Source of the DNA: Bolinopsis microptera
Lineage: Eukaryota > Ctenophora > Tentaculata > Lobata > Bolinopsidae
Assembly: GCF_026151205.1 (NCBI RefSeq)
Contig: NC_087073.1
Coordinates: forward strand, 14,467,837 to 14,531,836
Direction of reading: 5' to 3'
Length of the DNA stretch: 64,000 nt
Below the pieces are notes generated by a model. That model had not been told where the DNA came from and made no database searches. It saw only the letters and a list, made by a program, of their open reading frames with translations. The stretch's first letter is position 1. Each line of letters opens with the position of its first letter. The position numbers were made by a program, and so were the translations under genes. Below, piece by piece: positions 1 to 64,000 of this stretch.

Positions 1-1423
1 TCACACTTCAATAAAGAGTGTGGCAAAGCTAACCCGGTCCCCTGAAAAGTGGTTACTGGAGGAAGAAGTTCCAGGAATTCTCGTTATCAGTGTGTTCTCG
101 TAGTCAGAGTTGAAATCCCTAATTTTGTCTTATCACGAGCCTGTGTCTAGCGTGTGTCAGCCCTTACGCATTAGCTGTCTTAACTGAAAAGACCTGAAAA
201 GTGGTTACTGGAGGGAGGAAGTGCCAAGACTACTCATTATCAGTGTGTCCTTGTAGTCAGGATGAGCGAATTGGAATCCCTAGCTCTGTGGTGGGTGACT
301 TCGATGGGACCTGAAAGCTGAAAGAGAATTTCCTGGTGATTTAATAGCTCTTAGAGCTAGGTATCTGTGTCTAACGTATCGTCATTTGTGTGTGTACTAT
401 CTTGTAACCTGATATCTGAAAGAGAAATTTCCTGGTGCTTGGTAGCTGTTATTGTTGACTTCCTGGTTCCCATGGGAACTTTGAGTTGGCAAGTCCCAAC
501 CTTAGTACTCAACAAGAGAGCACACCACCCGTTAGTGCCAACCAGGCCACACCACGTGGAGGTTCGGAGAGGATTTCGTGACCCAACTATACCCATTCTC
601 AAATCCTACCACTTCTAACCATCTATTGCCTTTTTAGGCGATGGAAAAAATTGTCGTTTTTGCAGAAAAACGTGGATTTTGGAGAACGAGGTAGGTAGGT
701 TTATATATGTCGTCAGTCCTTCTGTTACTTACCATGTCAACTTGCCGCACGCGCAAGGATTGCTTGCGGAGATGTGGTGTATAGCTAGCCTGTGGTCAAT
801 GAATGCACGGCGCGAGCGTATTTTAATGTATATTATGCAATGTATAGTATTAGGTAATAAGCCCAATTTGTACGTGGCACGCGTAGTGTACTGATGTGTT
901 TCAATATTATTAATATGAAGTGAGCTGATTAGAGCTTATATTTATAGTTATAGTGATGGAAATCTAGCGTCCGCTAAAACGAAACAACGGGCGCAATTCT
1001 TGTTAATGAAACTAAGCTCAGTTAATGTAAGAGCCACTTTAGAAAGCACTGGAGTTTATCTCTAGGATTAAATTATATCGAGTTATATGATTTAGCTATA
1101 AGGCGGTTTATAAATGTTGTATTTATTATTATATGCATTGTCATAGTGAATGCTTTTGAGACTTGTCCAAAAATAACCACTCCTGTTACAGCGTTACAGG
1201 TGATGAATTATTTGATCAAATTGCTCAAGCATTAGATAAAGTATGTTTTGTTGGATTTATTATGCATAGTAGTATAGCGGAAAGTATAATTTGGTAGATT
1301 TTTGTAGAAATATTTATGATGACGTGATTTGATTTGATTTGCACAAGTTGCAGAGCCTTTCAACTTATGGCTTGTTTGTATTATTCAATATATAAACATC
1401 TTATGACTGCCACAAATTATAGA
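1..1423. repeat. Gene-free 5' flank with local duplications
   Basis: No convincing coding sequence is visible. A segment of about 85 bp occurs twice, near 41-127 and 193-288; both copies contain CCTGAAAAGTGGTTACTGGA and end near a TGAAATCCCTA or TGGAATCCCTA word. A shorter duplicated word, CTGAAAGAGAATTTCCTGG, lies near 317 and, with one extra A, near 415. The open frames across 360-620 show no domain, signal peptide or sensible splice sites, so I treat them as chance. The DNA just before 1424 is AT-rich and may include the promoter of the next gene, but I see no recognisable element. Confidence 0.6.
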
Positions 1424-3853
1424 ATGTTAATGGATACTTGTGAAAATGAAATACTCGTTCTTGGTGATGGTGATTTCTCTTACAGTGCCAGTTTGGTTCC
1501 ATCCATCATGAACCAATATCATTTGACGTCTACTGTATTTTTGTCGATGGAAGAACTCCTATCAACTTACGGCAATGGTGAGTGCAATAATTTGTATTAT
1601 TAGTGTCTTTTTCACATTCACAATTATCTATATCAATGACATCTTTCCTGTGAATTCTTATAATTCGTTTTTGGGCAGTCTAAAATAAACAGTAAATGAT
1701 GTAGTTGACCTAATCAGAATTGTTATTAATTGTAGAAATATTATCATTAAATAATCCAATTCAGATGTGCTAAAAAAGATACAATCACTGACCGAACAAA
1801 ATGTCAAAGTTGTGTTTTCTGTGGATGCAACTGATCTACCTCCTACAATATACCAGAAACAGTATGATAGCATTCATTTCAATTTTCCTCACTCTGGAGG
1901 AAAAGGAAAGATCAGCGAAAATCGGAAGCTCCTTGTAAATATCTTCAAATCGCTGCAAGCTTTAGTAAAAGCCACAGGAAATGTTGGTTAGATACCTTAA
2001 TTCAAAATACCTTGATACTATATATTTATCAAAACTTCTTACTTAAAGATTTCATGATCTATATTATATAGATATGAAAAATAAAAGTTACATCGAAATG
2101 ACAGCAATTTAAAAATAATCTACTAATCAGTATTAGCAGATGCAATTATTCGATTAGCAACTATTTCCCTTGACATTTCTATTCCAGATTGAGATTGCAT
2201 TGTTACCTGGTCAGGGTGGAACTCCAGCAGATGGAGAATCTCTCCGAAGTAAGGGAAACAATTGGAACATACAAGAAGCAGCAGCACAGTCAGGATTTAT
2301 TCTATACTCGTATGTAAAATGTATTTATCTAATCTCTTCAATCCTTTTCTATTGTTACTTTAAATTTTATAATTATATAGCTCATCACCTTAGAAGGAAT
2401 AATTTTTGTTCTGAGCTTTTGTTCATAATTTACAGATTGTATGGTCCTTAGTTGGCAGTACTAGTGATTTATTTACTTTTAATGGTTGAATATTTTGCAG
2501 TGTTGAAAAGTTTGGGACTGAACTGTACAATTTGACTGGTTATCGTGGTAGATCAAAATCATTCTTTTGTGACAGTGGATTTCGACACATGTTTAAACAT
2601 CAGCCGTTTAGGTGAATAACCTAATTTTATAATTTATATTAATATTAAATCTTGAATAATTCAAACTTATTTTCATATACTGTACATTGGCCCTACCTAT
2701 TTACATTCTAGTAATAGAATGTGAAACCTATTTGTACATAAATTCTTCAGAAAGCACTATTTTGTGAAATGTACTCTAGCCGCTCTATTCCTCGGAAGTG
2801 TATCTTGTACACTGTACTTTCCTGAAAAAATAAGTGAAAATATGAGCTGGTACCCTGAATATACCCTGCTGGATATTTGGCTGTAATAATACGACGGAAA
2901 AAAATATTTTAAGGACCATTTTGACTGATTGTATAACACTGTTTGCTAAATTATTTTCAGAACGAATTCATTGACAGAAACTCTCCAATCTTTACAACCT
3001 GGGTCCTACATTGAGCAATACTTAAAAGAGTCAAATTATATTGGACAATCATTTACATATCGGTGTAATACCACTATCGGGCATTTTGATGAGTTATTTT
3101 CTATCGTTTTGGATGAAAATGAAAGACCTTCAAAACGTGCCAAGCTTGAAGAAACTGAAACAATCGATCATCACATTCTTAAAGTTACTAACTTAGAAAG
3201 CAAGAAAATGTTATTTTACCCTATCAATAAAACCGTAAGTGTAATTTTTTGAATTTACAATATAGCTTTATTAATAATTTTCACAAATTATAAATCTAAC
3301 TCATACTGATTTCCCAGTCTTCAAATAAGGACATATTATAACTTTTTTGGCTTCGAAGTCAACATTAGAATATGTATATTCCTATTAGAGCATTAAGTAT
3401 ATTAATTTAGTATTCACTTATTTCAGAAAGTTTTGTATCCATCCTGTATAAGACATGATGTTAGTATGTGGACTGACTCGGCTACCACTCCCAATATAAT
3501 ACCTGTCTTATTAGAGTGTATCGGTCTGGCTCTTCACCAGGTACTTTTTAGTTTCTCACATGGAATGAATCGGACACATAACATGTTTCTTACGCCATAA
3601 GACCGTATTATTTTACATCCCAAAAATAAACTAAATTGTTTAAGTTAAAATTGAATTATACTCAAATCAATATGTCCAGGTAGGTAAAAGAGAGCCGGAG
3701 CCGTGGTTCAACCCAACATTACAAAAGTATTCTCACTGCTTCAGCATCACCTACTCACACCCATTCGAGGCTTTGTCGGAACAATTTGTTAAACAACTTG
3801 CACATGGGACTGTTAGAGAACATTTAGCAAAGAGCGGATTTGATCTACACTGA
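1424..3853 (+). CDS. FDXACB1: FDXACB1-like protein: BMT5-like methyltransferase domain plus FDX-ACB domain
   Basis: Seven exons: 1424-1577, 1765-1982, 2188-2309, 2501-2611, 2961-3234, 3427-3540 and 3680-3853, giving about 388 residues. Near the start is LVLGDGDFSYSASL, the SAM-binding glycine loop of the BMT5-like (25S rRNA uridine methyltransferase) fold. It is followed by FNFPHSGGKGK and by LLPGQGGTPAD, both typical of that domain, and by TGYRGRSKSF. The C-terminal two exons carry YPSCIRHDVSMW, the hallmark of the ferredoxin-fold anticodon-binding domain also found in phenylalanyl-tRNA synthetase. This domain pair defines FDXACB1; the molecular role of that protein is poorly known. The start is either the ATG at 1424 or the one at 1430. 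The donor after exon 2 (GTTGGT at 1983) is weak but is the only one that keeps the frame. The protein is shorter than the human one (about 620 residues), mostly in the linker. Confidence 0.88.
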
Positions 3854-4106
3854 ATATATCGAGATAATATGTTGTTACAAGTTTCAATACATTACAGTTA
3901 TTTAGATATGGGGTAGTATTTGTTATTGGGTACTTCTTCAATACATACCATTGATTTGTTTTACTATATGACTAACACTATACAATAGCCCACACTTTGT
4001 CCCAACTACCAATGTGGTTGTTAAAATGAAATGACAAATGATACATAATAATATGTATTAATTAGAATTATTTGCAAGGCCTCTTTATTTCTTTTATTCA
4101 GCTTTA

Positions 4107-4533
4107 ATGGCAGTCACGGAAGTCATATCAGCTAAACTGAAAGAATCATTCTCTCCCACGCACTTGGTGAGTTTGAACAATTTGTTCCCCTCACTTTTAC
4201 CTTGTTAAATATAAATGAGACTTTGCTGTCAAAGTATATTGACATGCTTCTAACAGTCAATTGGGAAATGTGGATCAAGTAGGTATTTTACGCTATGTAG
4301 GTTCATGTAGTTCCTCACTCGGTTTCTCCTTGCAGGAAGTGGTAGATGAGAGTGATGGTTGTGGAGCTAAGATTTCAGTTATAATTATATCAGAGGAGTT
4401 TTCAGGCAAGAACATGCTGAAGCGACACAAAGCTGTTCACGCAGTGTTGAAAGATGAGCTGCCCAACATCCACGCCTTTTCTCAGAAAACCCACACCCCT
4501 GCTGAGTGGGCTAAGAAACAGCAGCAGAGCTGA
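4107..4533 (+). CDS. BOLA2: BolA-like protein 2
   Basis: Two exons, 4107-4166 and 4336-4533, with donor GTGAGT and acceptor TTGCAG, encode 85 residues, matching the usual BOLA2 length of about 86. Exon 1 gives the N-terminal helix (MAVTEVISAKLKESF). Exon 2 gives the class II KH-like fold with VVDESDGCGAKISV, then FSGKNMLKRHKAVHAVL and LPNIHAFSQKTHTPAEW, which are the most conserved BolA segments. The Cys in DGCG and the His in NIHAFSQKT correspond to the residues that bind the bridging [2Fe-2S] cluster with monothiol glutaredoxin (GLRX3). The expected role is cytosolic iron-sulfur cluster trafficking with that partner. The gene lies 253 bp after FDXACB1 in the same direction. No alternative assignment fits better. 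Confidence 0.95.
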
Positions 4534-5018
4534 CACAGCTAACTTTTAGTACAATCTCTCTCAATAATATCTCTTAATCCTGATTTGGGTCGAGTTAAGT
4601 CGTGAGGAAGGCGAGCAGGGAACGTTCTAGATCACGGATAACTGACATTCTTAATTAGAAAATGTCTACTCAGTAATCATGTCGCCACTGTTACAAATTT
4701 TGCAGTTTTAGGGTTTACCAGTAATATTATACTGTAGATCCAGAGCACTGGCTAACCTGATTAATGACTTCTTTGCTAACTTACTCTGTTTTTATTTTCT
4801 TCCCATATTTATTGGTTTCGATAATTTGTTTTGAAAACAGTCGTGTAATTTCCTGAACAACAGTTTTTCGTCAGTTCTTAATGACATGATGAACATTTTT
4901 TCCAATATAATCATGATCCAATCTGTTGAGTTAAAACACTTCACAACCAGAGTAACGATACCACTCACAGTTAGGATGCCCTCCCAGTCTGGTGGGATCC
5001 CCACTACCTGAGGTAAGC
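4534..5018. other. Intergenic spacer between BOLA2 and DAGL
   Basis: No gene is seen. The first part presumably holds the BOLA2 3' UTR. Open frames on the minus strand here have no recognisable content. The end of the stretch leads into the CRE/E-box cluster. Confidence 0.5.
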
Positions 5019-5087
5019 TGACGTCACGTGATCGAAACCACACATCTTACACCCCCTTATCACGTGATAAGTTTTCCTGTCACGTGA
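5019..5087 (+). promoter_or_regulatory. CRE plus three TCACGTGA palindromes upstream of DAGL
   Basis: A full palindromic CRE (TGACGTCA, 5019-5026) overlaps the first of three perfect TCACGTGA octamers, at 5024-5031, 5060-5067 and 5080-5087. TCACGTGA is the core of the E-box bound by MiT/TFE and USF/Myc-class bHLH-Zip factors; GTCACGTGAC is the vertebrate CLEAR element. The group ends 33 bp before the DAGL start codon at 5120, so it is probably the core promoter or 5' UTR of that gene. The binding factor is inferred from the motif only. Confidence 0.6.
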
Positions 5088-5119
5088 TCAGACTGCTCCT
5101 AAAGCTATAACAGAGTGAA

Positions 5120-8100
5120 ATGCCCGCTCTTGAGGTTTTGGGTAGACGATGGTACATTGGCAGTGATGATCTCGTCTTCCCCACTTTCTTCTGTGTTCTT
5201 ATGAGAATATTTTGGTTAGTAGTACTTAGTTCAGTAAATGAGATTGTAAAGTCAATAATTTTGATAAACTCTAAAATCAGTAATCGAAGGCAATACATTT
5301 GACGCGATCTACACCAACCCCAACCTTTCAGGGTGGTTATATTAGCGACCCGTTTCTCCAACTACCTAAACTCTACCTCCAACGAAGACTGTGTCCACCC
5401 TACTCTCGTTCTCACCTACCTTGCTACTGCTACAGCTCTTATATCTTTAGTTCTCATCGTCGAGGTGAGCACGTCTTGTGTAGCCGCTCATTGCTCCTTA
5501 TAAGCACATTCACTATTCAGCTGTTATCGCAGATTTTAACGTTAATTATAATTGTCATCCCCCCGAATAATCTCGAAATTTGCAACTTGTCAGATGAGAC
5601 TAACTGAACAATTTGGCAGATGCTGGTGATGATAATTAGTATGAGAGGAGGAATAATGCAGGTAGAAAAGAGGAGCACTATTCCTGCTATCTTACATTTC
5701 AGATTATTCCTCTTCCTTCTTGAGATAGGTTTGTTATGAGATGAACATATTCACAGAACACATAACTTGTGACGTAACAGACTGGTATTATACAGCCGCA
5801 GCGTTTATTTAAACTTTCAAAGAAGTGATTAACGGTGCGCTAGAATCTAGATGGTCACTGAACTTCCTATGAGGTCATTTGGGCTGGACATTTTTGGTGT
5901 ATGCCCCCTTAAGTTAAGGTCTTATGTTAAACACCCTAAATAAGAATAAAATTATCATCCAAACTTGAGTTTCATTTTCAAAACAATTAGCTAGATTCGC
6001 ATCCTTTCACTACATGCTAAATCGTGGAAATAATATTCAATTCTCTTCATTCTGCAAAGTATGAACTCTCCTAATTCAGGTTTGTGCATGTTTGGAACGT
6101 ATTGGTGTCTCGTAGAGACCGGGTGTGATAAAGACATGATTATATCAGTGAGACTTGTTGTTATCAGTAACTGGGTGCTAATATCTCTTACTCTCATCGG
6201 AGTGATCGCTGTGTTTGACCCCTTTGGGGGGTATCACAGTGATAAGAGTATGAATGATAAACTCTGGGAGAAAAGGTTAGGTTTTTGCTTTGTTTTGAAC
6301 GCTAATGTCACCTTCAATTTTACGACATTATTATTGAGCTTATATTTGAATTGTTTGCCAACAGAACCTGGAACTAAACTCAGTTTCCCGACCTAGGTTC
6401 AAGTGTTGGTGTTGTTAACTCAGTTTCCCGACCTAGGTTCAAGTGTTGGTGTTGTTAACTCAGTTTCCTGACCTAGGTTCAAGTGTTGGTGTTGTTAACT
6501 CAGTTTCCCGACCTAGGTTCAAGTGTTGGTGTTGTTAACTCAGTTTCCCGACATAGGTTCAAGTGTTGGTGTTGTTAACTCAGTTTCCCGACCTAGGTTC
6601 AAGTGTTGGTGTTGTTAACTCAGTTTCCCGACCTAGGTTCAAGTGTTGGTGTTGTTAACTCAGTTTCCCGACCTAGGTTCAAGTGTTGGTGTTGTTAACT
6701 CAGTTTCCCGACCTAGGTTCAAGTGTTGGTGTTGTTAACTCAGTTTCCCGACCTAGGTTCAAGTGTTGGTGTTGTTAACTCAGTTTCCCGACCTTGGTTC
6801 AAGTGTTGGTGTTGTTAACTCAGTTTCCCGACCTAGGTTCAAGTGTTGGTGTTGTTAACTCAGTTTCCCGACCTAGGTTCAAGTGTTGGTGTTGTTAACT
6901 CAGTTTCCCGACCTAGGTTCAAGTGTTGGTGTTGTTAACTCAGTTTCCCGACCTAGGTTCAAGTGTTGGTGTTGTTAACTCAGTTTCCCGACCTAGGTTC
7001 AAGTGTTGGTGTTGTTAACTCAGTTTCCCGACCTAGGTTCAAGTGTTGGTGTTGTTAACTCAGTTTCCCGACCTAGGTTCAAGTGTTGGTGTTGTTAACT
7101 CAGTTTCCCGACCTAGGTTCAAGTGTTGGTGTTGTTAACTCAGTTTCCCGACCTAGGTTCAAGTGTTGGTGTTGTTAACTCAGTTTCCCGACATAGGTTC
7201 AAGTGTTGGTGTTGTTAACTCAGTTTCCCGACCTAGGTTCAAGTGTTGGTGTTGTTAACTCAGTTTCCCGACCTAGGTTCAAGTGTTGGTGTTGTTGTAT
7301 AGGACGTAAGGAGAACAGCCACGGAGCATTTGAAGACCTGGCTCGTATCTTCTCCTCTCAGTTTGCTGATGTTGATCTTGTAGCCTCTGATATAGCTGTG
7401 GGTCTTATGATGGTCTCCCAGCAACAACATCTCGCTGCTCAGAAACGTTTAGATGTCAATCAGGTGCGCAGTTTAACTTTAGTCTCCTACATAATTTGGG
7501 AGTTTTGAAATTGGTATATTATTGTTGAATAACAGTTTAATAATTAACAGCTGTTAATCATAACGTCATTAAAAATGTTATAATATCATTAAATCTACGG
7601 TGCAGCTTACTGCCTTCGAAACGTGATAATCATGTTATAATTCAACAGTTGGTATATTTCAACACACTGGTCAAAAAGGTGAGGACTCTGAAACATGTAC
7701 AGTTGTCCTATGTATTCCCTAATATAGATTTACCGCATGGAAAAATACTATCACAATCAGTTATAACGAGTTATAGCATGATCATTGAGCACGTAAATGT
7801 GATGCCATTATTTATATTTCTTTACGGCTCGATCGTGATGGATGTGATGGAAGGCTTGCGGTCACTTTTATCCCTGCGTGGGCTCCCGACCGTGCGTCTA
7901 TGTAGGAGCTGTGTTGCCTTCCGAGTGATAGGGTTACAGTGACTGCTAATAGAGAAAATATGAAGGTTCCATCAGTGAAATAAGTATCGAAAGCAGGGCA
8001 TTGGCTCTACCTCCGAGGCGGGGTATCCGTCGTAATCAGCTCTGCACTGTTTCAGTGTATCCTGATGCCTGAAATCTCGGACACTGCCTACGTACGGGGT

Positions 8101-10907
8101 AGACAGCCATGGATGATTTTGTCTGTGAGTTTTTCATCACTTCCTGACATGAGCCAGACCTCAGATGGATCCTTCCTATCCCTTTTTCTTTACTCCCCGT
8201 TCAATCTACCTCTTCATCTTCAGTTAGAGCTGCCTTACATTCGAACTTTGCATCCACAGTTCACCACGGTACCTCTTTTGGAGGCTTCCTGCTGGGTAAC
8301 ACTAGCTCTCAGACACTGGCTATCTTACCGCGCACGGTTTAGTTTCTGTGTCTTTTCCGTGGCCGTTTGTGCCGCCCTCTCTGCTGTTCTCTGCCAGTAA
8401 CATTCGACAGATACTGGCTGGCACCCTGTTCATTTTCCAACCAAAAAAACCCAATCAAAATTATGTAATCAAAATCACTATACACGATCATTATATTATG
8501 ATCAAAACACAAAGCTTTGAAATATATAGTTTTTCAAAGCGTTTGAATTACGTTACTGTAATTCACCAAATTATATTTTAATTTGGATCGTTCAATAATA
8601 GAATGGGAAAAAAAGAATGAATGCAGTGTTTGAGAGATAGAAAAGTTAAAATGTTACAGAATTAATTGAAATTATAGATGTCACATAAGATTATATAACT
8701 GATACAGTTGCGATAAACAAATCTGATAACTAAATTATAGAGTTTGTTGATTCAATGTAGTAGGGTTGGAAGAGGCGTTAGCAGCAGAAGAGGAGCTGGT
8801 TCTGCTTCTGTTCCCAGCACGTCTGTGGGGAGGATTGGCAGCCATGTTAACACCGATAGTTTCACGTTTGACCCATACCCAGAAAGGCATCCTCTCTTTC
8901 CCTTTGTAGAAAGAATCTTGTGCCAGCATGTAAGAAGGGAGGTCAGTAGCGTCTCTTCGTCTCCGAACAGTAGAATCTTTAGGACATAGCATGTCCTGTA
9001 GACTGATCAGGTGAGAGAGGAGCTCCTCGGTTTCAGCATCTTGTCCCAAATCGTTGAGTACTCTGGTTATCAGGTTGTCAGGGTAACCAAGTTTGGTGGC
9101 GTATTGTCTGAATGGGTTGACTGGAGAAGGTTGAGTAGTGGAAATATTAGGAAGAGGTTGGGTAGAGAGAGGTTCTTGTGTAATTGGGAGAGAAGAGGGT
9201 TCCACACTGAAAAAGGACTGTTTCGTCGGGACTGTGGAGAGGAACTCAGATGGGAAGAATGGGGTAAAGGTATTAAGGAATGTAGTTAATTTTGTAGATG
9301 TAGTTGTTGTATTAATGTTATACAGAGGAGATAACTTGATAATCTAGGTGAGATTGTGGTAGGTTTAAATACTGCTACCTATGATGGTCAGTGCTTGTTA
9401 TCCTCTGTAGCTTAGCTTGGTGATCTGATCTAGTGATCTGAGCACATGATACGGGACCTAACTGATCCTGCTTGACACCTCTGTCCTCTATTTACCATAA
9501 TTTCATATCTCAGAGAATCGCCGTATCGGATCATGTCTGAAATCTGAATTGGATCGAATGGTGTCAACTTGGATCACATCTTCCAACCTCCTAGCGAAAC
9601 TCTGATCGTTATTTTCTAAAAGTCACTATTTTACACCAGATTAAAATGAAATGGCCCATTTTCGGTTGAAGAGGGCAATTTGATCAATGGTTCCGGTTAC
9701 TGAATCTGTGGTATCAAAATATAATCTATCTGATATTTTGTCTCTGATCAGGTGGTAATGTGATGGAACTGGCTGTACTAATCTTCAAATAAAGCTAGTC
9801 TTACCATGCTTACACTCCGTCTTTCTCAACCTTACCTTTTATGATTGGATTACAGCATGTTGAGACATAACATATGTTTTAGTTTTTGTTGGTCATATTT
9901 ATTTAAAGAGTAGATAAGGGGATAAATATATGATATGTGAAAATATCAATTCTCCGCTTAAAGTTATAATTTTGATTGCAACTCAAATCAACCAGTTTCA
10001 AGAATCCACACTCAATCCTTCCCAAGTTATCCAGACCTGATTTAAGAAATAGCATAAATTACAGTAGAACTGTCTGCTGGCCAAAGAGGAATATATCATA
10101 ATCTAATCTAATTCTGCTCCGCCCGACGGAATATCCAGTTTAAGTGCCGTCGGTATTTCTTCAACTTATTTAATGAAATGTTAGTATTTAATTTAAATTC
10201 CTACATTTCAGATGTCATTTGAGATTGAATGTGAGCGATACGACTTCGAAAATCGGGTACTGCTCTTATTATCTCAGTTGTTAAAAAATCAACTACCTAT
10301 AATATGTAAGATTGTCAACTGCTAAGAGTGCATAATTACAACTTGAACTCTTGAACTCTTGAGTACTAATTAACTGATTGCACATTAATTTATAGCCACA
10401 AATCCTATAATTCACGACCCCAACATCTTTCCAGGAATCCAGAGAGACATTCCAAGACCTGACATATTTCTCCTCCTACGCACTAGGAGCGTACGGCTGG
10501 CCCCTCTTCATGTACATACACCCGATAACTGGGTGTTTTAACCTTTGTCAAGAATGCAGGTGAGACTGAGATTTGAGAATGTGTATCCTCTTTCCCATAA
10601 TAAGTAAGAAAGTATAAATTCACTGTGTTGTCCGAGATAGTATATCTTTATAGTTCAGGGCTTTAGGGACTAAATACCTGAGTTGGTTTATCCAATCAAA
10701 TCATTGGTATCACCAGTCTGGTTTATGTTTTAGCTCAGCCTAGTGAAACGATTTCCTCCAATAATATGCACATTTAATTTCAGTTTGTTTGGGAGAAGTT
10801 CAACGTCCGCTGGATCCGAGGACATTTGTCACAGCAACCACATAGCTTTAAAGAAGTTGAGCGGATTAGAAGATAACGATATTCTCTACACTCATTTCAC
10901 CAGTAAC
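5120..10907 (+). CDS. DAGLB: DAGL exons 1-8 (N-terminal membrane domain and start of lipase domain)
   Basis: Exons: 5120-5214, 5332-5464, 5620-5728, 6080-6280, 7303-7463, 7649-7678, 10435-10559 and 10784-10907. Exons 1-4 encode the four transmembrane segments; VVISNWVLISLTLIGVIAVF is the last. Exon 4 uses the donor at 6281, not the one at 6276, because only the former joins exon 5 in frame (LG|RKENSHGAFEDL). Exon 5 has FADVDLVASDIAVGL, aligned with the human SDIIAGL region. Exon 6 is a 30-nt micro-exon (LVYFNTLVKK) with good splice sites on both sides; it is the least certain exon. Exon 7 carries LGAYGWPLFMYIHPITGC. Exon 8 ends in ILYTHFTSN, directly before the long intron. Confidence 0.88.
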
Positions 10908-13900
10908 GTGAGTTTTATTCTTTTGCGTTATTTAACTTTCTGAACGAAAGTGTGACTGTGAGCGACAAGAAAATTACATTTTTATTGAATTATCCTGAAG
11001 GAGCTGTGATGTAGTTAGTAGTACTATTATAGGATGAGCATTTCCCAGTCAGCCACTCTCCTTTTTAGGGGCTACCACACATCCGCTCCTACGCTTGGGG
11101 AGCCCCTTCGATGTTACTGTAAAATAAGAACAGTTATTATTTAACCTTGATGTCTATTGTCTAATCCAAAAGACAGATTTAGCTTTAAATGTAGTTAGTT
11201 CCAAAACCCGCGGATTTTCACTGAGGAAGATTTACTACGGATAACTCAGCGAAAATACTTAGTTCACGATTAAATAGACGGCTTTTAGACAGTTTAATTG
11301 TTCTTTATTAACACTAAGATATTTAAAAGTTGTGACTGAGGACTTGGACAGAGTTCTGAGTCATGCATTTAAAATTTTGAACATTGTTCTCGTTTTTTGC
11401 GGTCAAAGTTTAACAAAAAGGAAATTAAGTTTGTCTGTTTTAGTTCAAACGGCCTTTGATCCAATTAATGTTATACAATAATTTAAATCTAATCTCTAGA
11501 CAGATAGTATTCGGAATTTAAGTGTACAATAGATAAAATTAAATAAGCTCAATTCGCTGACAAAGAGCAGGAAAATCGAGTTCAATTGTGCGATTATTTT
11601 CGACCGGATGTGAAAATACAATGCTAGCATTCTTAAAGTAAAGTAAAGTAAAGTAAAATTTATGACATCACATCATCACACATGTCTACAAACTATCATC
11701 GCACTGTGTGAAAAAATATATAATAAATATTTCCCCACCAACATTAATTAATTATCAAATACAATATTTAAAAACAATTTCTTGGAGCGATTTTAATGTC
11801 TTCTGTAAAAGTCACGTGAGAGTTAAACTCACGCGAGAGTTTAAATGAAGCTTGTTTTACGAATTTAGCGCAATGTTTTCTTCAGTATTAGAGACAGTTT
11901 GTTCAGATTTCTTTAATTTCCTCACTAATAAACCGGTTTACTATCGATCTAGCAAATTATTAGGTACCCCAAAAAACCAGCCAATGAGATCAAACACTGT
12001 CTTTATAATTGTAACCACTGACCAATAAACTAATAAGGAGGGTAATTCGTAAGTTGTTAAGTCTCAATTAAAACTAATTTCCATAGAAAGCACTTTTAAA
12101 CAACGTGTTGTCAACAGTAGGCATTGCTACAAAGTAAAAACTTCCTTTTTAATTAGCTCGCGTTTAGTTTTGTTAAACTGAGGTAACCTCAATTTGGTAA
12201 ACTTTAGTCGTGTTTGACAAAAGCTTAAGTTGGATTGAGTGCAAGGAAAAGGGAGCCGACATCAGGCATTATGGTTTGTTTCGAGAGATGTTTCAGTTTG
12301 TGTCTCCTTCAGAAACAATTCCGAGATCTTACCTTTACATTCCTTCTACCGGCTTCTACCTGGACTTATTTATACGCTACCTTTGTAAATATGTTAAATG
12401 ATAACTTTATTGACTTATCTGTTAACCGAATAGTGTGTGATGTTAAAGTTTGTTGCTGCTTAGTGCGTGTGTATTTCGTTTAAAACTGTAAAACATATCG
12501 GTTTTTTAAACGAAATACATATCGGTTCTTAAAAAAGGAAAACTTTGTAAAAAAACAAATGTTTGTCACACCACAGAGAGTTTATCCCCTAATCGTTGTA
12601 AAACGTCAGAGAGTACAGGAGAGTTGACACACGGGCCCTATCATTAGCCACCTTACCTACGAGGCTAACTTCAGGAGGTTCAGTATAGAGTGCTTTTTAA
12701 ACGTGATGTGTAGCATGCATTTCACAACATAGTAACTTGTTAACAGGATTTTAGAACATTATACGCTTATGACTTAAGTTTTCAGGATTTGTTTTTGCTT
12801 GTCGTACTACAGTTATCTGATGTTCCTTTGTTGTCCGTGGGGTTTTAAGTTCTCTGTTTTTAGAAAATCCCAGTTAAATAACTAATTTTGGATATCATTC
12901 AGAAGCAAGTCATCCTTCCATGTACGAAGTACGAACACGATGTAGATTATTACATTCTATTAACCTGGGATTAGATTCCTGGAAATCCTTAATCTACTGC
13001 ATTCCATATAAATCAAACCATCTGGAACTTTAATATTTCAATCAAATTACACTACTAAAAGGTCAATGGTATAATAAATACAGGTCTTTGACCACTTGAC
13101 CAGCCTGCATACCCACATGGAACTCACTGACATATTACTATAATACAACCTGACAAGCTGACATGTTACTAATGTAATGAAATTTAAATATATAATGTAT
13201 ACCATGCAATTAAATAACGGTCCCATACATAACTTAGTTAATAAAATGCAGGTGTTAAAAGTTACAAGATCTGTAAACCCCGCTCCCTCTATTTGCCATT
13301 AACTTATTAACTGATCGAATGGTTATTAGTTAATTAGTTAAGTATTTATTTCCACATACCGGAGGCAGGTTGCACAATTATACCCCAATGAGTATTGTCA
13401 ATAACCGTCAGCAACCATAACACCAGGTAATGTCCTAATGTACCTAATACACAATACCCAATAATCCAGACTGTATAACAACTACCTGTAGAGTCTGTAT
13501 ATCACCAGCTTTACTTCCGGTATATTGTCAGCTAATAGTCTGGTAGTCTCAGAGATAAGATAACGTTTTAGCTACACAATCTGACATGGACTTGAACGGG
13601 AACCATTTCTTATCACTCAAAAGTCATACATAGGACTCCTAGGTAATAACTTGTTTTGCACAATATTCCCCCTCATATTATGACATAACGCATCAAATCA
13701 CCCGACACCTGGTATTGGGCCTCTAATCACCCTAGCTTCCTAACTAATCACCGGGCTCACCTCTAATCACTCACTTTACAATATCACACTCTTCATCACC
13801 AGTAAACCCAACACGTCATCTGTCCTGAAGAGCACCAGATGGATAAGAATAACTTCCCCCTTGCCATTAGGAGGTTTGACGCTAGCAACCTGTTTCATGT

Positions 13901-16900
13901 CTATTTGTTAACCGGAACACCAAGCCGGACTATAAATATAGACTTGACCTTCCCAGTCTGTAGGAAATTGGAATATACGCCCAATGTAATCTGGTCCTAT
14001 TTTAGATTTGACGGTTACGTTTTGCTGTTAGGTGCCAATTTAGGATAGACCTGGACAACTTGAGACTCTCTCTGACATTCCGCAGCCCGTGACGGTACTT
14101 CTGAGTTTTTACCAGAAAGTTAGGACTGTTTCAAAGTTGACATCAGCCCAGCCAACCCCCAAATTAATTAATTGTTCAGCAATTAAACCTGGGTCCGTGT
14201 CATTTCGTCTTCTGGTTAGTTTTGTTTAAAACAGACTCACTGTATCTCGACACGCTTAATTTATTTTATACTGTAGTGTTCATTTTAATTTCTAGTGACT
14301 TACAGAGAAAAGCTCGAGCGCGTCTGATTAGCTTAAATCATAGATTTCATTATCCCGTTGCCCCAAATAATTTTTCTAGTGCCTGCAATGCTTTTATTTA
14401 CCATGAATCATTAAATTCGGCTGCACTCTCTATTGGTAAAACATTAACAGTAACTTTAAGAATCTGGCCGACCATTTTAGTAGCAGCGTTAGAAGGAAAT
14501 GATTCCAGCTACAGTGTGTAATGTGTAATACTAATACGCTAATAGAACGGCTAAGTTGCTTTACTGACAGGAAGCACATGGCCATTGGCCACATGACGTT
14601 TATACTTTCTATCTTTGATATTTGTTTTAGAATTTAAGTGCCTCAAATTGACTTTATAATTGGTAAGATCTTAGTTTAAGTATCGATAAGTCGTATAATA
14701 TTCAAGAGCTGACCGATAATCGTTCTAAGTGAATAGTCATAACCGAACGTGAATAATAATTATCATGCTTTTGTCCTCCTACGGTTGCTCAATCTTTACG
14801 AAGTATATTCGTATTTAAATGAGGTTACCACCCTGCCATCATTCAGTAAATCACCTAGTTCGTACATCTTACAGTGTGAGAAATGGAAGATTTCCTGGAA
14901 TTACCCTTTATTGTTGCGTAGTGGACCTTTGTGAACGACCGTTAACAGATGTTAATGTACCTCTTTATAGGACAGTAAGATTGTGAACTACCGACCTTAT
15001 AAACTACTGGTACTCCCACTTCAAAGTCAACAGGGTCTCATTAGGGAGGCAGGATTGCAGGAGATAACGAGATCTTGTTATTATAAAATCACAGTGAGAG
15101 AACTGAGTTATGTTGATTAGGCGGAATTATTGCAGGAGACAGCTTGGTCTAGTTTCTGTGAATTTCATTTAGACTTGCTGTGTTTATTAGTCTCTCTCTC
15201 CTCTCGCCTCTCTCCTCTCGCTTCTCTTTTCTCTTTTCCGCTGTATATTATATAGTGTACCTTGACTCCTGAGTCCTTACTGCGTTGTTTTGATAGACAG
15301 TGATGTTTTAGTCCATGACTTATTCATGCGTGGATATAGATGAGTGGGGTTAGTAATATATTTCTGACCATCTGTGTACGTTTTTATGACCATTGGTTGC
15401 TGCAGGTGTTATCTAGTTGTTATCTGGCTGCAGGTGTTATCTAGTTAAATCCTCGCAAACCGTCATTATTCAAACCGTCAAGTCAAATTTCTTCATTGTC
15501 ACTGGTCAGTGGTCATGCGTATCTCGAAGCAAGGAAAATTATAAAATTTCATATCAATCATTTCAATTCGTTGTCTACAAACCAATTTAAAACTTTTAAA
15601 CTTTACAGAGCTTCATTAAACACCTGCCCATTTAAAATATACTATCCTTATAGTTATAATATGTTATATATATCATATTGTACTGTTCTGTATGTTTTAG
15701 ATGACCGTGACTTTGCCTATTATAACATGAGCCTCAACTATATTTCAAACCGGCACTTCATGAGGTGTACTGCGCAGTTCCTTTAGCCTAGGAAAAGTAA
15801 GCCTCACATCAGAAGGATTATTTTAGTAATTTCGAACAAGGTGGGCCATTTTGTTGCTGTTCAGATAACAAGTAATATGGGTGCCCACAATTAATTTTAT
15901 CGTCATCGTCTTGATAATGTTTCCAATTTGTCAACTTCATCGAGTGTGTAGTTTGCTACGTAGGGAATTTCCTCTAATTTTTAAGTCGGAAGGTACTGGA
16001 ATTTAGCTGGGAGGTACTAGACTTCTAGACTACTAGACTGTATTTGAGGGTGTGTCTATTGTTGATTTGATCATATTGTTACAATTCGATGATGATATTG
16101 TCTGCAAGGAATTGCTGGTGCCTGATGATATTGTTTAGGAATTGCTGACGATACAGCGTCAGCAATTCATTGTTAATTAAGGAATTGCCAATGATATTGA
16201 TAAAGAAATTGTTCGTGGTAGTGACATATTGCATTGTCGGTTTGTCGTCACCTCCCAATATTTCCTGATATTGTTCATAAAGATACGCGCTTTATTTCAA
16301 CATTTCCTATTATATTTTATTTTCCTATTATATGTTATTTTTCTATGATATTTTATTTTCCTATGATATTTTATTTTCCTATGATGAAGCTAGTTAAACC
16401 TTGGCTGACTGCCCAATGCCCAATGACTCTGTGCCTCATCAAATTGTAAAACGACTGGACTAAGTAAAGCTGATAAGTTTTAAGTTTCTGTAATTGCCTT
16501 ATTGCCCATGGTTATCTGTTCTTGCTGTTGTGCCTATAGATTGATAGATTCACTTCATGCATAACAAATTAACAACATGTTAATTTATTTCCCTTAGGCT
16601 AACAAGTCTCTTAAACCGCTTAGATACTTTCCCCACCACGTATATAGTAGAAGCTTCCTATTAAATTATTATATCTTTTTCTGCTGTTATTTTAATGTCG
16701 TGCTGTGTAAAAAGTTCATAATTATAACTTCTAATGCTTCTTTTGTATAGTTATTTATTGGAATATAATAGTTCAGTAATATAACAGTTTTATGCTAATA
16801 TTTCCCATAATACATGCGCCATTAATTTTACTTATTCTTCCCATGTGAATTTTAATTGTGCCACTAAATTAACAACTATTTAAGTGCAGCTTTGTGTCTG

Positions 16901-19900
16901 ATAACTAGCTAAGTGGACCTGTCTAACTTAACAAGTCTTTAAATCAACACGTTCAAATACCGTAGTGTCCCCAGATTGCAATAATCGGTAGCTAAAAGAG
17001 AGTCTGACATCACCCCTCCAGATAATCAGGGCTGTATTTGCTGCTGGAGGAGTGGAGGTGCTCTCTTAGTCTGTGCTAATGTACCTGTTACCCTATCACG
17101 CGATCTTTTATCACGTGATATTGTAACTCTGTCACAGGTGCCCTTAAATCAAGGTAGCGTGCTGTAGTTTTAAAAACTTCAGGATTTACTCGGCTCGAGT
17201 GGTGGACCTTGTTCTTTATTGTTCGTTTTATTCCAGAAGGTTTAGAAGCTGCTGGAGTGACCGTGTACTCTTTAAATTAAAATCAGAACATGGGACCTTG
17301 TAGTCTGATGGCTTTTTAGGAGCCGGTTGCCCTGCGGTTTATTAAGATATGTTACCGTTTCAATGCATTATTATAATTGCATTAATATTTTAATTGCTGT
17401 CCGAAAAATTCGTATCTAATTGTTAAGCTAAGTGGTAATAATTCAACGTTCGACAGTTTAACAGAAATAAGCCGATTTTTCTGAGTTTCTGATTTTTTAA
17501 ATATCACTTTCTTGCTCATGTCATTGGGATTTTTCATTATAAAATATAATGTAAATCCCAGTGAGCAAGAATGTGATATTATTATATTCAAACGTCAAAT
17601 AAACTCTTTGTGACTTTTAATATTTAATCCTGGTCATGGTTTAAAATACTGAATTATTCTTCTGTTTATTTGTTCTGGATTAGCACATCCATTCGGCTTG
17701 GTGACGGTTTAAAACGACAACAGTTTGTATTCCTCCTCAGCTCTTCTGCGTATGGAGGTATGGGAAATATGTCGTGAGTCGTCGTAACAATATGTAAATC
17801 GGCCCTAAAATCATGCAGATCTCTGACAAGTCATTGTCGTCAAGCAGGTAACCACCAGACGTCATTACTCATTTGCTACCGCCTTTCTTTACGTAATACT
17901 AGACAAATCATGGCTTCTAGATTCTGATAATGAGGGTTTAGTAATGGCTGGTTCGGAGGAGGAGTTTAGTAATGGATTGTTGTCGGGGTATGACAGAGAC
18001 AAATTTAACCAAAGGTTATATTATAGGGTGTACCCGAAGAAATAGTCACACAGTTTTAGTAGAATATTAGACGTGTGATGTCACTACTCGTGCATAATCT
18101 ATTAACTGCGAATACTGAATTATTTATGGTGAGGATAAGTAAGTTATTTTCGTGTTTCTTCATTTGTCTGACTTGAGTTCCAGACTCCAGGACGAACTGG
18201 AAAATGTTGCTTCGTCGTAAATTAATCTTTTTCTACCATTCATCCAACAGATAAAACAATTTTACTTTTTAGATCAAAGTTTTTCTCTTTGTAAAAATTA
18301 TCCCTCTGATGAGTGCTGAGACTGGTAAATTAAGATTTTTTGCTTGTTTCTAAGACCGAAGACCGGCGCGGCAGATCAACGTTCTAATTTTGTTTGATCG
18401 TCTTTCCCGATGAGTAAAAATGATCCAACCATAGAATATTCTGTTCTTAACGTGGATACCTAGATGATAATAGTCAGTCCTAACTCCTGTATTTAGCATT
18501 TTATTTTTGTTCTACTTAATCCCTTACAATAAGCAATCATTTCCTCTCACGGTTCCATTTACAAGCATTCGATTCTGATTCGTACGTTGTCTCCATCTGT
18601 TGTGTTCGTTCCGCTGAATTTATTACACTGAGTATATTAGGACGCAATGAAACTACCGGACCATGATGTATGGGGACTTGCCACCCCATGGCAACATTAA
18701 AATATATCGACATTAAAATACATCTCCCGAAAGTTGCGACAAAGCAAGTAATTTCACTGACACGGTTCTAAGAGGTGTAACCCGTTAACTAACCTGTTAA
18801 CTACACGGCAATATTTGACAACCTACTAGTTGGGTAGGTTTAAAAAGGTGACATGGCACCAGGCACAATCAAACATTTGTGTTTTGTTCACGTTTGTCTT
18901 TCACAAATCACAAGATGTCAACAGTTATACAATTACCACATTACCCTCGCCTGACAGAAAAAGGTTTAGTGTCAATGTTGACCAGTGTTTCACAGTGTTT
19001 AAAGAGTAACCACCTGCTAAGTTATAAGGTGACGACAGAAAGCCGCCTTCTACTCCAGGAGTCACTGAAGCTTAACTTATTTATAAAGCTTTAGTTCTGT
19101 CTTTAAGGATCGACTTGTCTTCTTCTACTCTACTAACAAGTTACTTCTGATGTGTTGTGAGAGGTAGTTTGTAACTATCTACCGATTCTGGGGCTACGAT
19201 TTAATTTTAAATAAAGCAGGATTTTTCGTATAGATTTAGGATTGTTTGCGATAAATTTAATAGCGAAATTAATTGTTAATTGTTATTACTATTACTATTG
19301 CAGTTTATCCAGGTAATGACACTGTTTATCGCGTACACTGATCATCCTTAGTCTTCTAATTGCCATTTCACCATTTAAAATGTTAATAGATTACTGGTCG
19401 TTCGTCAATTCCGTTATCATTTGACTTATTCAGTTATAACAAACGTTATATTCATGCTTATTAAACTTGTTGCAAACTCAGAAGATTCTCTGCCACCTAT
19501 AGCCCCTCTTCTCAAAGCGGGCCCGACTGTTGACATCGTAGGACAACCTTTAAAACCTTTCACGTTAACTATCTTAAAACAATTACTCGTTTCAGGAGAA
19601 CCAATTTCAAGTTATTTTTAGAGTCGACTGTCGAGTATTCCCGAGATCGTTAGTTAAATTTGTCTTCATTCTCAGTTTTGAGAGAATGGTAAAGTCACAC
19701 GACGGTGGTTAAATAATGATTAAAGCATTATTTGGAGTTACTAATGACAGGTTTATGGCGTAATTGTTTAAGTTATATTTTCACGCTACGTTACTTTTGA
19801 TGATTACTCGTGAAATACTGTTTAGTTCCTGTTTTACGGAATGATTATTTAATTATCACGTGTTTGGTATAATGTCCCCATTACATAATGAGATAATCCT

Positions 19901-22900
19901 TCATTTTCTTCCTTCGTTCTTACTTCGTTAGTTACCGTGACATTTTGGTACTGCATCTGGTAGGCTTGAAGATAACATGTCTCTTATCATTCATTACCAC
20001 TATCTCTCCTACCCGTGCACCTGTAGTTCTCGACCTTTCTTTCTGAAAGCGGCTGATTTACATGTTACCTTAGTTCATTCTCCTTTGGACGCTCAAGATG
20101 CATTTGACTTACAAAGCTCTCACAATTCATCATGCGTAGTATGAGACTACATGTTTTATATGAGTGTTTAATCGGTCATGTTTACAAATCTCTAGTTGCT
20201 CTCACTTGAGACTCGCTTAGGAAATACTAGTGTGAGTTTAACTGCGAGTAGTTTAGTTTTCCCATGATAGTACAAAGCATAGACTGAATCCTGCCTCCTA
20301 CCTGAGGTTACATATTTATCATATTGTTTGGGAGACGAGGTCATTGGTTGCTGGATATTTTGGCGGAGTAGCCCCAAATCTGCTGATTTTGGTCGCAAAT
20401 TATATTTTGTGGTGACTTTAATTTGGAGACCTCTTAACGTTGTGCAGGTGTTGTCAGGTCAAGCCTTTAATTTTACCAGTTTTGATTTCGGGCTCCGTAT
20501 GATCTGACCTCTAATTTCTATCGGTCTGGACCAATTATTAACCTGAGCTGTTACCGGATTAATTTAGCTAAAATTAGGCAAGTTTGTGACGTATATTGTA
20601 GGTTTAAGATTCCAAGAAGCGCGTCCACAGTCCAATAGGGTTAGTTTTAGTTTTTTGGAAGTCTGGTTTAAATTTGTCCTAATTTAGGCGCTTGTTTGAC
20701 TGAACCTTTGAGGTGCGAATTAGTTTTTACCAAAATACGTTTGTACTGGTATTCGAAATTGGTTTCATTTTCGTATTTTATTTTGTTGGAGAGAAATGTC
20801 ACTTTTTCTGAACTTTAATACATATTTTGGATAACATTTTGACCCTTATCGAACCACTTTGCATATTTATGGGCTTTAATATTTTGAATTTGTCTATGAG
20901 ATTTAGTGTCCGCTTTGTGACAAGTTTGAAGTATTAGTCATTGTGGTTTGATATGCGATGTTAAATTGTAGGTGTGCCCTCTAATGCCATCCTTTAAAAA
21001 TATCTCATTTCAGTAAACTCATTTCAACCATTACTTGATCACCATTACACATGTTACAATGCAATGTAATGTAAGTAATGCTGATCCATTTAGCCTTGTC
21101 TCCCTACTTTTACCTTAAAATATTTGAATGTCATTGAATTGAGTGAAATGTCTAACTCTCGCCCAGTAAAGCACAATGCTCCATTTACTGACCATACTAC
21201 CATGACATTACTACCACCATTACCCCACTATACAATACTTAATACCCACAATTTCACATCATCTCTCCTGGGCACAAATCACATTACCACACTCCCGTCA
21301 CTGTGAATTGTATGAGAAACTGAACGAGAATTAGTGACTGTGAAGAGCTTGATTTCTGCTCATCATCACGAGACTTGTATCATTAGTTATTAGGTGTGTA
21401 ACCAGTACACAGGATTTAGTGGGTAATGTTAGCTAGTGTTAGTGTGTGAGTTTAGAAACTAACATTAACAACATTTTAGTGTGCTGGGTAGCATCTTAGT
21501 GAATGAATATGACAACGAAATAAAATTCAACTCTGGGTTAATAATATTATAGATTTTTAAATGTCTCAAAAATTGATCTCACTCCTCTGATAGTTATGGG
21601 GTGTGATGCACCATTTTGTCGCTGAAAAAACGTAGTAGATAATAGCATTAGAGAGGAAAGACAATTAAGTTAAGATTGGAAAAAAGTGTTTTTTGATCTT
21701 ATTGAATCAAATTGTTGAACAGAATTCAGTCGAGTTTCACGGGCCGAGCACTGTTCAGGTATTTGCTCCCTTTCCGAGAAATCCACGATTAATTGCTAGG
21801 TAGTACCCATTTGAGAAAGCAGCACTCGCCAGTAGATGAATTATATTGCCAGGGTTTCAGTAGATCGGAGCAATTTCATACTAGATACCTCACAAGTTGA
21901 TTACAAATTTGATGATATAACTGATATTGTTTTGTTCAGGAACTGCAATTGTTAAATGCTATATAACCGCTTGATCACCACCGTCATGTTCAGCTCCCCA
22001 ATCTCCTTTTGTCTTGAGTTTGCCCTATTAGCTCCAGTATAATAATAGTATGGACCTCTGATGAGTGGTATACTAGTGACTACCCCTCAGCTTAGTTCCA
22101 ACTTGTACGTGGGAATCAGATAATCTTCACGCGACCAATTAAAATATCATCGCAAATATTTAGAGTTTGCTCTGTAAACATTGTTATCTGAACACTAAGG
22201 ATCTAAATCTAGTTAACTGGTAAAAGTTGTTGAAAGTTGTAGCTCTAAGCGGTATTAGAACAAAGCAGTGAACAGCTAATGAGGGTAAATGAGTCAGCAA
22301 TATTATATTTCTATCATTGTATTGTGATGTAAACGTTGGTAATAGTGATAGAAGGCACTTTCTGCAGTCAGCCAGTCAGCTTGGTATAATTTTGATAATT
22401 TTGGTAATTTACACTCGAAACTTATTCTCCTTCCTTGGTTTTATTTACGCTGTATAAAATTGCTCCGCAGTCCACCGGTGTTATTAATTTCAAGAGTCTT
22501 AGTTTCTTTATCATCCTAATTACATGCGCTATAAGATTATTTCGCTGTTGGCCCTGATGATTATTATATTGTGTACCTTGTTTCTTAGAGACATCAAAAT
22601 ATATTTTATTATCTATTATACATTATTTCAAGCTACTGGTTACTAAACCCCGTTTTACCTCGGAGTTTGGGGGTAATCTGCGGTAAATCGGGGTTGTTAT
22701 TGTTCACATTATACATTAGACCGGTTCATTTTACCAAAAGTTGTTCAAATAATTAGAGACTCTATCTTATTAGTTGCTCTATAGGGTCAGGAACAACCAA
22801 AAAAATTTTTTGACTCTAGTGTTTCGGATAATGTCGTCATGGGCCACGCCCATTTTTATAGCGTTTCTTATACAGGTAAAATTCTCTAAATCGTCAATTT

Positions 22901-25900
22901 AGTCATGAAGGAGTATGGAAGGAGTTCTAAATGTGTGCTCCTCTAATATAAACAGCAGAAAATGGTTAACTTTAGTCGAGGTCTCAGGTCTTTACAATGT
23001 CGGGAAGTTCCTGCAGGAGTTTGCGCATTGCGCTGAAGCGTGAGATTCACTGCGCCAAAAGCGAAGGTCGTAGAGACATGTTGACACTAATCAGTACTCC
23101 CACGCCACGTGTGTTGAAGGGGTGGTCACGTGTGTTGAGGGGTGGTTACGTGTGGTGAGGGGTGGTCACGTGTGTTGAGGGGTGGTCACGTGTGGTGAGG
23201 GGTGGTCACGTGTGTTGAGGGGTGGTCACGTGTGTTGCGGGGTGGTCACGTGTGTTGAGGGGTGGTCACGTGTGTTGAGGGGTGGTCACGTGTGTTGAGG
23301 GGTGGTCACGTGTGTTGAGGGGTGGTCACGTGTGTTGAGGGGTGGTCACGTGTGTTGAGGGGTGGTCACGTGTGTTGAGGGGTGGTCACGTGTGTTGAGG
23401 GGTGGTCACGTGTGTTGAGGGGTGGTCACGTGTGTTGAGGGGTGGTCACGTGTGTTGAGGGGTGGTCACGTGTGTTGCGGGGTGGTCACGTGTGTTGCGG
23501 GGTGGTCACGTGTGTTGAGGGGTGGTGAGTATTGCAATTACCCGAGACCTCGTACTAAAATATCCATATTATTACTACAACTATACTAGTAATCTCCATA
23601 TTATTACTACTACAGGTGTTAAGATATCTCACTTCTTACTACCTTGTACCTTGTATTGGATTAAACTAAGAATTGGATTGAATTCGCGTGTTGTTGTTAA
23701 TGCAAGATACTCCTCGTAAAATAGGGTTGTGACTTGTGGTCACATTATACCTGGCCAGCATTATAAGTGTTCTCATTGCGTCTCATAAAATATCTTTGGG
23801 AACCGGTCACTGCGGCGGAAGTCACTGCGGCGGTGGACGGTACAGCGGAGGACGGTACAGCGGAGGACGGTACGGCGGTAGTTTCCAAAAAGGTTGGACG
23901 GTACGGCGGATCACATGACACCCACTTTACTTTGGACAGTACGGCGGTACTACTACTACTAGAAACTGTACCTAAGACAGAACTTACACATTCAACTTGT
24001 TTCTAAGTTTTGTTCTAGATTCGCATTATAAGTTTTATTTTTTATTTTCTTTATTTTTGTATAATTCTTGTTAGTTTAGTTGTTCATTTTTTTTATTCAG
24101 GGCTTTGCAGACAATGTAAATCGAGAATATTGAGTTGTTGAAAATCAAAAAGTTAAAATCCCACAAATCATTATCAAGAAGTTACAGCAATCAATAGTTC
24201 ACATAACACTTCTGAGCAGATCCAGGTAAGTCAAGACATCATCTTCGTAATGGGGTTGGAGTGTCCAAGGGTAGTGGAGAACTTCTTGTTCGAGGACTCC
24301 ACGAAGTTGTTCGTTCTGTTCATGTGGAAGTGGGTCCGATCGTAAGCGTTCCAGGAGAGTGGAGGGAACTTTGCTCGTCCAGTACCAGAGGAGGTGATGA
24401 GTCCCTGGATCCATGTCGTCTGGAAGTAGGCTGGGTGACTGACACCAGGGATCCGTTGAGGGTGTAGAGTCGTCCCTTGCATCTGTCGTTCTTCTTCACT
24501 CACCTTTAAGCCTGTCGTCCATCCAGAGTCGGCTTTCCATCTTTGGAGTAGCGGAAACCACGGTGTAGAAGGTTCTGACTCTTAGCAGTTCTCCCTCTGA
24601 CCACCTTCACCGTATCTTCATCGAACATCGTTGTAGCTGTTGTACTCAAGTTGTAGTGTTGCAGTACTGGAGATGGTAGTGCTAATGAGATAATCTCCTC
24701 AACTTTGATCCGCTTTATATACTGTTTGCCTCTATCATTATCTACGTTTCACTGAGCAACCTCTCTTCTTCGTGACGTTTTTTTATGCCCTTGTTATTAC
24801 CCATTGCATCTCGGCGCAGTGATATGAGATCTCACCGTAACAAGCTCATCGTGCACTCGCTTAACCACCGTTGTGCAGACCGGACGTGATCTGATACGAA
24901 CCAGAAAGTGGAACAAGAACTGCTCTTAGTAATCACAATGTATATGTTAAACTTTATCCAATTTAATTTTAATTTAATTTAATTTCGAAGTAACAAAGAG
25001 GAAAATATAACTTTTTATAGCTAATCGATTTTGTTATATTAGCAGTGCTAGGTCTATCTTATAGGTACAGTTTCTAGTAGTAGTAGTACCGCCGTACTGT
25101 CCAAAGTAAAGTGGGTGTCATGTGATCCGCCGTACCGTCCAACCTTTTTGGAAACTACCGCTGTACCGTCCTCCGCTGTACCGTCCTCCGCTGTACCGTC
25201 CTCCGCTGTACCGTCCACCGCCGCAGTGACTTCCGCCGCAGCGTCCTATACCCATATCTTTATCTAAGTACCCAGTTGCTTGCCTCAGCTCGTCTGTAAT
25301 ATGTCGCTATAGTTGTTTAAGATATCTTTTCATGATAATTTGCTTTGAATAGTACATATCATATTAGCTTTTGGTGGTCGGCTTTTTGGTGCCGAGGCTT
25401 AATTGATCTGCCCTTTTGTTACTAAAAATGTATTAGAAAATCATTAAGGCAAACTTCCAGGAAATGCATTATTGGCTGCAATTGCTGCGGCAGTTAAAAT
25501 AAGATATCAATTCATTAAAATATCTAAATAAATCACTCCTATTTTAATTAGATAGGAGCGAGTTGCCATAACTGTTGCTTGTTCAAATCGTTAAAATAAA
25601 TATTATGATATATCGAGATATCGAGATTTACCCAGTTTACCAGTTGTCGAACTTGTAGTTCTAACTAACCACCCTACTAGGAAATGCTAAACGACTCCGT
25701 GTACAGCACACCCTCCCGCCCCACCCCACCCCACCAAAACAACTACACCCGCTCAGAAACCGAACTCTTCATCCTCACCGTCTGGACATCATGGTCCCTG
25801 GCTTCTGCTCTTATTGGCAACACTGTCATCTTAGTTGGGATCTACTCTCGTGCCTTCAGAATTGATAAACTGTCCCTGCTGACTATCAAGAACTTGGCTG

Positions 25901-28900
25901 TGTCTGATATCTATTTTAACTTGATATGGGTGTTACCCACTTTAATAACGTTACTGAATGGTAACAAGTGGGTGTTAGGGCCGGGGATCTGTAACTTTAC
26001 CACTTACATGCAGTATCCTCCAGCTATAGCCACCATTTTCTTTATCACCCTCATATCTGTTAACAAGTGGATGAGATGTCAGTTCCCCCTAAAAACACTG
26101 GACATCACCACCAGAACTGCTTACAAACTAACAATCTTTATCTGGGGGTTCTCATTCCTGCACCCTACTGCTTACTTCGTATCAAACCTGATAAAAACAG
26201 ACGACCCCAGATACATGGAGCTGGATCTGTACAAAGGAAGTTGTGATTATCATCACGGGTTAGATCTAGCTGTGTACTGGAGCGGGGTAGATCTGACCTG
26301 CTCTCTGGTCTGCTGTATGACACCTAGTGGTATATTGCTGGCTTCTAACGCTGCTATACTCTACATTGTCAAGAAGAAGGGACGGGGAAATGTCAGAGTT
26401 TCCAACCTACTGATGATAGTGTGTCTGACGTGCATGTTCTTTATCTCCTACATGCCCTACACTGTCAAGTATCTCATGCCCTTTTTAGTGAGTGATCCTC
26501 ATATCCTCCCTGATGGGTTTGTTGTCATGACGTACTTCATGCTCTACATAAACTCCTGGGCCAATGTCTTTATATATTACTTTACTAACACTTCTTTTAA
26601 GAAGTTTGTGTTGCGTTTGATTAAATGTGGGGAGCCGTCCCGGAAGATAACGAACAGCTCAATGAGGATTATGGAGAAGAGCCGGCTAGCACATGTAGAT
26701 AGGCTCAGACAAGTTCAGCTGCGGAAAGGGTCGCCTAGAACTGAAAACGGGCGTCTGATCAGTGTGATTGTGATGCCCACGGAGATATGTGCCGAGCCAG
26801 TGGTACTGGAAACATGTGAATTAACTCCACTTGAGGAGAGGGTAACGGAGGATAATCATGTTCTGACTGATTGTGAAGAAGCAAATGTGTGATGCTGACA
26901 TTATGCATATTTCTGTAATTTGTTTTGTACATTTTAGATCTAATAATTAATTAGATAAACTCTTCGAATATAGAATATTCGTTTTATAAATGTTTATTTC
27001 TTGTCCCACATATAAGCGGTAGCAGCATTAAATATTTGCTTAATTCACACTGCGCTATAAAAACAGTGATCAGCTTCATTTGCAGATGCACATTAATGAA
27101 GCAACTCATTGCAACTAAAAGCATTGTTAATTTAACCTGCTACCTTCCTGGTCATGTGTACTGTTCTGATTTCATCAGAATAGCTAATAAGTGTTACTTA
27201 CATGACAATAGATATGTGTAACCTGTCGGACTGTCATAATATGTCCATTCATTAAGGTAATGCTCTACAGTTAATAGTATACAACTGATATATTGGTGTC
27301 CAATGTTAAAAATAATTCCATTTGCCCCGCTAAATATAACATATATTTTCTGAATAGACAGAAAGTGATGTTAGAATGATCTTGCTAATAATGTCTGGAA
27401 TAATTGTTGCAGGTATGAATAAAAATATCCTGTACTCAAATTAATTAATTACCTACTATTGTGATTTTAAAGTGGCGAGGTATTATTCCTACTTAGCACT
27501 ACGAATAAAGAAACAATGTGAATACAATATAAATGTGTGTGTGTGAACTGTGATGACGTTGTATTTCCTTCTTTAGTCTTTGTGTTGACTCACAATATGT
27601 TTCACCCAAATATGATATGTACTGTGTACTGTTCGCTTGTTATCAAAACTATACAATACATTTAGCTTTGACGCCTGGTCACCGCGGAGTATTGAGGTTC
27701 AAGTTATAATTATCCAAATTGTTCAGCGAGTAGGAATTTCACATGGGCACTGCCTTGTAACCCACCCCCCCCCCCCCCCCCATCCTCCCTCCCCTCCCCT
27801 TCCCACTCTCTGCACTTCTACGTCTGAATTACTCTCGGAATGATGGAGACCCACCCGACTTACCATCGGACAGCTCGAGGATAATCCGCAAATTTCTGTT
27901 ATGGCGCGAAATTTTGCAACGTGAAGAGTGAGCAGCATCATGTTTAGTTTCGCCAATGTTGGTGACATAATCATGTTCCACAATACCCGTTCACTGGGAA
28001 AGTGGGCGTCTTTAATAATCCAGAGACATGAAGCTGTAGTGGAAGGTTGTATCGTTACAGGAGCACGCGATCGCCCTATCAAATCGTGAAAGGTAGTATA
28101 CTGTTTTCAACCAAATATACGCGCGCGCTGTTTTCACATACTAACGTGTTCTGCGCGCATTATGTCTAGCTGCGATCTGCTAAGCTAGGCCAGCTAGCTG
28201 CACGTACTCGATTCCGGCCCGACTGTACGGACATAACTCTCCCGAAAGTTTTATTGCAAAATCACAGGGAAATTATCTTTGTTCTCATGGTTAGCAGTTA
28301 AAAAGTTGTGCATATTCTGTAGGTAAAGCTTTGTGAATTGTGTCTCTGTTATATCTACAGTTTGACTCGCAACTCATGATGTTACCATACATGTTTGATG
28401 TTACATGGCGAGATCTCCATCCAAAAGGATTAGTGTTACCAGGTGTTGTGGACCTCACGTCACAGGTAAATTTCTCGGTCACAAGAGATTAACAAATGTA
28501 GACTTACTACAGTTCTTGTTTGAATCTTAATACATAGCTTTGAGCTTTCCCGTTTGAGCGATTAGAGGGAAAACTTCGACAAGTTTGCACCCGTTTTCGA
28601 TCATCGAAATTCGATGCTCCAATACATTCTCTTATTCTTAACGAAACTTGCACATAGCATTTCGACGAGATTGTCCACTAAATTTACTAATTCAGTCACG
28701 CTTATCAAACACAGTACACACACTGCATATCTGGTTACAATACATATAACACAGTAAATTATCTAAGGAACTTGTGCTTTTTATAGATGTTTCATTTTCT
28801 AATAGTTGACATTACAACGTTCCCACCAGTGCTGTGTCATCGATACCTGAAGAAGGGCATGAACTATGGTAATATATAACGCGAGCTGAGAAAAGTCCCT

Positions 28901-31900
28901 TTATTTGTTACTTGAGTAGGATTTTACTGCACCACAACCATTAATGTGTGCGGCGGCGGCAGTCACAGGGAAGCGAAACTCGAAATACGGAAAACATGTT
29001 GCTCATGTAATGATATATCGTGTTGTTCAGTAACTCGTTAGTTTCTTGGGAGCAGAGTTTTGGAATGAGGAGTTTTCTTGTTTTGGTATTGTTTTTTGTG
29101 TCGTTTGAAAATGTAAAAGGTTGCCCGAATATTTGCTCATTTTTGTACAGCAATTCCAACGCAGACTGGGAGAATCACTCTAGCATAGCAGACACCTATT
29201 TTATTGTTGAAGGGATTGCATCAGGCAGTGTAACAGGAATAATCACGGCCCGCTTCGAAACCTTTACACCAGATTACGGCAAAACATTTGATTTCCTGAG
29301 GTTTCACAATGACAATACTAAAAAAGAAGACAACCAATCGCTTTTTTTCAAGATTATTCCCGGAAAAAATGGTGTTGTCAGCGGAAAGAAAGGCAGTCCT
29401 ATCGGGACGAAGTCGCTTAGTTTCGAGATCGTGAAGAGTATTCAAATATCAGATTTAGATGCAAATTTCTACAAAATATTCATGGGTTATCCGGGTAACG
29501 CTGAGAGCTTGGAATACAATTACGGAACTGATACAAATTGGAAAACGTTAAAAGATGTGCGTCTCAGAGACACAGTAAAGATAAAGAATGGTGGAAGATG
29601 TACTGTATACAAGTACATATCAGTCTGCTCTGATTCCACACCAAGACATTGTGGTGAACAACGTCTTGTAACAGAAAAGGTTACCCTCGGCTCTCCACAC
29701 ATTCTCACCTGTACCGGCTCTGGAGCTCCTTATCTTGATGTGATGTGGACCAGAGATAAGGCAACGGTTCCAGTTTGGTCAAGTACCTACGACAACACAA
29801 CAGCAGATCACCAGATCAGCTCTAAGGTAGAGATAGATAATATCACCTTGGACCATCTCGGAGAATGGATTTGCACCATCCGTAACAAAAACTTCGGTGA
29901 CAGTGTCAATAAGAAATACGTCCTACAGTACTCCAACCCAGTAATTCTCCTTGACTCACCAAATCTAGAATACTACAAAGACAATGAAAACGACACAGAG
30001 TTTGAGTGGACGGTTGAAGGGTGGCCATTAGAGCAAGTTAAACTAGAATGCGGAAATGAGAACATTTCAGTGAAAAAAAACGATACTGGCTATAGAACCT
30101 TTATACCTCCCCGAGTTGGATTTAAAATCATTCTAAGAAACGAGACCGTAATAAACTGTGTCCTAAAAGATGGAAATAAAGTCCTAAATACTCGTAACAT
30201 CACCAGAGTTGGATACAACTGCACAGAGGGAGAAGGTGGTGTTGGTAAAGATTGTGAAGAGTGTGAACCAGGACAAACTAGTGTGGCTGGAGTTGGAGAG
30301 TGTTTCGCTGGCAACAGTTCCTGTACAGAAGGAAACTGGGGAATTGACGGAATTTGCAATCCATGTCCTGACAACCAGACTAGTTCCTATCATGCGGTTA
30401 AACCGCAAGAATGCTTCACACCTGCACCTGAACCTACTGTACCGCCTGCACCAGACAAGAACCTTATTGCTCCTATAGCCGGTGGTGCTGGTGGATTTGT
30501 AGCTGTCTTGATAATGACTGCTGTTCTTTGTCTGATCCTCCGCAGAAAGAAACCAAAAGAACTCTTAGTCGGTCAACCTCTTCAGCCTAGATTTACAGGA
30601 ACTGCGGAAATCAATGCGGTCTACTCTGACGATCCAGTTCAAAGAACCATTCCAAGACTTCTAAGTGATCTGGATGATTCTGAATGTACTTACGCTAATA
30701 TGAACGAGACGCTCACCCGGAACAACTGTAAAAGTAAAGACAAGGAGAACACGTCTCAACAGTTTAATTCGACTGATAGATCCTTAATGGAGATGACCGC
30801 TATGGCCAGCAGATCTTTAGAAGTGGAAGAAGACACACCGTATGCTAATTTAGACGAAGTGAAAAGAGTGCATTCGACTGACAAAGACGAAAAAGGGGAA
30901 GAAAGTACGCTCGCTCGTCTAGAAAGACCAGAAACTGGGAAGAGAGCCAACCGGTCAGGGAAGATGTCGTCAAAAAATGGCGGGGACGGACTGAAGGAAG
31001 ATCCTCTTTATGCTGTTATCATAAAAGAAGAAGGGTAAAAGTTTAAATAAATTTGTTAATTTCAATGTTCTATTTTAATAGTTTGATTTAGCCAATATCG
31101 CACAATAATTTTGGAAACTCGTATATGTCTTTAAATTCCAACTGATCCTACTTCAGGAACCCTAAAGCTTATCCTAACATACGAGTCGGTAAAACAGGAA
31201 ATGACAACGGCCAGTTCAAGGCAAACAGGTAATTAGAGGGCAAATATAAGCGAACCAATTCCTAAACTTGGTTTTATTATTACAGTTGAGATCTACTACT
31301 AATCAAAGCTCTTTATTTTATATAAGAGATTTGACGAATGGGCCAATTCATTTTCTTTCTGTATTTTTTTAAAGTTACAACTTATTCTTATTTCAAGGAA
31401 TATGCCAATAGAAGAAGAAGATGACACTTATGCCTGCGTAGAGCTTTCTGATTCCTCTAAACTGAGAACCATACCAACAGTTCCAGTTGAAGATGAAGAT
31501 GACACTTACGCCTGCGTGGAACTATCTGACTCCTCTAAACTGAGAACCAAACCAACAGTTCCAGTTACCAACAACGAGAGAGCAGAATACTCCACGATGT
31601 CAGAGCTTCAACGTCAGAAGTCATACGAAAAGGATTGAGTGGAAATAGAAAGCGAATACAAATAACGTATGGATGAACAAACTTTGATAAAATCGCACGA
31701 AATTCATCATAGCAGTGTGAAATTAATAATTTAGTATTTTACAACTTCCTGCCTTCATACAGGCCCGGGACGTCTTTATATCAGGGACGTTTTTTTGTAA
31801 ATTTAATTTCACCCATTTAGTTTCTCAATCTCTGTTTTAAAGACTGCGGCAATTTTTCCCTCGTTATATTTTCCGCTATTTCTGTTAATGTGTTCTTGTT

Positions 31901-34900
31901 CAGCATAAAATGGTCTTATTGTATTATAATTTGTTTACTCTGATAATGAAAGCCTCGACTATCATCAATGAGGATTTAATTTGAATTTCGAAACCTTTGT
32001 CTACGTTTTATAGGGTGTAAACCTGTATATATTCCAGTGATTTTAATTACTATTTCTTGATTAACAATATTTTGCTCATATCATAATTTTGTAACATCTG
32101 TTAGAAAATTACAGTTAAATAAATGTGATTGCACTTCCAACTGTTTGTTTTCTGCATACACTCTAATTTTAATCCATAAAACGACTTGTAATATTGACCC
32201 AATAGAAGTTAGATTTTTTCAAATAAATTTTGAATGAAAAGTTGCATTGGACCTATTCACAACTTCTCTTAGGGGTCGTTTACATATTACATAATCAGTT
32301 TTACACATGGCTATTGTTTCAAAATTACACTAGCGTAATCATTTGGAAACCCACCCCCTCGGCTGATTACATAATACTAGCAGGAACCCGTAAAGCCCTA
32401 AAATGGTGTCAAGACCCAAGAGACTAAAATAATTATTACCTATCTAATTCGCACCACTAATTTTGACACCACTTGGGGGTCCAAATTTTGGGCTCTAAAA
32501 CTCCTATTTCTTGGCCAATTTTTTTTCATGCTGATTTGGAGGCATTAAAGCATTTGGTCCAGTCAAAAAAGTTTCAGTTGTATATCTTTTACGGTTTTTG
32601 CGGAAAGTCGCGTTAAAGTTGATGCCGTGGTGTCAGTAAAATGGTATGGATCCATATATATTTATCGTCTCACTTTATATATAGTAAGATGTGAACGACT
32701 CCTAATATAAACAAAAAATAGAAGTGATATTAGTCATAATGTTAATTAAACCGCAGCTTTCAAGCTCAACCTATGCTATATACAGATACAAACATAAACT
32801 CTGTGTAGAGGTAACATCCAGCACTATATGCATTATATGCATATAGTACTGGACGCTACTTCTAGACAGAGTTTATGTTTGTATCTAATTTCCTATTCAC
32901 TGCCTAGCGCTCAAAAACTGCTATCATTAATTTCTTCCTAGAAGAAGACACTCGCTTCCTTTCGAACGTAAGCAGGGCGGTCAAGCTCAATTCTCCAAAA
33001 TAGATATGAATTCTTAAATTGGTATTCCTAATTCCTAATTTTTGTAGATAGATATCCCCTTCCACATTGTATCATCAAATCCTGAAGAAGGACATGAAAT
33101 ATAGGATAAATCTCTTTATTTGTTACTTGAGTATGATTTTACTGCGCCACCTCAATTATTTATACTAGCAGAAACCCGTCTAACCCTAAAGCGGTGTCAA
33201 GATAAAATAATATTTATTTATGTTGTGATTTTGACAGCACTTGGGGGTCCAAATTTCGGGATCTAAAGTTCTTATTCCTTGACCAATTTTTATTTCTTCA
33301 TACTGGTCAAAAAGAAATAAAAACATTCAACCCAACCAAAAAAGGTTTGATGGTATATCTCTCACCACACGGTTTTCTCGAAAAGTTGTGTTAAAGTTGA
33401 TGTCGTGGTGTCAGTAAAATGGTAACAGATATGTATATATTTAAAGTCACTATTGTGACGGTACATTAGAACTAGACAGAAACAAAGTTTGAAGGGCCTG
33501 AACGGAACACCTCGGTTTCAGTTCCTTGTTTAACACTGCCGTACAGCAAGGACATCCACCGGGTTCTCCAAGGATGGGCACATAGCTCACTCCACACTAT
33601 GTTCTGTCAAATGTTGCTTATATACCAAGGATCTACAGGAAATATTTCCTTGTAAGTTTTAGAGGGCGATCTGTGAACAGACAACTACCTCATTCCCAAC
33701 TATAGGAACTAGAATTCCTATACTATCCCAACGAGCTACACCAAGCATAGTTTCAGATATATCGTCTCGCTTTATATATAATAAGATGTGCAGCTGTATG
33801 TAGCAGGGAAACGAAATTCGAAATACAAAAACTAGTATACTCATGATATATTGTTGCTTGCTAGTTTCTGGGAGCAGAGTTTTGTAATGAGGAGTGTACT
33901 TGTTTTAATATTGTTTTTCGCGTCGCTTGAAAAGGTAAAAGCTTGCTCGAATGTTTGGTAATTTTTGTACAGCAATCCTAAGTCAGACTGGGATAAGCAC
34001 TCTAGCATAGCAAAAACTGGTTTCATTGTCCCTGTTACACCCGGCAATGTAACAGGAATCATCACTGCCCGCTTCGAAACCTTCACTGATATTTACGACG
34101 AGCCAGGGAAAGACAGGAAATGGGATTTCTTGAGGTTTCTTAATGACGATTCTGATGGTGAACAAAACAAGTCACTTTTTTTTCTTCACCAATGCAATCT
34201 CGAAAGTGAAGGTTATATTAGGGAAAGAGGAATGACCTAGCAACCACGGGAACCTCGCTAACTAACAAGATCGTGAAGAGTATTCAAATATCAGATATAA
34301 ATACAAATTATTACAAAATATTCATCGGTCACCCTGGTAACGCTGAGAGCTTGGACTACAAGTACGAAAGTAGTACAGATTGGGCAAACTTCCAACATGT
34401 GCGTCTCAAGGATACTGTGAAGATAAAGAATGGTGGACGATGTACTGTGTACAAGTTCATATCAGGTTGCTCTGATTCCACACCAAGAATTTGTGATGAA
34501 CAACTTGTTACAGAAAATGTTACCCTCGGCTCTCCCCACACTCTCACCTGTACCGGCTCCGGAGCTCCTTATCTTGATGTGATGTGGACCAGAGATAAGG
34601 CAACGGTTCCAGTTTGGACAAGCACCTACGACAACACAAGTCACAACAGCAGATCACCAGATCAGATCTAAGGTAGAGATAGATAATATCACATTGGACC
34701 ATCTCGGAGAATGGATTTGCACCATCAGTAACAAAAACTTTGCTGACAGTGTCAATAAGACATACGTCCTACAGTACACCAACCCAGTAACTCTCCTCGA
34801 CTCACCAAATCTAGAATACTACAAAGACAATGGAAACGACACAGAGTTTGAGTGGACGGTTGAAGGGTGGCCATTAGAGCAAGTTAAACTAGAATGCGGA

Positions 34901-37900
34901 AATGAGAACATTTCCGTGAAAAAAAAACAATACTGGCTATGAAGGCATGAACTATGGTAATATATAACGCGAGCTGAGAAAAGTCCCTTTATTTGTTACT
35001 TGAGTAGGGTTTTACTGCACCACAACCATTAGTATGTGCAGCGGCGGTGGTCGCAGGGAAGCGAAACTCGAAATACGGAAAATATGTTGCTCATGATATA
35101 TCGTGTTGTTCAGTAACCCGTTAGTTTCTTGGGAGCAAAGTTTTGGAATGAGGAGTTTTCTTGTTTTGGTATTGTTTTTTGTGTGGTTTGAAAATGTAAA
35201 AGGTTGCCCGAATATTTGCTCATTTTTGTACAGCAATTCCAACGCAGACTGGGAGAATCACTCTAGCATAGCAGACACCTATTTCATTGTTGAAGGGATT
35301 GCATCAGGCAGTGTAACAGGAATCATCACGGCCCGCTTCGAAACCTTTACTCCTGATTACGGCAAAACATTTGATTTCCTGAGGTTTCACAATGACAATA
35401 CTGAAAAAGAAGACAACCAATCACTTTTTTTCAAGATTATTCCCGGAAAAAATGGTGTTGTCAGCGGAAAGAAAGGCAGTCCTATCGGGACGAAGTCGCT
35501 TAGTTTCGAGATCGTGAAGAGTATTCAAATATCAGATTTAGATGCAAATGTCTACAAAATATTCATGGGTCATCCTGGTAACGCTGAGAGCTTGGAATAC
35601 AATTACGGAACTGATACAAATTGGAAAACGTTAAAAGATGTGCGTCTCAAGGATACTGTGAAGATAAGGTGTGGGGGACGATGTACTGTATACAAGTACA
35701 TATCAGTCTGCTCTGATTCCACACCAAGACTTTGTGGTGAACAACTTGTAACAGAAAATGTTACCCTCGGCTCTCCCCACACTCTCACCTGCACCGGCTC
35801 CGGAGCTCCTTATCTTGATGTGATGTGGACCAGAGATAAGGCAACGGTTCCAGTTTGGACAAGCACCTACGACAACACAACAGCAGATCACCAGATCAGC
35901 TCTAAGGTAGAGATAGATAATATCACCTTGGACCATCTCGGAGAATGGATTTGCACCATCCGTAACAAAAACTTCGGTGACAGTGTCAATAAGACATACG
36001 TCCTACAGTACACCAACCCAGTAACTCTCCTCGACTCACCAAATCTAGAATACTACAAAAACAATGGTACAGTCACAGAGTTTGAGTGGACGGTTAAAGG
36101 GTGGCCACTAAAACAGGTGACTCTGGATTGTGGAAATGAGAACATTTCTGTGACAAGAAACGAGACTGGTTATACCACCTCCATACCACCCCGGATCGGA
36201 TTCAACATTACTCTGAGCAACGAAAATGTGGTAAACTGTGTCCTAAAAGATGGAAATAAAGTCCTAAATACTCGTAACATCACCAGAGTTGGATACAACT
36301 GCACAGAAGGAGAAGGTGGTGTTGGTAAAGATTGTGAGGTGTGTGAACCAGGAGAAACTAGTGCGACTGGAGTGGGAGAGTGTTTCTCTGGTAAAAGCTG
36401 CTGTACAGAAGGAAACTGGGGAATTGAAGGAACCTGCTACCCATGTCCTGACAACCAGACTAGTTCCTATCATGCGGTTAAACCGCAAGAATGCTTCACA
36501 CCTGCACCTGAACCAACTGTGCCAGACTCAGGTTACTGTTAAATTAATATTTTACATGTAAAATTGGGCTCCATGATTTTGCGAAATCACATCAGTTTTA
36601 ATTTCTACAAGCCGTTCTCATTTAACAACATCTAAATATAATTCCATGAACTTGCAGAATAACAAAAACTAAACCGTCAGGTTACAAAACAACTATGTTG
36701 GTTGGATGGGGTCTAGCGGCTGTGTTCTTCATCACTACGGTACTACTCTCAATAGCTTCTACACGGAAATTCGTACTCAGAAAATGCTTTAATGTTTACT
36801 CTGAAAATGAATATATTGAAAACGTCATCACACAACCACCCTCACTGTCTTCTACTGGAGTGCCTAACGAAACTATCTACAACAACCATGAACTTTACGA
36901 GATGAAACCTAATTAAACTCTCCTAAGTCACTTTATTCTTATCAGCCGTAATAATGGCATAATGGATGACACTTTAATTTTAGACATTATTCATGTTGAT
37001 ATTTTTAGGACGACACATCCAATGGTCATACTACCAAACGAACTTGTAACTCTTAATTTGGGTTCTCTTTATCTCGTGTTGTCAAGTGAATAAGTTAACG
37101 ACATTCTTTATTCTTGTGTGAAATATGATGTGATCCAATACGGGAAAGTAAGCAATTTGATACTGAGTAGAGCGTATGTAATTGTAGTTGTACATTTATT
37201 CTCTCAGGCGCGCCACCTCTCAGCCACCACTCGTAGGTGGGAAATCCACTGTTATACATAATGATGATTGTAAATGTAAATAAGAGTTTGTTTCTGATTT
37301 CTTTAATTATTTTTCATTCCAATTGTATTCTTTGTTAGTTGTCACTCATCAAACTAAACTATTACTTAATTCTGCATTCTGCATCTATACTAATAATCCC
37401 AATAAATCTGTGGATGTGTGGGTGTGTGGGTGGTAGGTGGTGGGTGGTGGGTGTGTACGTTTGTAATTTCCTAACGGTTTTATCAAGAAAACTGTAAGAG
37501 TTACTGTTGGACTTTCATGTTTGGAATTCCAGGATTGGAAAGATGAGGTCTCCCGGATCTTCACCAATCGCCTTAACTTCCTCTCCTCCTCCCCTAATAA
37601 CTTCACTCCCTACAATTCCATTCTACAAAGGGATGATGTTAAATCTTATCTCGACAGTCTTTCTTCTTCTTTTATTATTTGCTCCGTAGATAAAGCTTCA
37701 AATAATTATGTTTTTGTCTGCAAGAAGTTTTATCTTTTAACCCTTCTCAACGAACTTGGCTACGATCTCACTTCTCTAGAGTGTCGTGGCAATTCTACTT
37801 ATCATCCGGTTAACTCTGTAGAGGATGATATTATTCAGGAACATGTGAACTTCATTAAAGATAGCTTTAATATTCGTGTTTCTGAGGACAACCTTTGTCT

Positions 37901-40900
37901 ACCGAGAATCTTTTGGATTCCTAAACTTCACAAGAATCCTTATAAGTCTAGATTTATAGCTGGGGCCAGTAAATGTACCACTAAGCAGATATCAGTTGTA
38001 GTCAACAAAGGGGTGGCAGACAACTGAACCCAATTGAACCTAGTTCCCACGCAGTTAACAGGCACCCAATCAGCTTAATTGGGTGACCAATCAGCTTAAA
38101 TCCCAAAACGACAACTGAACCTAGGTCATATCACAACTCCACCCCGGTAAAATATTAATACATTATACAATATACATGCTACATGAAGATTGAAGAGGTC
38201 TCCTCCTAGTCGTCGGAGTGGTCTGCATCACACACATCTCTTCTACGGTGTTCCACTAGTGTTAGAGCTAACTGTTTTACTGCGTCTCTGCTGATGTTAT
38301 CGACACCTGTCAGCCGCATCCTCGAGAACGCAGGCCATCCAGCCTTTACAGAGTCGTCCTCTCAGTCTCTTCCCATAGTTTGGTTTCTAATCCAGTAAAA
38401 AATTTGGAAACTGTGTCTCTGGCATTCTGACAACGTGTCCGTCTAGCTTTGAAATTTAGCCTTGTAGATACGGATCTTGATGGGCGTTCTTATAGTTCCA
38501 CTGTTTCATGTCTTCCAAAGCTGATGGAACGCACCATTAGCACGCTGGATACTTGGCTCATGTTACTCGCCAGAATTGTCCAACAATCACGAGCAGATAA
38601 GTCCGGATCTGCCAACCACTCCGAAGCACCAACCTCAACAGACCGAAATTATAGCACTAGAAACCAAGCAGCAGCTAAACTAGAACGGTATTTGGAAACC
38701 TGTTAAACTGTTAGTGATTTCTAGTGACGATTGGGTTCAGTTGTCGTTTCAAAGTTAATTAGGTAGTCTGATTGGGTTTATAATTATTTTCCCAAGCTAC
38801 CCTGTCTAGGAAAAGTCCAAATTGGGTTCAGTTGTCCGGTAGCCCAACAAAGCTTTAAAAGTTTTAAAAGAATACTTTTCCAAATACTGCAACTCTATCT
38901 ACAACAATACTGGAATTAACTGCGACTGGAGCATTAACAGCTCTAAACAGTTCCTGGAAAGGCTGCCTAGACTAGAGATTTTTAATATGCAGGTATACGA
39001 CTTTACCACTCTGTATACCAATCTAGACCTTCAGGTTGTACAGTCACTGCTTTTCGAGCTAATAGATCTCCTCTTTAGTAATACGAATAAATTTATTTGT
39101 GTTTCTCTGTATAAGAACAACAATTTTTTCTCTAAAAAGGAATATAACGGATACTTATGTTTTTCTGCTGATAAACTCAAAACAGCTATTACATTTATTC
39201 TGTTTAACACTTTTGTTTGTTTTGGGGATCAGATTTTAAGACAAACGAAAGGCATTCCCATGGGAGGGAATTCTAGTAGCCAGTTCGCTGATCTTTCGCT
39301 AGGGAAGTGTGAATTCAACTACATGACACGCCTAATCAAAGAAAAGAAGTTCGGTCTCGCTAAGCTCCTCTCAAGAAACTGCAGATATGTCGACGACCTC
39401 AACACCATGAACTATTTGCATTTCTCTAACCTAATCAGGTCCATTTATCCACCTGACCTGCTTATGGAGAGGAGTGGTGACGACAATAAGTCCGTAAACT
39501 ATCTCGACATCAACATCTCGATGAATAACTCCGGACACGTCGCCACCAAGCTTTACAACAAACTTGATGACTTCAACTTTCCTGTGGTCATGTACACCTT
39601 TCCTAACAGTAATATTTCCTCTTCTGTTGGTTATAATGTTTTTTACGGTCAGGTCCTTCGTTACTCTTCCATTATCTCTGACCTTGATTCTTTTCTGTGT
39701 TCTACCAACACCCTTTATAGGACACTTCTTTCAAGATGTTATAATGACAGACTCCTGAAGAGTAAATTCAGAAAGCTTCTGAAAGACCGACCTAGTATTC
39801 TATACAAATACAGTATACTTGATGTCAGCGACATCCTTGACATCACATTTAACGTGAACAGGTGATCACTGACGAGTGATTGCTAGGGGGTCTTGGCACA
39901 TTAAACCGGTACAGGTATTAAACCCCCGAAACCGGTGTGCCAAGTCATCTGCTGATGATGTTCACATAACATTATTTCCTCTCTCCTTTATTCCTTCCGT
40001 CTTTTCTTAAACTTACAGTTCAGTTACTTTATTTCACCAGGTCTACCTAAGGATCAATTATTCTTTGGTGGGGTTTCACTTCTGGTATTGGCTTCATTCC
40101 CGTTCCTTTTCCTTATTCTTTATACTTATTTTTTATATAGTTTAATGAGAATGGGATAGTTATTCTGACGAAGCCAATAAGAAAATATTTGTTAAATCGG
40201 CCGTTGGTAAGTGGTTTAATTGATTGGTTTTGTAACCCAAATGTGATACTAAAGTGTCTCACTTTATCTCTCACACTCACTCTCTCAGTCTCTCTCTCCC
40301 CATTTACAGGTCCCCTAATTACTGCTTTGTACATAATTAGGTAAATTGGCAGTGGAGCCTATTAAGTATTACTATTGGATACGTATTGCGTGTTGGGCGC
40401 TCAGAATTAAATTTTCTCTAATGGGACCGGTTTCAACTGAGTAAGTTCATACTTTTGCACAATTGTAACCTTAGCACTGTTTATACTTTTGCAATTCAAC
40501 TGCGATAGTGAAGTCCTGGCCGTAGGCACGGGTTACACTAGTAATACAATAATCCTCCTACCATCAATATGATATCTGAGTTAAGACTTTCTTCTAACTA
40601 TATGCTAATAGTTGAGGTATAAAGATATTATGTGCCAATAGCCAGCGTAACAGCACCCCTCCTATACTTACCTTATCCGATAATACCTATTGCCGAACAA
40701 GTTACCTGAAACACAAATGCCTTGGGCTCCACTCTCAGTGAACTGACCTGATGTACAGATGGGCGGGTCCCCGGAAAACTCCCTCTCTCCTGAACACACC
40801 ACCACATCTCCCCCACTGTTGATAAAACCAGGACTGCAGTTCACAGTTACTATTGTACTGTGTTGTATTGGGAACTTGGTGGGAGTTGTCACGTGATGCC

Positions 40901-43900
40901 ACGTGCTCGGCAGTCCTGTGCAGTCTGAAACATATGTATATTGGATTGTATTCGAAACCGCTGCGTCGTGAAGATTAATTAATCTAAACTTAACCCAAGC
41001 AGTTGCCAACTCAATAACAGATCAATTAAGGAATCATACCTGGTATCTTGGTACCAAAACATGACTTGTAAGCTGTTGACCAGCCAGACCGGGACGTGAT
41101 GTCTGTGACTGTTACTCTAAAACACTCCCTGTAGGCCCAGTGAACTGGGCTTATAGCCACTGCTAGACAACGTTCTTCTTCATTACACCAACTTATACAG
41201 TCGTCATTGTTGACTAGTTCTTTCTGTCCGATTTTGTTAGAGTCATCGAAGCTACCCGTGTTACTTTGCCAGCAACCTGGACCAGAGGGAAAGGGTTTTA
41301 ATTCTTGGTGCTTCGTTAAATCTGATAAGCGGCAATCATTCATCACGATAAGTTTAGTTATGTATTCAAAATCATTCAAAATTAGATTAGGGTTAAGAAT
41401 GAAATTTGAGATCTTACTTTGTGTTGCTGAGTGCAGTAAGCACACAGTGAAAACGATAGCAAGCTTCATGGCCGAACAGTGAACATTAAGCTGAAATCAA
41501 TTACAAGGATTAAGACCGATCTCGACTCGGTTTTCTTTTCCGGTTCAGTGCGTACGATTAATAGATGTATTATATATCATGTAACCAATAACGAGTTTTG
41601 TTACATTTACATTAACTAATGTACATGTACTATCATAAACTTTAAAGTATTTCGATATTACAAAAATAGCACAAAACCCTAAAATAACCCTACAAAATCA
41701 ACCCTAAAATTATTGAGGTCGAAGTAAGGTAAAAATTCAAACAACAAAACCATATTTAAAAACTACGTTTACTACTAATACATAATTAATGTACAAAATT
41801 AGAGTTCAACAAGAAGTGCTGACAATCTTTTATCCTAATTTATACGGTTTAGATTAAATTACTGAATATTATTCTCGTCCGTCTCGGACAAGCGACAACC
41901 TTCTACGTAACTCTTCAACAAATGGTCATCTAATTTTGAAGCGGTCCTTTTTGTTCGTGTATTGTAAAGAGTAGACTTCGTTAGTTGTCAAGTCAGAATT
42001 GCGTGAGTCACGTGACATTTGGACCTATTTTTATTGGCCTATAGCCAACAGATGGTCTAGATTTTGTTGCAGTTTAAGACAAGGTTTAGTTTAATTCAAT
42101 AAAGTTAATATGAGAGAGCAAGTGAGTGTGACGTGAAGATGAAGAGTGTTGGTAGGTTCCTGATACCTACAAACCCATAGACGTACCACTATAATGACTT
42201 GCGATAATCAGTAGTCAATGACCTACTAATGCTACTAATGTTATTAATATATTAGTATTGTTAGGATGGAATGTACTCATCAGTTTCTCTTGTGAATCGC
42301 TTAACTGGTCAATATAGGACTGATGAGCTACTGTTTTCCTGGCTAGACATCATGCCTTATAGTTATACAAATTACAATATACACTATGTTTTATTTACGG
42401 GAGGGGATATTTTATGCAAATGTTCCAGGTTTGTGACCAATCATTACTGATAATTATCCGTCCGACCTTGTCTCAAACCCAATAACATAACAACATTTAA
42501 ACACAGTTTAAAGCAGACTGGTAAAAACACGAAACATGTTCAAAATCAGTTACTATTAATTAGGTAGCAATAAGCTCGTAAAACAAGAATATCGATATGT
42601 GTTATGCCAGGCAACAATCCTACCTCTCCCCTAGTATCAAGTGTAAATCACGTTTTTATGAGTCACACCGTCACGGGGTCTGGATAGTCACTACCCGGTA
42701 CCGAGCACAGACTGTGCTCTAAATCAAATATCTGGACGATAATGATCAATTACTAATTAGTTCTGTGTCTAATGGATAATAGATGTATCGGTAATAAAGA
42801 GTTCTCATTCTTCTACTGGTAAAAGGCTTGAATTTTAAAAGATTGCGCCAATACGTACATTTTATTTCGTAAGGGCTACTAGAAAGCCTTATGTCACAGG
42901 AAGGAGCTAACCGCATTCTTAGATAATCTATTCAAATTTTACAGACCCAAAAAAATTCATCAAAACCAAAATATGGCCGATTAAACGCACTGAACGCACT
43001 GATCACACCATCTCTGGTAGTGATGCCACACAGAGCACACCATCTCTGGTAGTGATGCCACACAGAGCACACCATCTCTGGTAGTGATGCCACACAGAGC
43101 ACACCATCTCTGGTAGTGATACCACACAGAGCACACCATCTCTGGTAGTGATGCCACACAGAGCGGCAACACTGAACCATGGTAAGAAGGAGTATGTCCT
43201 GAGATAAAAAGGCTTACCGGCTAGACTTTGTGACTATGAATGATTCAAAATGTTGAAAGCTTCACACGAGCGTGGCTCTATCAATCAATTATGTAGATTT
43301 ATCATTGTCATCCGGGCACAACTCAGAGAACCAGCCGACTCTAAATTAACCCTAAGTCTGCATTATTCTCTGTAGTTCACAAGAAACCGCTCTAAGTGGC
43401 AACTTCTAAACGGTTATCTAGGTAGTTTCCGTTCCATTGCCCTCGTGTCCTATGACATTAGAACATTAGTTATGAGGCTGCAGTGCACCTATTTGCGCTC
43501 TCGTGATAATAGCAATAACAGCACTTTATAATACAAGATATCTCGGCTTCAGAAGAAGCTAAATGCTCAACTTGGACATTTAAATTTTCAAAATGATCAC
43601 ATTGAGTCGGGTAGAGCATAATGTCAAAGTTCTCAGTCATTAGTCCTCGGATCGCTGAGTTATTAGGCCAAAAACCATTTTTACACTGTCGCGTGTTGCG
43701 ACTACAGCACTTCCAATCAAAATAACTCGGTTTCTGATTGGAGTTAAGAGCTTAAATCGGGCAGTAAAATGATCATACTGAGTACAGTGGGGTTAAGCCT
43801 AGTTTCAACGTCCTCAGGCATCAAGCTGTCAAGTTAATAGACCAAAAGCTTGCAAATAGACCAAAAGCTTGTAAATTTCACCATCTAGAAAAGCCAGTTT

Positions 43901-46900
43901 TTGTCAAAGCAACAGCTCCAAGTTGGCGTTTTCAATAATGCAACACGAGAAATCTCGCTGTTAGGGTAGGCGAGGCTATGATATTATTATGCTAATCCCC
44001 TGGGGCTCTTAGTATAATAAGTGTGGGATAATAAGCGTAAAGAGGGCAGCCAGGAATCTTCATTGCCTTCAAACCTTTTGTTTCACACATTTTCTGGCCT
44101 CACGAGTTCTTTGATTAGCCTAGAACACCAGATAATTTTCAACAATTTGGTGACTCGTATACGGTTCTTACAACCACTCTGAATATTAAACGCTTTCAAG
44201 CTCCTGTATGTCACTTATCTTGGAGGGGTGCCAGTAGGCCACCAATCCGTGACATGTGTAGTTATAGATAATATTGGTTCTAAGTTTAGATATGTGAAAC
44301 TGCTTGTTCCTACGATTATAAGACGCACCCTGTGATTCAGATTCCTAACATACCGTATCAAATAGTTAATACAGACTGCTGAATCTCTAGTTTGTCTAAA
44401 TCATGGCCACCCACAGGGTCAGTATTCCCCAGTTTACAATCATTATTCTGCGGACATGGTCTATTATAAGCCAACTGATAATTACCCGAAAGCCGAGTTA
44501 AGATGAGCTTGAATCTTCAGAAAACGAGTATGGTTTTCTGATAGCATGTAAATTGCGCTGTTCGTGCGTGCTGAGTGAAAATGAGTGTGGTTTGTTAGTT
44601 GTTTTTGTACTGTGGAGTGAAGAGTGACAAGTATAATCCAAACTTATTATAATATGTTGATTTAATCTAATAATTTAGATAAATTTACAACCATGATCAA
44701 CTCCAAATAAAATAAACAATTAACACGTGTATATTACAGATCTACAGCCCAGCGTTCTACGTAGCTGTGGACCACAACAGACAAGTTATCATAGTAACAA
44801 TCAGAGGGACCCTCTCACTGCAGGTTAGCTGGTGTTTTAAACCTATTATTGATTGCCATTTTCGGCAATTTTTTGACCAATTATGACTAAACATATTTTA
44901 CATATTTTGTCAGATTCATTAGCATATTCCGTTTTTCACTGAGTAATGACAGACATTCTCATTCGTCACAGTTTAAAACCACATTTGCTGGCCAGGTAAT
45001 GGTCAATGAGTTATGATCAGAGTTTTTCAGCCGGTGGTTTTGCCCCGGCACTTTGACACAGTTAATCCTGTGCCCCAGTAGGTAAGGTTTCGGGTAAGAG
45101 TAAAGATTTGTTTTTACCTTTATTGGGGCACGAGGTTCTTGCGCAGAACATAGTGGACTGTATGATCCTATATATCCTATAAATCCTATACATAATGTAT
45201 GTATAATCCTGAATTTCTCCCCAGGATGTTATCACAGACATGGTATGTGAACCACAGGACATACCAGGAAATCCCGGACTACTAGCACACAGGGGAATGG
45301 TGTTATCTGCTTCCAACATTATAACTATTCTAGAGACTGATAGGGTTCTGGAGAAAGCTTTCAGTTTGTATCCGGTAAGTTGTGAGATGTAAGTTGTACA
45401 CATACTGCCAACTTTAACTTTTAGTACTGATAGTTTTCCACTCAGTTGTTTGCAATATGTACTTCCTGAACATCAGGATTCAGGAAGTACATATTGCTTC
45501 AAATTTTTTGGATCAGGGTGTCTTCCACGAACAGTTTATGGTGTACTTAAGCATGACTTAAGTACAAATTTAAGTACAACCCTTCGTTTGTCGTCCACGA
45601 ACTGAGTCTTAAGTACAAATTTTTGCTTAAGTCGCATGATTTAAGTTCCTACTTAAATATTTAAGTACGACTTTGGGAGTTAAACTTAGCGTGCACTTAA
45701 AGTTGCGTTAGCCTCCATATATGGTGCGTGTTGGAAGCGTAATTGTAATCGATACTTACTTAAGCCCCAAATTTACTTAAGAGTGGACTTAAATCAGGCA
45801 GATTTAAGTAAAAAGTTAAGACCAGTCCAAACCGCACTTAAGCTGTACTTAAGTCGAACTTAAATGTAAAATCGGATTTTGTGATCACTAAAATAGTGAT
45901 TGAGGAACAGCAAACAGTTTCGAGGGTTTTAAAAACATATAAACCGTAAATTTTGAGTGTTTTTCAATAAGCTGAAGGGCTTAGTAACAGTTATCTTCAG
46001 TCATTATTTAGATGAACGAATCAATGACACATGTGTTCTAGCTTCCTGTCCCAATTTCAGAGCCTCAATTTTCACTGATGTCCTCGCAATGTCTGTATCT
46101 ACTATCTACAGGGTAGTCCATATTCCTAGATCTGCAGTAATTATGCAGGAGTAGGACCATACAACTAAATATGATATTACATGCGGTACAATATTGCACC
46201 ACCTGTCTTCTTGCAGAGACACCTAAACCTCGATTTCAGGACACCAATGGCCCTTTCTACAGTACATCTGCACTTTTTGTGTGCAACATTGTACCGTTTC
46301 TCTTTCGGAGTGAGATTTTCTTCAAGCAGTGGAACCATCATGATTTCTCGCTGGCCGTACCCCGAATCACCAAGAAGCTAACCCTTATTATAGTTTGGCC
46401 CTTGGCTCTTGACAAAATCTTCGATCAAGGTCTTAACCCCACTTAATTTCCAAATGGCTGAATCATGGATACTACCGGGCCAACGCACAACAGCGTCAGA
46501 AATTGCTCATTGATGTCACATATAACATGACAGTTGATAGCATGTCCCTCTTCCAAATAACTGGAAATGACATAATCAATAATACTAATAGAACCTGCCG
46601 CCTGGGTGTGCTCAATTTGGTTCCTACTTGCTATCACACCATTGGTTAGTGTGACCTGCGTTACCTCAGTCACGTGACAGTTAAGTACTCTGCATGATAC
46701 CCGTTCGTGGACGACAGGTTTGTCCTAAATTTGTGTTTGCTTAAGTGTCTCTAGTTTCGTGGACAGCAGAAATTGTCGTACTTAAGCTAAGTGCGAACTT
46801 AGCTTAAGTTCAAAAGAGTTAAGTACAAGTTTCGTGGAGGAGGCCCAGCGCAAACTGGTATAGTAATTCTACCTCTCTCTAAATATGCTAAATATGCTAA

Positions 46901-49900
46901 ATATGCTAAATATGCTAAATATGCTAAATATTCTAAATATGCCAGGAGTTCCAGCTGCTGGTACTAGGACACTCCCTGGGAGCGGGAGCTGCGACCCTGC
47001 TCAGTTTCATGCTCAGAGACCGCTACCCCACTCTCCGGTGTTTTGCATACGGTCCGCCCGGTGGACTTCTCAGGTAACAGGGCTCCTTTGTGAGGGGGTA
47101 ATTGTTCTGGTCTCCTGGTTATTATTGTGGGAGTAATGTTCTGTGATCACAGTGCGCGCTATTGTCATCTTATATAGATGTGGGATCATGTGGGCACTGG
47201 TTTTGTAAAACTGGATGTCGGTGTCCTTGGCTCTGATATTGATTATAATTATTGACTGCCCTAATTTGAGTAATTCTCGTATCTCACGGTTATCTCCACT
47301 GGGGATATCATGAGTTATGTTATAAGATTATAGAGTGACATATCTTTGAAATATTAAAACTGTTCAGCGAAGAAGCAGCGGAAGAGTCTAAGAAGTTTGT
47401 GGTATCGACTGTGGTTAACAAGGAGTTTGCAACCAGGCTCAGTATAAATAGCATCGTGCAACTCAGAGACAGCGTTCTCTCTGCTATTCAGATCAACCAT
47501 AGATCCAAGGTGGGCTTTTTAATGGTTGAGATTTTATTTTGAATTTAAGGAGAGATTTTCTGCGGGTTGGACTTGAATCATAAAAACGCTTATATAATTT
47601 GATTCATAAAGACAAATAGAATTAAACAAATACTGTACCATAAATAATCTCAATCATGCAAACATGCTTTCGTCACCTTACTCTAAAATACATAAAGATC
47701 AATCATTTTAAAATTGGGGAAAATTTAAACATTATCAATCTTAAGGTTGGAAGTTGGATCGCCCTAGAAGCAACGCTCGAATTTCCAAATTATCCCAAAT
47801 AACCAACTTCATAGTTGCTACGGAAAGCTGACTTTCTGACAAGCTAACCGACTGACTAGCTTACTAAAATTTAGTTAATCAACTTATTAGCTAATTAGCT
47901 ACCGTACAAACTACAACTCCACGTCATCCGCATCATTGGATCTGAGTTTCTGATAGACAGGTCTATCACTGCCTGAACCGGTGGTACCACCCTTTCCAGC
48001 GTCTAATCCCAAACAGTCTGATAGTTCTAATGACACCGTATTGTAATGGTGACACTCGTTTGTTATTCTGTGAACACGGGAGTATTGAACTGGCGGCTGG
48101 AAGCTGGGTGGTGCTGGCGGCGAGAACGGGTTCTTCTTCGCTTTGTTTAGCTTTCTCTTGAGACTCCTTGCTAAGTTGAAGAAGAATATATTAGAGATAA
48201 TGGATGAGAGCAGCATGGCTGAGAGGACGCCCAGGATTAACAGAAGTAGGTTCATATCAACCTTCTCCTCTTCTTGGTATGACCCGTCCTCTGCCTCTTC
48301 ATCGTCTGATACTGAGTTGTTATAGTTTATACTGGTTGTAATAACGGAGCTACTGGTGGAGAACTCCGTCTTAATTCCACAAGTACAGGAACATCTTATT
48401 GTCTTGGCGTCCATCTGCCAGATAAAGTCCGGTACGTTTATTTCTGTGGTTCCCGTTGCCATGGCAACTGTTCCTTTAGAACCCGCTGAAATTGTCATGT
48501 TACACTTCACTACACTCAGATCATTAGACACGACTGAGCATTTTGAGCTTTCAGTTTTCTGGAATCTGAATACCAGTTTTGGGGGGTCTATGTAGTTGAT
48601 ACTCTGGGTGATGCAATCAGCAGAAGGCTGAGCTGAATACACGCTGAACTCTGTTTGTGGTAGCAGCGTAAATGTCTCAGAGACCTTGTTCGTGGTCCTG
48701 GTGAGCTCATGTGTCGTGGCCTGGAGACGCTGACCACACTCGGTCGCCTCGCCCCGCCACAACCTCACCTCCCTCCCTGCTACCACCGTCACCACCAGTC
48801 CCAAACACTCCACCTCTGAACCTACCTCCAGGTCCATGCTCCTAGCGTTGGTTACCTGCTCATCGTGTGGGAATTTTATGGGAGTCAGCCCGCTCTTACA
48901 CTTCCACTCAGGGAGTGGGTGCTGGTCTGAGCTGAAGATTTGCTTAAACTGGGCACTGAGAGGGTCGTTGTAGCTCTCCGAGGGGAGTCTGACTATGATG
49001 AAGTAAGGAGGCTCGGTTAGTACTATTTTTGTTATGACGAGAAGACACAAGGTTATCGTAAGAGCTTGCATCAATTTATCATCTGATTGATAAATATGTT
49101 AAGGGAAACACTTAATAAAACAAAATGAGTTCAGAAGTAAAGAAGCAAGATCAAGTAAAATAGATCGGGAATGAACTTTGACCTTACAAACTACCAATAG
49201 ATAGATCCGAATATAAATACTCAACTATATTCCCGACCGGTATAATGGGAGCTATACAAATCTAAACGATCAGGGTAAGTCTAAGAGAGCGAATATACGT
49301 ACAATAAGTTATACGGAACTATTAGAGACTGCGTACTGTAATCCATTACAGAGACCATTCTCCGCTCTATCGATCAAACATCCAGGATAAACAAAGAACC
49401 GATATAAAGAAAGTATTCAAACAGGAGGATGATAATAATAAGTACTCTAACAGTAGTGATATATATATTGTAATGATATATGACCTCTTTAAACGTTGTC
49501 CCAGCAGACCGACGCTGTACCTGTCCGACATAACAAAACGCTAGCTCTAATTTTATGCTGCTTTTATTGTTTGACCTCTGCTAATCGATCTCGTGTGAGA
49601 ACTGAGAGTTGTGAGAAATAAGACAGTGTTTTGAAACAAAAGCAGCTCTGAAAAGGAGCTGTTCGTTTAATGGCTTTGACTGTTCTACGCGGTATTGTGC
49701 AATACAGTTTACGTGTTTAAGTATCGGTAACTAAGATAACATAATCAGCCCCATTACGAGGTCCTTATATTTAAATTATTCTAATCGAAGCAAAACGAAT
49801 TTCTAAAAAATGAGAGTCTGAATGAGCACGTAGAACATATCACGGGCAGAGAGAAGAAAGAGCCTAACTTTTATTGCAGCGCGTTGTATAATAGGGACCT

Positions 49901-52900
49901 ATAATGGCACCTGGGATCGCATTGTTTGCCCCCTATTTGGTTCGCTGGCCGGTAAGTAAAGCTTTTGTTGGTGCTATTTGATCGGTGAACCACCATTTGT
50001 ACTGATGAGCTTGATCGATTAATCTGAAAAGAAAGGGCTCTGCGTGAGGGTGTTAAATGAGAGCTATCTGGTCATGTGCCGCATTACTCGCAGTACAATG
50101 AATTGAGAGTGAGGATTGGGAGGCGCCTGATAGGGGAGCGCTTTAGTCTTATTATATCCCAACTAAACGTAATGATCCGACTTGATGCACATCAAACCTC
50201 TGCCTTCATCACTGTTTCGGATGTTACAAGTTTGATAAGTCATGCTAGCCTCGTTTGGCACGACTAAGAGTCACCTCATCAGATTCTGTATACTGGCCAA
50301 TAATAGCGCACCAAGACAGGCATATTAATATAGCTGATATATAGCTTTATACTTTTATAGTTATACTGTTTTGAGTGAAATTCCATCGTGACTCAATAAC
50401 AATTAGTGGCTTTAATTAGGAAGACTAGAGGTACTGGTGTGAACGGTTAGGACGGTTCGTTAATATTACTTTACGCATTAACATTCCATGAGTTTAGGCT
50501 TTAGGCATATAATATAGTCAGAAACAGCTGCCACCATATAATATAATATAGCATGATTTAGGCTTAAAACCAAACAGTAATTGAACTGAAACAGCCGTAA
50601 AATGAAGTGGAAAACCGACCATAAAAAAAATTACCAGAAAGAAATTCACACCAGGGCGAGGAATACTGCATAAAATAAACGAGCTTTTCAATACCAATTA
50701 TAACGAGGCTGTGTGCTGTGTGCCCAACAACGTGCTGTAACAGAAAAACTTAAAAATTTGCGGCATGCTCCAACTCCTGACAAACAATTATTATTATTGG
50801 ACTTTATTCCTACCCTAGCTCCGAATCCCTTACTCTTGATATTCCATGATCTTTATTTAATTAACTAAGTAATTAACTAAGCAATTAACTAAGTAATTAA
50901 CTAAGTAATTAACTAAGTAATTAACTAAGTAATTAACTAAGTAATTAACTAAGTAATTAACTAAGTAATTAACTAAGTAATTAACTAAGTAATTAACTAA
51001 GTAATTAACTATTTAATTAACTAAGTAATAGATGTGGATACTGGCGGGGAGGTGATAATTGTTTGTTTACATTAATAGTGAGCACATGTTAAGCAGGCTG
51101 AGGAGGTGATCATTGTTTGTTTACATTTTAGGTCGAGCACATGTTAAGCAGGCTGATGAGGTGATACATATTTTGTATTATAGAAGGCTTGTAACACTTG
51201 TAACGCCTTCTTGTTACCCCCCTTTGAGGGCCCCAAATTATTTTCTGAACGAAAGCTCAAAAATAACCGAGAAATCGACCTTCTTATTAACTCATTTTGA
51301 TGACCGTTTCTAACCTAAAATTGCACGAAAAATCGATTTAGCTAGGTTTCAGAACCTATAAACACTTCCTTATCCCTCAAAATTGATGTTTTATAGTTTA
51401 GAATGCGAGCAACAAGCAACATATATTTTGATCCTTCGGTTCTACTGCAGCTCTTGACCTAGGGCTGAAACCGAAAGATCGAGGCAATCCTCACCTTAAC
51501 TGATCGAACTTGAGCGAAGAGCAGAGTACGACAAAACACAGCAGGTAAGTCATTTTGGTGACTGTTCCTCACCTGTACAACGTTGCACGAGAAATCGATT
51601 TAAGTTGGTTTTACAGCCCAATAACGCTTCCCTATTCCTAAAATTTTTGTGTTACTCAAACAAAGAACATGATGATTCTGCAACGAAAGAACAAGGAGAT
51701 CATCTCGTTAACAACTTGAACAGGTTCTATCACAATTTTCAGAGCAGAGCACGATAGCAAAGTCAAAAGAAACAAAATAAAGGTAGGTAACCAACACAAT
51801 GATATAACAATCACAATAACAACTGAATTAAATTTATTCGGACGACGGGCAGCCCTGATGTGCTCCGTGATCCTGACCAATTGTAAAAGAGGTGCTATGT
51901 CACGTGACGCAGATCCGTCCAATCACAAACAGGAATAGTCAGCAGACGGGGGGGTAGGGTGGGGGTTGTTTACGATAGTCAAACAATCTTGATAGTGTGT
52001 TGGTCTCTCCCCCAACTGACTGTAGTGCTTTAAATTGTCCAGTCAGAACAGAACATTAACATAATTTTGTAGTTAATTAAGTAGACCTGGTCATTTTTTA
52101 AAAATCACTGTCCACCTCCCTTAAAAAAACAGGGTTCAAATTAACAAGTTGGGCACACACGAATGCGATGTCGCTGAGATAAGGCAACATCTTCGCCACA
52201 ACTTTGTTTCCCAAAATCTTGTACCGCTTCAGATAGCCAATGGAGCGTTCCACGTGGATGCGGGCGATGCTGACTTTTCTGCTGGCTGCTACTTCTTCCG
52301 GCGTGAACTGAGTCTTGCCCCACATCCCCGCTGGGATGTTAAGTGTAACTCCTGAAATTTAATTCGCTTTTTATTCCGCTTATTCTTAACTAACCGGACG
52401 ATGATTAATCACTCTACACTCAACTGATACGTGACGTTTCAACACGTTCTCTAGATGGCTCTGAAACCTTAACCACCCACAATTATGACCCTAACCCTAA
52501 CACAAACCCGATTTCTAACTTAAGCATATGCTGAAACCTTAACGAGAAATTAGAAATCATAGGTCATAGCATGTTATCTCGCCAGAGGAGCATCAGTTGG
52601 GTGATTCACAATCAGCATACAAAAATATAAATACTACGATTTAAGTTGGTTTTAACTGTTAGTGTTAGGGGCCCGTTCAGAAAAATCTCATATTTCGAGT
52701 GAACAGATAAGAAAGGTAAACATACGATATAATGTCCCTCTGCTCACTCTTCCTGTTTGTGATTGGACGGATCTGCGTCACGTGACAGAACACATCTATT
52801 ACAATTGGTCGGGATCACGGAGCACATCAGGGCTGCCCATCGTCCGAATAAATTTAATTCAGTTGCTATTATGATTGTTATATCATTGTGTTGGTTACCT

Positions 52901-55900
52901 ACCTTTATTTTGTTTCTTTTGACTTTGCTATCGTGCTCTGCTCTGAAAATTGTGATAGAACCTGTTCGAGTTGTTAACGAGATGATCTCCTTGTTCTTTC
53001 GTTGCAGAATCATCATGTTCTTTGTTTGAGTAACACAAAAATTTTAGGAATAGGGAAGCGTTATTGGGCTGTAAAACCAACTTAAATCGATTTCTCGTGC
53101 AACGTTGTACAGGTGAGGAACAGTCACCAAAATGACTTACCTGCTGTGTTTTGTCGTACTCTGCTCTTCGCTCAAGTTCGATCAGTTAAGGTGAGGATTG
53201 CCTCGATCTTTCGGTTTCAGCCCTAGGTCAAGAGCTGCAGTAGAAGCGAAGGATCAAAATATATGTTGCTTGTTGCTCGCATTCTAAACTATAAAACATC
53301 AATTTTGAGGGATAAGGAAGTGTTTATAGGTTCTGAAACCTAGCTAAATCGATTTTTCGTGCAATTTTAGGTTAGAAACGGTCATCAAAATGAGTTAATA
53401 AGAAGGTCGATTTCTCGGTTATTTTTGAGCTTTCGTTCAGAAAATAATTTGGGGCCCTCAAAGGGGGGTAACAAGAAGGCGTTACAAGTGTTACAAGCCT
53501 TCTATAATACAAAATATGTATCACCTCATCAGCCTGCTTAACATGTGCTCGACCTAAAATGTAAACAAACAATGATCACCTCCTCAGCCTGCTTAACATG
53601 TGCTCACTATTAATGTAAACAAACAATTATCACCTCCCCGCCAGTATCCACATCTATTAACTATTTAATTAACTAAGTAATTAAATATTTAATTAACTAA
53701 GTAATTAACTATTTAATTAACTAAGTAATTAAATATTTAATTAACTAAGTAATTAACTAAGTAATTAACTAAGTAATTAACTAAGTAATCACACTCCAAA
53801 TTTCAGTGGAAGCTGACACTGGACCACATAATGTCGGTAATGAGACTGAGACCAATAGCGGAAGTGATCCTAAACTCGGAGGAGGAAGCCCCGCTGATCC
53901 TCCCTACTTTCAACAGAGCAGAGGAGGACCCGAGTGAGGTTCCTAAACTCTATCCTCCTGGCAAAGTCATCTTCATTCACAGAAACGAGATACAAGCCAG
54001 GTTAGATCAACACACAGAAACGAGATACAAGCCAGGTTATTTCAACACACAGAAACGAGATACTGGCCAGGTTAGTTCAACACTCAGAAACGAGATACAA
54101 GCCAGGTTAGTTCAACACACAGAAACGAGATACAAGCCAGGTTATTTCAACACACAGAAACGAGATACTGGCCAGGTTAGTTCAACACTCAGAAACGAGA
54201 TACAAGCCAGGTTAGTTCAACACTCAGAAACGAGATACAAGCCAGGTTAGTTCAACACTCAGAAACGAGATACAAGCCAGGTTATTTCAACACACAGAAA
54301 CGAGATACTGGCCAGGTTAGTTCAACACTCAGAAACGAGATACAAGCCAGGTTAGTTCAACACTCAGAAACGAGATACAGGCCAGGTTAGTTCAACACTC
54401 AGAAACGAGATACAAGCCAGGTTAGTTCAACACACAGAAACGAGATACAAGCCAGGTTAGTTCAACACTCAGAAACGAGATACAAGCCAGGTTAGTTCAA
54501 CACTCAGAAACGAGATACAGGCCAGGTTAGTTCAACACTCAGAAACGAGATACAAGCCAGGTTAGTTCAACACACAGAAACGAGATACAAGCCAGGTTAG
54601 TTCAACACTCAGAAACGAGATACAGGCCAGGTTAGTTCAACACTCAGAAACGAGATACAAGCCAGGTTAGTTCAACACACAGAAACGAGATACAAGCCAG
54701 GTTAGTTCAACACTCAGAAACGAGATACAAGCCAGGTTAGTTCAACACACAGAAACGAGATACAAGCCAGGTTAGTTCAACACACAGAAACGAGATACAA
54801 GCCAGGTTAGTTCAACACACAGAAACGAGATACAAGCCAGGTTAGTTCAACACACAAAAACGAGATACAAGCCAGGTTATTTCAACACACAGAAACGAGA
54901 TACAAGTTTGGTTAGTTCAACACACAGAAACGAGTTACAGGACAGGTTAGTTCAACACTCAGAAACGAGATACAGGCCAGGTTAGTTCAACACTCAGAAA
55001 CGAGATACAGACCAGGTTAGTTCAACACTCAGAAACGAGATACAAGCCAGGTTAGTTCAACACACAGAAACGAGATACAGACCAGGTTAGTTCAACACTC
55101 AGAAACGAGATACAAGCCAGCTTATTTCAATACACAGAAACGAGATACAAGCCAGGTCTGTTCAACACTCAGAAACGAGTTACAGGACAGGTTAGTTCAA
55201 CACAGAAACGAGATACAAGCCAGGTTAGTTAGTTCAACACACAGAAACGAGATACAGGCCAGGTTAGTTCAACACTCAGAAACGAGATACAAGCCAGGTT
55301 AGTTCAACACACAGAAACGAGATACAGACCAGGTTAGTTCAACACTCAGAAACGAGATACAAGCCAGCTTATTTCAATACACAGAAACGAGATACAAGCC
55401 AGGTCTGTTCAACACTCAGAAACGAGTTACAGGACAGGTTAGTTCAACACTCAGAAACGAGATACAAGCCATGTTAGTTCAACACTCAGAAACGAGATAC
55501 AAGCCATGTTAGTTCAACACACAGAAACGAGATACAGACCAGGTTAGTTCAACACTCAGAAACGAGATACAAGCCAGCTTATTTCAATACACAGAAACGA
55601 GATACAAGCCAGGTCTGTTCAACACTCAGAAACGAGATACAAGGTAGGTTAGTTCAACACATAGAAACGAGATACAGGCCAGGTTAGTCAGTTAAACACA
55701 CAGAAACGAGATACAGGCCAGGTTAGTTCAACACACAGAAACGAAATACAAGCCAGGTTAGTTCAACACTCAGAAACGAGATACAAGCCAGGTTAGTTCA
55801 ACACACAGAAACGAGATACAGGCCAGGTTAGTTCAAAACACAAAAACGAGATACAAGCCAGGTTAGTTCAACACACAGAAACGAGATACAGGCCAGGTTA

Positions 55901-57500
55901 GTTCAACATACAGAAACGAGATATAGGCCTAGCAGGCTTTATACAGGTTTTAAGTTTGGTTACCGTTTATATTTTACAGATGAAAATCTAGCCATTAATA
56001 CAATTAAAATAAGCGCTCTTTTTGTTAAGATTTTACCGATAATACTGTGAAAATTGATACAAAACATCGAGGATTCAACGAAAATAAAGGCTCAAGTTAC
56101 TATAAGAGTATAAGGTAAACAAGGTAACTAAGGAACAAAGTATCAACTCAAACGTAAGCAAGGCTAATAAAGCAATTTTAGCTCAAAATAAACTCACGGT
56201 CAAACTACTTGTTGTCTTGACAACGGTTTAAGGAATAATCAATTTCAGAAACTGCGGTACGGGACTTAAACAGTAATGAATGAACTAAAATAGTTGATAT
56301 CCTAATACAGCATTACAACAATTAGGATATATCCATGAAATACTGGGCCGATACGAAAAAGTTTCTGATTTCTTCTTTTAGGAATCTGACAGGATGGCTT
56401 TCCCTTTATTAGAATTTGGAATGCCACCACCTTAACTTTTAAGATAGATCAGTAATTGGCCTTGAAAGAACATCGTAAAAATGCATCAGACTTCGAGGAT
56501 ACTGCAATTGAGACGGGACGCGGTGACACGAATAGTATTTTCAAAAGGCAATTACAATCAGCAAAATACAATTCCGCCAATTTAGCGGTCATAGAAAATC
56601 TGAAAAGGATACTGACACTGATATCTGTGTATAAAAATGTTCCAAAAGTTCGCACTACCTTAACAATAATGATCCCGTTTTTGGGGATTGCAATATTTCA
56701 AATCTTAAAAACAACAGCCCCGTCGTCTATTAGGAGCCGGACAGAAAGAGCGTATATTAAGACGCAATGAAACTGCCACTCCATGGCAACATTTAAATAT
56801 ATCGACTCTGTTACATCGTTTCCTCAAATTATTTGTTGACTAGTAGTGTTGAAAGTATTAAAATATGTGTTGAACAGTAAATTGAGACGGCTGACTGTTG
56901 AGGGCTCAGTTTATCTGGGCAGCACCTCAATACACATGACATTACGGTTTGTTAGCTACGTAACGTGACTTTGAATGAAGAACATTGGCCTGTACGTTAT
57001 TTTAATGTAAGTATTAGTAAGATTAACAAAAATAACTTATCTACGTGATAAAAATATGGTCTGGATGAAAAAAGTTTTTGACTTACTTATCTTCCGACTC
57101 ATGCTGACACTAAAATGATATGTAATGGGCCTCAACTTGAGTCTGTCAAGTACAAGATTAGATCCTTACGAACAGATTCTATTGTTCTGTAATCATGACA
57201 GACTCGGAAAACCCCTCTCTCACATGTTAACTTTAATACTTTGATGAGGTTTATCTAAAGACAAGAATATCTCTATTCCCCCAATAACCCTGCCTCTCTG
57301 TCATTCATTATAAATCTGCTCCCCTCAGTTGCTGCAGCTCGTACAGCGGAGCACATTACGACGTACTCTCCGCACCAAACAACGTGTTCGACACCATACC
57401 TGTATCTCCGGAGATGTTAACAGACCATCTCCCCGACACCCTCGTTTACCTTCTCAAGGAGTTACAACCCATCGACGTATCCCCCGGCAGTCACATTTAG
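5120..57500 (+). CDS. DAGLB: sn1-specific diacylglycerol lipase (DAGL-beta type), 14 exons over 52 kb
   Basis: This membrane serine hydrolase releases the sn-1 acyl chain of diacylglycerol and so makes 2-monoacylglycerols such as 2-AG. I assembled it from 14 exons totalling 1848 nt (615 residues); every junction keeps phase. The order follows the family: RRWYIGSDDLVFP start, four N-terminal membrane segments ending in VIAVFDPFGG, a linker, then FYVAVDH and RGTLSLQ, the nucleophile elbow GHSLGAG (Ser414), YPTLRCFAYGPPGG, LYPPGKVI and MLTDHLPD with the putative catalytic His592. The length and the CCS..AHY..EMLTDHLPD ending match DAGL-beta (about 672 residues) rather than the long-tailed alpha form. 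The position of the catalytic Asp (52 residues after Ser in human enzymes) holds Glu466. The gene contains other genes in its introns. A transcript would prove that the 33.8-kb intron is spliced; the matching phases and uninterrupted family alignment make it likely. Confidence 0.9.
6377..7299 (+). repeat. 40-bp minisatellite, about 23 copies, in DAGL intron 4
   Basis: A 40-bp unit that includes CAGTTTCCCGACCTAGGTTC repeats almost perfectly from 6377. Only a few substitutions occur (for example TCCTG, ACATAGG and ACCTTGG variants). The last copy runs into the polypyrimidine/acceptor sequence TTGTTGTATAG at 7302, so the array ends exactly at exon 5. Each unit also contains a pyrimidine run followed by ACCTAG, which looks like a 3' splice site. 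The near-identity indicates recent expansion or homogenisation. Confidence 0.97.
7679..8734. other. DAGL intron stretch without recognisable genes
   Basis: Part of the 2.8-kb intron between exons 6 and 7. Open frames near 8065-8400 lack domains or usable splice sites. The stretch 7820-8100 has higher GC and may be old repeat sequence, but I cannot name a family. Confidence 0.4.
8735..9345 (-). CDS. Orphan exon encoding a UBA/CUE-like domain and Ser/Thr-rich flanks
   Basis: An open frame on the minus strand runs from a possible acceptor (CTCACCTAG just upstream of 9345) to a stop at 8735-8737, about 200 residues. It contains a threonine/proline-rich start, a helical segment YATKLGYPDNLITRVLNDLG followed by QDAETEELLSHLISL, and a basic, serine-rich tail. 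The helical segment resembles the UBA/CUE-like module of the Regnase (ZC3H12) and N4BP1 family (pattern KLGY...VL..LG..A....LL..L). No NYN nuclease domain follows, and no convincing methionine starts the frame, so this would be the last exon of a gene whose other exons I did not find, or a captured fragment. It lies antisense inside DAGL intron 6. Function unknown. Confidence 0.4.
9346..10434. other. Remainder of DAGL intron 6
   Basis: AT-rich intron sequence. I see no gene, no clear repeat and no upstream exon for the antisense frame at 8735-9345. Confidence 0.4.
10908..23106. other. First 12 kb of the giant DAGL intron: no genes seen
   Basis: This stretch is AT-rich and its open frames are short and featureless. 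Simple repeats include AAAGT near 11636-11660, a CTCTC/CTCTCG run near 15192-15240, a duplicated GCTGCAGGTGTTATCTAGTT near 15403 and 15429, and a 20-bp unit around TATTTTATTTTCCTATGATA near 16306-16384. Small hairpins occur at 16139-16168 (12-bp perfect arms) and near 17500-17580 (imperfect arms ending in AATATCACTTTCTTGCTCA). A short dispersed repeat around 18645-18715 (GCAATGAAACT...CCATGGCAACATT) has a second copy near 56760-56812. No RNA gene was recognised. Confidence 0.45.
23107..23526 (+). repeat. 20-bp minisatellite of about 21 units, each with a CACGTG E-box
   Basis: The unit GGTCACGTGTGTTGAGGGGT repeats about 21 times with few changes (TTGCGG and TGGTGAGG variants). Every intact unit carries the palindromic E-box CACGTG, so about twenty identical bHLH-type sites sit 20 bp apart, roughly two helical turns. 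The array lies in the long DAGL intron, 2.2 kb upstream of the nested GPCR. Confidence 0.95.
23798..25253. mobile_element. Mutator-like (MULE) DNA transposon with long terminal inverted repeats
   Basis: A 1456-bp element is flanked by an 8-bp direct duplication, ATATCTTT, at 23790-23797 and 25254-25261. Its terminal inverted repeats exceed 140 bp. Each includes CTGCGGCGGAAGTCACTG, several GGACGGTACAGCGGA units, and CAAAGTAAAGTGGGTGTCA in one orientation or the other. The two ends differ mainly in the number of internal 15-bp units. Inside is a decayed minus-strand transposase with a FLYWCH finger. The long repeats, the FLYWCH/MULE coding remnant and the duplication length agree with the Mutator superfamily; hAT also makes 8-bp duplications but does not fit the coding part. 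It is not able to move by itself. Confidence 0.85.
24231..24628 (-). pseudogene. Decayed FLYWCH/MULE transposase fragment
   Basis: Reading down from the ATG at 24628, the frame gives LLHRGFRYSKDGKPTLDGRQA, the first half of a FLYWCH zinc finger, and then hits a stop at 24506-24508. A neighbouring frame continues the finger with KKNDRCKGRLYTLNGSLV. A third frame, ending at 24231, gives WNAYDRT and MNRTNNFVESSNKKF. The last string is typical of the C-terminus of MULE-type transposases (RTNN.VE..N). The middle of the transposase, including the DDE core, is missing. At least two frame changes are needed, so the gene is dead. Confidence 0.72.
25684..26892 (+). CDS. Intronless class A (rhodopsin-like) G-protein-coupled receptor
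   Basis: 402 residues with seven hydrophobic segments. Class A landmarks: Gly45-Asn46 in TM1 (IGNTVIL), Asp75 in TM2 (LAVSD), Cys103 at the top of TM3, a Cys in the second extracellular loop (KGSCDYHHG) that could pair with it, Pro in TM6 (FISYMPY), and an NPxxY-like NVFIYY in TM7. Sites for N-glycosylation lie in the extracellular N-terminus. The DRY motif after TM3 is replaced by NKW (Asn127-Lys128-Trp129, in LISVNKWMRC), and the tryptophan of the TM6 CWxP motif is absent, so activation may differ from the canonical mode. The ligand cannot be told. It lies on the DAGL strand inside the long intron, 430 bp after the Mutator-like element. Being intronless, it may have arisen by retroposition or belong to an intronless receptor family. 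Confidence 0.9.
   Translation: MLNDSVYSTPSRPTPPHQNNYTRSETELFILTVWTSWSLASALIGNTVILVGIYSRAFRIDKLSLLTIKNLAVSDIYFNLIWVLPTLITLLNGNKWVLGPGICNFTTYMQYPPAIATIFFITLISVNKWMRCQFPLKTLDITTRTAYKLTIFIWGFSFLHPTAYFVSNLIKTDDPRYMELDLYKGSCDYHHGLDLAVYWSGVDLTCSLVCCMTPSGILLASNAAILYIVKKKGRGNVRVSNLLMIVCLTCMFFISYMPYTVKYLMPFLVSDPHILPDGFVVMTYFMLYINSWANVFIYYFTNTSFKKFVLRLIKCGEPSRKITNSSMRIMEKSRLAHVDRLRQVQLRKGSPRTENGRLISVIVMPTEICAEPVVLETCELTPLEERVTEDNHVLTDCEEANV
26893..28360. other. Spacer between the GPCR and the Ig-receptor cluster
   Basis: The stretch contains a poly-C tract near 27763-27781 followed by CCTCC repeats. A minus-strand open frame at about 27867-28080 ends in a good donor (CCGATG|GTAAGT on that strand); its peptide (WNMIMSPTLAKLNMM) matches nothing I know. 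I do not call it a gene. Confidence 0.35.
28361..28465 (+). CDS. Possible orphan or cassette exon of 35 codons
   Basis: A 105-nt open block lies between an acceptor (TTATATCTACAG) and a donor (CACAG|GTAAAT), open in phase 0 at both ends. It encodes the string MLPYMFDVTWRDLHPKGLV, which looks protein-like but which I do not recognise. It sits in the long DAGL intron, whose flanking exons also join in phase 0, so it could be included in DAGL mRNA without changing the frame. It could equally be a leftover exon of another gene. Confidence 0.3.
29065..31638 (+). CDS. Type I membrane receptor A: novel N-terminal domain, Ig domain, Cys-rich stalk, tyrosine-motif tail
   Basis: The first exon starts at ATG 29065 and is open to a stop at 31036 (657 residues). 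Signal peptide 1-19 (MRSFLVLVLFFVSFENVKG). Residues 20-190 form a domain I cannot name (VTGIITARFETF, SFEIVKSIQISDL). Residues about 193-290 form an Ig domain (LTCTGSGAPYLDVMWT, DHLGEWICTI). A second beta-rich domain follows to about 380, then a Cys-rich ephrin-receptor-like stalk to about 450 (CEECEPGQTS, NPCPDNQTSSY) and a membrane span at about 467-490. The tail has Tyr543 (YANM), Tyr593 (YANL) and Tyr649 (YAVI). If the donor at 31035 (GG|GTAAAA) joins the acceptor before 31398, the frame continues into exon 2 (31398-31638) with two TYACVEL motifs and EYSTM. The plan (Ig ectodomain, single span, ITIM/ITAM-like tail) recalls cnidarian Alr allorecognition receptors, but here the ectodomain is a single exon. 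Ligand unknown. Confidence 0.85.
31639..33886. repeat. Spacer with two copies of a dispersed retroelement-like repeat and a palindrome
   Basis: One repeat copy lies near 32374-32693 and the other near 33161-33790. Both begin with ACTAGCAGRAACCCGT, share GGTGTCAAGA, CACTTGGGGGTCCAAATTT and GTCGTGGTGTCAGTAAAATGG (T/C at the second base), and end in TTTATATATARTAAGATGTG. The second copy is interrupted near 33440-33750. A palindrome of about 103 bp lies at 32784-32886, with AGATACAAACATAAACTCTG at one end and its complement at the other. The stretch before 33160 and that after 33790 match the 5' flank of receptor A, so the second copy is inserted in a duplicated promoter. Confidence 0.75.
33887..34941 (+). 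pseudogene. Receptor B: truncated pseudogene of the Ig-receptor family
   Basis: The sequence aligns closely with receptor A from the signal peptide (MRSVLVLILFFASLEKVKAC) to just after its second beta-rich domain begins. Lesions: a stop at 33959-33961, only 24 codons after the start; a frame break between 34200 and 34270; a 7-nt insertion near 34640, which shifts the frame in the Ig domain; and loss of everything after 34941. The truncation point (ATACTGGCTATG) runs directly into a copy of the family promoter. Stalk, membrane span and tail are absent. Ig landmarks such as LTCTGSGAPYLDVMWT and DHLGEWICTI remain readable, so decay is recent. Confidence 0.9.
34942..35147 (+). promoter_or_regulatory. 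Duplicated 5' flank of receptor C, shared with receptor A
   Basis: The segment GGCATGAACTATGGTAATAT through GGGAGCARAGTTTTGGA is almost identical upstream of receptor C (34942-35147) and receptor A (about 28857-29064). An older version upstream of pseudogene B is split by a repeat (33080-33160 and 33790-33886). The shared block includes CGCGAGCTGAGAAAAGTCCC and the stretch right before ATG, so it probably contains promoter and 5' UTR. Co-expression of A and C is therefore plausible. Confidence 0.55.
35148..36916 (+). CDS. Type I membrane receptor C: same ectodomain family, different membrane span and tail
   Basis: Exon 1 is 35148-36531 (donor CAG|GTTACT) and exon 2 is 36681-36916 (acceptor ACCGTCAG), joining in phase 1 to give 539 residues. 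Signal peptide, N-terminal domain, Ig domain, second beta domain and Cys-rich stalk are nearly identical to receptor A up to PAPEPTVP. If exon 1 were not spliced, the protein would stop after DSGYC and be secreted. Exon 2 supplies the span (WGLAAVFFITTVLLSIAS) and a short tail with YSEN, YIENV, YNNH and YEMK around four tyrosines. It lacks the YANM/YANL/YAVI set of receptor A, so the two products probably signal differently. Differences from A cluster in the second beta domain and stalk. Exon 2's acceptor has a weak pyrimidine tract. Confidence 0.83.
36917..37508. other. Spacer downstream of receptor C
   Basis: No gene is visible. A GTGGGTGTGTGGGTGGTAGGTGG-type simple repeat near 37413-37452 and the following CTAACGGTTTTATCAAGAAAACTG look like the 5' remnant of a transposable element, perhaps the one that carries the reverse transcriptase. 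Confidence 0.4.
37509..39865 (+). mobile_element. Penelope-like reverse transcriptase, split by a DNA transposon insertion
   Basis: The 5' half (37509-38010) has the PLE-type SVDKASNNYVFVCKKFY block and LPRIFWIPKLHKNPYKSRFI. The 3' half (38853-39865) has VYDFTTLYTNLDL, GIPMGGNSSSQFADLSL, the catalytic RYVDDLN (YxDD) and VNYLDINI, then a thumb-like ending. These are the signatures of Penelope-like reverse transcriptases, though another non-LTR class cannot be wholly excluded. The N-terminus is cut and no GIY-YIG endonuclease follows the stop at 39863. Without the 834-bp insertion and one copy of its 8-bp duplication, both halves would be in the same frame. Confidence 0.8.
38011..38844. mobile_element. 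834-bp non-autonomous DNA transposon inside the reverse transcriptase
   Basis: It is flanked by CAACAAAG at 38003-38010 and 38845-38852, an 8-bp target duplication. Its terminal inverted repeats are about 25 bp (GGGTGGCAGACAACTGAACC at the left; complement of GGCTACCGGACAACTGAACC at the right). Second, subterminal copies of CGACAACTGAACC occur near 38109 and 38740. The internal 85-codon open frame (38449-38706) has no domain I recognise. An 8-bp duplication suggests hAT or Mutator-type mobilisation in trans. Confidence 0.85.
39886..39944 (+). other. Stable hairpin with possible pseudoknot just 3' of the reverse transcriptase
   Basis: CTTGGCAC (39892-39899) pairs with GTGCCAAG (39937-39944), and ACCGGT (39905-39910) with ACCGGT (39931-39936). 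GGGGGT (39886-39891), just outside the stem, is complementary to ACCCCC (39922-39927) in the loop. It begins 20 nt after the stop codon. It may be a template-recognition structure of the retroelement. Confidence 0.45.
39945..40705. other. Spacer downstream of the retroelement
   Basis: I see no gene. Any further exons of the minus-strand sushi protein should lie here, but none could be recognised. A CTCTCTCA simple repeat is near 40257-40300. Confidence 0.35.
40706..41469 (-). CDS. Secreted protein with apple-like Cys-rich domain and sushi (CCP) domain, 3' end not found
   Basis: Exon 1 (41469 down to 41040) begins with a signal peptide (MKLAIVFTVCLLHSATQS). A Cys-rich region follows with GPGCWQ, DDCISWCNEEERCLAVAI, YRECFRV and YKSCFG; the spacing resembles a PAN/apple-like fold. 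Exon 2 (40924 down to 40706) joins in phase 1 and encodes a sushi domain with four cysteines (DCTGLPS, TVNCSPGF, VVVCSGE, DPPIC); the usual Trp before the last Cys is Phe. A donor, TTTCAG|GTAACT, ends exon 2, so the gene continues, but I could not identify the next exon. The protein is probably extracellular, binding proteins or sugars. It is antisense to DAGL inside the long intron, next to the Ig-receptor cluster. Confidence 0.8.
41470..43006. other. Intronic spacer without recognised genes
   Basis: AT-rich. The minus-strand promoter of the sushi gene is presumably just above 41469. No repeat family or RNA gene was recognised. Confidence 0.4.
43007..43163. repeat. 32-bp minisatellite, five copies
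   Basis: The unit ACCATCTCTGGTAGTGATGC followed by CACACAGAGCAC is repeated five times, with one T-for-G change in the fourth copy (GATACC). Both strands show an artificial repeated open frame; I do not consider it coding. Confidence 0.95.
43164..44739. other. 3' end of the giant DAGL intron
   Basis: No gene is visible. A short duplication, AATAGACCAAAAGCTTG (first copy TTAATAGACC, second AAATAGACC), lies near 43836 and 43856. The stretch ends with the TATATTACAG acceptor of DAGL exon 9. Confidence 0.4.
44740..47509 (+). CDS. DAGLB: DAGL exons 9-12 (catalytic core)
   Basis: Exons: 44740-44823, 45225-45374, 46946-47073 and 47368-47509. Exon 9 encodes the strand FYVAVDH and VTIRGTLSLQ. Exon 10 encodes HRGMVLSASNII, matching the human HKGMVLSAEYI. 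Exon 11 encodes LLVLGHSLGAGAATLLSF with the nucleophile Ser414 and then CFAYGPPGGLL. Exon 12 begins EEAAEESKKFVV and includes VVNKEFATRLSI, where family members have a GKD(L/V)xPR motif; the Asp is replaced by Glu466 (codon GAG, 47423-47425). The acceptor of exon 11 sits at the end of a nine-base AAATATGCT repeat. Confidence 0.92.
45452..45497. repeat. Perfect 19-bp hairpin in DAGL intron 10
   Basis: GCAATATGTACTTCCTGAA (45452-45470) and its exact reverse complement (45479-45497) are separated by the 8-nt loop CATCAGGA. It begins 78 bp after exon 10 and 19 bp before the Harbinger end. Confidence 0.8.
45516..46846. mobile_element. Decayed Harbinger-type DNA transposon
   Basis: The left end, GGGTGTCTTCCACGAA (45516), and the complement of the right end, GGGCCTCCTCCACGAA (46846), form 16-bp terminal inverted repeats with three mismatches. 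Many ACTTAAGTAC-type words lie inside both ends (45545-45860 and 46735-46825). Between them is a minus-strand HARBI1-like transposase remnant. I could not confirm a 3-bp target duplication. The element fills most of DAGL intron 10. Confidence 0.72.
46180..46673 (-). pseudogene. HARBI1-like transposase remnant
   Basis: On the minus strand one frame gives NCHVICDINEQFLTLLCVG. After a frame change near 46495 the next gives WPGSIHDSAIWKLSGVKTL, the classic PGS.HDS block. After an in-frame stop it continues with LLGDSGYGQREIMMVPLLEE, KEKRYNVAHKKCR and VERAIGVLKSRFRCL, the C-terminal half of the Harbinger DDE nuclease. The N-terminal part is missing. Two lesions make it inactive. Confidence 0.8.
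46885..46945 (+). repeat. 9-bp AAATATGCT repeat forming the acceptor of DAGL exon 11
   Basis: About seven tandem AAATATGCT units (one AAATATTCT) run into AAATATGCCAG, whose AG is the acceptor for exon 11 at 46946. The polypyrimidine tract is therefore replaced by repeat sequence, with TACCTCTCTCT just upstream of the repeat at 46870-46880. Confidence 0.85.
47510..47910. other. Start of DAGL intron 12
   Basis: No gene is seen; presumably the 3' UTR of the minus-strand receptor that ends at 47911. Confidence 0.4.
47911..49074 (-). CDS. Single-pass membrane protein with ITIM-like tyrosine tail
   Basis: A single exon of 387 residues. Signal peptide 1-20 (MMQALTITLCLLVITKIVLT). The ectodomain has about nine cysteines (WKCKSGL, VECLGL, ECGQRL, DCITQ, KCSVV, KCNMTI, CSCTCG) and matches no family I know. 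An acidic juxtamembrane stretch (SDDEEAEDGSYQEEE) precedes one membrane span (LLLLILGVLSAMLLSSIISN). The tail begins with a basic stop-transfer segment, then a proline-rich stretch (FSPPAPPSFQPP) and three Y-x-x-hydrophobic motifs: YSRV, YNTV and YQKL. Such motifs bind SH2 domains or adaptor complexes when phosphorylated. It lies antisense in DAGL intron 12, about 11 kb from the Ig receptors. Function unknown; a receptor is the natural reading. Confidence 0.85.
   Translation of the reverse strand: MMQALTITLCLLVITKIVLTEPPYFIIVRLPSESYNDPLSAQFKQIFSSDQHPLPEWKCKSGLTPIKFPHDEQVTNARSMDLEVGSEVECLGLVVTVVAGREVRLWRGEATECGQRLQATTHELTRTTNKVSETFTLLPQTEFSVYSAQPSADCITQSINYIDPPKLVFRFQKTESSKCSVVSNDLSVVKCNMTISAGSKGTVAMATGTTEINVPDFIWQMDAKTIRCSCTCGIKTEFSTSSSVITTSINYNNSVSDDEEAEDGSYQEEEKVDMNLLLLILGVLSAMLLSSIISNIFFFNLARSLKRKLNKAKKNPFSPPAPPSFQPPVQYSRVHRITNECHHYNTVSLELSDCLGLDAGKGGTTGSGSDRPVYQKLRSNDADDVEL
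49075..50852. other. Spacer upstream of the minus-strand receptor
   Basis: No gene is seen. The first few hundred bases above 49074 should contain the receptor's promoter; no defined motif is recognised. The frame at 50076-50267 has no supporting features. Confidence 0.4.
50853..51030 (+). repeat. 12-bp satellite AATTAACTAAGT, left part
   Basis: About 14 units, almost perfect (one AAGC, one ATTTAATTAACT variant), run up to the fold-back element at 51031. The same unit in the same orientation resumes at its far side (53655-53790). Confidence 0.95.
51031..53654. mobile_element. Fold-back DNA element with two 904-bp inverted arms
   Basis: The left arm (51031-51934) and right arm (52751-53654) are reverse complements over about 904 bp with few mismatches (for example GATCCTTCGGTTC against GATCCTTCGCTTC). 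Outer ends are GATGTGGATACTGGCGGGGA and its complement, flanked by TA on both sides. The 816-bp centre holds a transposase fragment. The flanking 12-bp satellite has the same orientation on both sides, so the element inserted into that array. High arm identity suggests recent origin or gene conversion between the arms. Confidence 0.88.
52098..52325 (-). pseudogene. C-terminal fragment of a DDE_Tnp_4-type transposase
   Basis: The fragment includes TPEEVAASRKVSIARIHVER followed by SIGYLKRYKILGN and ends VCAQLVNLNPVF before its stop. The pattern (LT.EEV..SR..A..RIHVER..G.LK..KIL, then VCA.L.NL) is that of the DDE_Tnp_4/ISL2EU-IS4EU transposases, and the Glu of VER is the expected third acidic residue. 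Only about 75 residues remain and no N-terminal part is seen, so it cannot be active. Confidence 0.78.
53655..53790 (+). repeat. 12-bp satellite AATTAACTAAGT, right part
   Basis: The array continues after the fold-back element, with more ATTTAATTAACT-type variants on this side. It ends 16 bp before the acceptor of DAGL exon 13. Confidence 0.93.
53807..57500 (+). CDS. DAGLB: DAGL exons 13-14 (C-terminal end)
   Basis: Exon 13 (53807-54000) starts 152 bp after the fold-back element and encodes KLYPPGKVIFIHRNE near its end. Its donor CAG|GTTAGA at 54000/54001 is the first copy of a 35-bp minisatellite. Exon 14 (57329-57500) follows a clean CCCCTCAG acceptor and gives CCSSYSGAHYDVL and MLTDHLPDTLVYLLKEL, then a stop at 57498-57500. 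Both sides of the intron are in phase 2. His592 in TDHLPD is at the position of the catalytic His (His639 by my count in human DAGL-beta). The short tail after it ends in SPGSHI, without the long regulatory tail of DAGL-alpha. Confidence 0.88.
53978..55930 (+). repeat. 35-bp minisatellite made from the DAGL exon 13/intron junction, about 55 copies
   Basis: The unit begins CAGAAACGAGATACAAGCCA and ends GGTTAGTTCAACACT. The first copy covers the last 20-odd bases of exon 13 and the first bases of the intron, so each unit carries a CAG|GTTAGT 5' splice site. Later copies diverge (GATACAGGCC, GATACTGGCC, TTATTTCAA, GACAGG). From 54001 to 54250 the exon frame remains open. Three units are 105 bp (35 codons), so a donor three units downstream would keep the frame. 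Confidence 0.95.
55931..57328. other. Rest of the last DAGL intron
   Basis: A 100-codon open frame at 56456-56770 has a hydrophobic stretch (LTIMIPFLGIAIFQIL) but no ATG start and no recognised domain. It ends in the dispersed repeat with GACGCAATGAAACT near 56760-56812. The intron ends in CTCCCCTCAG before exon 14. Confidence 0.4.
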
Positions 57501-60084
57501 TCACCTTAGTCTCACTGGTTGGGGCAACATCAAGACACCTCGAATTTGTGATCTTCGAAATAATATGACTTGAAAACTAAACTGCTGGTTCATTTTAATT
57601 ATTACGTTTGCAGTTGGAAACATTTGGCTTTTTAAATCAATAGTTGACAATGTTTACTTGAAGCAAGAATCTAAAGTTGAAAGCAGAGTACAGCACAAGT
57701 ACACGAACGTTAACAAGAATTTAATTACTGCATTCATATACCCACAAGCAGCAACAGGGTGACACTAAATTTGAGGTCGAGTTTATTGCGGTTACATGAT
57801 TGTTATTACAATTTATGTGGGACCGTGCAAATCGTTATGGTAATCTTGACAACCTTAATTTCTTAATTTGAGCCGACCTATGTTATATTGAGTATCAAAG
57901 TAGGTTGTTGGACGTTGGTGCAATGAAGGTTTTATGAATTTATTAACTTATCAGAAAAGATTTAGTACCCTGAACCGTTAAAGTATAGGAAAGTTTTATT
58001 GACTTGTAGATTATTGTCATATAATTCAGAGATTAGTTTAGTTAAATGAATAGCATGTTTGTAAATTCTTGTTGTAATAAATTTTGATATTTGTTAATTT
58101 TAATTTTAATCAGCCGTGATACCCCGTGTAATATAAACATTTAGCTTCTCTTTACCAGGCTGCACCATTTTCTATTCTTATTCTCATTTAATCCTGATCT
58201 AGTAACACCTTGATGTCCTATGTGAACTTAATTTTGACCGATTTTGTATTCCGTATCCCTTTTTTTGCGATCTTTTTTGTAGCTTTTTATGTCGGACAGA
58301 TAAAAATATTTCAAGTTGATATAATTTCAAGATTAAACGACTGGTTCAGATATACCTGGATCATATTAACTTACAGTGTAATAATGACATGATACAATTT
58401 AAAGTATATACAATAAAAATTCGCAAGTTAAAGCAAGCTAGCAGTGTGTCAAAGCATATAAGAAAGCATATAAGAAAATAAATGAATATCATAAATAAAC
58501 ATAGGATGTTTAAACTAGGGGCCACGCAGGAGCAACACCAGATTCAGCGGACATAATCTAAATAGAACGAATTGCTAACTGACACTGTACACTAATACAA
58601 AGTTACTGAAGCTTGCAAAACGTTACATATTCATCGTAAAATTTGGTAATTATCCTAATAGCTGATATAGACGAAACAGCTCATAAACATGAAGTTCCCC
58701 GAACCAGGCTATTAAAATGATTATAGCCCTAATTATTCCTTTGATGACAATGATTAGTGACCGCATAATTGTTTACCGGCACGATCTTAACAGTGATAAT
58801 TACAGTGTGAGTTGAATCTACAGTTCAATTAGTGTTATTATTCAATTAGCGATATTATTCACTTATTGGGCCCCTTTTGTGAGGACAGAGCGGGAGACCC
58901 TTCCCAATTGTTTTATCTTACACTGACTGCCTTAATAAGGCTGCTTTTCAAGTTCAAGATGCAAATGTAGCGGCTCAAAAATAGTGAATGGCGGTGTCAG
59001 TCTGTTTATGTATCATTATTCATAAAAGGGGTACAACCTGAATGATAGATTAGTCTATAGAAACTTACACTGTTATAATTAGCGCTGTAAATTGTGAAAA
59101 GGACGAAAGACACCGCTGCTAGCTTGAAGTTATCAGAATGTATTTTAAAATCCATTTTTCACCAGAAACAGTAGTATGATGTATATTTATGCATGCCATT
59201 TGTTATGTTTTTGAATTTGAGAACTGATTCGACTAAAAATATTTGTGTTTTCAATTTTCTTGTTCTTCGGTAACGACAAGGTTTGTTACCGATATTTTGA
59301 TCAGCATCACAACAGAAATTATGTGATGTTGCCATGTGCTGATAAACCGTTTATAATTAGAGGACAATGAACTGTGAACGGCACAATCCACATTCTATCT
59401 GGAATCTGGATGACAGGTTGAAGTCTAGCCGTTCTGCTGTAATGTCTTGTTGAGGAGTCCTCAAGATTCGCTTATAGTTCTACAAGTAGAAAGGAGGCTT
59501 TTTGAGCGCGTGTACTACAACAGTACAACAGTACAACATGCATTTATTGTTTAACGTTGATTCACGATGTCAATCCTTCGCAGCTCGGTGAGGCACAGTG
59601 GTGCATCTCGCCGATCTACCGAAGAGAAGGTTGCGAGAAGCATTATTTGATGCGCGCGCGACCCAGTAGTGCAACGCGCTACAATGTTTAACGCAGCTTC
59701 TAGTACCTCGACTTGTCAGTCACACTCACACTGTCCTCACTGATTGGTCACTGGTCAAACATTCGGTCAGACTGTCAAATTCTGAGTGTCAAATTCGGTC
59801 AGACTTTTTAAATCCGGTCTAGCCCGCGCCATCCAATTCCACCTACAAGTACGACCGCGCGAACTGCACTGCCGACCTGGCCTCACGGTGGAAAATTTGT
59901 CGATCGTGCATAAAATAATACTCGACGACTAATTGATACACGAGCGTTTATTGTATTTTTGTGCCAGCTGTTCATATGAAAAAAATCTGTAGAGGAAAAA
60001 CAGCAAAACTTATTATTTGAACATGATCCCGGACCTAATACTGTAATTATAATGGCGCAGGAGGGTCAACCTGAAAAGAACATT
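57501..60084. other. Region downstream of DAGL without recognised genes
   Basis: The start should include the DAGL 3' UTR (AT-rich). No coding sequence is convincing. The stretch 59560-59900 is richer in CG dinucleotides (for example GATGCGCGCGCGACC) and could be a promoter, but no gene start is linked to it. Confidence 0.4.
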
Positions 60085-60300
60085 GCTTGACCCTCCTGCC
60101 CCACCGCATGGATCAGGAGGTTCATTTCAGAAACAGTGCTTGACCCTCCTGCCCCACCACATGGATCAGGAGGTTCATTTCAGAAAAAACAGTGCTTGAC
60201 CCTCCTGCCCCACCACATGGATTACGGGGGTCACCCACAAAAACAGTGCTTGACCCTCCTGCCCCACCACATGGATTACGGGGGTCACCCACAAGACCAT
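60085..60300. repeat. Minisatellite of about 54 bp, four copies
   Basis: Four units share TGCTTGACCCTCCTGCCCCA. The first two continue with ATGGATCAGGAGGTTCATTT and the last two with ATGGATTACGGGGGTCACCC, so the array has two unit types. A long poly-G run (60503-60523) and a poly-C run (60781-60795) follow downstream. Confidence 0.9.
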
Positions 60301-61335
60301 GTGCGCTGCACTTATTTCTACATCGCGCGCGATACGTGTGTGCGTGATTACATGAAATATTACCGCGCCCTACGCCAAGTAGACGAAAAGCGTGGTCGAA
60401 GAGCGAGAGTCGGTACAATAAATAAAACGAGAGTTGGTACATTTAACTGGCATTTTTTAACCGTGGTACAATCAGAATTGAATACAGCCGACACAGGATG
60501 AGGGGGGGGGGGGGGGGGGGGGGCAATGACTACTGATGGAGACTTTTGAGCACCAATGGGGACGAAAATCATAGGGACTGAAGGTCAAATCGCTGGTGAA
60601 ATTTTCCATTTGTCCCCATAAGTACCCAAAGTTTTGGCGAGTTTTATGTAGTTTTGATATTATCTTTTATTAAATGACTTCTAAAGGAGACTTTTGGGGG
60701 CTAAAAATCTTGGAGACTTGAGGTTAAATTGCTGGCGAAATTCTGCACTTGTCCCCAAAGTACCCAAAGTCATTGGCTCCCCCCCCCCCTCCCCCGGGTG
60801 AGGTGACGGAGAAAAATAAACTGAGCTCAAGGCTACATTTCCAGATATCCCGCCACGGCACCGTCACTCATGCTGCAAAGTGTGTTGAGAGATGCCCACG
60901 TCATCACACGTAAACTGTGTCACGAATACCTGAAATGCAGACGTGCAGAACAAACATAACTCTGATCTATATTTTTCATAAAACTTTCAGGATTTGCCAA
61001 TGAGGGAAAAGACAGCACTGTCCGAGAAGCTAGAAATGCATGAATCATAGGTGACATGGATAGGGGTAAAAAGTTTTTTAAAAACATGAAAATTGTGAAA
61101 GGAAAAGAAGTAGAAATGAGAAAGGGTAGATTTAAAATGTTTGAGAATCGATTTTGTGCTGAAGAACTCCGTCCGCAGGACGGGCTTCCGGCTACTTATG
61201 ATAATTCGAATAAATTTGAGATTCAAACAAGCTACGAATACGAATGCTTATAGCAGTGGCAAGCTCTTGTTTGCTGCGCATTGGCTGCAATGTATAACCG
61301 CAGTATGAACTGTCAAAATATTTGAATTTGCTTAC
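60301..61335. other. Stretch with G and C homopolymers
   Basis: Contains the poly-G run at about 60503-60523, the poly-C run at about 60781-60795 and two related segments containing GACTTTTGxGxGC and CTTGTCCCCA-like words (near 60540-60650 and 60690-60780), which look like a duplicated repeat. No gene is seen. Confidence 0.4.
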
Positions 61336-61572
61336 CTAGTGGCTTTGTTTGATAAAGCATACATACTTTATATACCGATAAATCAATAACTCCTTTTGAT
61401 TCTTCGGTTTGAGAATTGTGCGGTCACACATCTCTGCAATGTCTGAAAAGGTGGCAGGGAAGTATTGAAACTTACTTAACACTATATTTACAGTTAAACC
61501 TTGAACTACTATAACTAGGGCAGTAGGAAACGCCAAAAAGTAGATCATCTGACTAAAACAACTTAACTTCAT
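61336..61572 (-). CDS. Possible first exon of a secreted C-type-lectin-like protein
   Basis: From the ATG at 61572 the minus strand encodes a signal-peptide-like start (MKLSCFSQMIYFLAFPTALV) and then FQYFPATFSDIAEMCDRTIL followed by KPKNQKELL. The second part resembles the first helix region of a C-type lectin-like domain (F..F..TF.DA...C....L..PKN..E). A donor could lie at AAA|GTATGT within the frame or at ACTAG|GTAAGC near its end. I could not find the rest of the domain further down, so this remains a weak candidate. Confidence 0.3.
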   Translation of the reverse strand: MKLSCFSQMIYFLAFPTALVIVVQGLTVNIVLSKFQYFPATFSDIAEMCDRTILKPKNQKELLIYRYIKYVCFIKQSH

Positions 61573-63159
61573 CCAAGAGTCTAGTTAGCAGCATTGTAGC
61601 GATAAGATACCACCATAGTTTGAGCTGTCGACACTGAAATAAAACAAACAATTTACTTTTCACTACTGCAGGGGAATGCATGTAACATATAAAGAATAAA
61701 GATATAATATATTGTATGTTTTTCATCGTGGCCTCAGGGGAGAAGGGCAGCTCGAAAAACCGAAAAAAGTCTAAAAAACCGTGTTGGAGCTGGTGAGTTA
61801 AAGCTACCGATCTCGATCGTGAGAGTCAGATGATCAGATCGCATGTAACGTGAGTTTCGCCCGCCTGAATAAGGCAACATGAAATCATATTGCTGGTGAC
61901 AGGTCTCGACCAAGATGTAAAATAAAGATACCCCAAATTTGTTATTTTTAAGCCGATTCACATCGACCCAAGTCTCTGCTTTGACCCTAAATGCTCAAAC
62001 TTCGTTAATAGATTGGAAAATCGTGTTATGCTTGTTACTAATAACTGTTGTTTGTGAGAGGACATCTCGATTTCCCGGATCAGAGGATCACACCAATGAG
62101 GGGTTGATTGTGCATGTGTGAACTTGACTAAATTTTCAAATTGCCCGATTTTTTTTCAGTAGGTCACATTACTCGTGACGTGCAAATGTATCTTTTGTCT
62201 TTTAATAGGTCAAGCTCAGAGCTTTAAAGCTTTAAAGACTTCTCCGTGACAAAGACGGCCGACATATATCTTTACTCCAGGAAAAGTCAGAACTCTTTCC
62301 ACACCACATTCTTAAATGTACACGACAGCAGAACGACGATGTAGCCCCACGCCGCAGTAAACTTTAAATTTCTGACCCGGAACGAGCCCAGCAACTGTAG
62401 ACAGCTGCGTGAGCTATGTACGGTTAGCAGATTTAAGAGCTTATGCAATAAGCAGTCACCGTTCACTCTCATTTTTGACTTTTCTTCTTTTGAACAACAA
62501 ATGTCCATTGAATGATGCCAAGCTAAGCGATTATGATTAGAAAAGTACCGTGATTTACACTGATGGCTCATACAAGGACTTGTTGGACTTCGTGAATTTG
62601 GAGGACCTGCAGCTGTAATCAGTACTTCACTACCAGATGTGCGAGGCCGAGGTTCCCGTTTGACAACATTACAAGTGGACCACCCAGGCCGGGATGATCA
62701 CGCGCTAGTTGACATGAGATCTGATTCTCCCGGGAAAATTGGGCGAGATGACCGGTGTCCTGTCAGAGGTCACGGATACAAGGATACAAAAATATAAATA
62801 TTTTATTGTACAATTACAATAGTCGTATAAACTTGACAAATTCGCCTACCATCACGTGACCCTCGTCAACGAGCAAGTGAAAAATGTGTTCACAGCATTT
62901 ATATTATACGGTAACTACACCATAGATTGACAAGCTAAGCGTACAGAAAAACGTCCAACTCCTGACTATAATAAAACTCCGGTATAATAGCGTTTTTGAC
63001 GGAGCAATTTAATGGCCTGGAGTAGGAAACTTTGTTGACCGGAATAAATTGATCCGAAAGGCGAAAGATACATATGAGAGGCCATCATAAGATGGTACCA
63101 AAATATCTCTGTGAAAAGTCCTTTTTACTTTTTTAAGCGTCAAAAGTCGGTGCACTTAC
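61573..63159. other. Stretch without a firm gene
   Basis: Open frames exist on both strands at 62287-62790, but they overlap, lack domains and cannot be ranked. AT-rich elsewhere. Confidence 0.35.
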
Positions 63160-63227
63160 TTTATCCATCGAAAAAAGGCATCCCCTGGTGGCTCGTAAAG
63201 TATCGATTTTAGCTGTCTAGTAGCCAT
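63160..63227 (-). CDS. Possible first coding exon (MATRQLKSILYEPPGDAFFR)
   Basis: An ATG in good context (AAGATGG on the minus strand) opens 22 codons ending WIK and meets a consensus donor, AAA|GTAAGT. The peptide is not one I recognise, and I found no following exon. The short length makes chance a real possibility. Confidence 0.3.
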
Positions 63228-64000
63228 CTTCTGTGCTCTCTGGCAGTCTAAGAAGAAACATTATTATATACGACTCTATACAAATAATCTTATTATAAAA
63301 CAGGATCATACATAGTTAATAGAACTCCATTAAGAAAACATCTTAACTACGTAATCTGTGCCTAGTACAACAGTTTCCAACACTTCCTACAGCTAGCAAT
63401 ATCCCTTATTTCATTTAAATCACTCAAATTTCTAAGTTCTAAGTTTCTATATTTAAGGTCATCAACAAGCATATTTGATATAAGTTTGTATTAGGTCTAC
63501 CAACACGCCCTTTAAATTTACCACTACTATTTAACACAAATTTCTCTTTGTGATGAAAAAGTTTAAAGAAGCTTTACAACTTAACTCAAACTAATGCTTC
63601 TGTCTGTCTGCTGCATTTGAGTTTATTTCTAAATGATTCGCAGCTTTCGGTAGCTCCATGTTCAGCCCACCATGCCTGAAAAAATTTGGTTCACAATAAC
63701 TTTGGTTCCCATAAATATTATGGTTACCATAATATAAGTCACAAATTTTGTTAATTTCAAGTCAACAACAATATTAGTCGTATTTTTAAGACCATTTTTC
63801 CATATCATTTAATTTTTTTAAATTTATTCAGCTAGCTTTTTTGACTAAAATATTTTCGATCTGGGAAATTATTTAAAGACGAGTCAACATTACATACATC
63901 AATTACATAGCATCACATACATTTACCTATAACACGCAGTAGCGACTTGTATAAATTTAACGATACTTAAATTCGTTAAATCATATATCATGTATTATAT
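63228..64000. other. AT-rich end of window
   Basis: No gene or named repeat is seen. If the small exon at 63160-63227 is real, its promoter would lie in the first part of this stretch. Confidence 0.35.

Follow-up and report, generated by a model that had tools for sequence, protein, structure and literature searches.

Two neighbouring genes of the ctenophore Bolinopsis microptera, here called A and C, raise the question of why nearly the same extracellular head should be carried on different membrane anchors, and of whether the two could act as a receptor pair. In the window (the whole stretch of 64,000 nucleotides that was analysed) they lie on the forward strand with a third copy, B, between them.

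A is a single open reading frame of one exon, running from the ATG at 29065 to the stop at 31038 and encoding 657 residues. A candidate 3' exon would extend the open frame to 737 codons, stop counted, bringing two copies of DDTYACVEL and one YSTM; it contains a 78-bp internal repeat (family D9) and resembles the tail of a relative, L004 (E 5.7e-9). C is predicted to be spliced: with its exons joined, the frame stays open through ...EPTVPDSGYKTTMLVGWGLAAVFFITTVLLSIASTRK..., and the donor, GTTACT, is non-consensus. B is split across two frames and ends inside the second beta domain (D2), at the start of the 5' flank of C. These neighbouring copies are mosaics. Their region contains 300-nt blocks repeated at 87-98% identity and the same architecture is found on other chromosomes, so the arrangement is more than chance.

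Table 1 Features of the A, B and C genes, in positions of the window.
Feature	Positions	Strand	Evidence or remark
5' flank of A	28856..29007	+	family D6; 95% copy precedes C at 34944-35095
A predicted signal peptide, residues 1-19	29065..29121	+	sequence; cleavage site by eye
A N-terminal domain	29122..29631	+	without Pfam match; family profile weakly galectin-like
A immunoglobulin (I-set/ig) domain, residues 201-280	29626..29955	+	PF00047 E 2.7e-7, PF07679 E 1.6e-6
A second beta domain D2, two invariant Cys	29956..30219	+	Ig-like by eye; without Pfam match
A Cys-rich stalk	30220..30438	+	multiple matches of residues 385-452
A membrane span, core without charged residue	30475..30537	+	TM script
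A long tail (TYANM, PYANL, LYAVI) and stop	30538..31038	+	sequence, motif scan
A possible optional 3' exon	31398..31638	+	donor at 31035; in frame
B truncated pseudogene copy, between A and C	33887..34942	+	start kept; frame change, stops
C exon 1: signal peptide, N-terminal domain, Ig, D2, Cys-rich stalk	35148..36531	+	begins at ATG 35148; splice predicted
C predicted intron, GT-AG, phase 1	36532..36680	+	CAG/GTTACT ... CCGTCAG/GTTAC
C exon 2: membrane span and short tail	36681..36916	+	tail VYSENEYIENVI, IYNNHELYEM

A and C belong to an expanded, largely single-exon family of predicted ctenophore surface receptors. Related loci number 28 on eight chromosome-scale contigs, with local clusters on contigs C1, C2 and C13, and at 16 of them a single open frame spans the region from the N-terminal domain (N-domain) to the membrane span. 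The family layout comprises the N-domain, Ig, D2, Cys-rich repeats, a membrane span and a tyrosine-bearing tail; the copy number of the Cys-rich stalk in relatives of A varies from none to many. B, L002, L005, L008a and L017 are truncated or frameshifted, and both L005 (membrane-span exon only, tail disrupted) and L008a (frameshift ahead of its membrane span) may be broken genes. Between A and C, dN/dS is 0.14-0.39 by domain, with 0.14 for the N-domain. Across the heads, 21 of 22 domain comparisons (four from A/C, 18 others) fall below 1, the sole higher value being 1.27 for the Ig domain of L009/L008a; the signature of an arms race is thus absent, and diversifying selection as a general family feature was rejected.

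One head with two unrelated tails

The ectodomains of A and C are 91% identical over 365 residues, whereas their tails have no similarity (blastp E 2.5) and their membrane spans are also unrelated. The preliminary description had read the locus in this way, with near-identical ectodomains, different spans and tails, and an abrupt divergence after PEPTVP, and we recovered each of these features. The tyrosine motifs that it listed (YANM, YANL and YAVI in A; YIENV, YNNH and YEMK in C) are all present, and the separate exon that it proposed for the short C tail agrees with the predicted phase-1 intron.

The same contrast between head and tail is found in other close pairs, with ectodomains 74-91% alike, of which five of six have no detectable tail similarity. 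L009 and L008a (ectodomain 80%) have no tail match, and the tails of L014a, L014b and L014c (74-84%) range from E 0.34 to none; the exception is L007/L011 (79%), whose tails are still similar at E 5e-6. Among paralogue pairs with YAxL tails, whose ectodomains are 34-62% alike, tails align in five of ten (E<1e-4), including A/L004 (ectodomain 51%, E 7.5e-13), L004/L001 (62%, E 1.9e-10) and L004/L010 (44%, E 8e-8). Because five YAxL pairs align at 44-62% ectodomain identity and C at 91% does not, the C tail appears to have been replaced rather than worn down. A/L006 and L009/L010 bear the same tail label, yet their tails do not align (E 0.35 and 0.23), so the tail difference may partly be plain divergence of disordered tails. 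Weak tail E-values are soft, since the tails are short and biased and blastp was run with -seg no and without composition correction.

On an ectodomain tree of 21 rows (B, L002, L003b, L015, L017, L042 and L043 omitted, L011 partial), the short-tail label needs four changes and the starred branches force four, the tail labels of L005, L008a, L008b and L009 being based on weak similarity or a motif. Branch support is 99/100 for A against C, 100/100 for (L003a, L004) against L005 and 99/96 for L009 against L008a. Relatives of the C exon for membrane span and tail lie on contig C9 (E 6e-15; for the C tail, E 2e-16 with its tyrosine motifs kept), on C13 (E 2.5e-5, near TSP1 exons), on C2 (E 5e-4) and at C1:5525779 (E 0.003), directly downstream of the L005 ectodomain; the A-type tail is also present on a TSP1 protein, L019. 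These sequence comparisons show one predicted head with two unrelated tails, a pattern repeated in other branches of the family, and they place both predicted tail types on other ectodomains too.

The N-domain and galectins

The N-domain had been described as matching no family. At Pfam thresholds that claim stands: the N-domains of A, C and 11 relatives have no Pfam match, with PF00337 absent at E <=1 (0.1 in one scan). It has to be modified for a weak galectin-like signal, itself unstable on realignment. The galectin idea arose from reading L018 and L020, ahead of the profile search. When the N-domain profile was compared with 177,635 PDB sequences at E <=10, galectin was the sole family, with three Galectin-10 chains at E 0.5-0.62 (not significant); phmmer with the second N-domain of L020 gave one antibody chain at E 1.4.

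Aligned to ctenophore galectins with hhalign, N-domain profile A1 gave P 0.0045, and 0.00039 in the reverse direction, matched by 0 of 200 column shuffles. Controls gave 0.81 for Ig vs galectin, 0.25 for D2 vs galectin, 0.75 for N vs Ig and 0.07-0.12 for reversed profiles; profile A2 and A alone reached 0.074 and 0.11 against galectins. After realignment of the N-domains, the result was P 0.022/0.0048 for all 23 rows and 0.027/0.011 for a 14-row subset (0/60 shuffles each), 0.55/0.34 for the main 19 rows (22/60 shuffles), and 30/60 shuffles for the core of L013 and L016. The galactose-site signature W..E.R occurs in 0 of 21 N-domains vs 6 of 10 ctenophore galectin domains, and an AlphaFold2 model of the N-domain built from window-only rows has pLDDT 30 and pTM 0.23, too low to inform on the fold. 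Measured against galectin (PF00337), the N-domain lacks the signature and the Pfam match; with the profile results mixed, we regard it as weakly galectin-like and the resemblance as no more than a lead.

Tyrosine motifs and candidate SH2 partners

Tyrosine motifs are enriched in the tails. In a shuffle test on 19 tails (that of L008a omitted), YxxΦ was observed 33 times against 12.9 in shuffled tails, a 2.6-fold excess that none of 1000 shuffles reached; YxN was observed 11 times against 5.3 (reached by 6/1000) and [SIVLT]xYxx[ILV] 10 times against 4.3 expected (10/1000). YxxΦ doubles as an endocytosis signal. A relaxed ITIM-like match occurs once in A (TPYANL) and not in C. The layout of the proposed activating/inhibitory pair holds up; its polarity finds no such support, as A, extended A and C contain no ITAM (one of 21 tails, that of L010, has one) and no charged residue was found in the membrane-span core of the 18 ORFs with a span, by script, or of C exon 2, by eye.

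An SHP-type phosphatase gene lies on contig C8, with an N-SH2 (E 6.8e-28) and a C-SH2 (E 7e-23) similar to PTPN11 and with PTP exons downstream on the same strand. What looked like a Syk/ZAP-like tandem SH2 on C102/C107 proved to be a Src-like kinase that has two SH2 exons, and this candidate was rejected.

Readings of the pair and known systems

The paired-receptor layout put forward earlier, a common head with an unrelated tail, is supported and recurs across the family. We think it probable that A and C form a tail-swapped receptor pair, taken as a whole with a shared ligand and two outputs. Both heads would bind one ligand. SH2 proteins, e.g., the genome's SHP-type phosphatase, would be recruited to the A-type tail (acidic-YAx[LIV], ITIM-like) and another SH2 set to the C-type tail (EYIEN / YNN), so that the one ligand would lead to either of two outputs according to the gene expressed. 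Heads would be kept similar and tails distinct by duplication of genes, by conversion and by swapping of a phase-1 terminal exon. For the family, a role in immunity or in telling self from non-self is plausible, and the repeated head/tail pattern suggests a recognition system, so far little described, in an early animal branch. Unlikely, in our estimate, is the fuller version: a ctenophore multi-locus paired-receptor system for self or microbes, with a galectin-like-plus-Ig head joined, by splicing or fusion, to interchangeable tyrosine-tail cassettes, heads homogenised by conversion, tails exchanged as phase-1 exons, and SHP-/Src-type SH2 signalling.

Several other readings compete with the tail-swapped pair. 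Microbe- or glycan-sensing immune receptors, with the N-domain as a lectin-like head, would suit the size of the family and the weak galectin-like signal; this idea is possible but doubtful, given that no N-domain carries W..E.R, that the signal vanishes in some realignments and that the N-domain model is of low pLDDT. A and C could also be ordinary duplicates, adhesion or developmental receptors whose tails diverged or broke, with C failing and no paired function. Purifying constraint on the heads and the truncated or frameshifted members agree with this, and disordered tails generally evolve fast. The alignment of YAxL tails between far less similar heads, and the C-tail relative on C9 with its motifs kept, argue the other way and make ordinary duplication somewhat unlikely.

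If its intron were retained, C would be a soluble decoy, a secreted head competing with A, and the unspliced frame indeed stops a few codons past the Cys-rich stalk, at ...PTVPDSGYC. However, a frame-compatible GT-AG pair links exon 1 to an exon for membrane span and tail that has relatives beside other genes, and inspection by eye showed no AATAAA in the 149-bp intron; we judge a decoy improbable. The preliminary description had also named allorecognition, in which, as for Hydractinia Alr, polymorphic heads would bind their like on a second individual. The pseudogenes, the mosaic copies and the single-pass build of these Ig receptors with their tyrosine tails are in keeping with it, but none of this favours allorecognition specifically; loci dispersed over eight contigs, an A/C N-domain dN/dS of 0.14 and a literature in which we found no report of a ctenophore allorecognition receptor make it improbable. 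Ctenophores fuse readily. The cnidarian Alr frame was dropped because the genome is that of a ctenophore. In line with this origin, the best PDB match of an iGluR encoded on contig C6 is ML032222a, a Mnemiopsis name, at E 9.7e-121, compared with 3.7e-71 for the highest-ranking vertebrate chain; a second iGluR, L023, did not discriminate, with vertebrate kainate receptors ranking first and ML032222a missing from the 60 chains listed.

Among systems already described, the paired receptors of vertebrates (KIR, LILR, SIRP, PILR and others) resemble A and C in their near-identical Ig heads with unrelated membrane spans and tails, and resemble the family in their tandem copies, conversion mosaics and pseudogenes. 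Unlike them, A and C lack a charged membrane residue for an adaptor and an ITAM, the C-type partner bears its own tyrosine tail, the family loci are dispersed, and the heads add an N-domain and TNFR/ephrin-like Cys-rich repeats. The Hydractinia Alr1/Alr2 family, according to the available parts of two sources, likewise consists of single-pass Ig-superfamily surface proteins in a multigene family with pseudogenes, with genes mostly in one complex and highly polymorphic heads (PMC11067881, PMC11876637); the ctenophore loci, by contrast, are dispersed, belong to another phylum, have a different domain order and are known here from one genome. Ctenophores including Bolinopsis have hundreds of I-set/V-set genes, and the available part of the survey that reports them follows TIR2, NACHT, SRCR and CTLD genes rather than the A/C Ig family (PMC11797021).

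If A and C do work as a pair, then paired receptors with two outputs were present in one of the earliest branches of the animals, or evolved there independently. Reuse of the tail cassettes, with Ig heads as with TSP1 heads, would illustrate the reassignment of signalling outputs to fixed recognition heads. Grafting and gene editing are feasible in laboratory ctenophores, which makes the A/C pairing testable.

Heads and tails of receptors A and C

The ectodomains of the neighbouring receptors A and C are 91% identical across 365 residues, and no similarity was found between their tails (E 2.5), which bears out the preliminary description of one head carried on different tails. B, a broken copy between them, is cut off where the 5′ flank of C begins. 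The second open segment 3′ of A could be joined in frame by a splice at 31035 and would contribute two copies of DDTYACVEL; its sequence is similar to the tail of a relative, L004 (E 5.7e-9). AATAAA signals follow C and each of the two possible ends of A.

Receptor genes and other features of the window
Feature	Position	Strand	Remarks
Single-exon rhodopsin-type GPCR	25681-26892	+	PF00001, E 3.6e-18
Receptor A	29065-31038		657 residues, one open frame
Second open segment 3′ of A	31398-31638
Inverted repeat between A and B	32784-32886		50 bp, 90% complementarity, 3-nt loop
Receptor C	35148-36916		Frame open to 36539 without splicing; frame-compatible GT-AG pair, 36531 to 36681; predicted join adds membrane span and short tail
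Two reverse-transcriptase-like ORFs adjoining C	37467-39865	+	Penelope-like by eye; no Pfam match over cut-off
Exons of Sushi-containing surface protein	40668-41496	-	PF00084 at its cut-off
Single-exon membrane protein, tyrosine-bearing tail	47911-49098	-	No Pfam match over cut-off
DNA transposon, as read from sequence	51500-53185		Inverted pair of similar ORFs either side of DDE_Tnp_4 fragment (PF13359, E 6.8e-12)

A genome-wide family

The window occupies C2:14467837-14531836. An ionotropic glutamate receptor encoded on C6 has ML032222a, a Mnemiopsis sequence in PDB, as by far its best match, in keeping with a ctenophore source, while a second receptor of this kind was not discriminating. 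Using A and its relatives L020, L012, L014b and L043 as queries against the genome (264.65 Mb, 232 contigs; the Bolinopsis microptera paper, PMC10232365, gives 97.23% of the assembly in 13 chromosome-scale scaffolds and estimates about 254 Mb from k-mers), we found 28 loci with similar ectodomains over eight contigs (C1, C2, C3, C6, C10, C11, C12 and C13), locally clustered on C1, C2 and C13. This count leaves aside a match of the second beta domain (D2) only on C8 and a C4 protein matching by its tail only. At 16 of the 28 loci a single open frame runs from the N-domain to the membrane span, and Cys-rich repeats range from none (L014a-c, L008b) to many (L010, a 1690-codon frame). L002, a truncated member (C10:16182500-16188500), carries TYINMN 60 times in tandem 14-residue repeats in two frames; it is probably a broken gene, and the tract would represent a tail rich in PI3K/Grb2-type sites.

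The A/C arrangement recurs: in five of the six close pairs (ectodomain identity: A/C 91%, L014b/c 84%, L009/L008a 80%, L007/L011 79% over 203 residues, L014a/b 75%, L014a/c 74%) the tails have no detectable similarity, the sole exception being L007/L011 (E 5e-6). Among ten pairs labelled YAxL, the long-tail class of A, with ectodomains 34-62% identical, the tails align at E<1e-4 in five and at E 0.002-0.012 in three, and do not align in two (0.35, 0.23). The ectodomain tree (21 rows) needs four changes of the short-tail label, that of C, forced by its starred branches; this label rests on the TM exon for L005, on EYIEN motifs and similarity to the C tail (E 8e-4) for L008a, and on similarity to L008a (E 5e-4) for L008b, and the YAxL label of L009 on motifs and similarity to A (E 0.002). 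Paired-receptor architecture is thus real and recurrent in this ctenophore.

The TM/tail exon of C has a relative 0.5 kb downstream from the ectodomain of L005, and others on C9, where no ectodomain was recognised upstream, on C13 close to TSP1 exons, and on C2 close to a Cys-rich exon. A phase-1 AG|G start fits four of these five TM exons (C, L005, L037 and L041); the fifth, L038, is ambiguous. L019, a TSP1 protein, also bears a YAxL tail. Since each tail type is found on more than one head, we read these sequences as suggesting exchange of tail cassettes between heads.

Heads are mosaic as well. The N-domains of A and C are 96-100% identical over most of their length, with one 75-nt block at 87%; in two D2 blocks A and C share 79%, whereas A and B share 99% and 92%; and the Ig domains of B and C share 95-99%. 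Neighbouring domains differ several-fold in dS in A/C, L009/L008a and L014b/c. Recombination or gene conversion among the copies best accounts for this mosaic and the uneven dS. In 21 of 22 domain comparisons dN/dS falls below 1.

N-domain, signalling and function

In A and C the Ig domain is the sole Pfam match; among relatives there are also matches to TSP1 (L019) and weak TNFR-like ones. The proposal that the N-domain belongs to no known family therefore stands as far as Pfam goes, and is qualified by a profile of 21 N-domains whose only PDB matches up to E 10 were three Galectin-10 sequences (E 0.5-0.62). Against ctenophore galectin profiles the first alignment gave a suggestive similarity, which proved unstable on realignment. 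The galectin W..E.R signature is absent from all 21 N-domains. A galectin-like fold is in our view about as likely as not, and galactose binding unlikely.

Across 19 tails with 81 tyrosines, compared with 1000 shuffles, YxxΦ (33 observed, 12.9 shuffled; reached in 0 shuffles), YxN (11, 5.3; 6 shuffles) and relaxed ITIM (10, 4.3; 10 shuffles) are enriched; no enrichment of YxxM or ITSM was found. ITAMs are absent from A and C and occur in one of 21 tails, and no charged residue was found in the TM core. Signalling by an ITIM-like route is possible given these counts together with an SH2-SH2-PTP gene on C8. Matches to PTPN11 were obtained for both of its SH2 exons (N-SH2, E 6.8e-28; C-SH2, E 7e-23), and PTP exons come after them on the same strand. 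The YxxΦ excess could instead reflect an endocytosis signal.

For allorecognition, also proposed in the preliminary description, this analysis found no specific support; our best reading of function, in which we have moderate confidence, is a family of dual-output recognition receptors. No paper on such a ctenophore family was found in the literature searched, which included few subscription journals. The accessible part of one survey (PMC11797021) puts the number of I-set/V-set genes in ctenophores in the hundreds, and the families analysed there differ from the present Ig receptors. Separately, a Src-like kinase gene (L045 on C102, and C107) has two different SH2 exons side by side, perhaps alternative exons.
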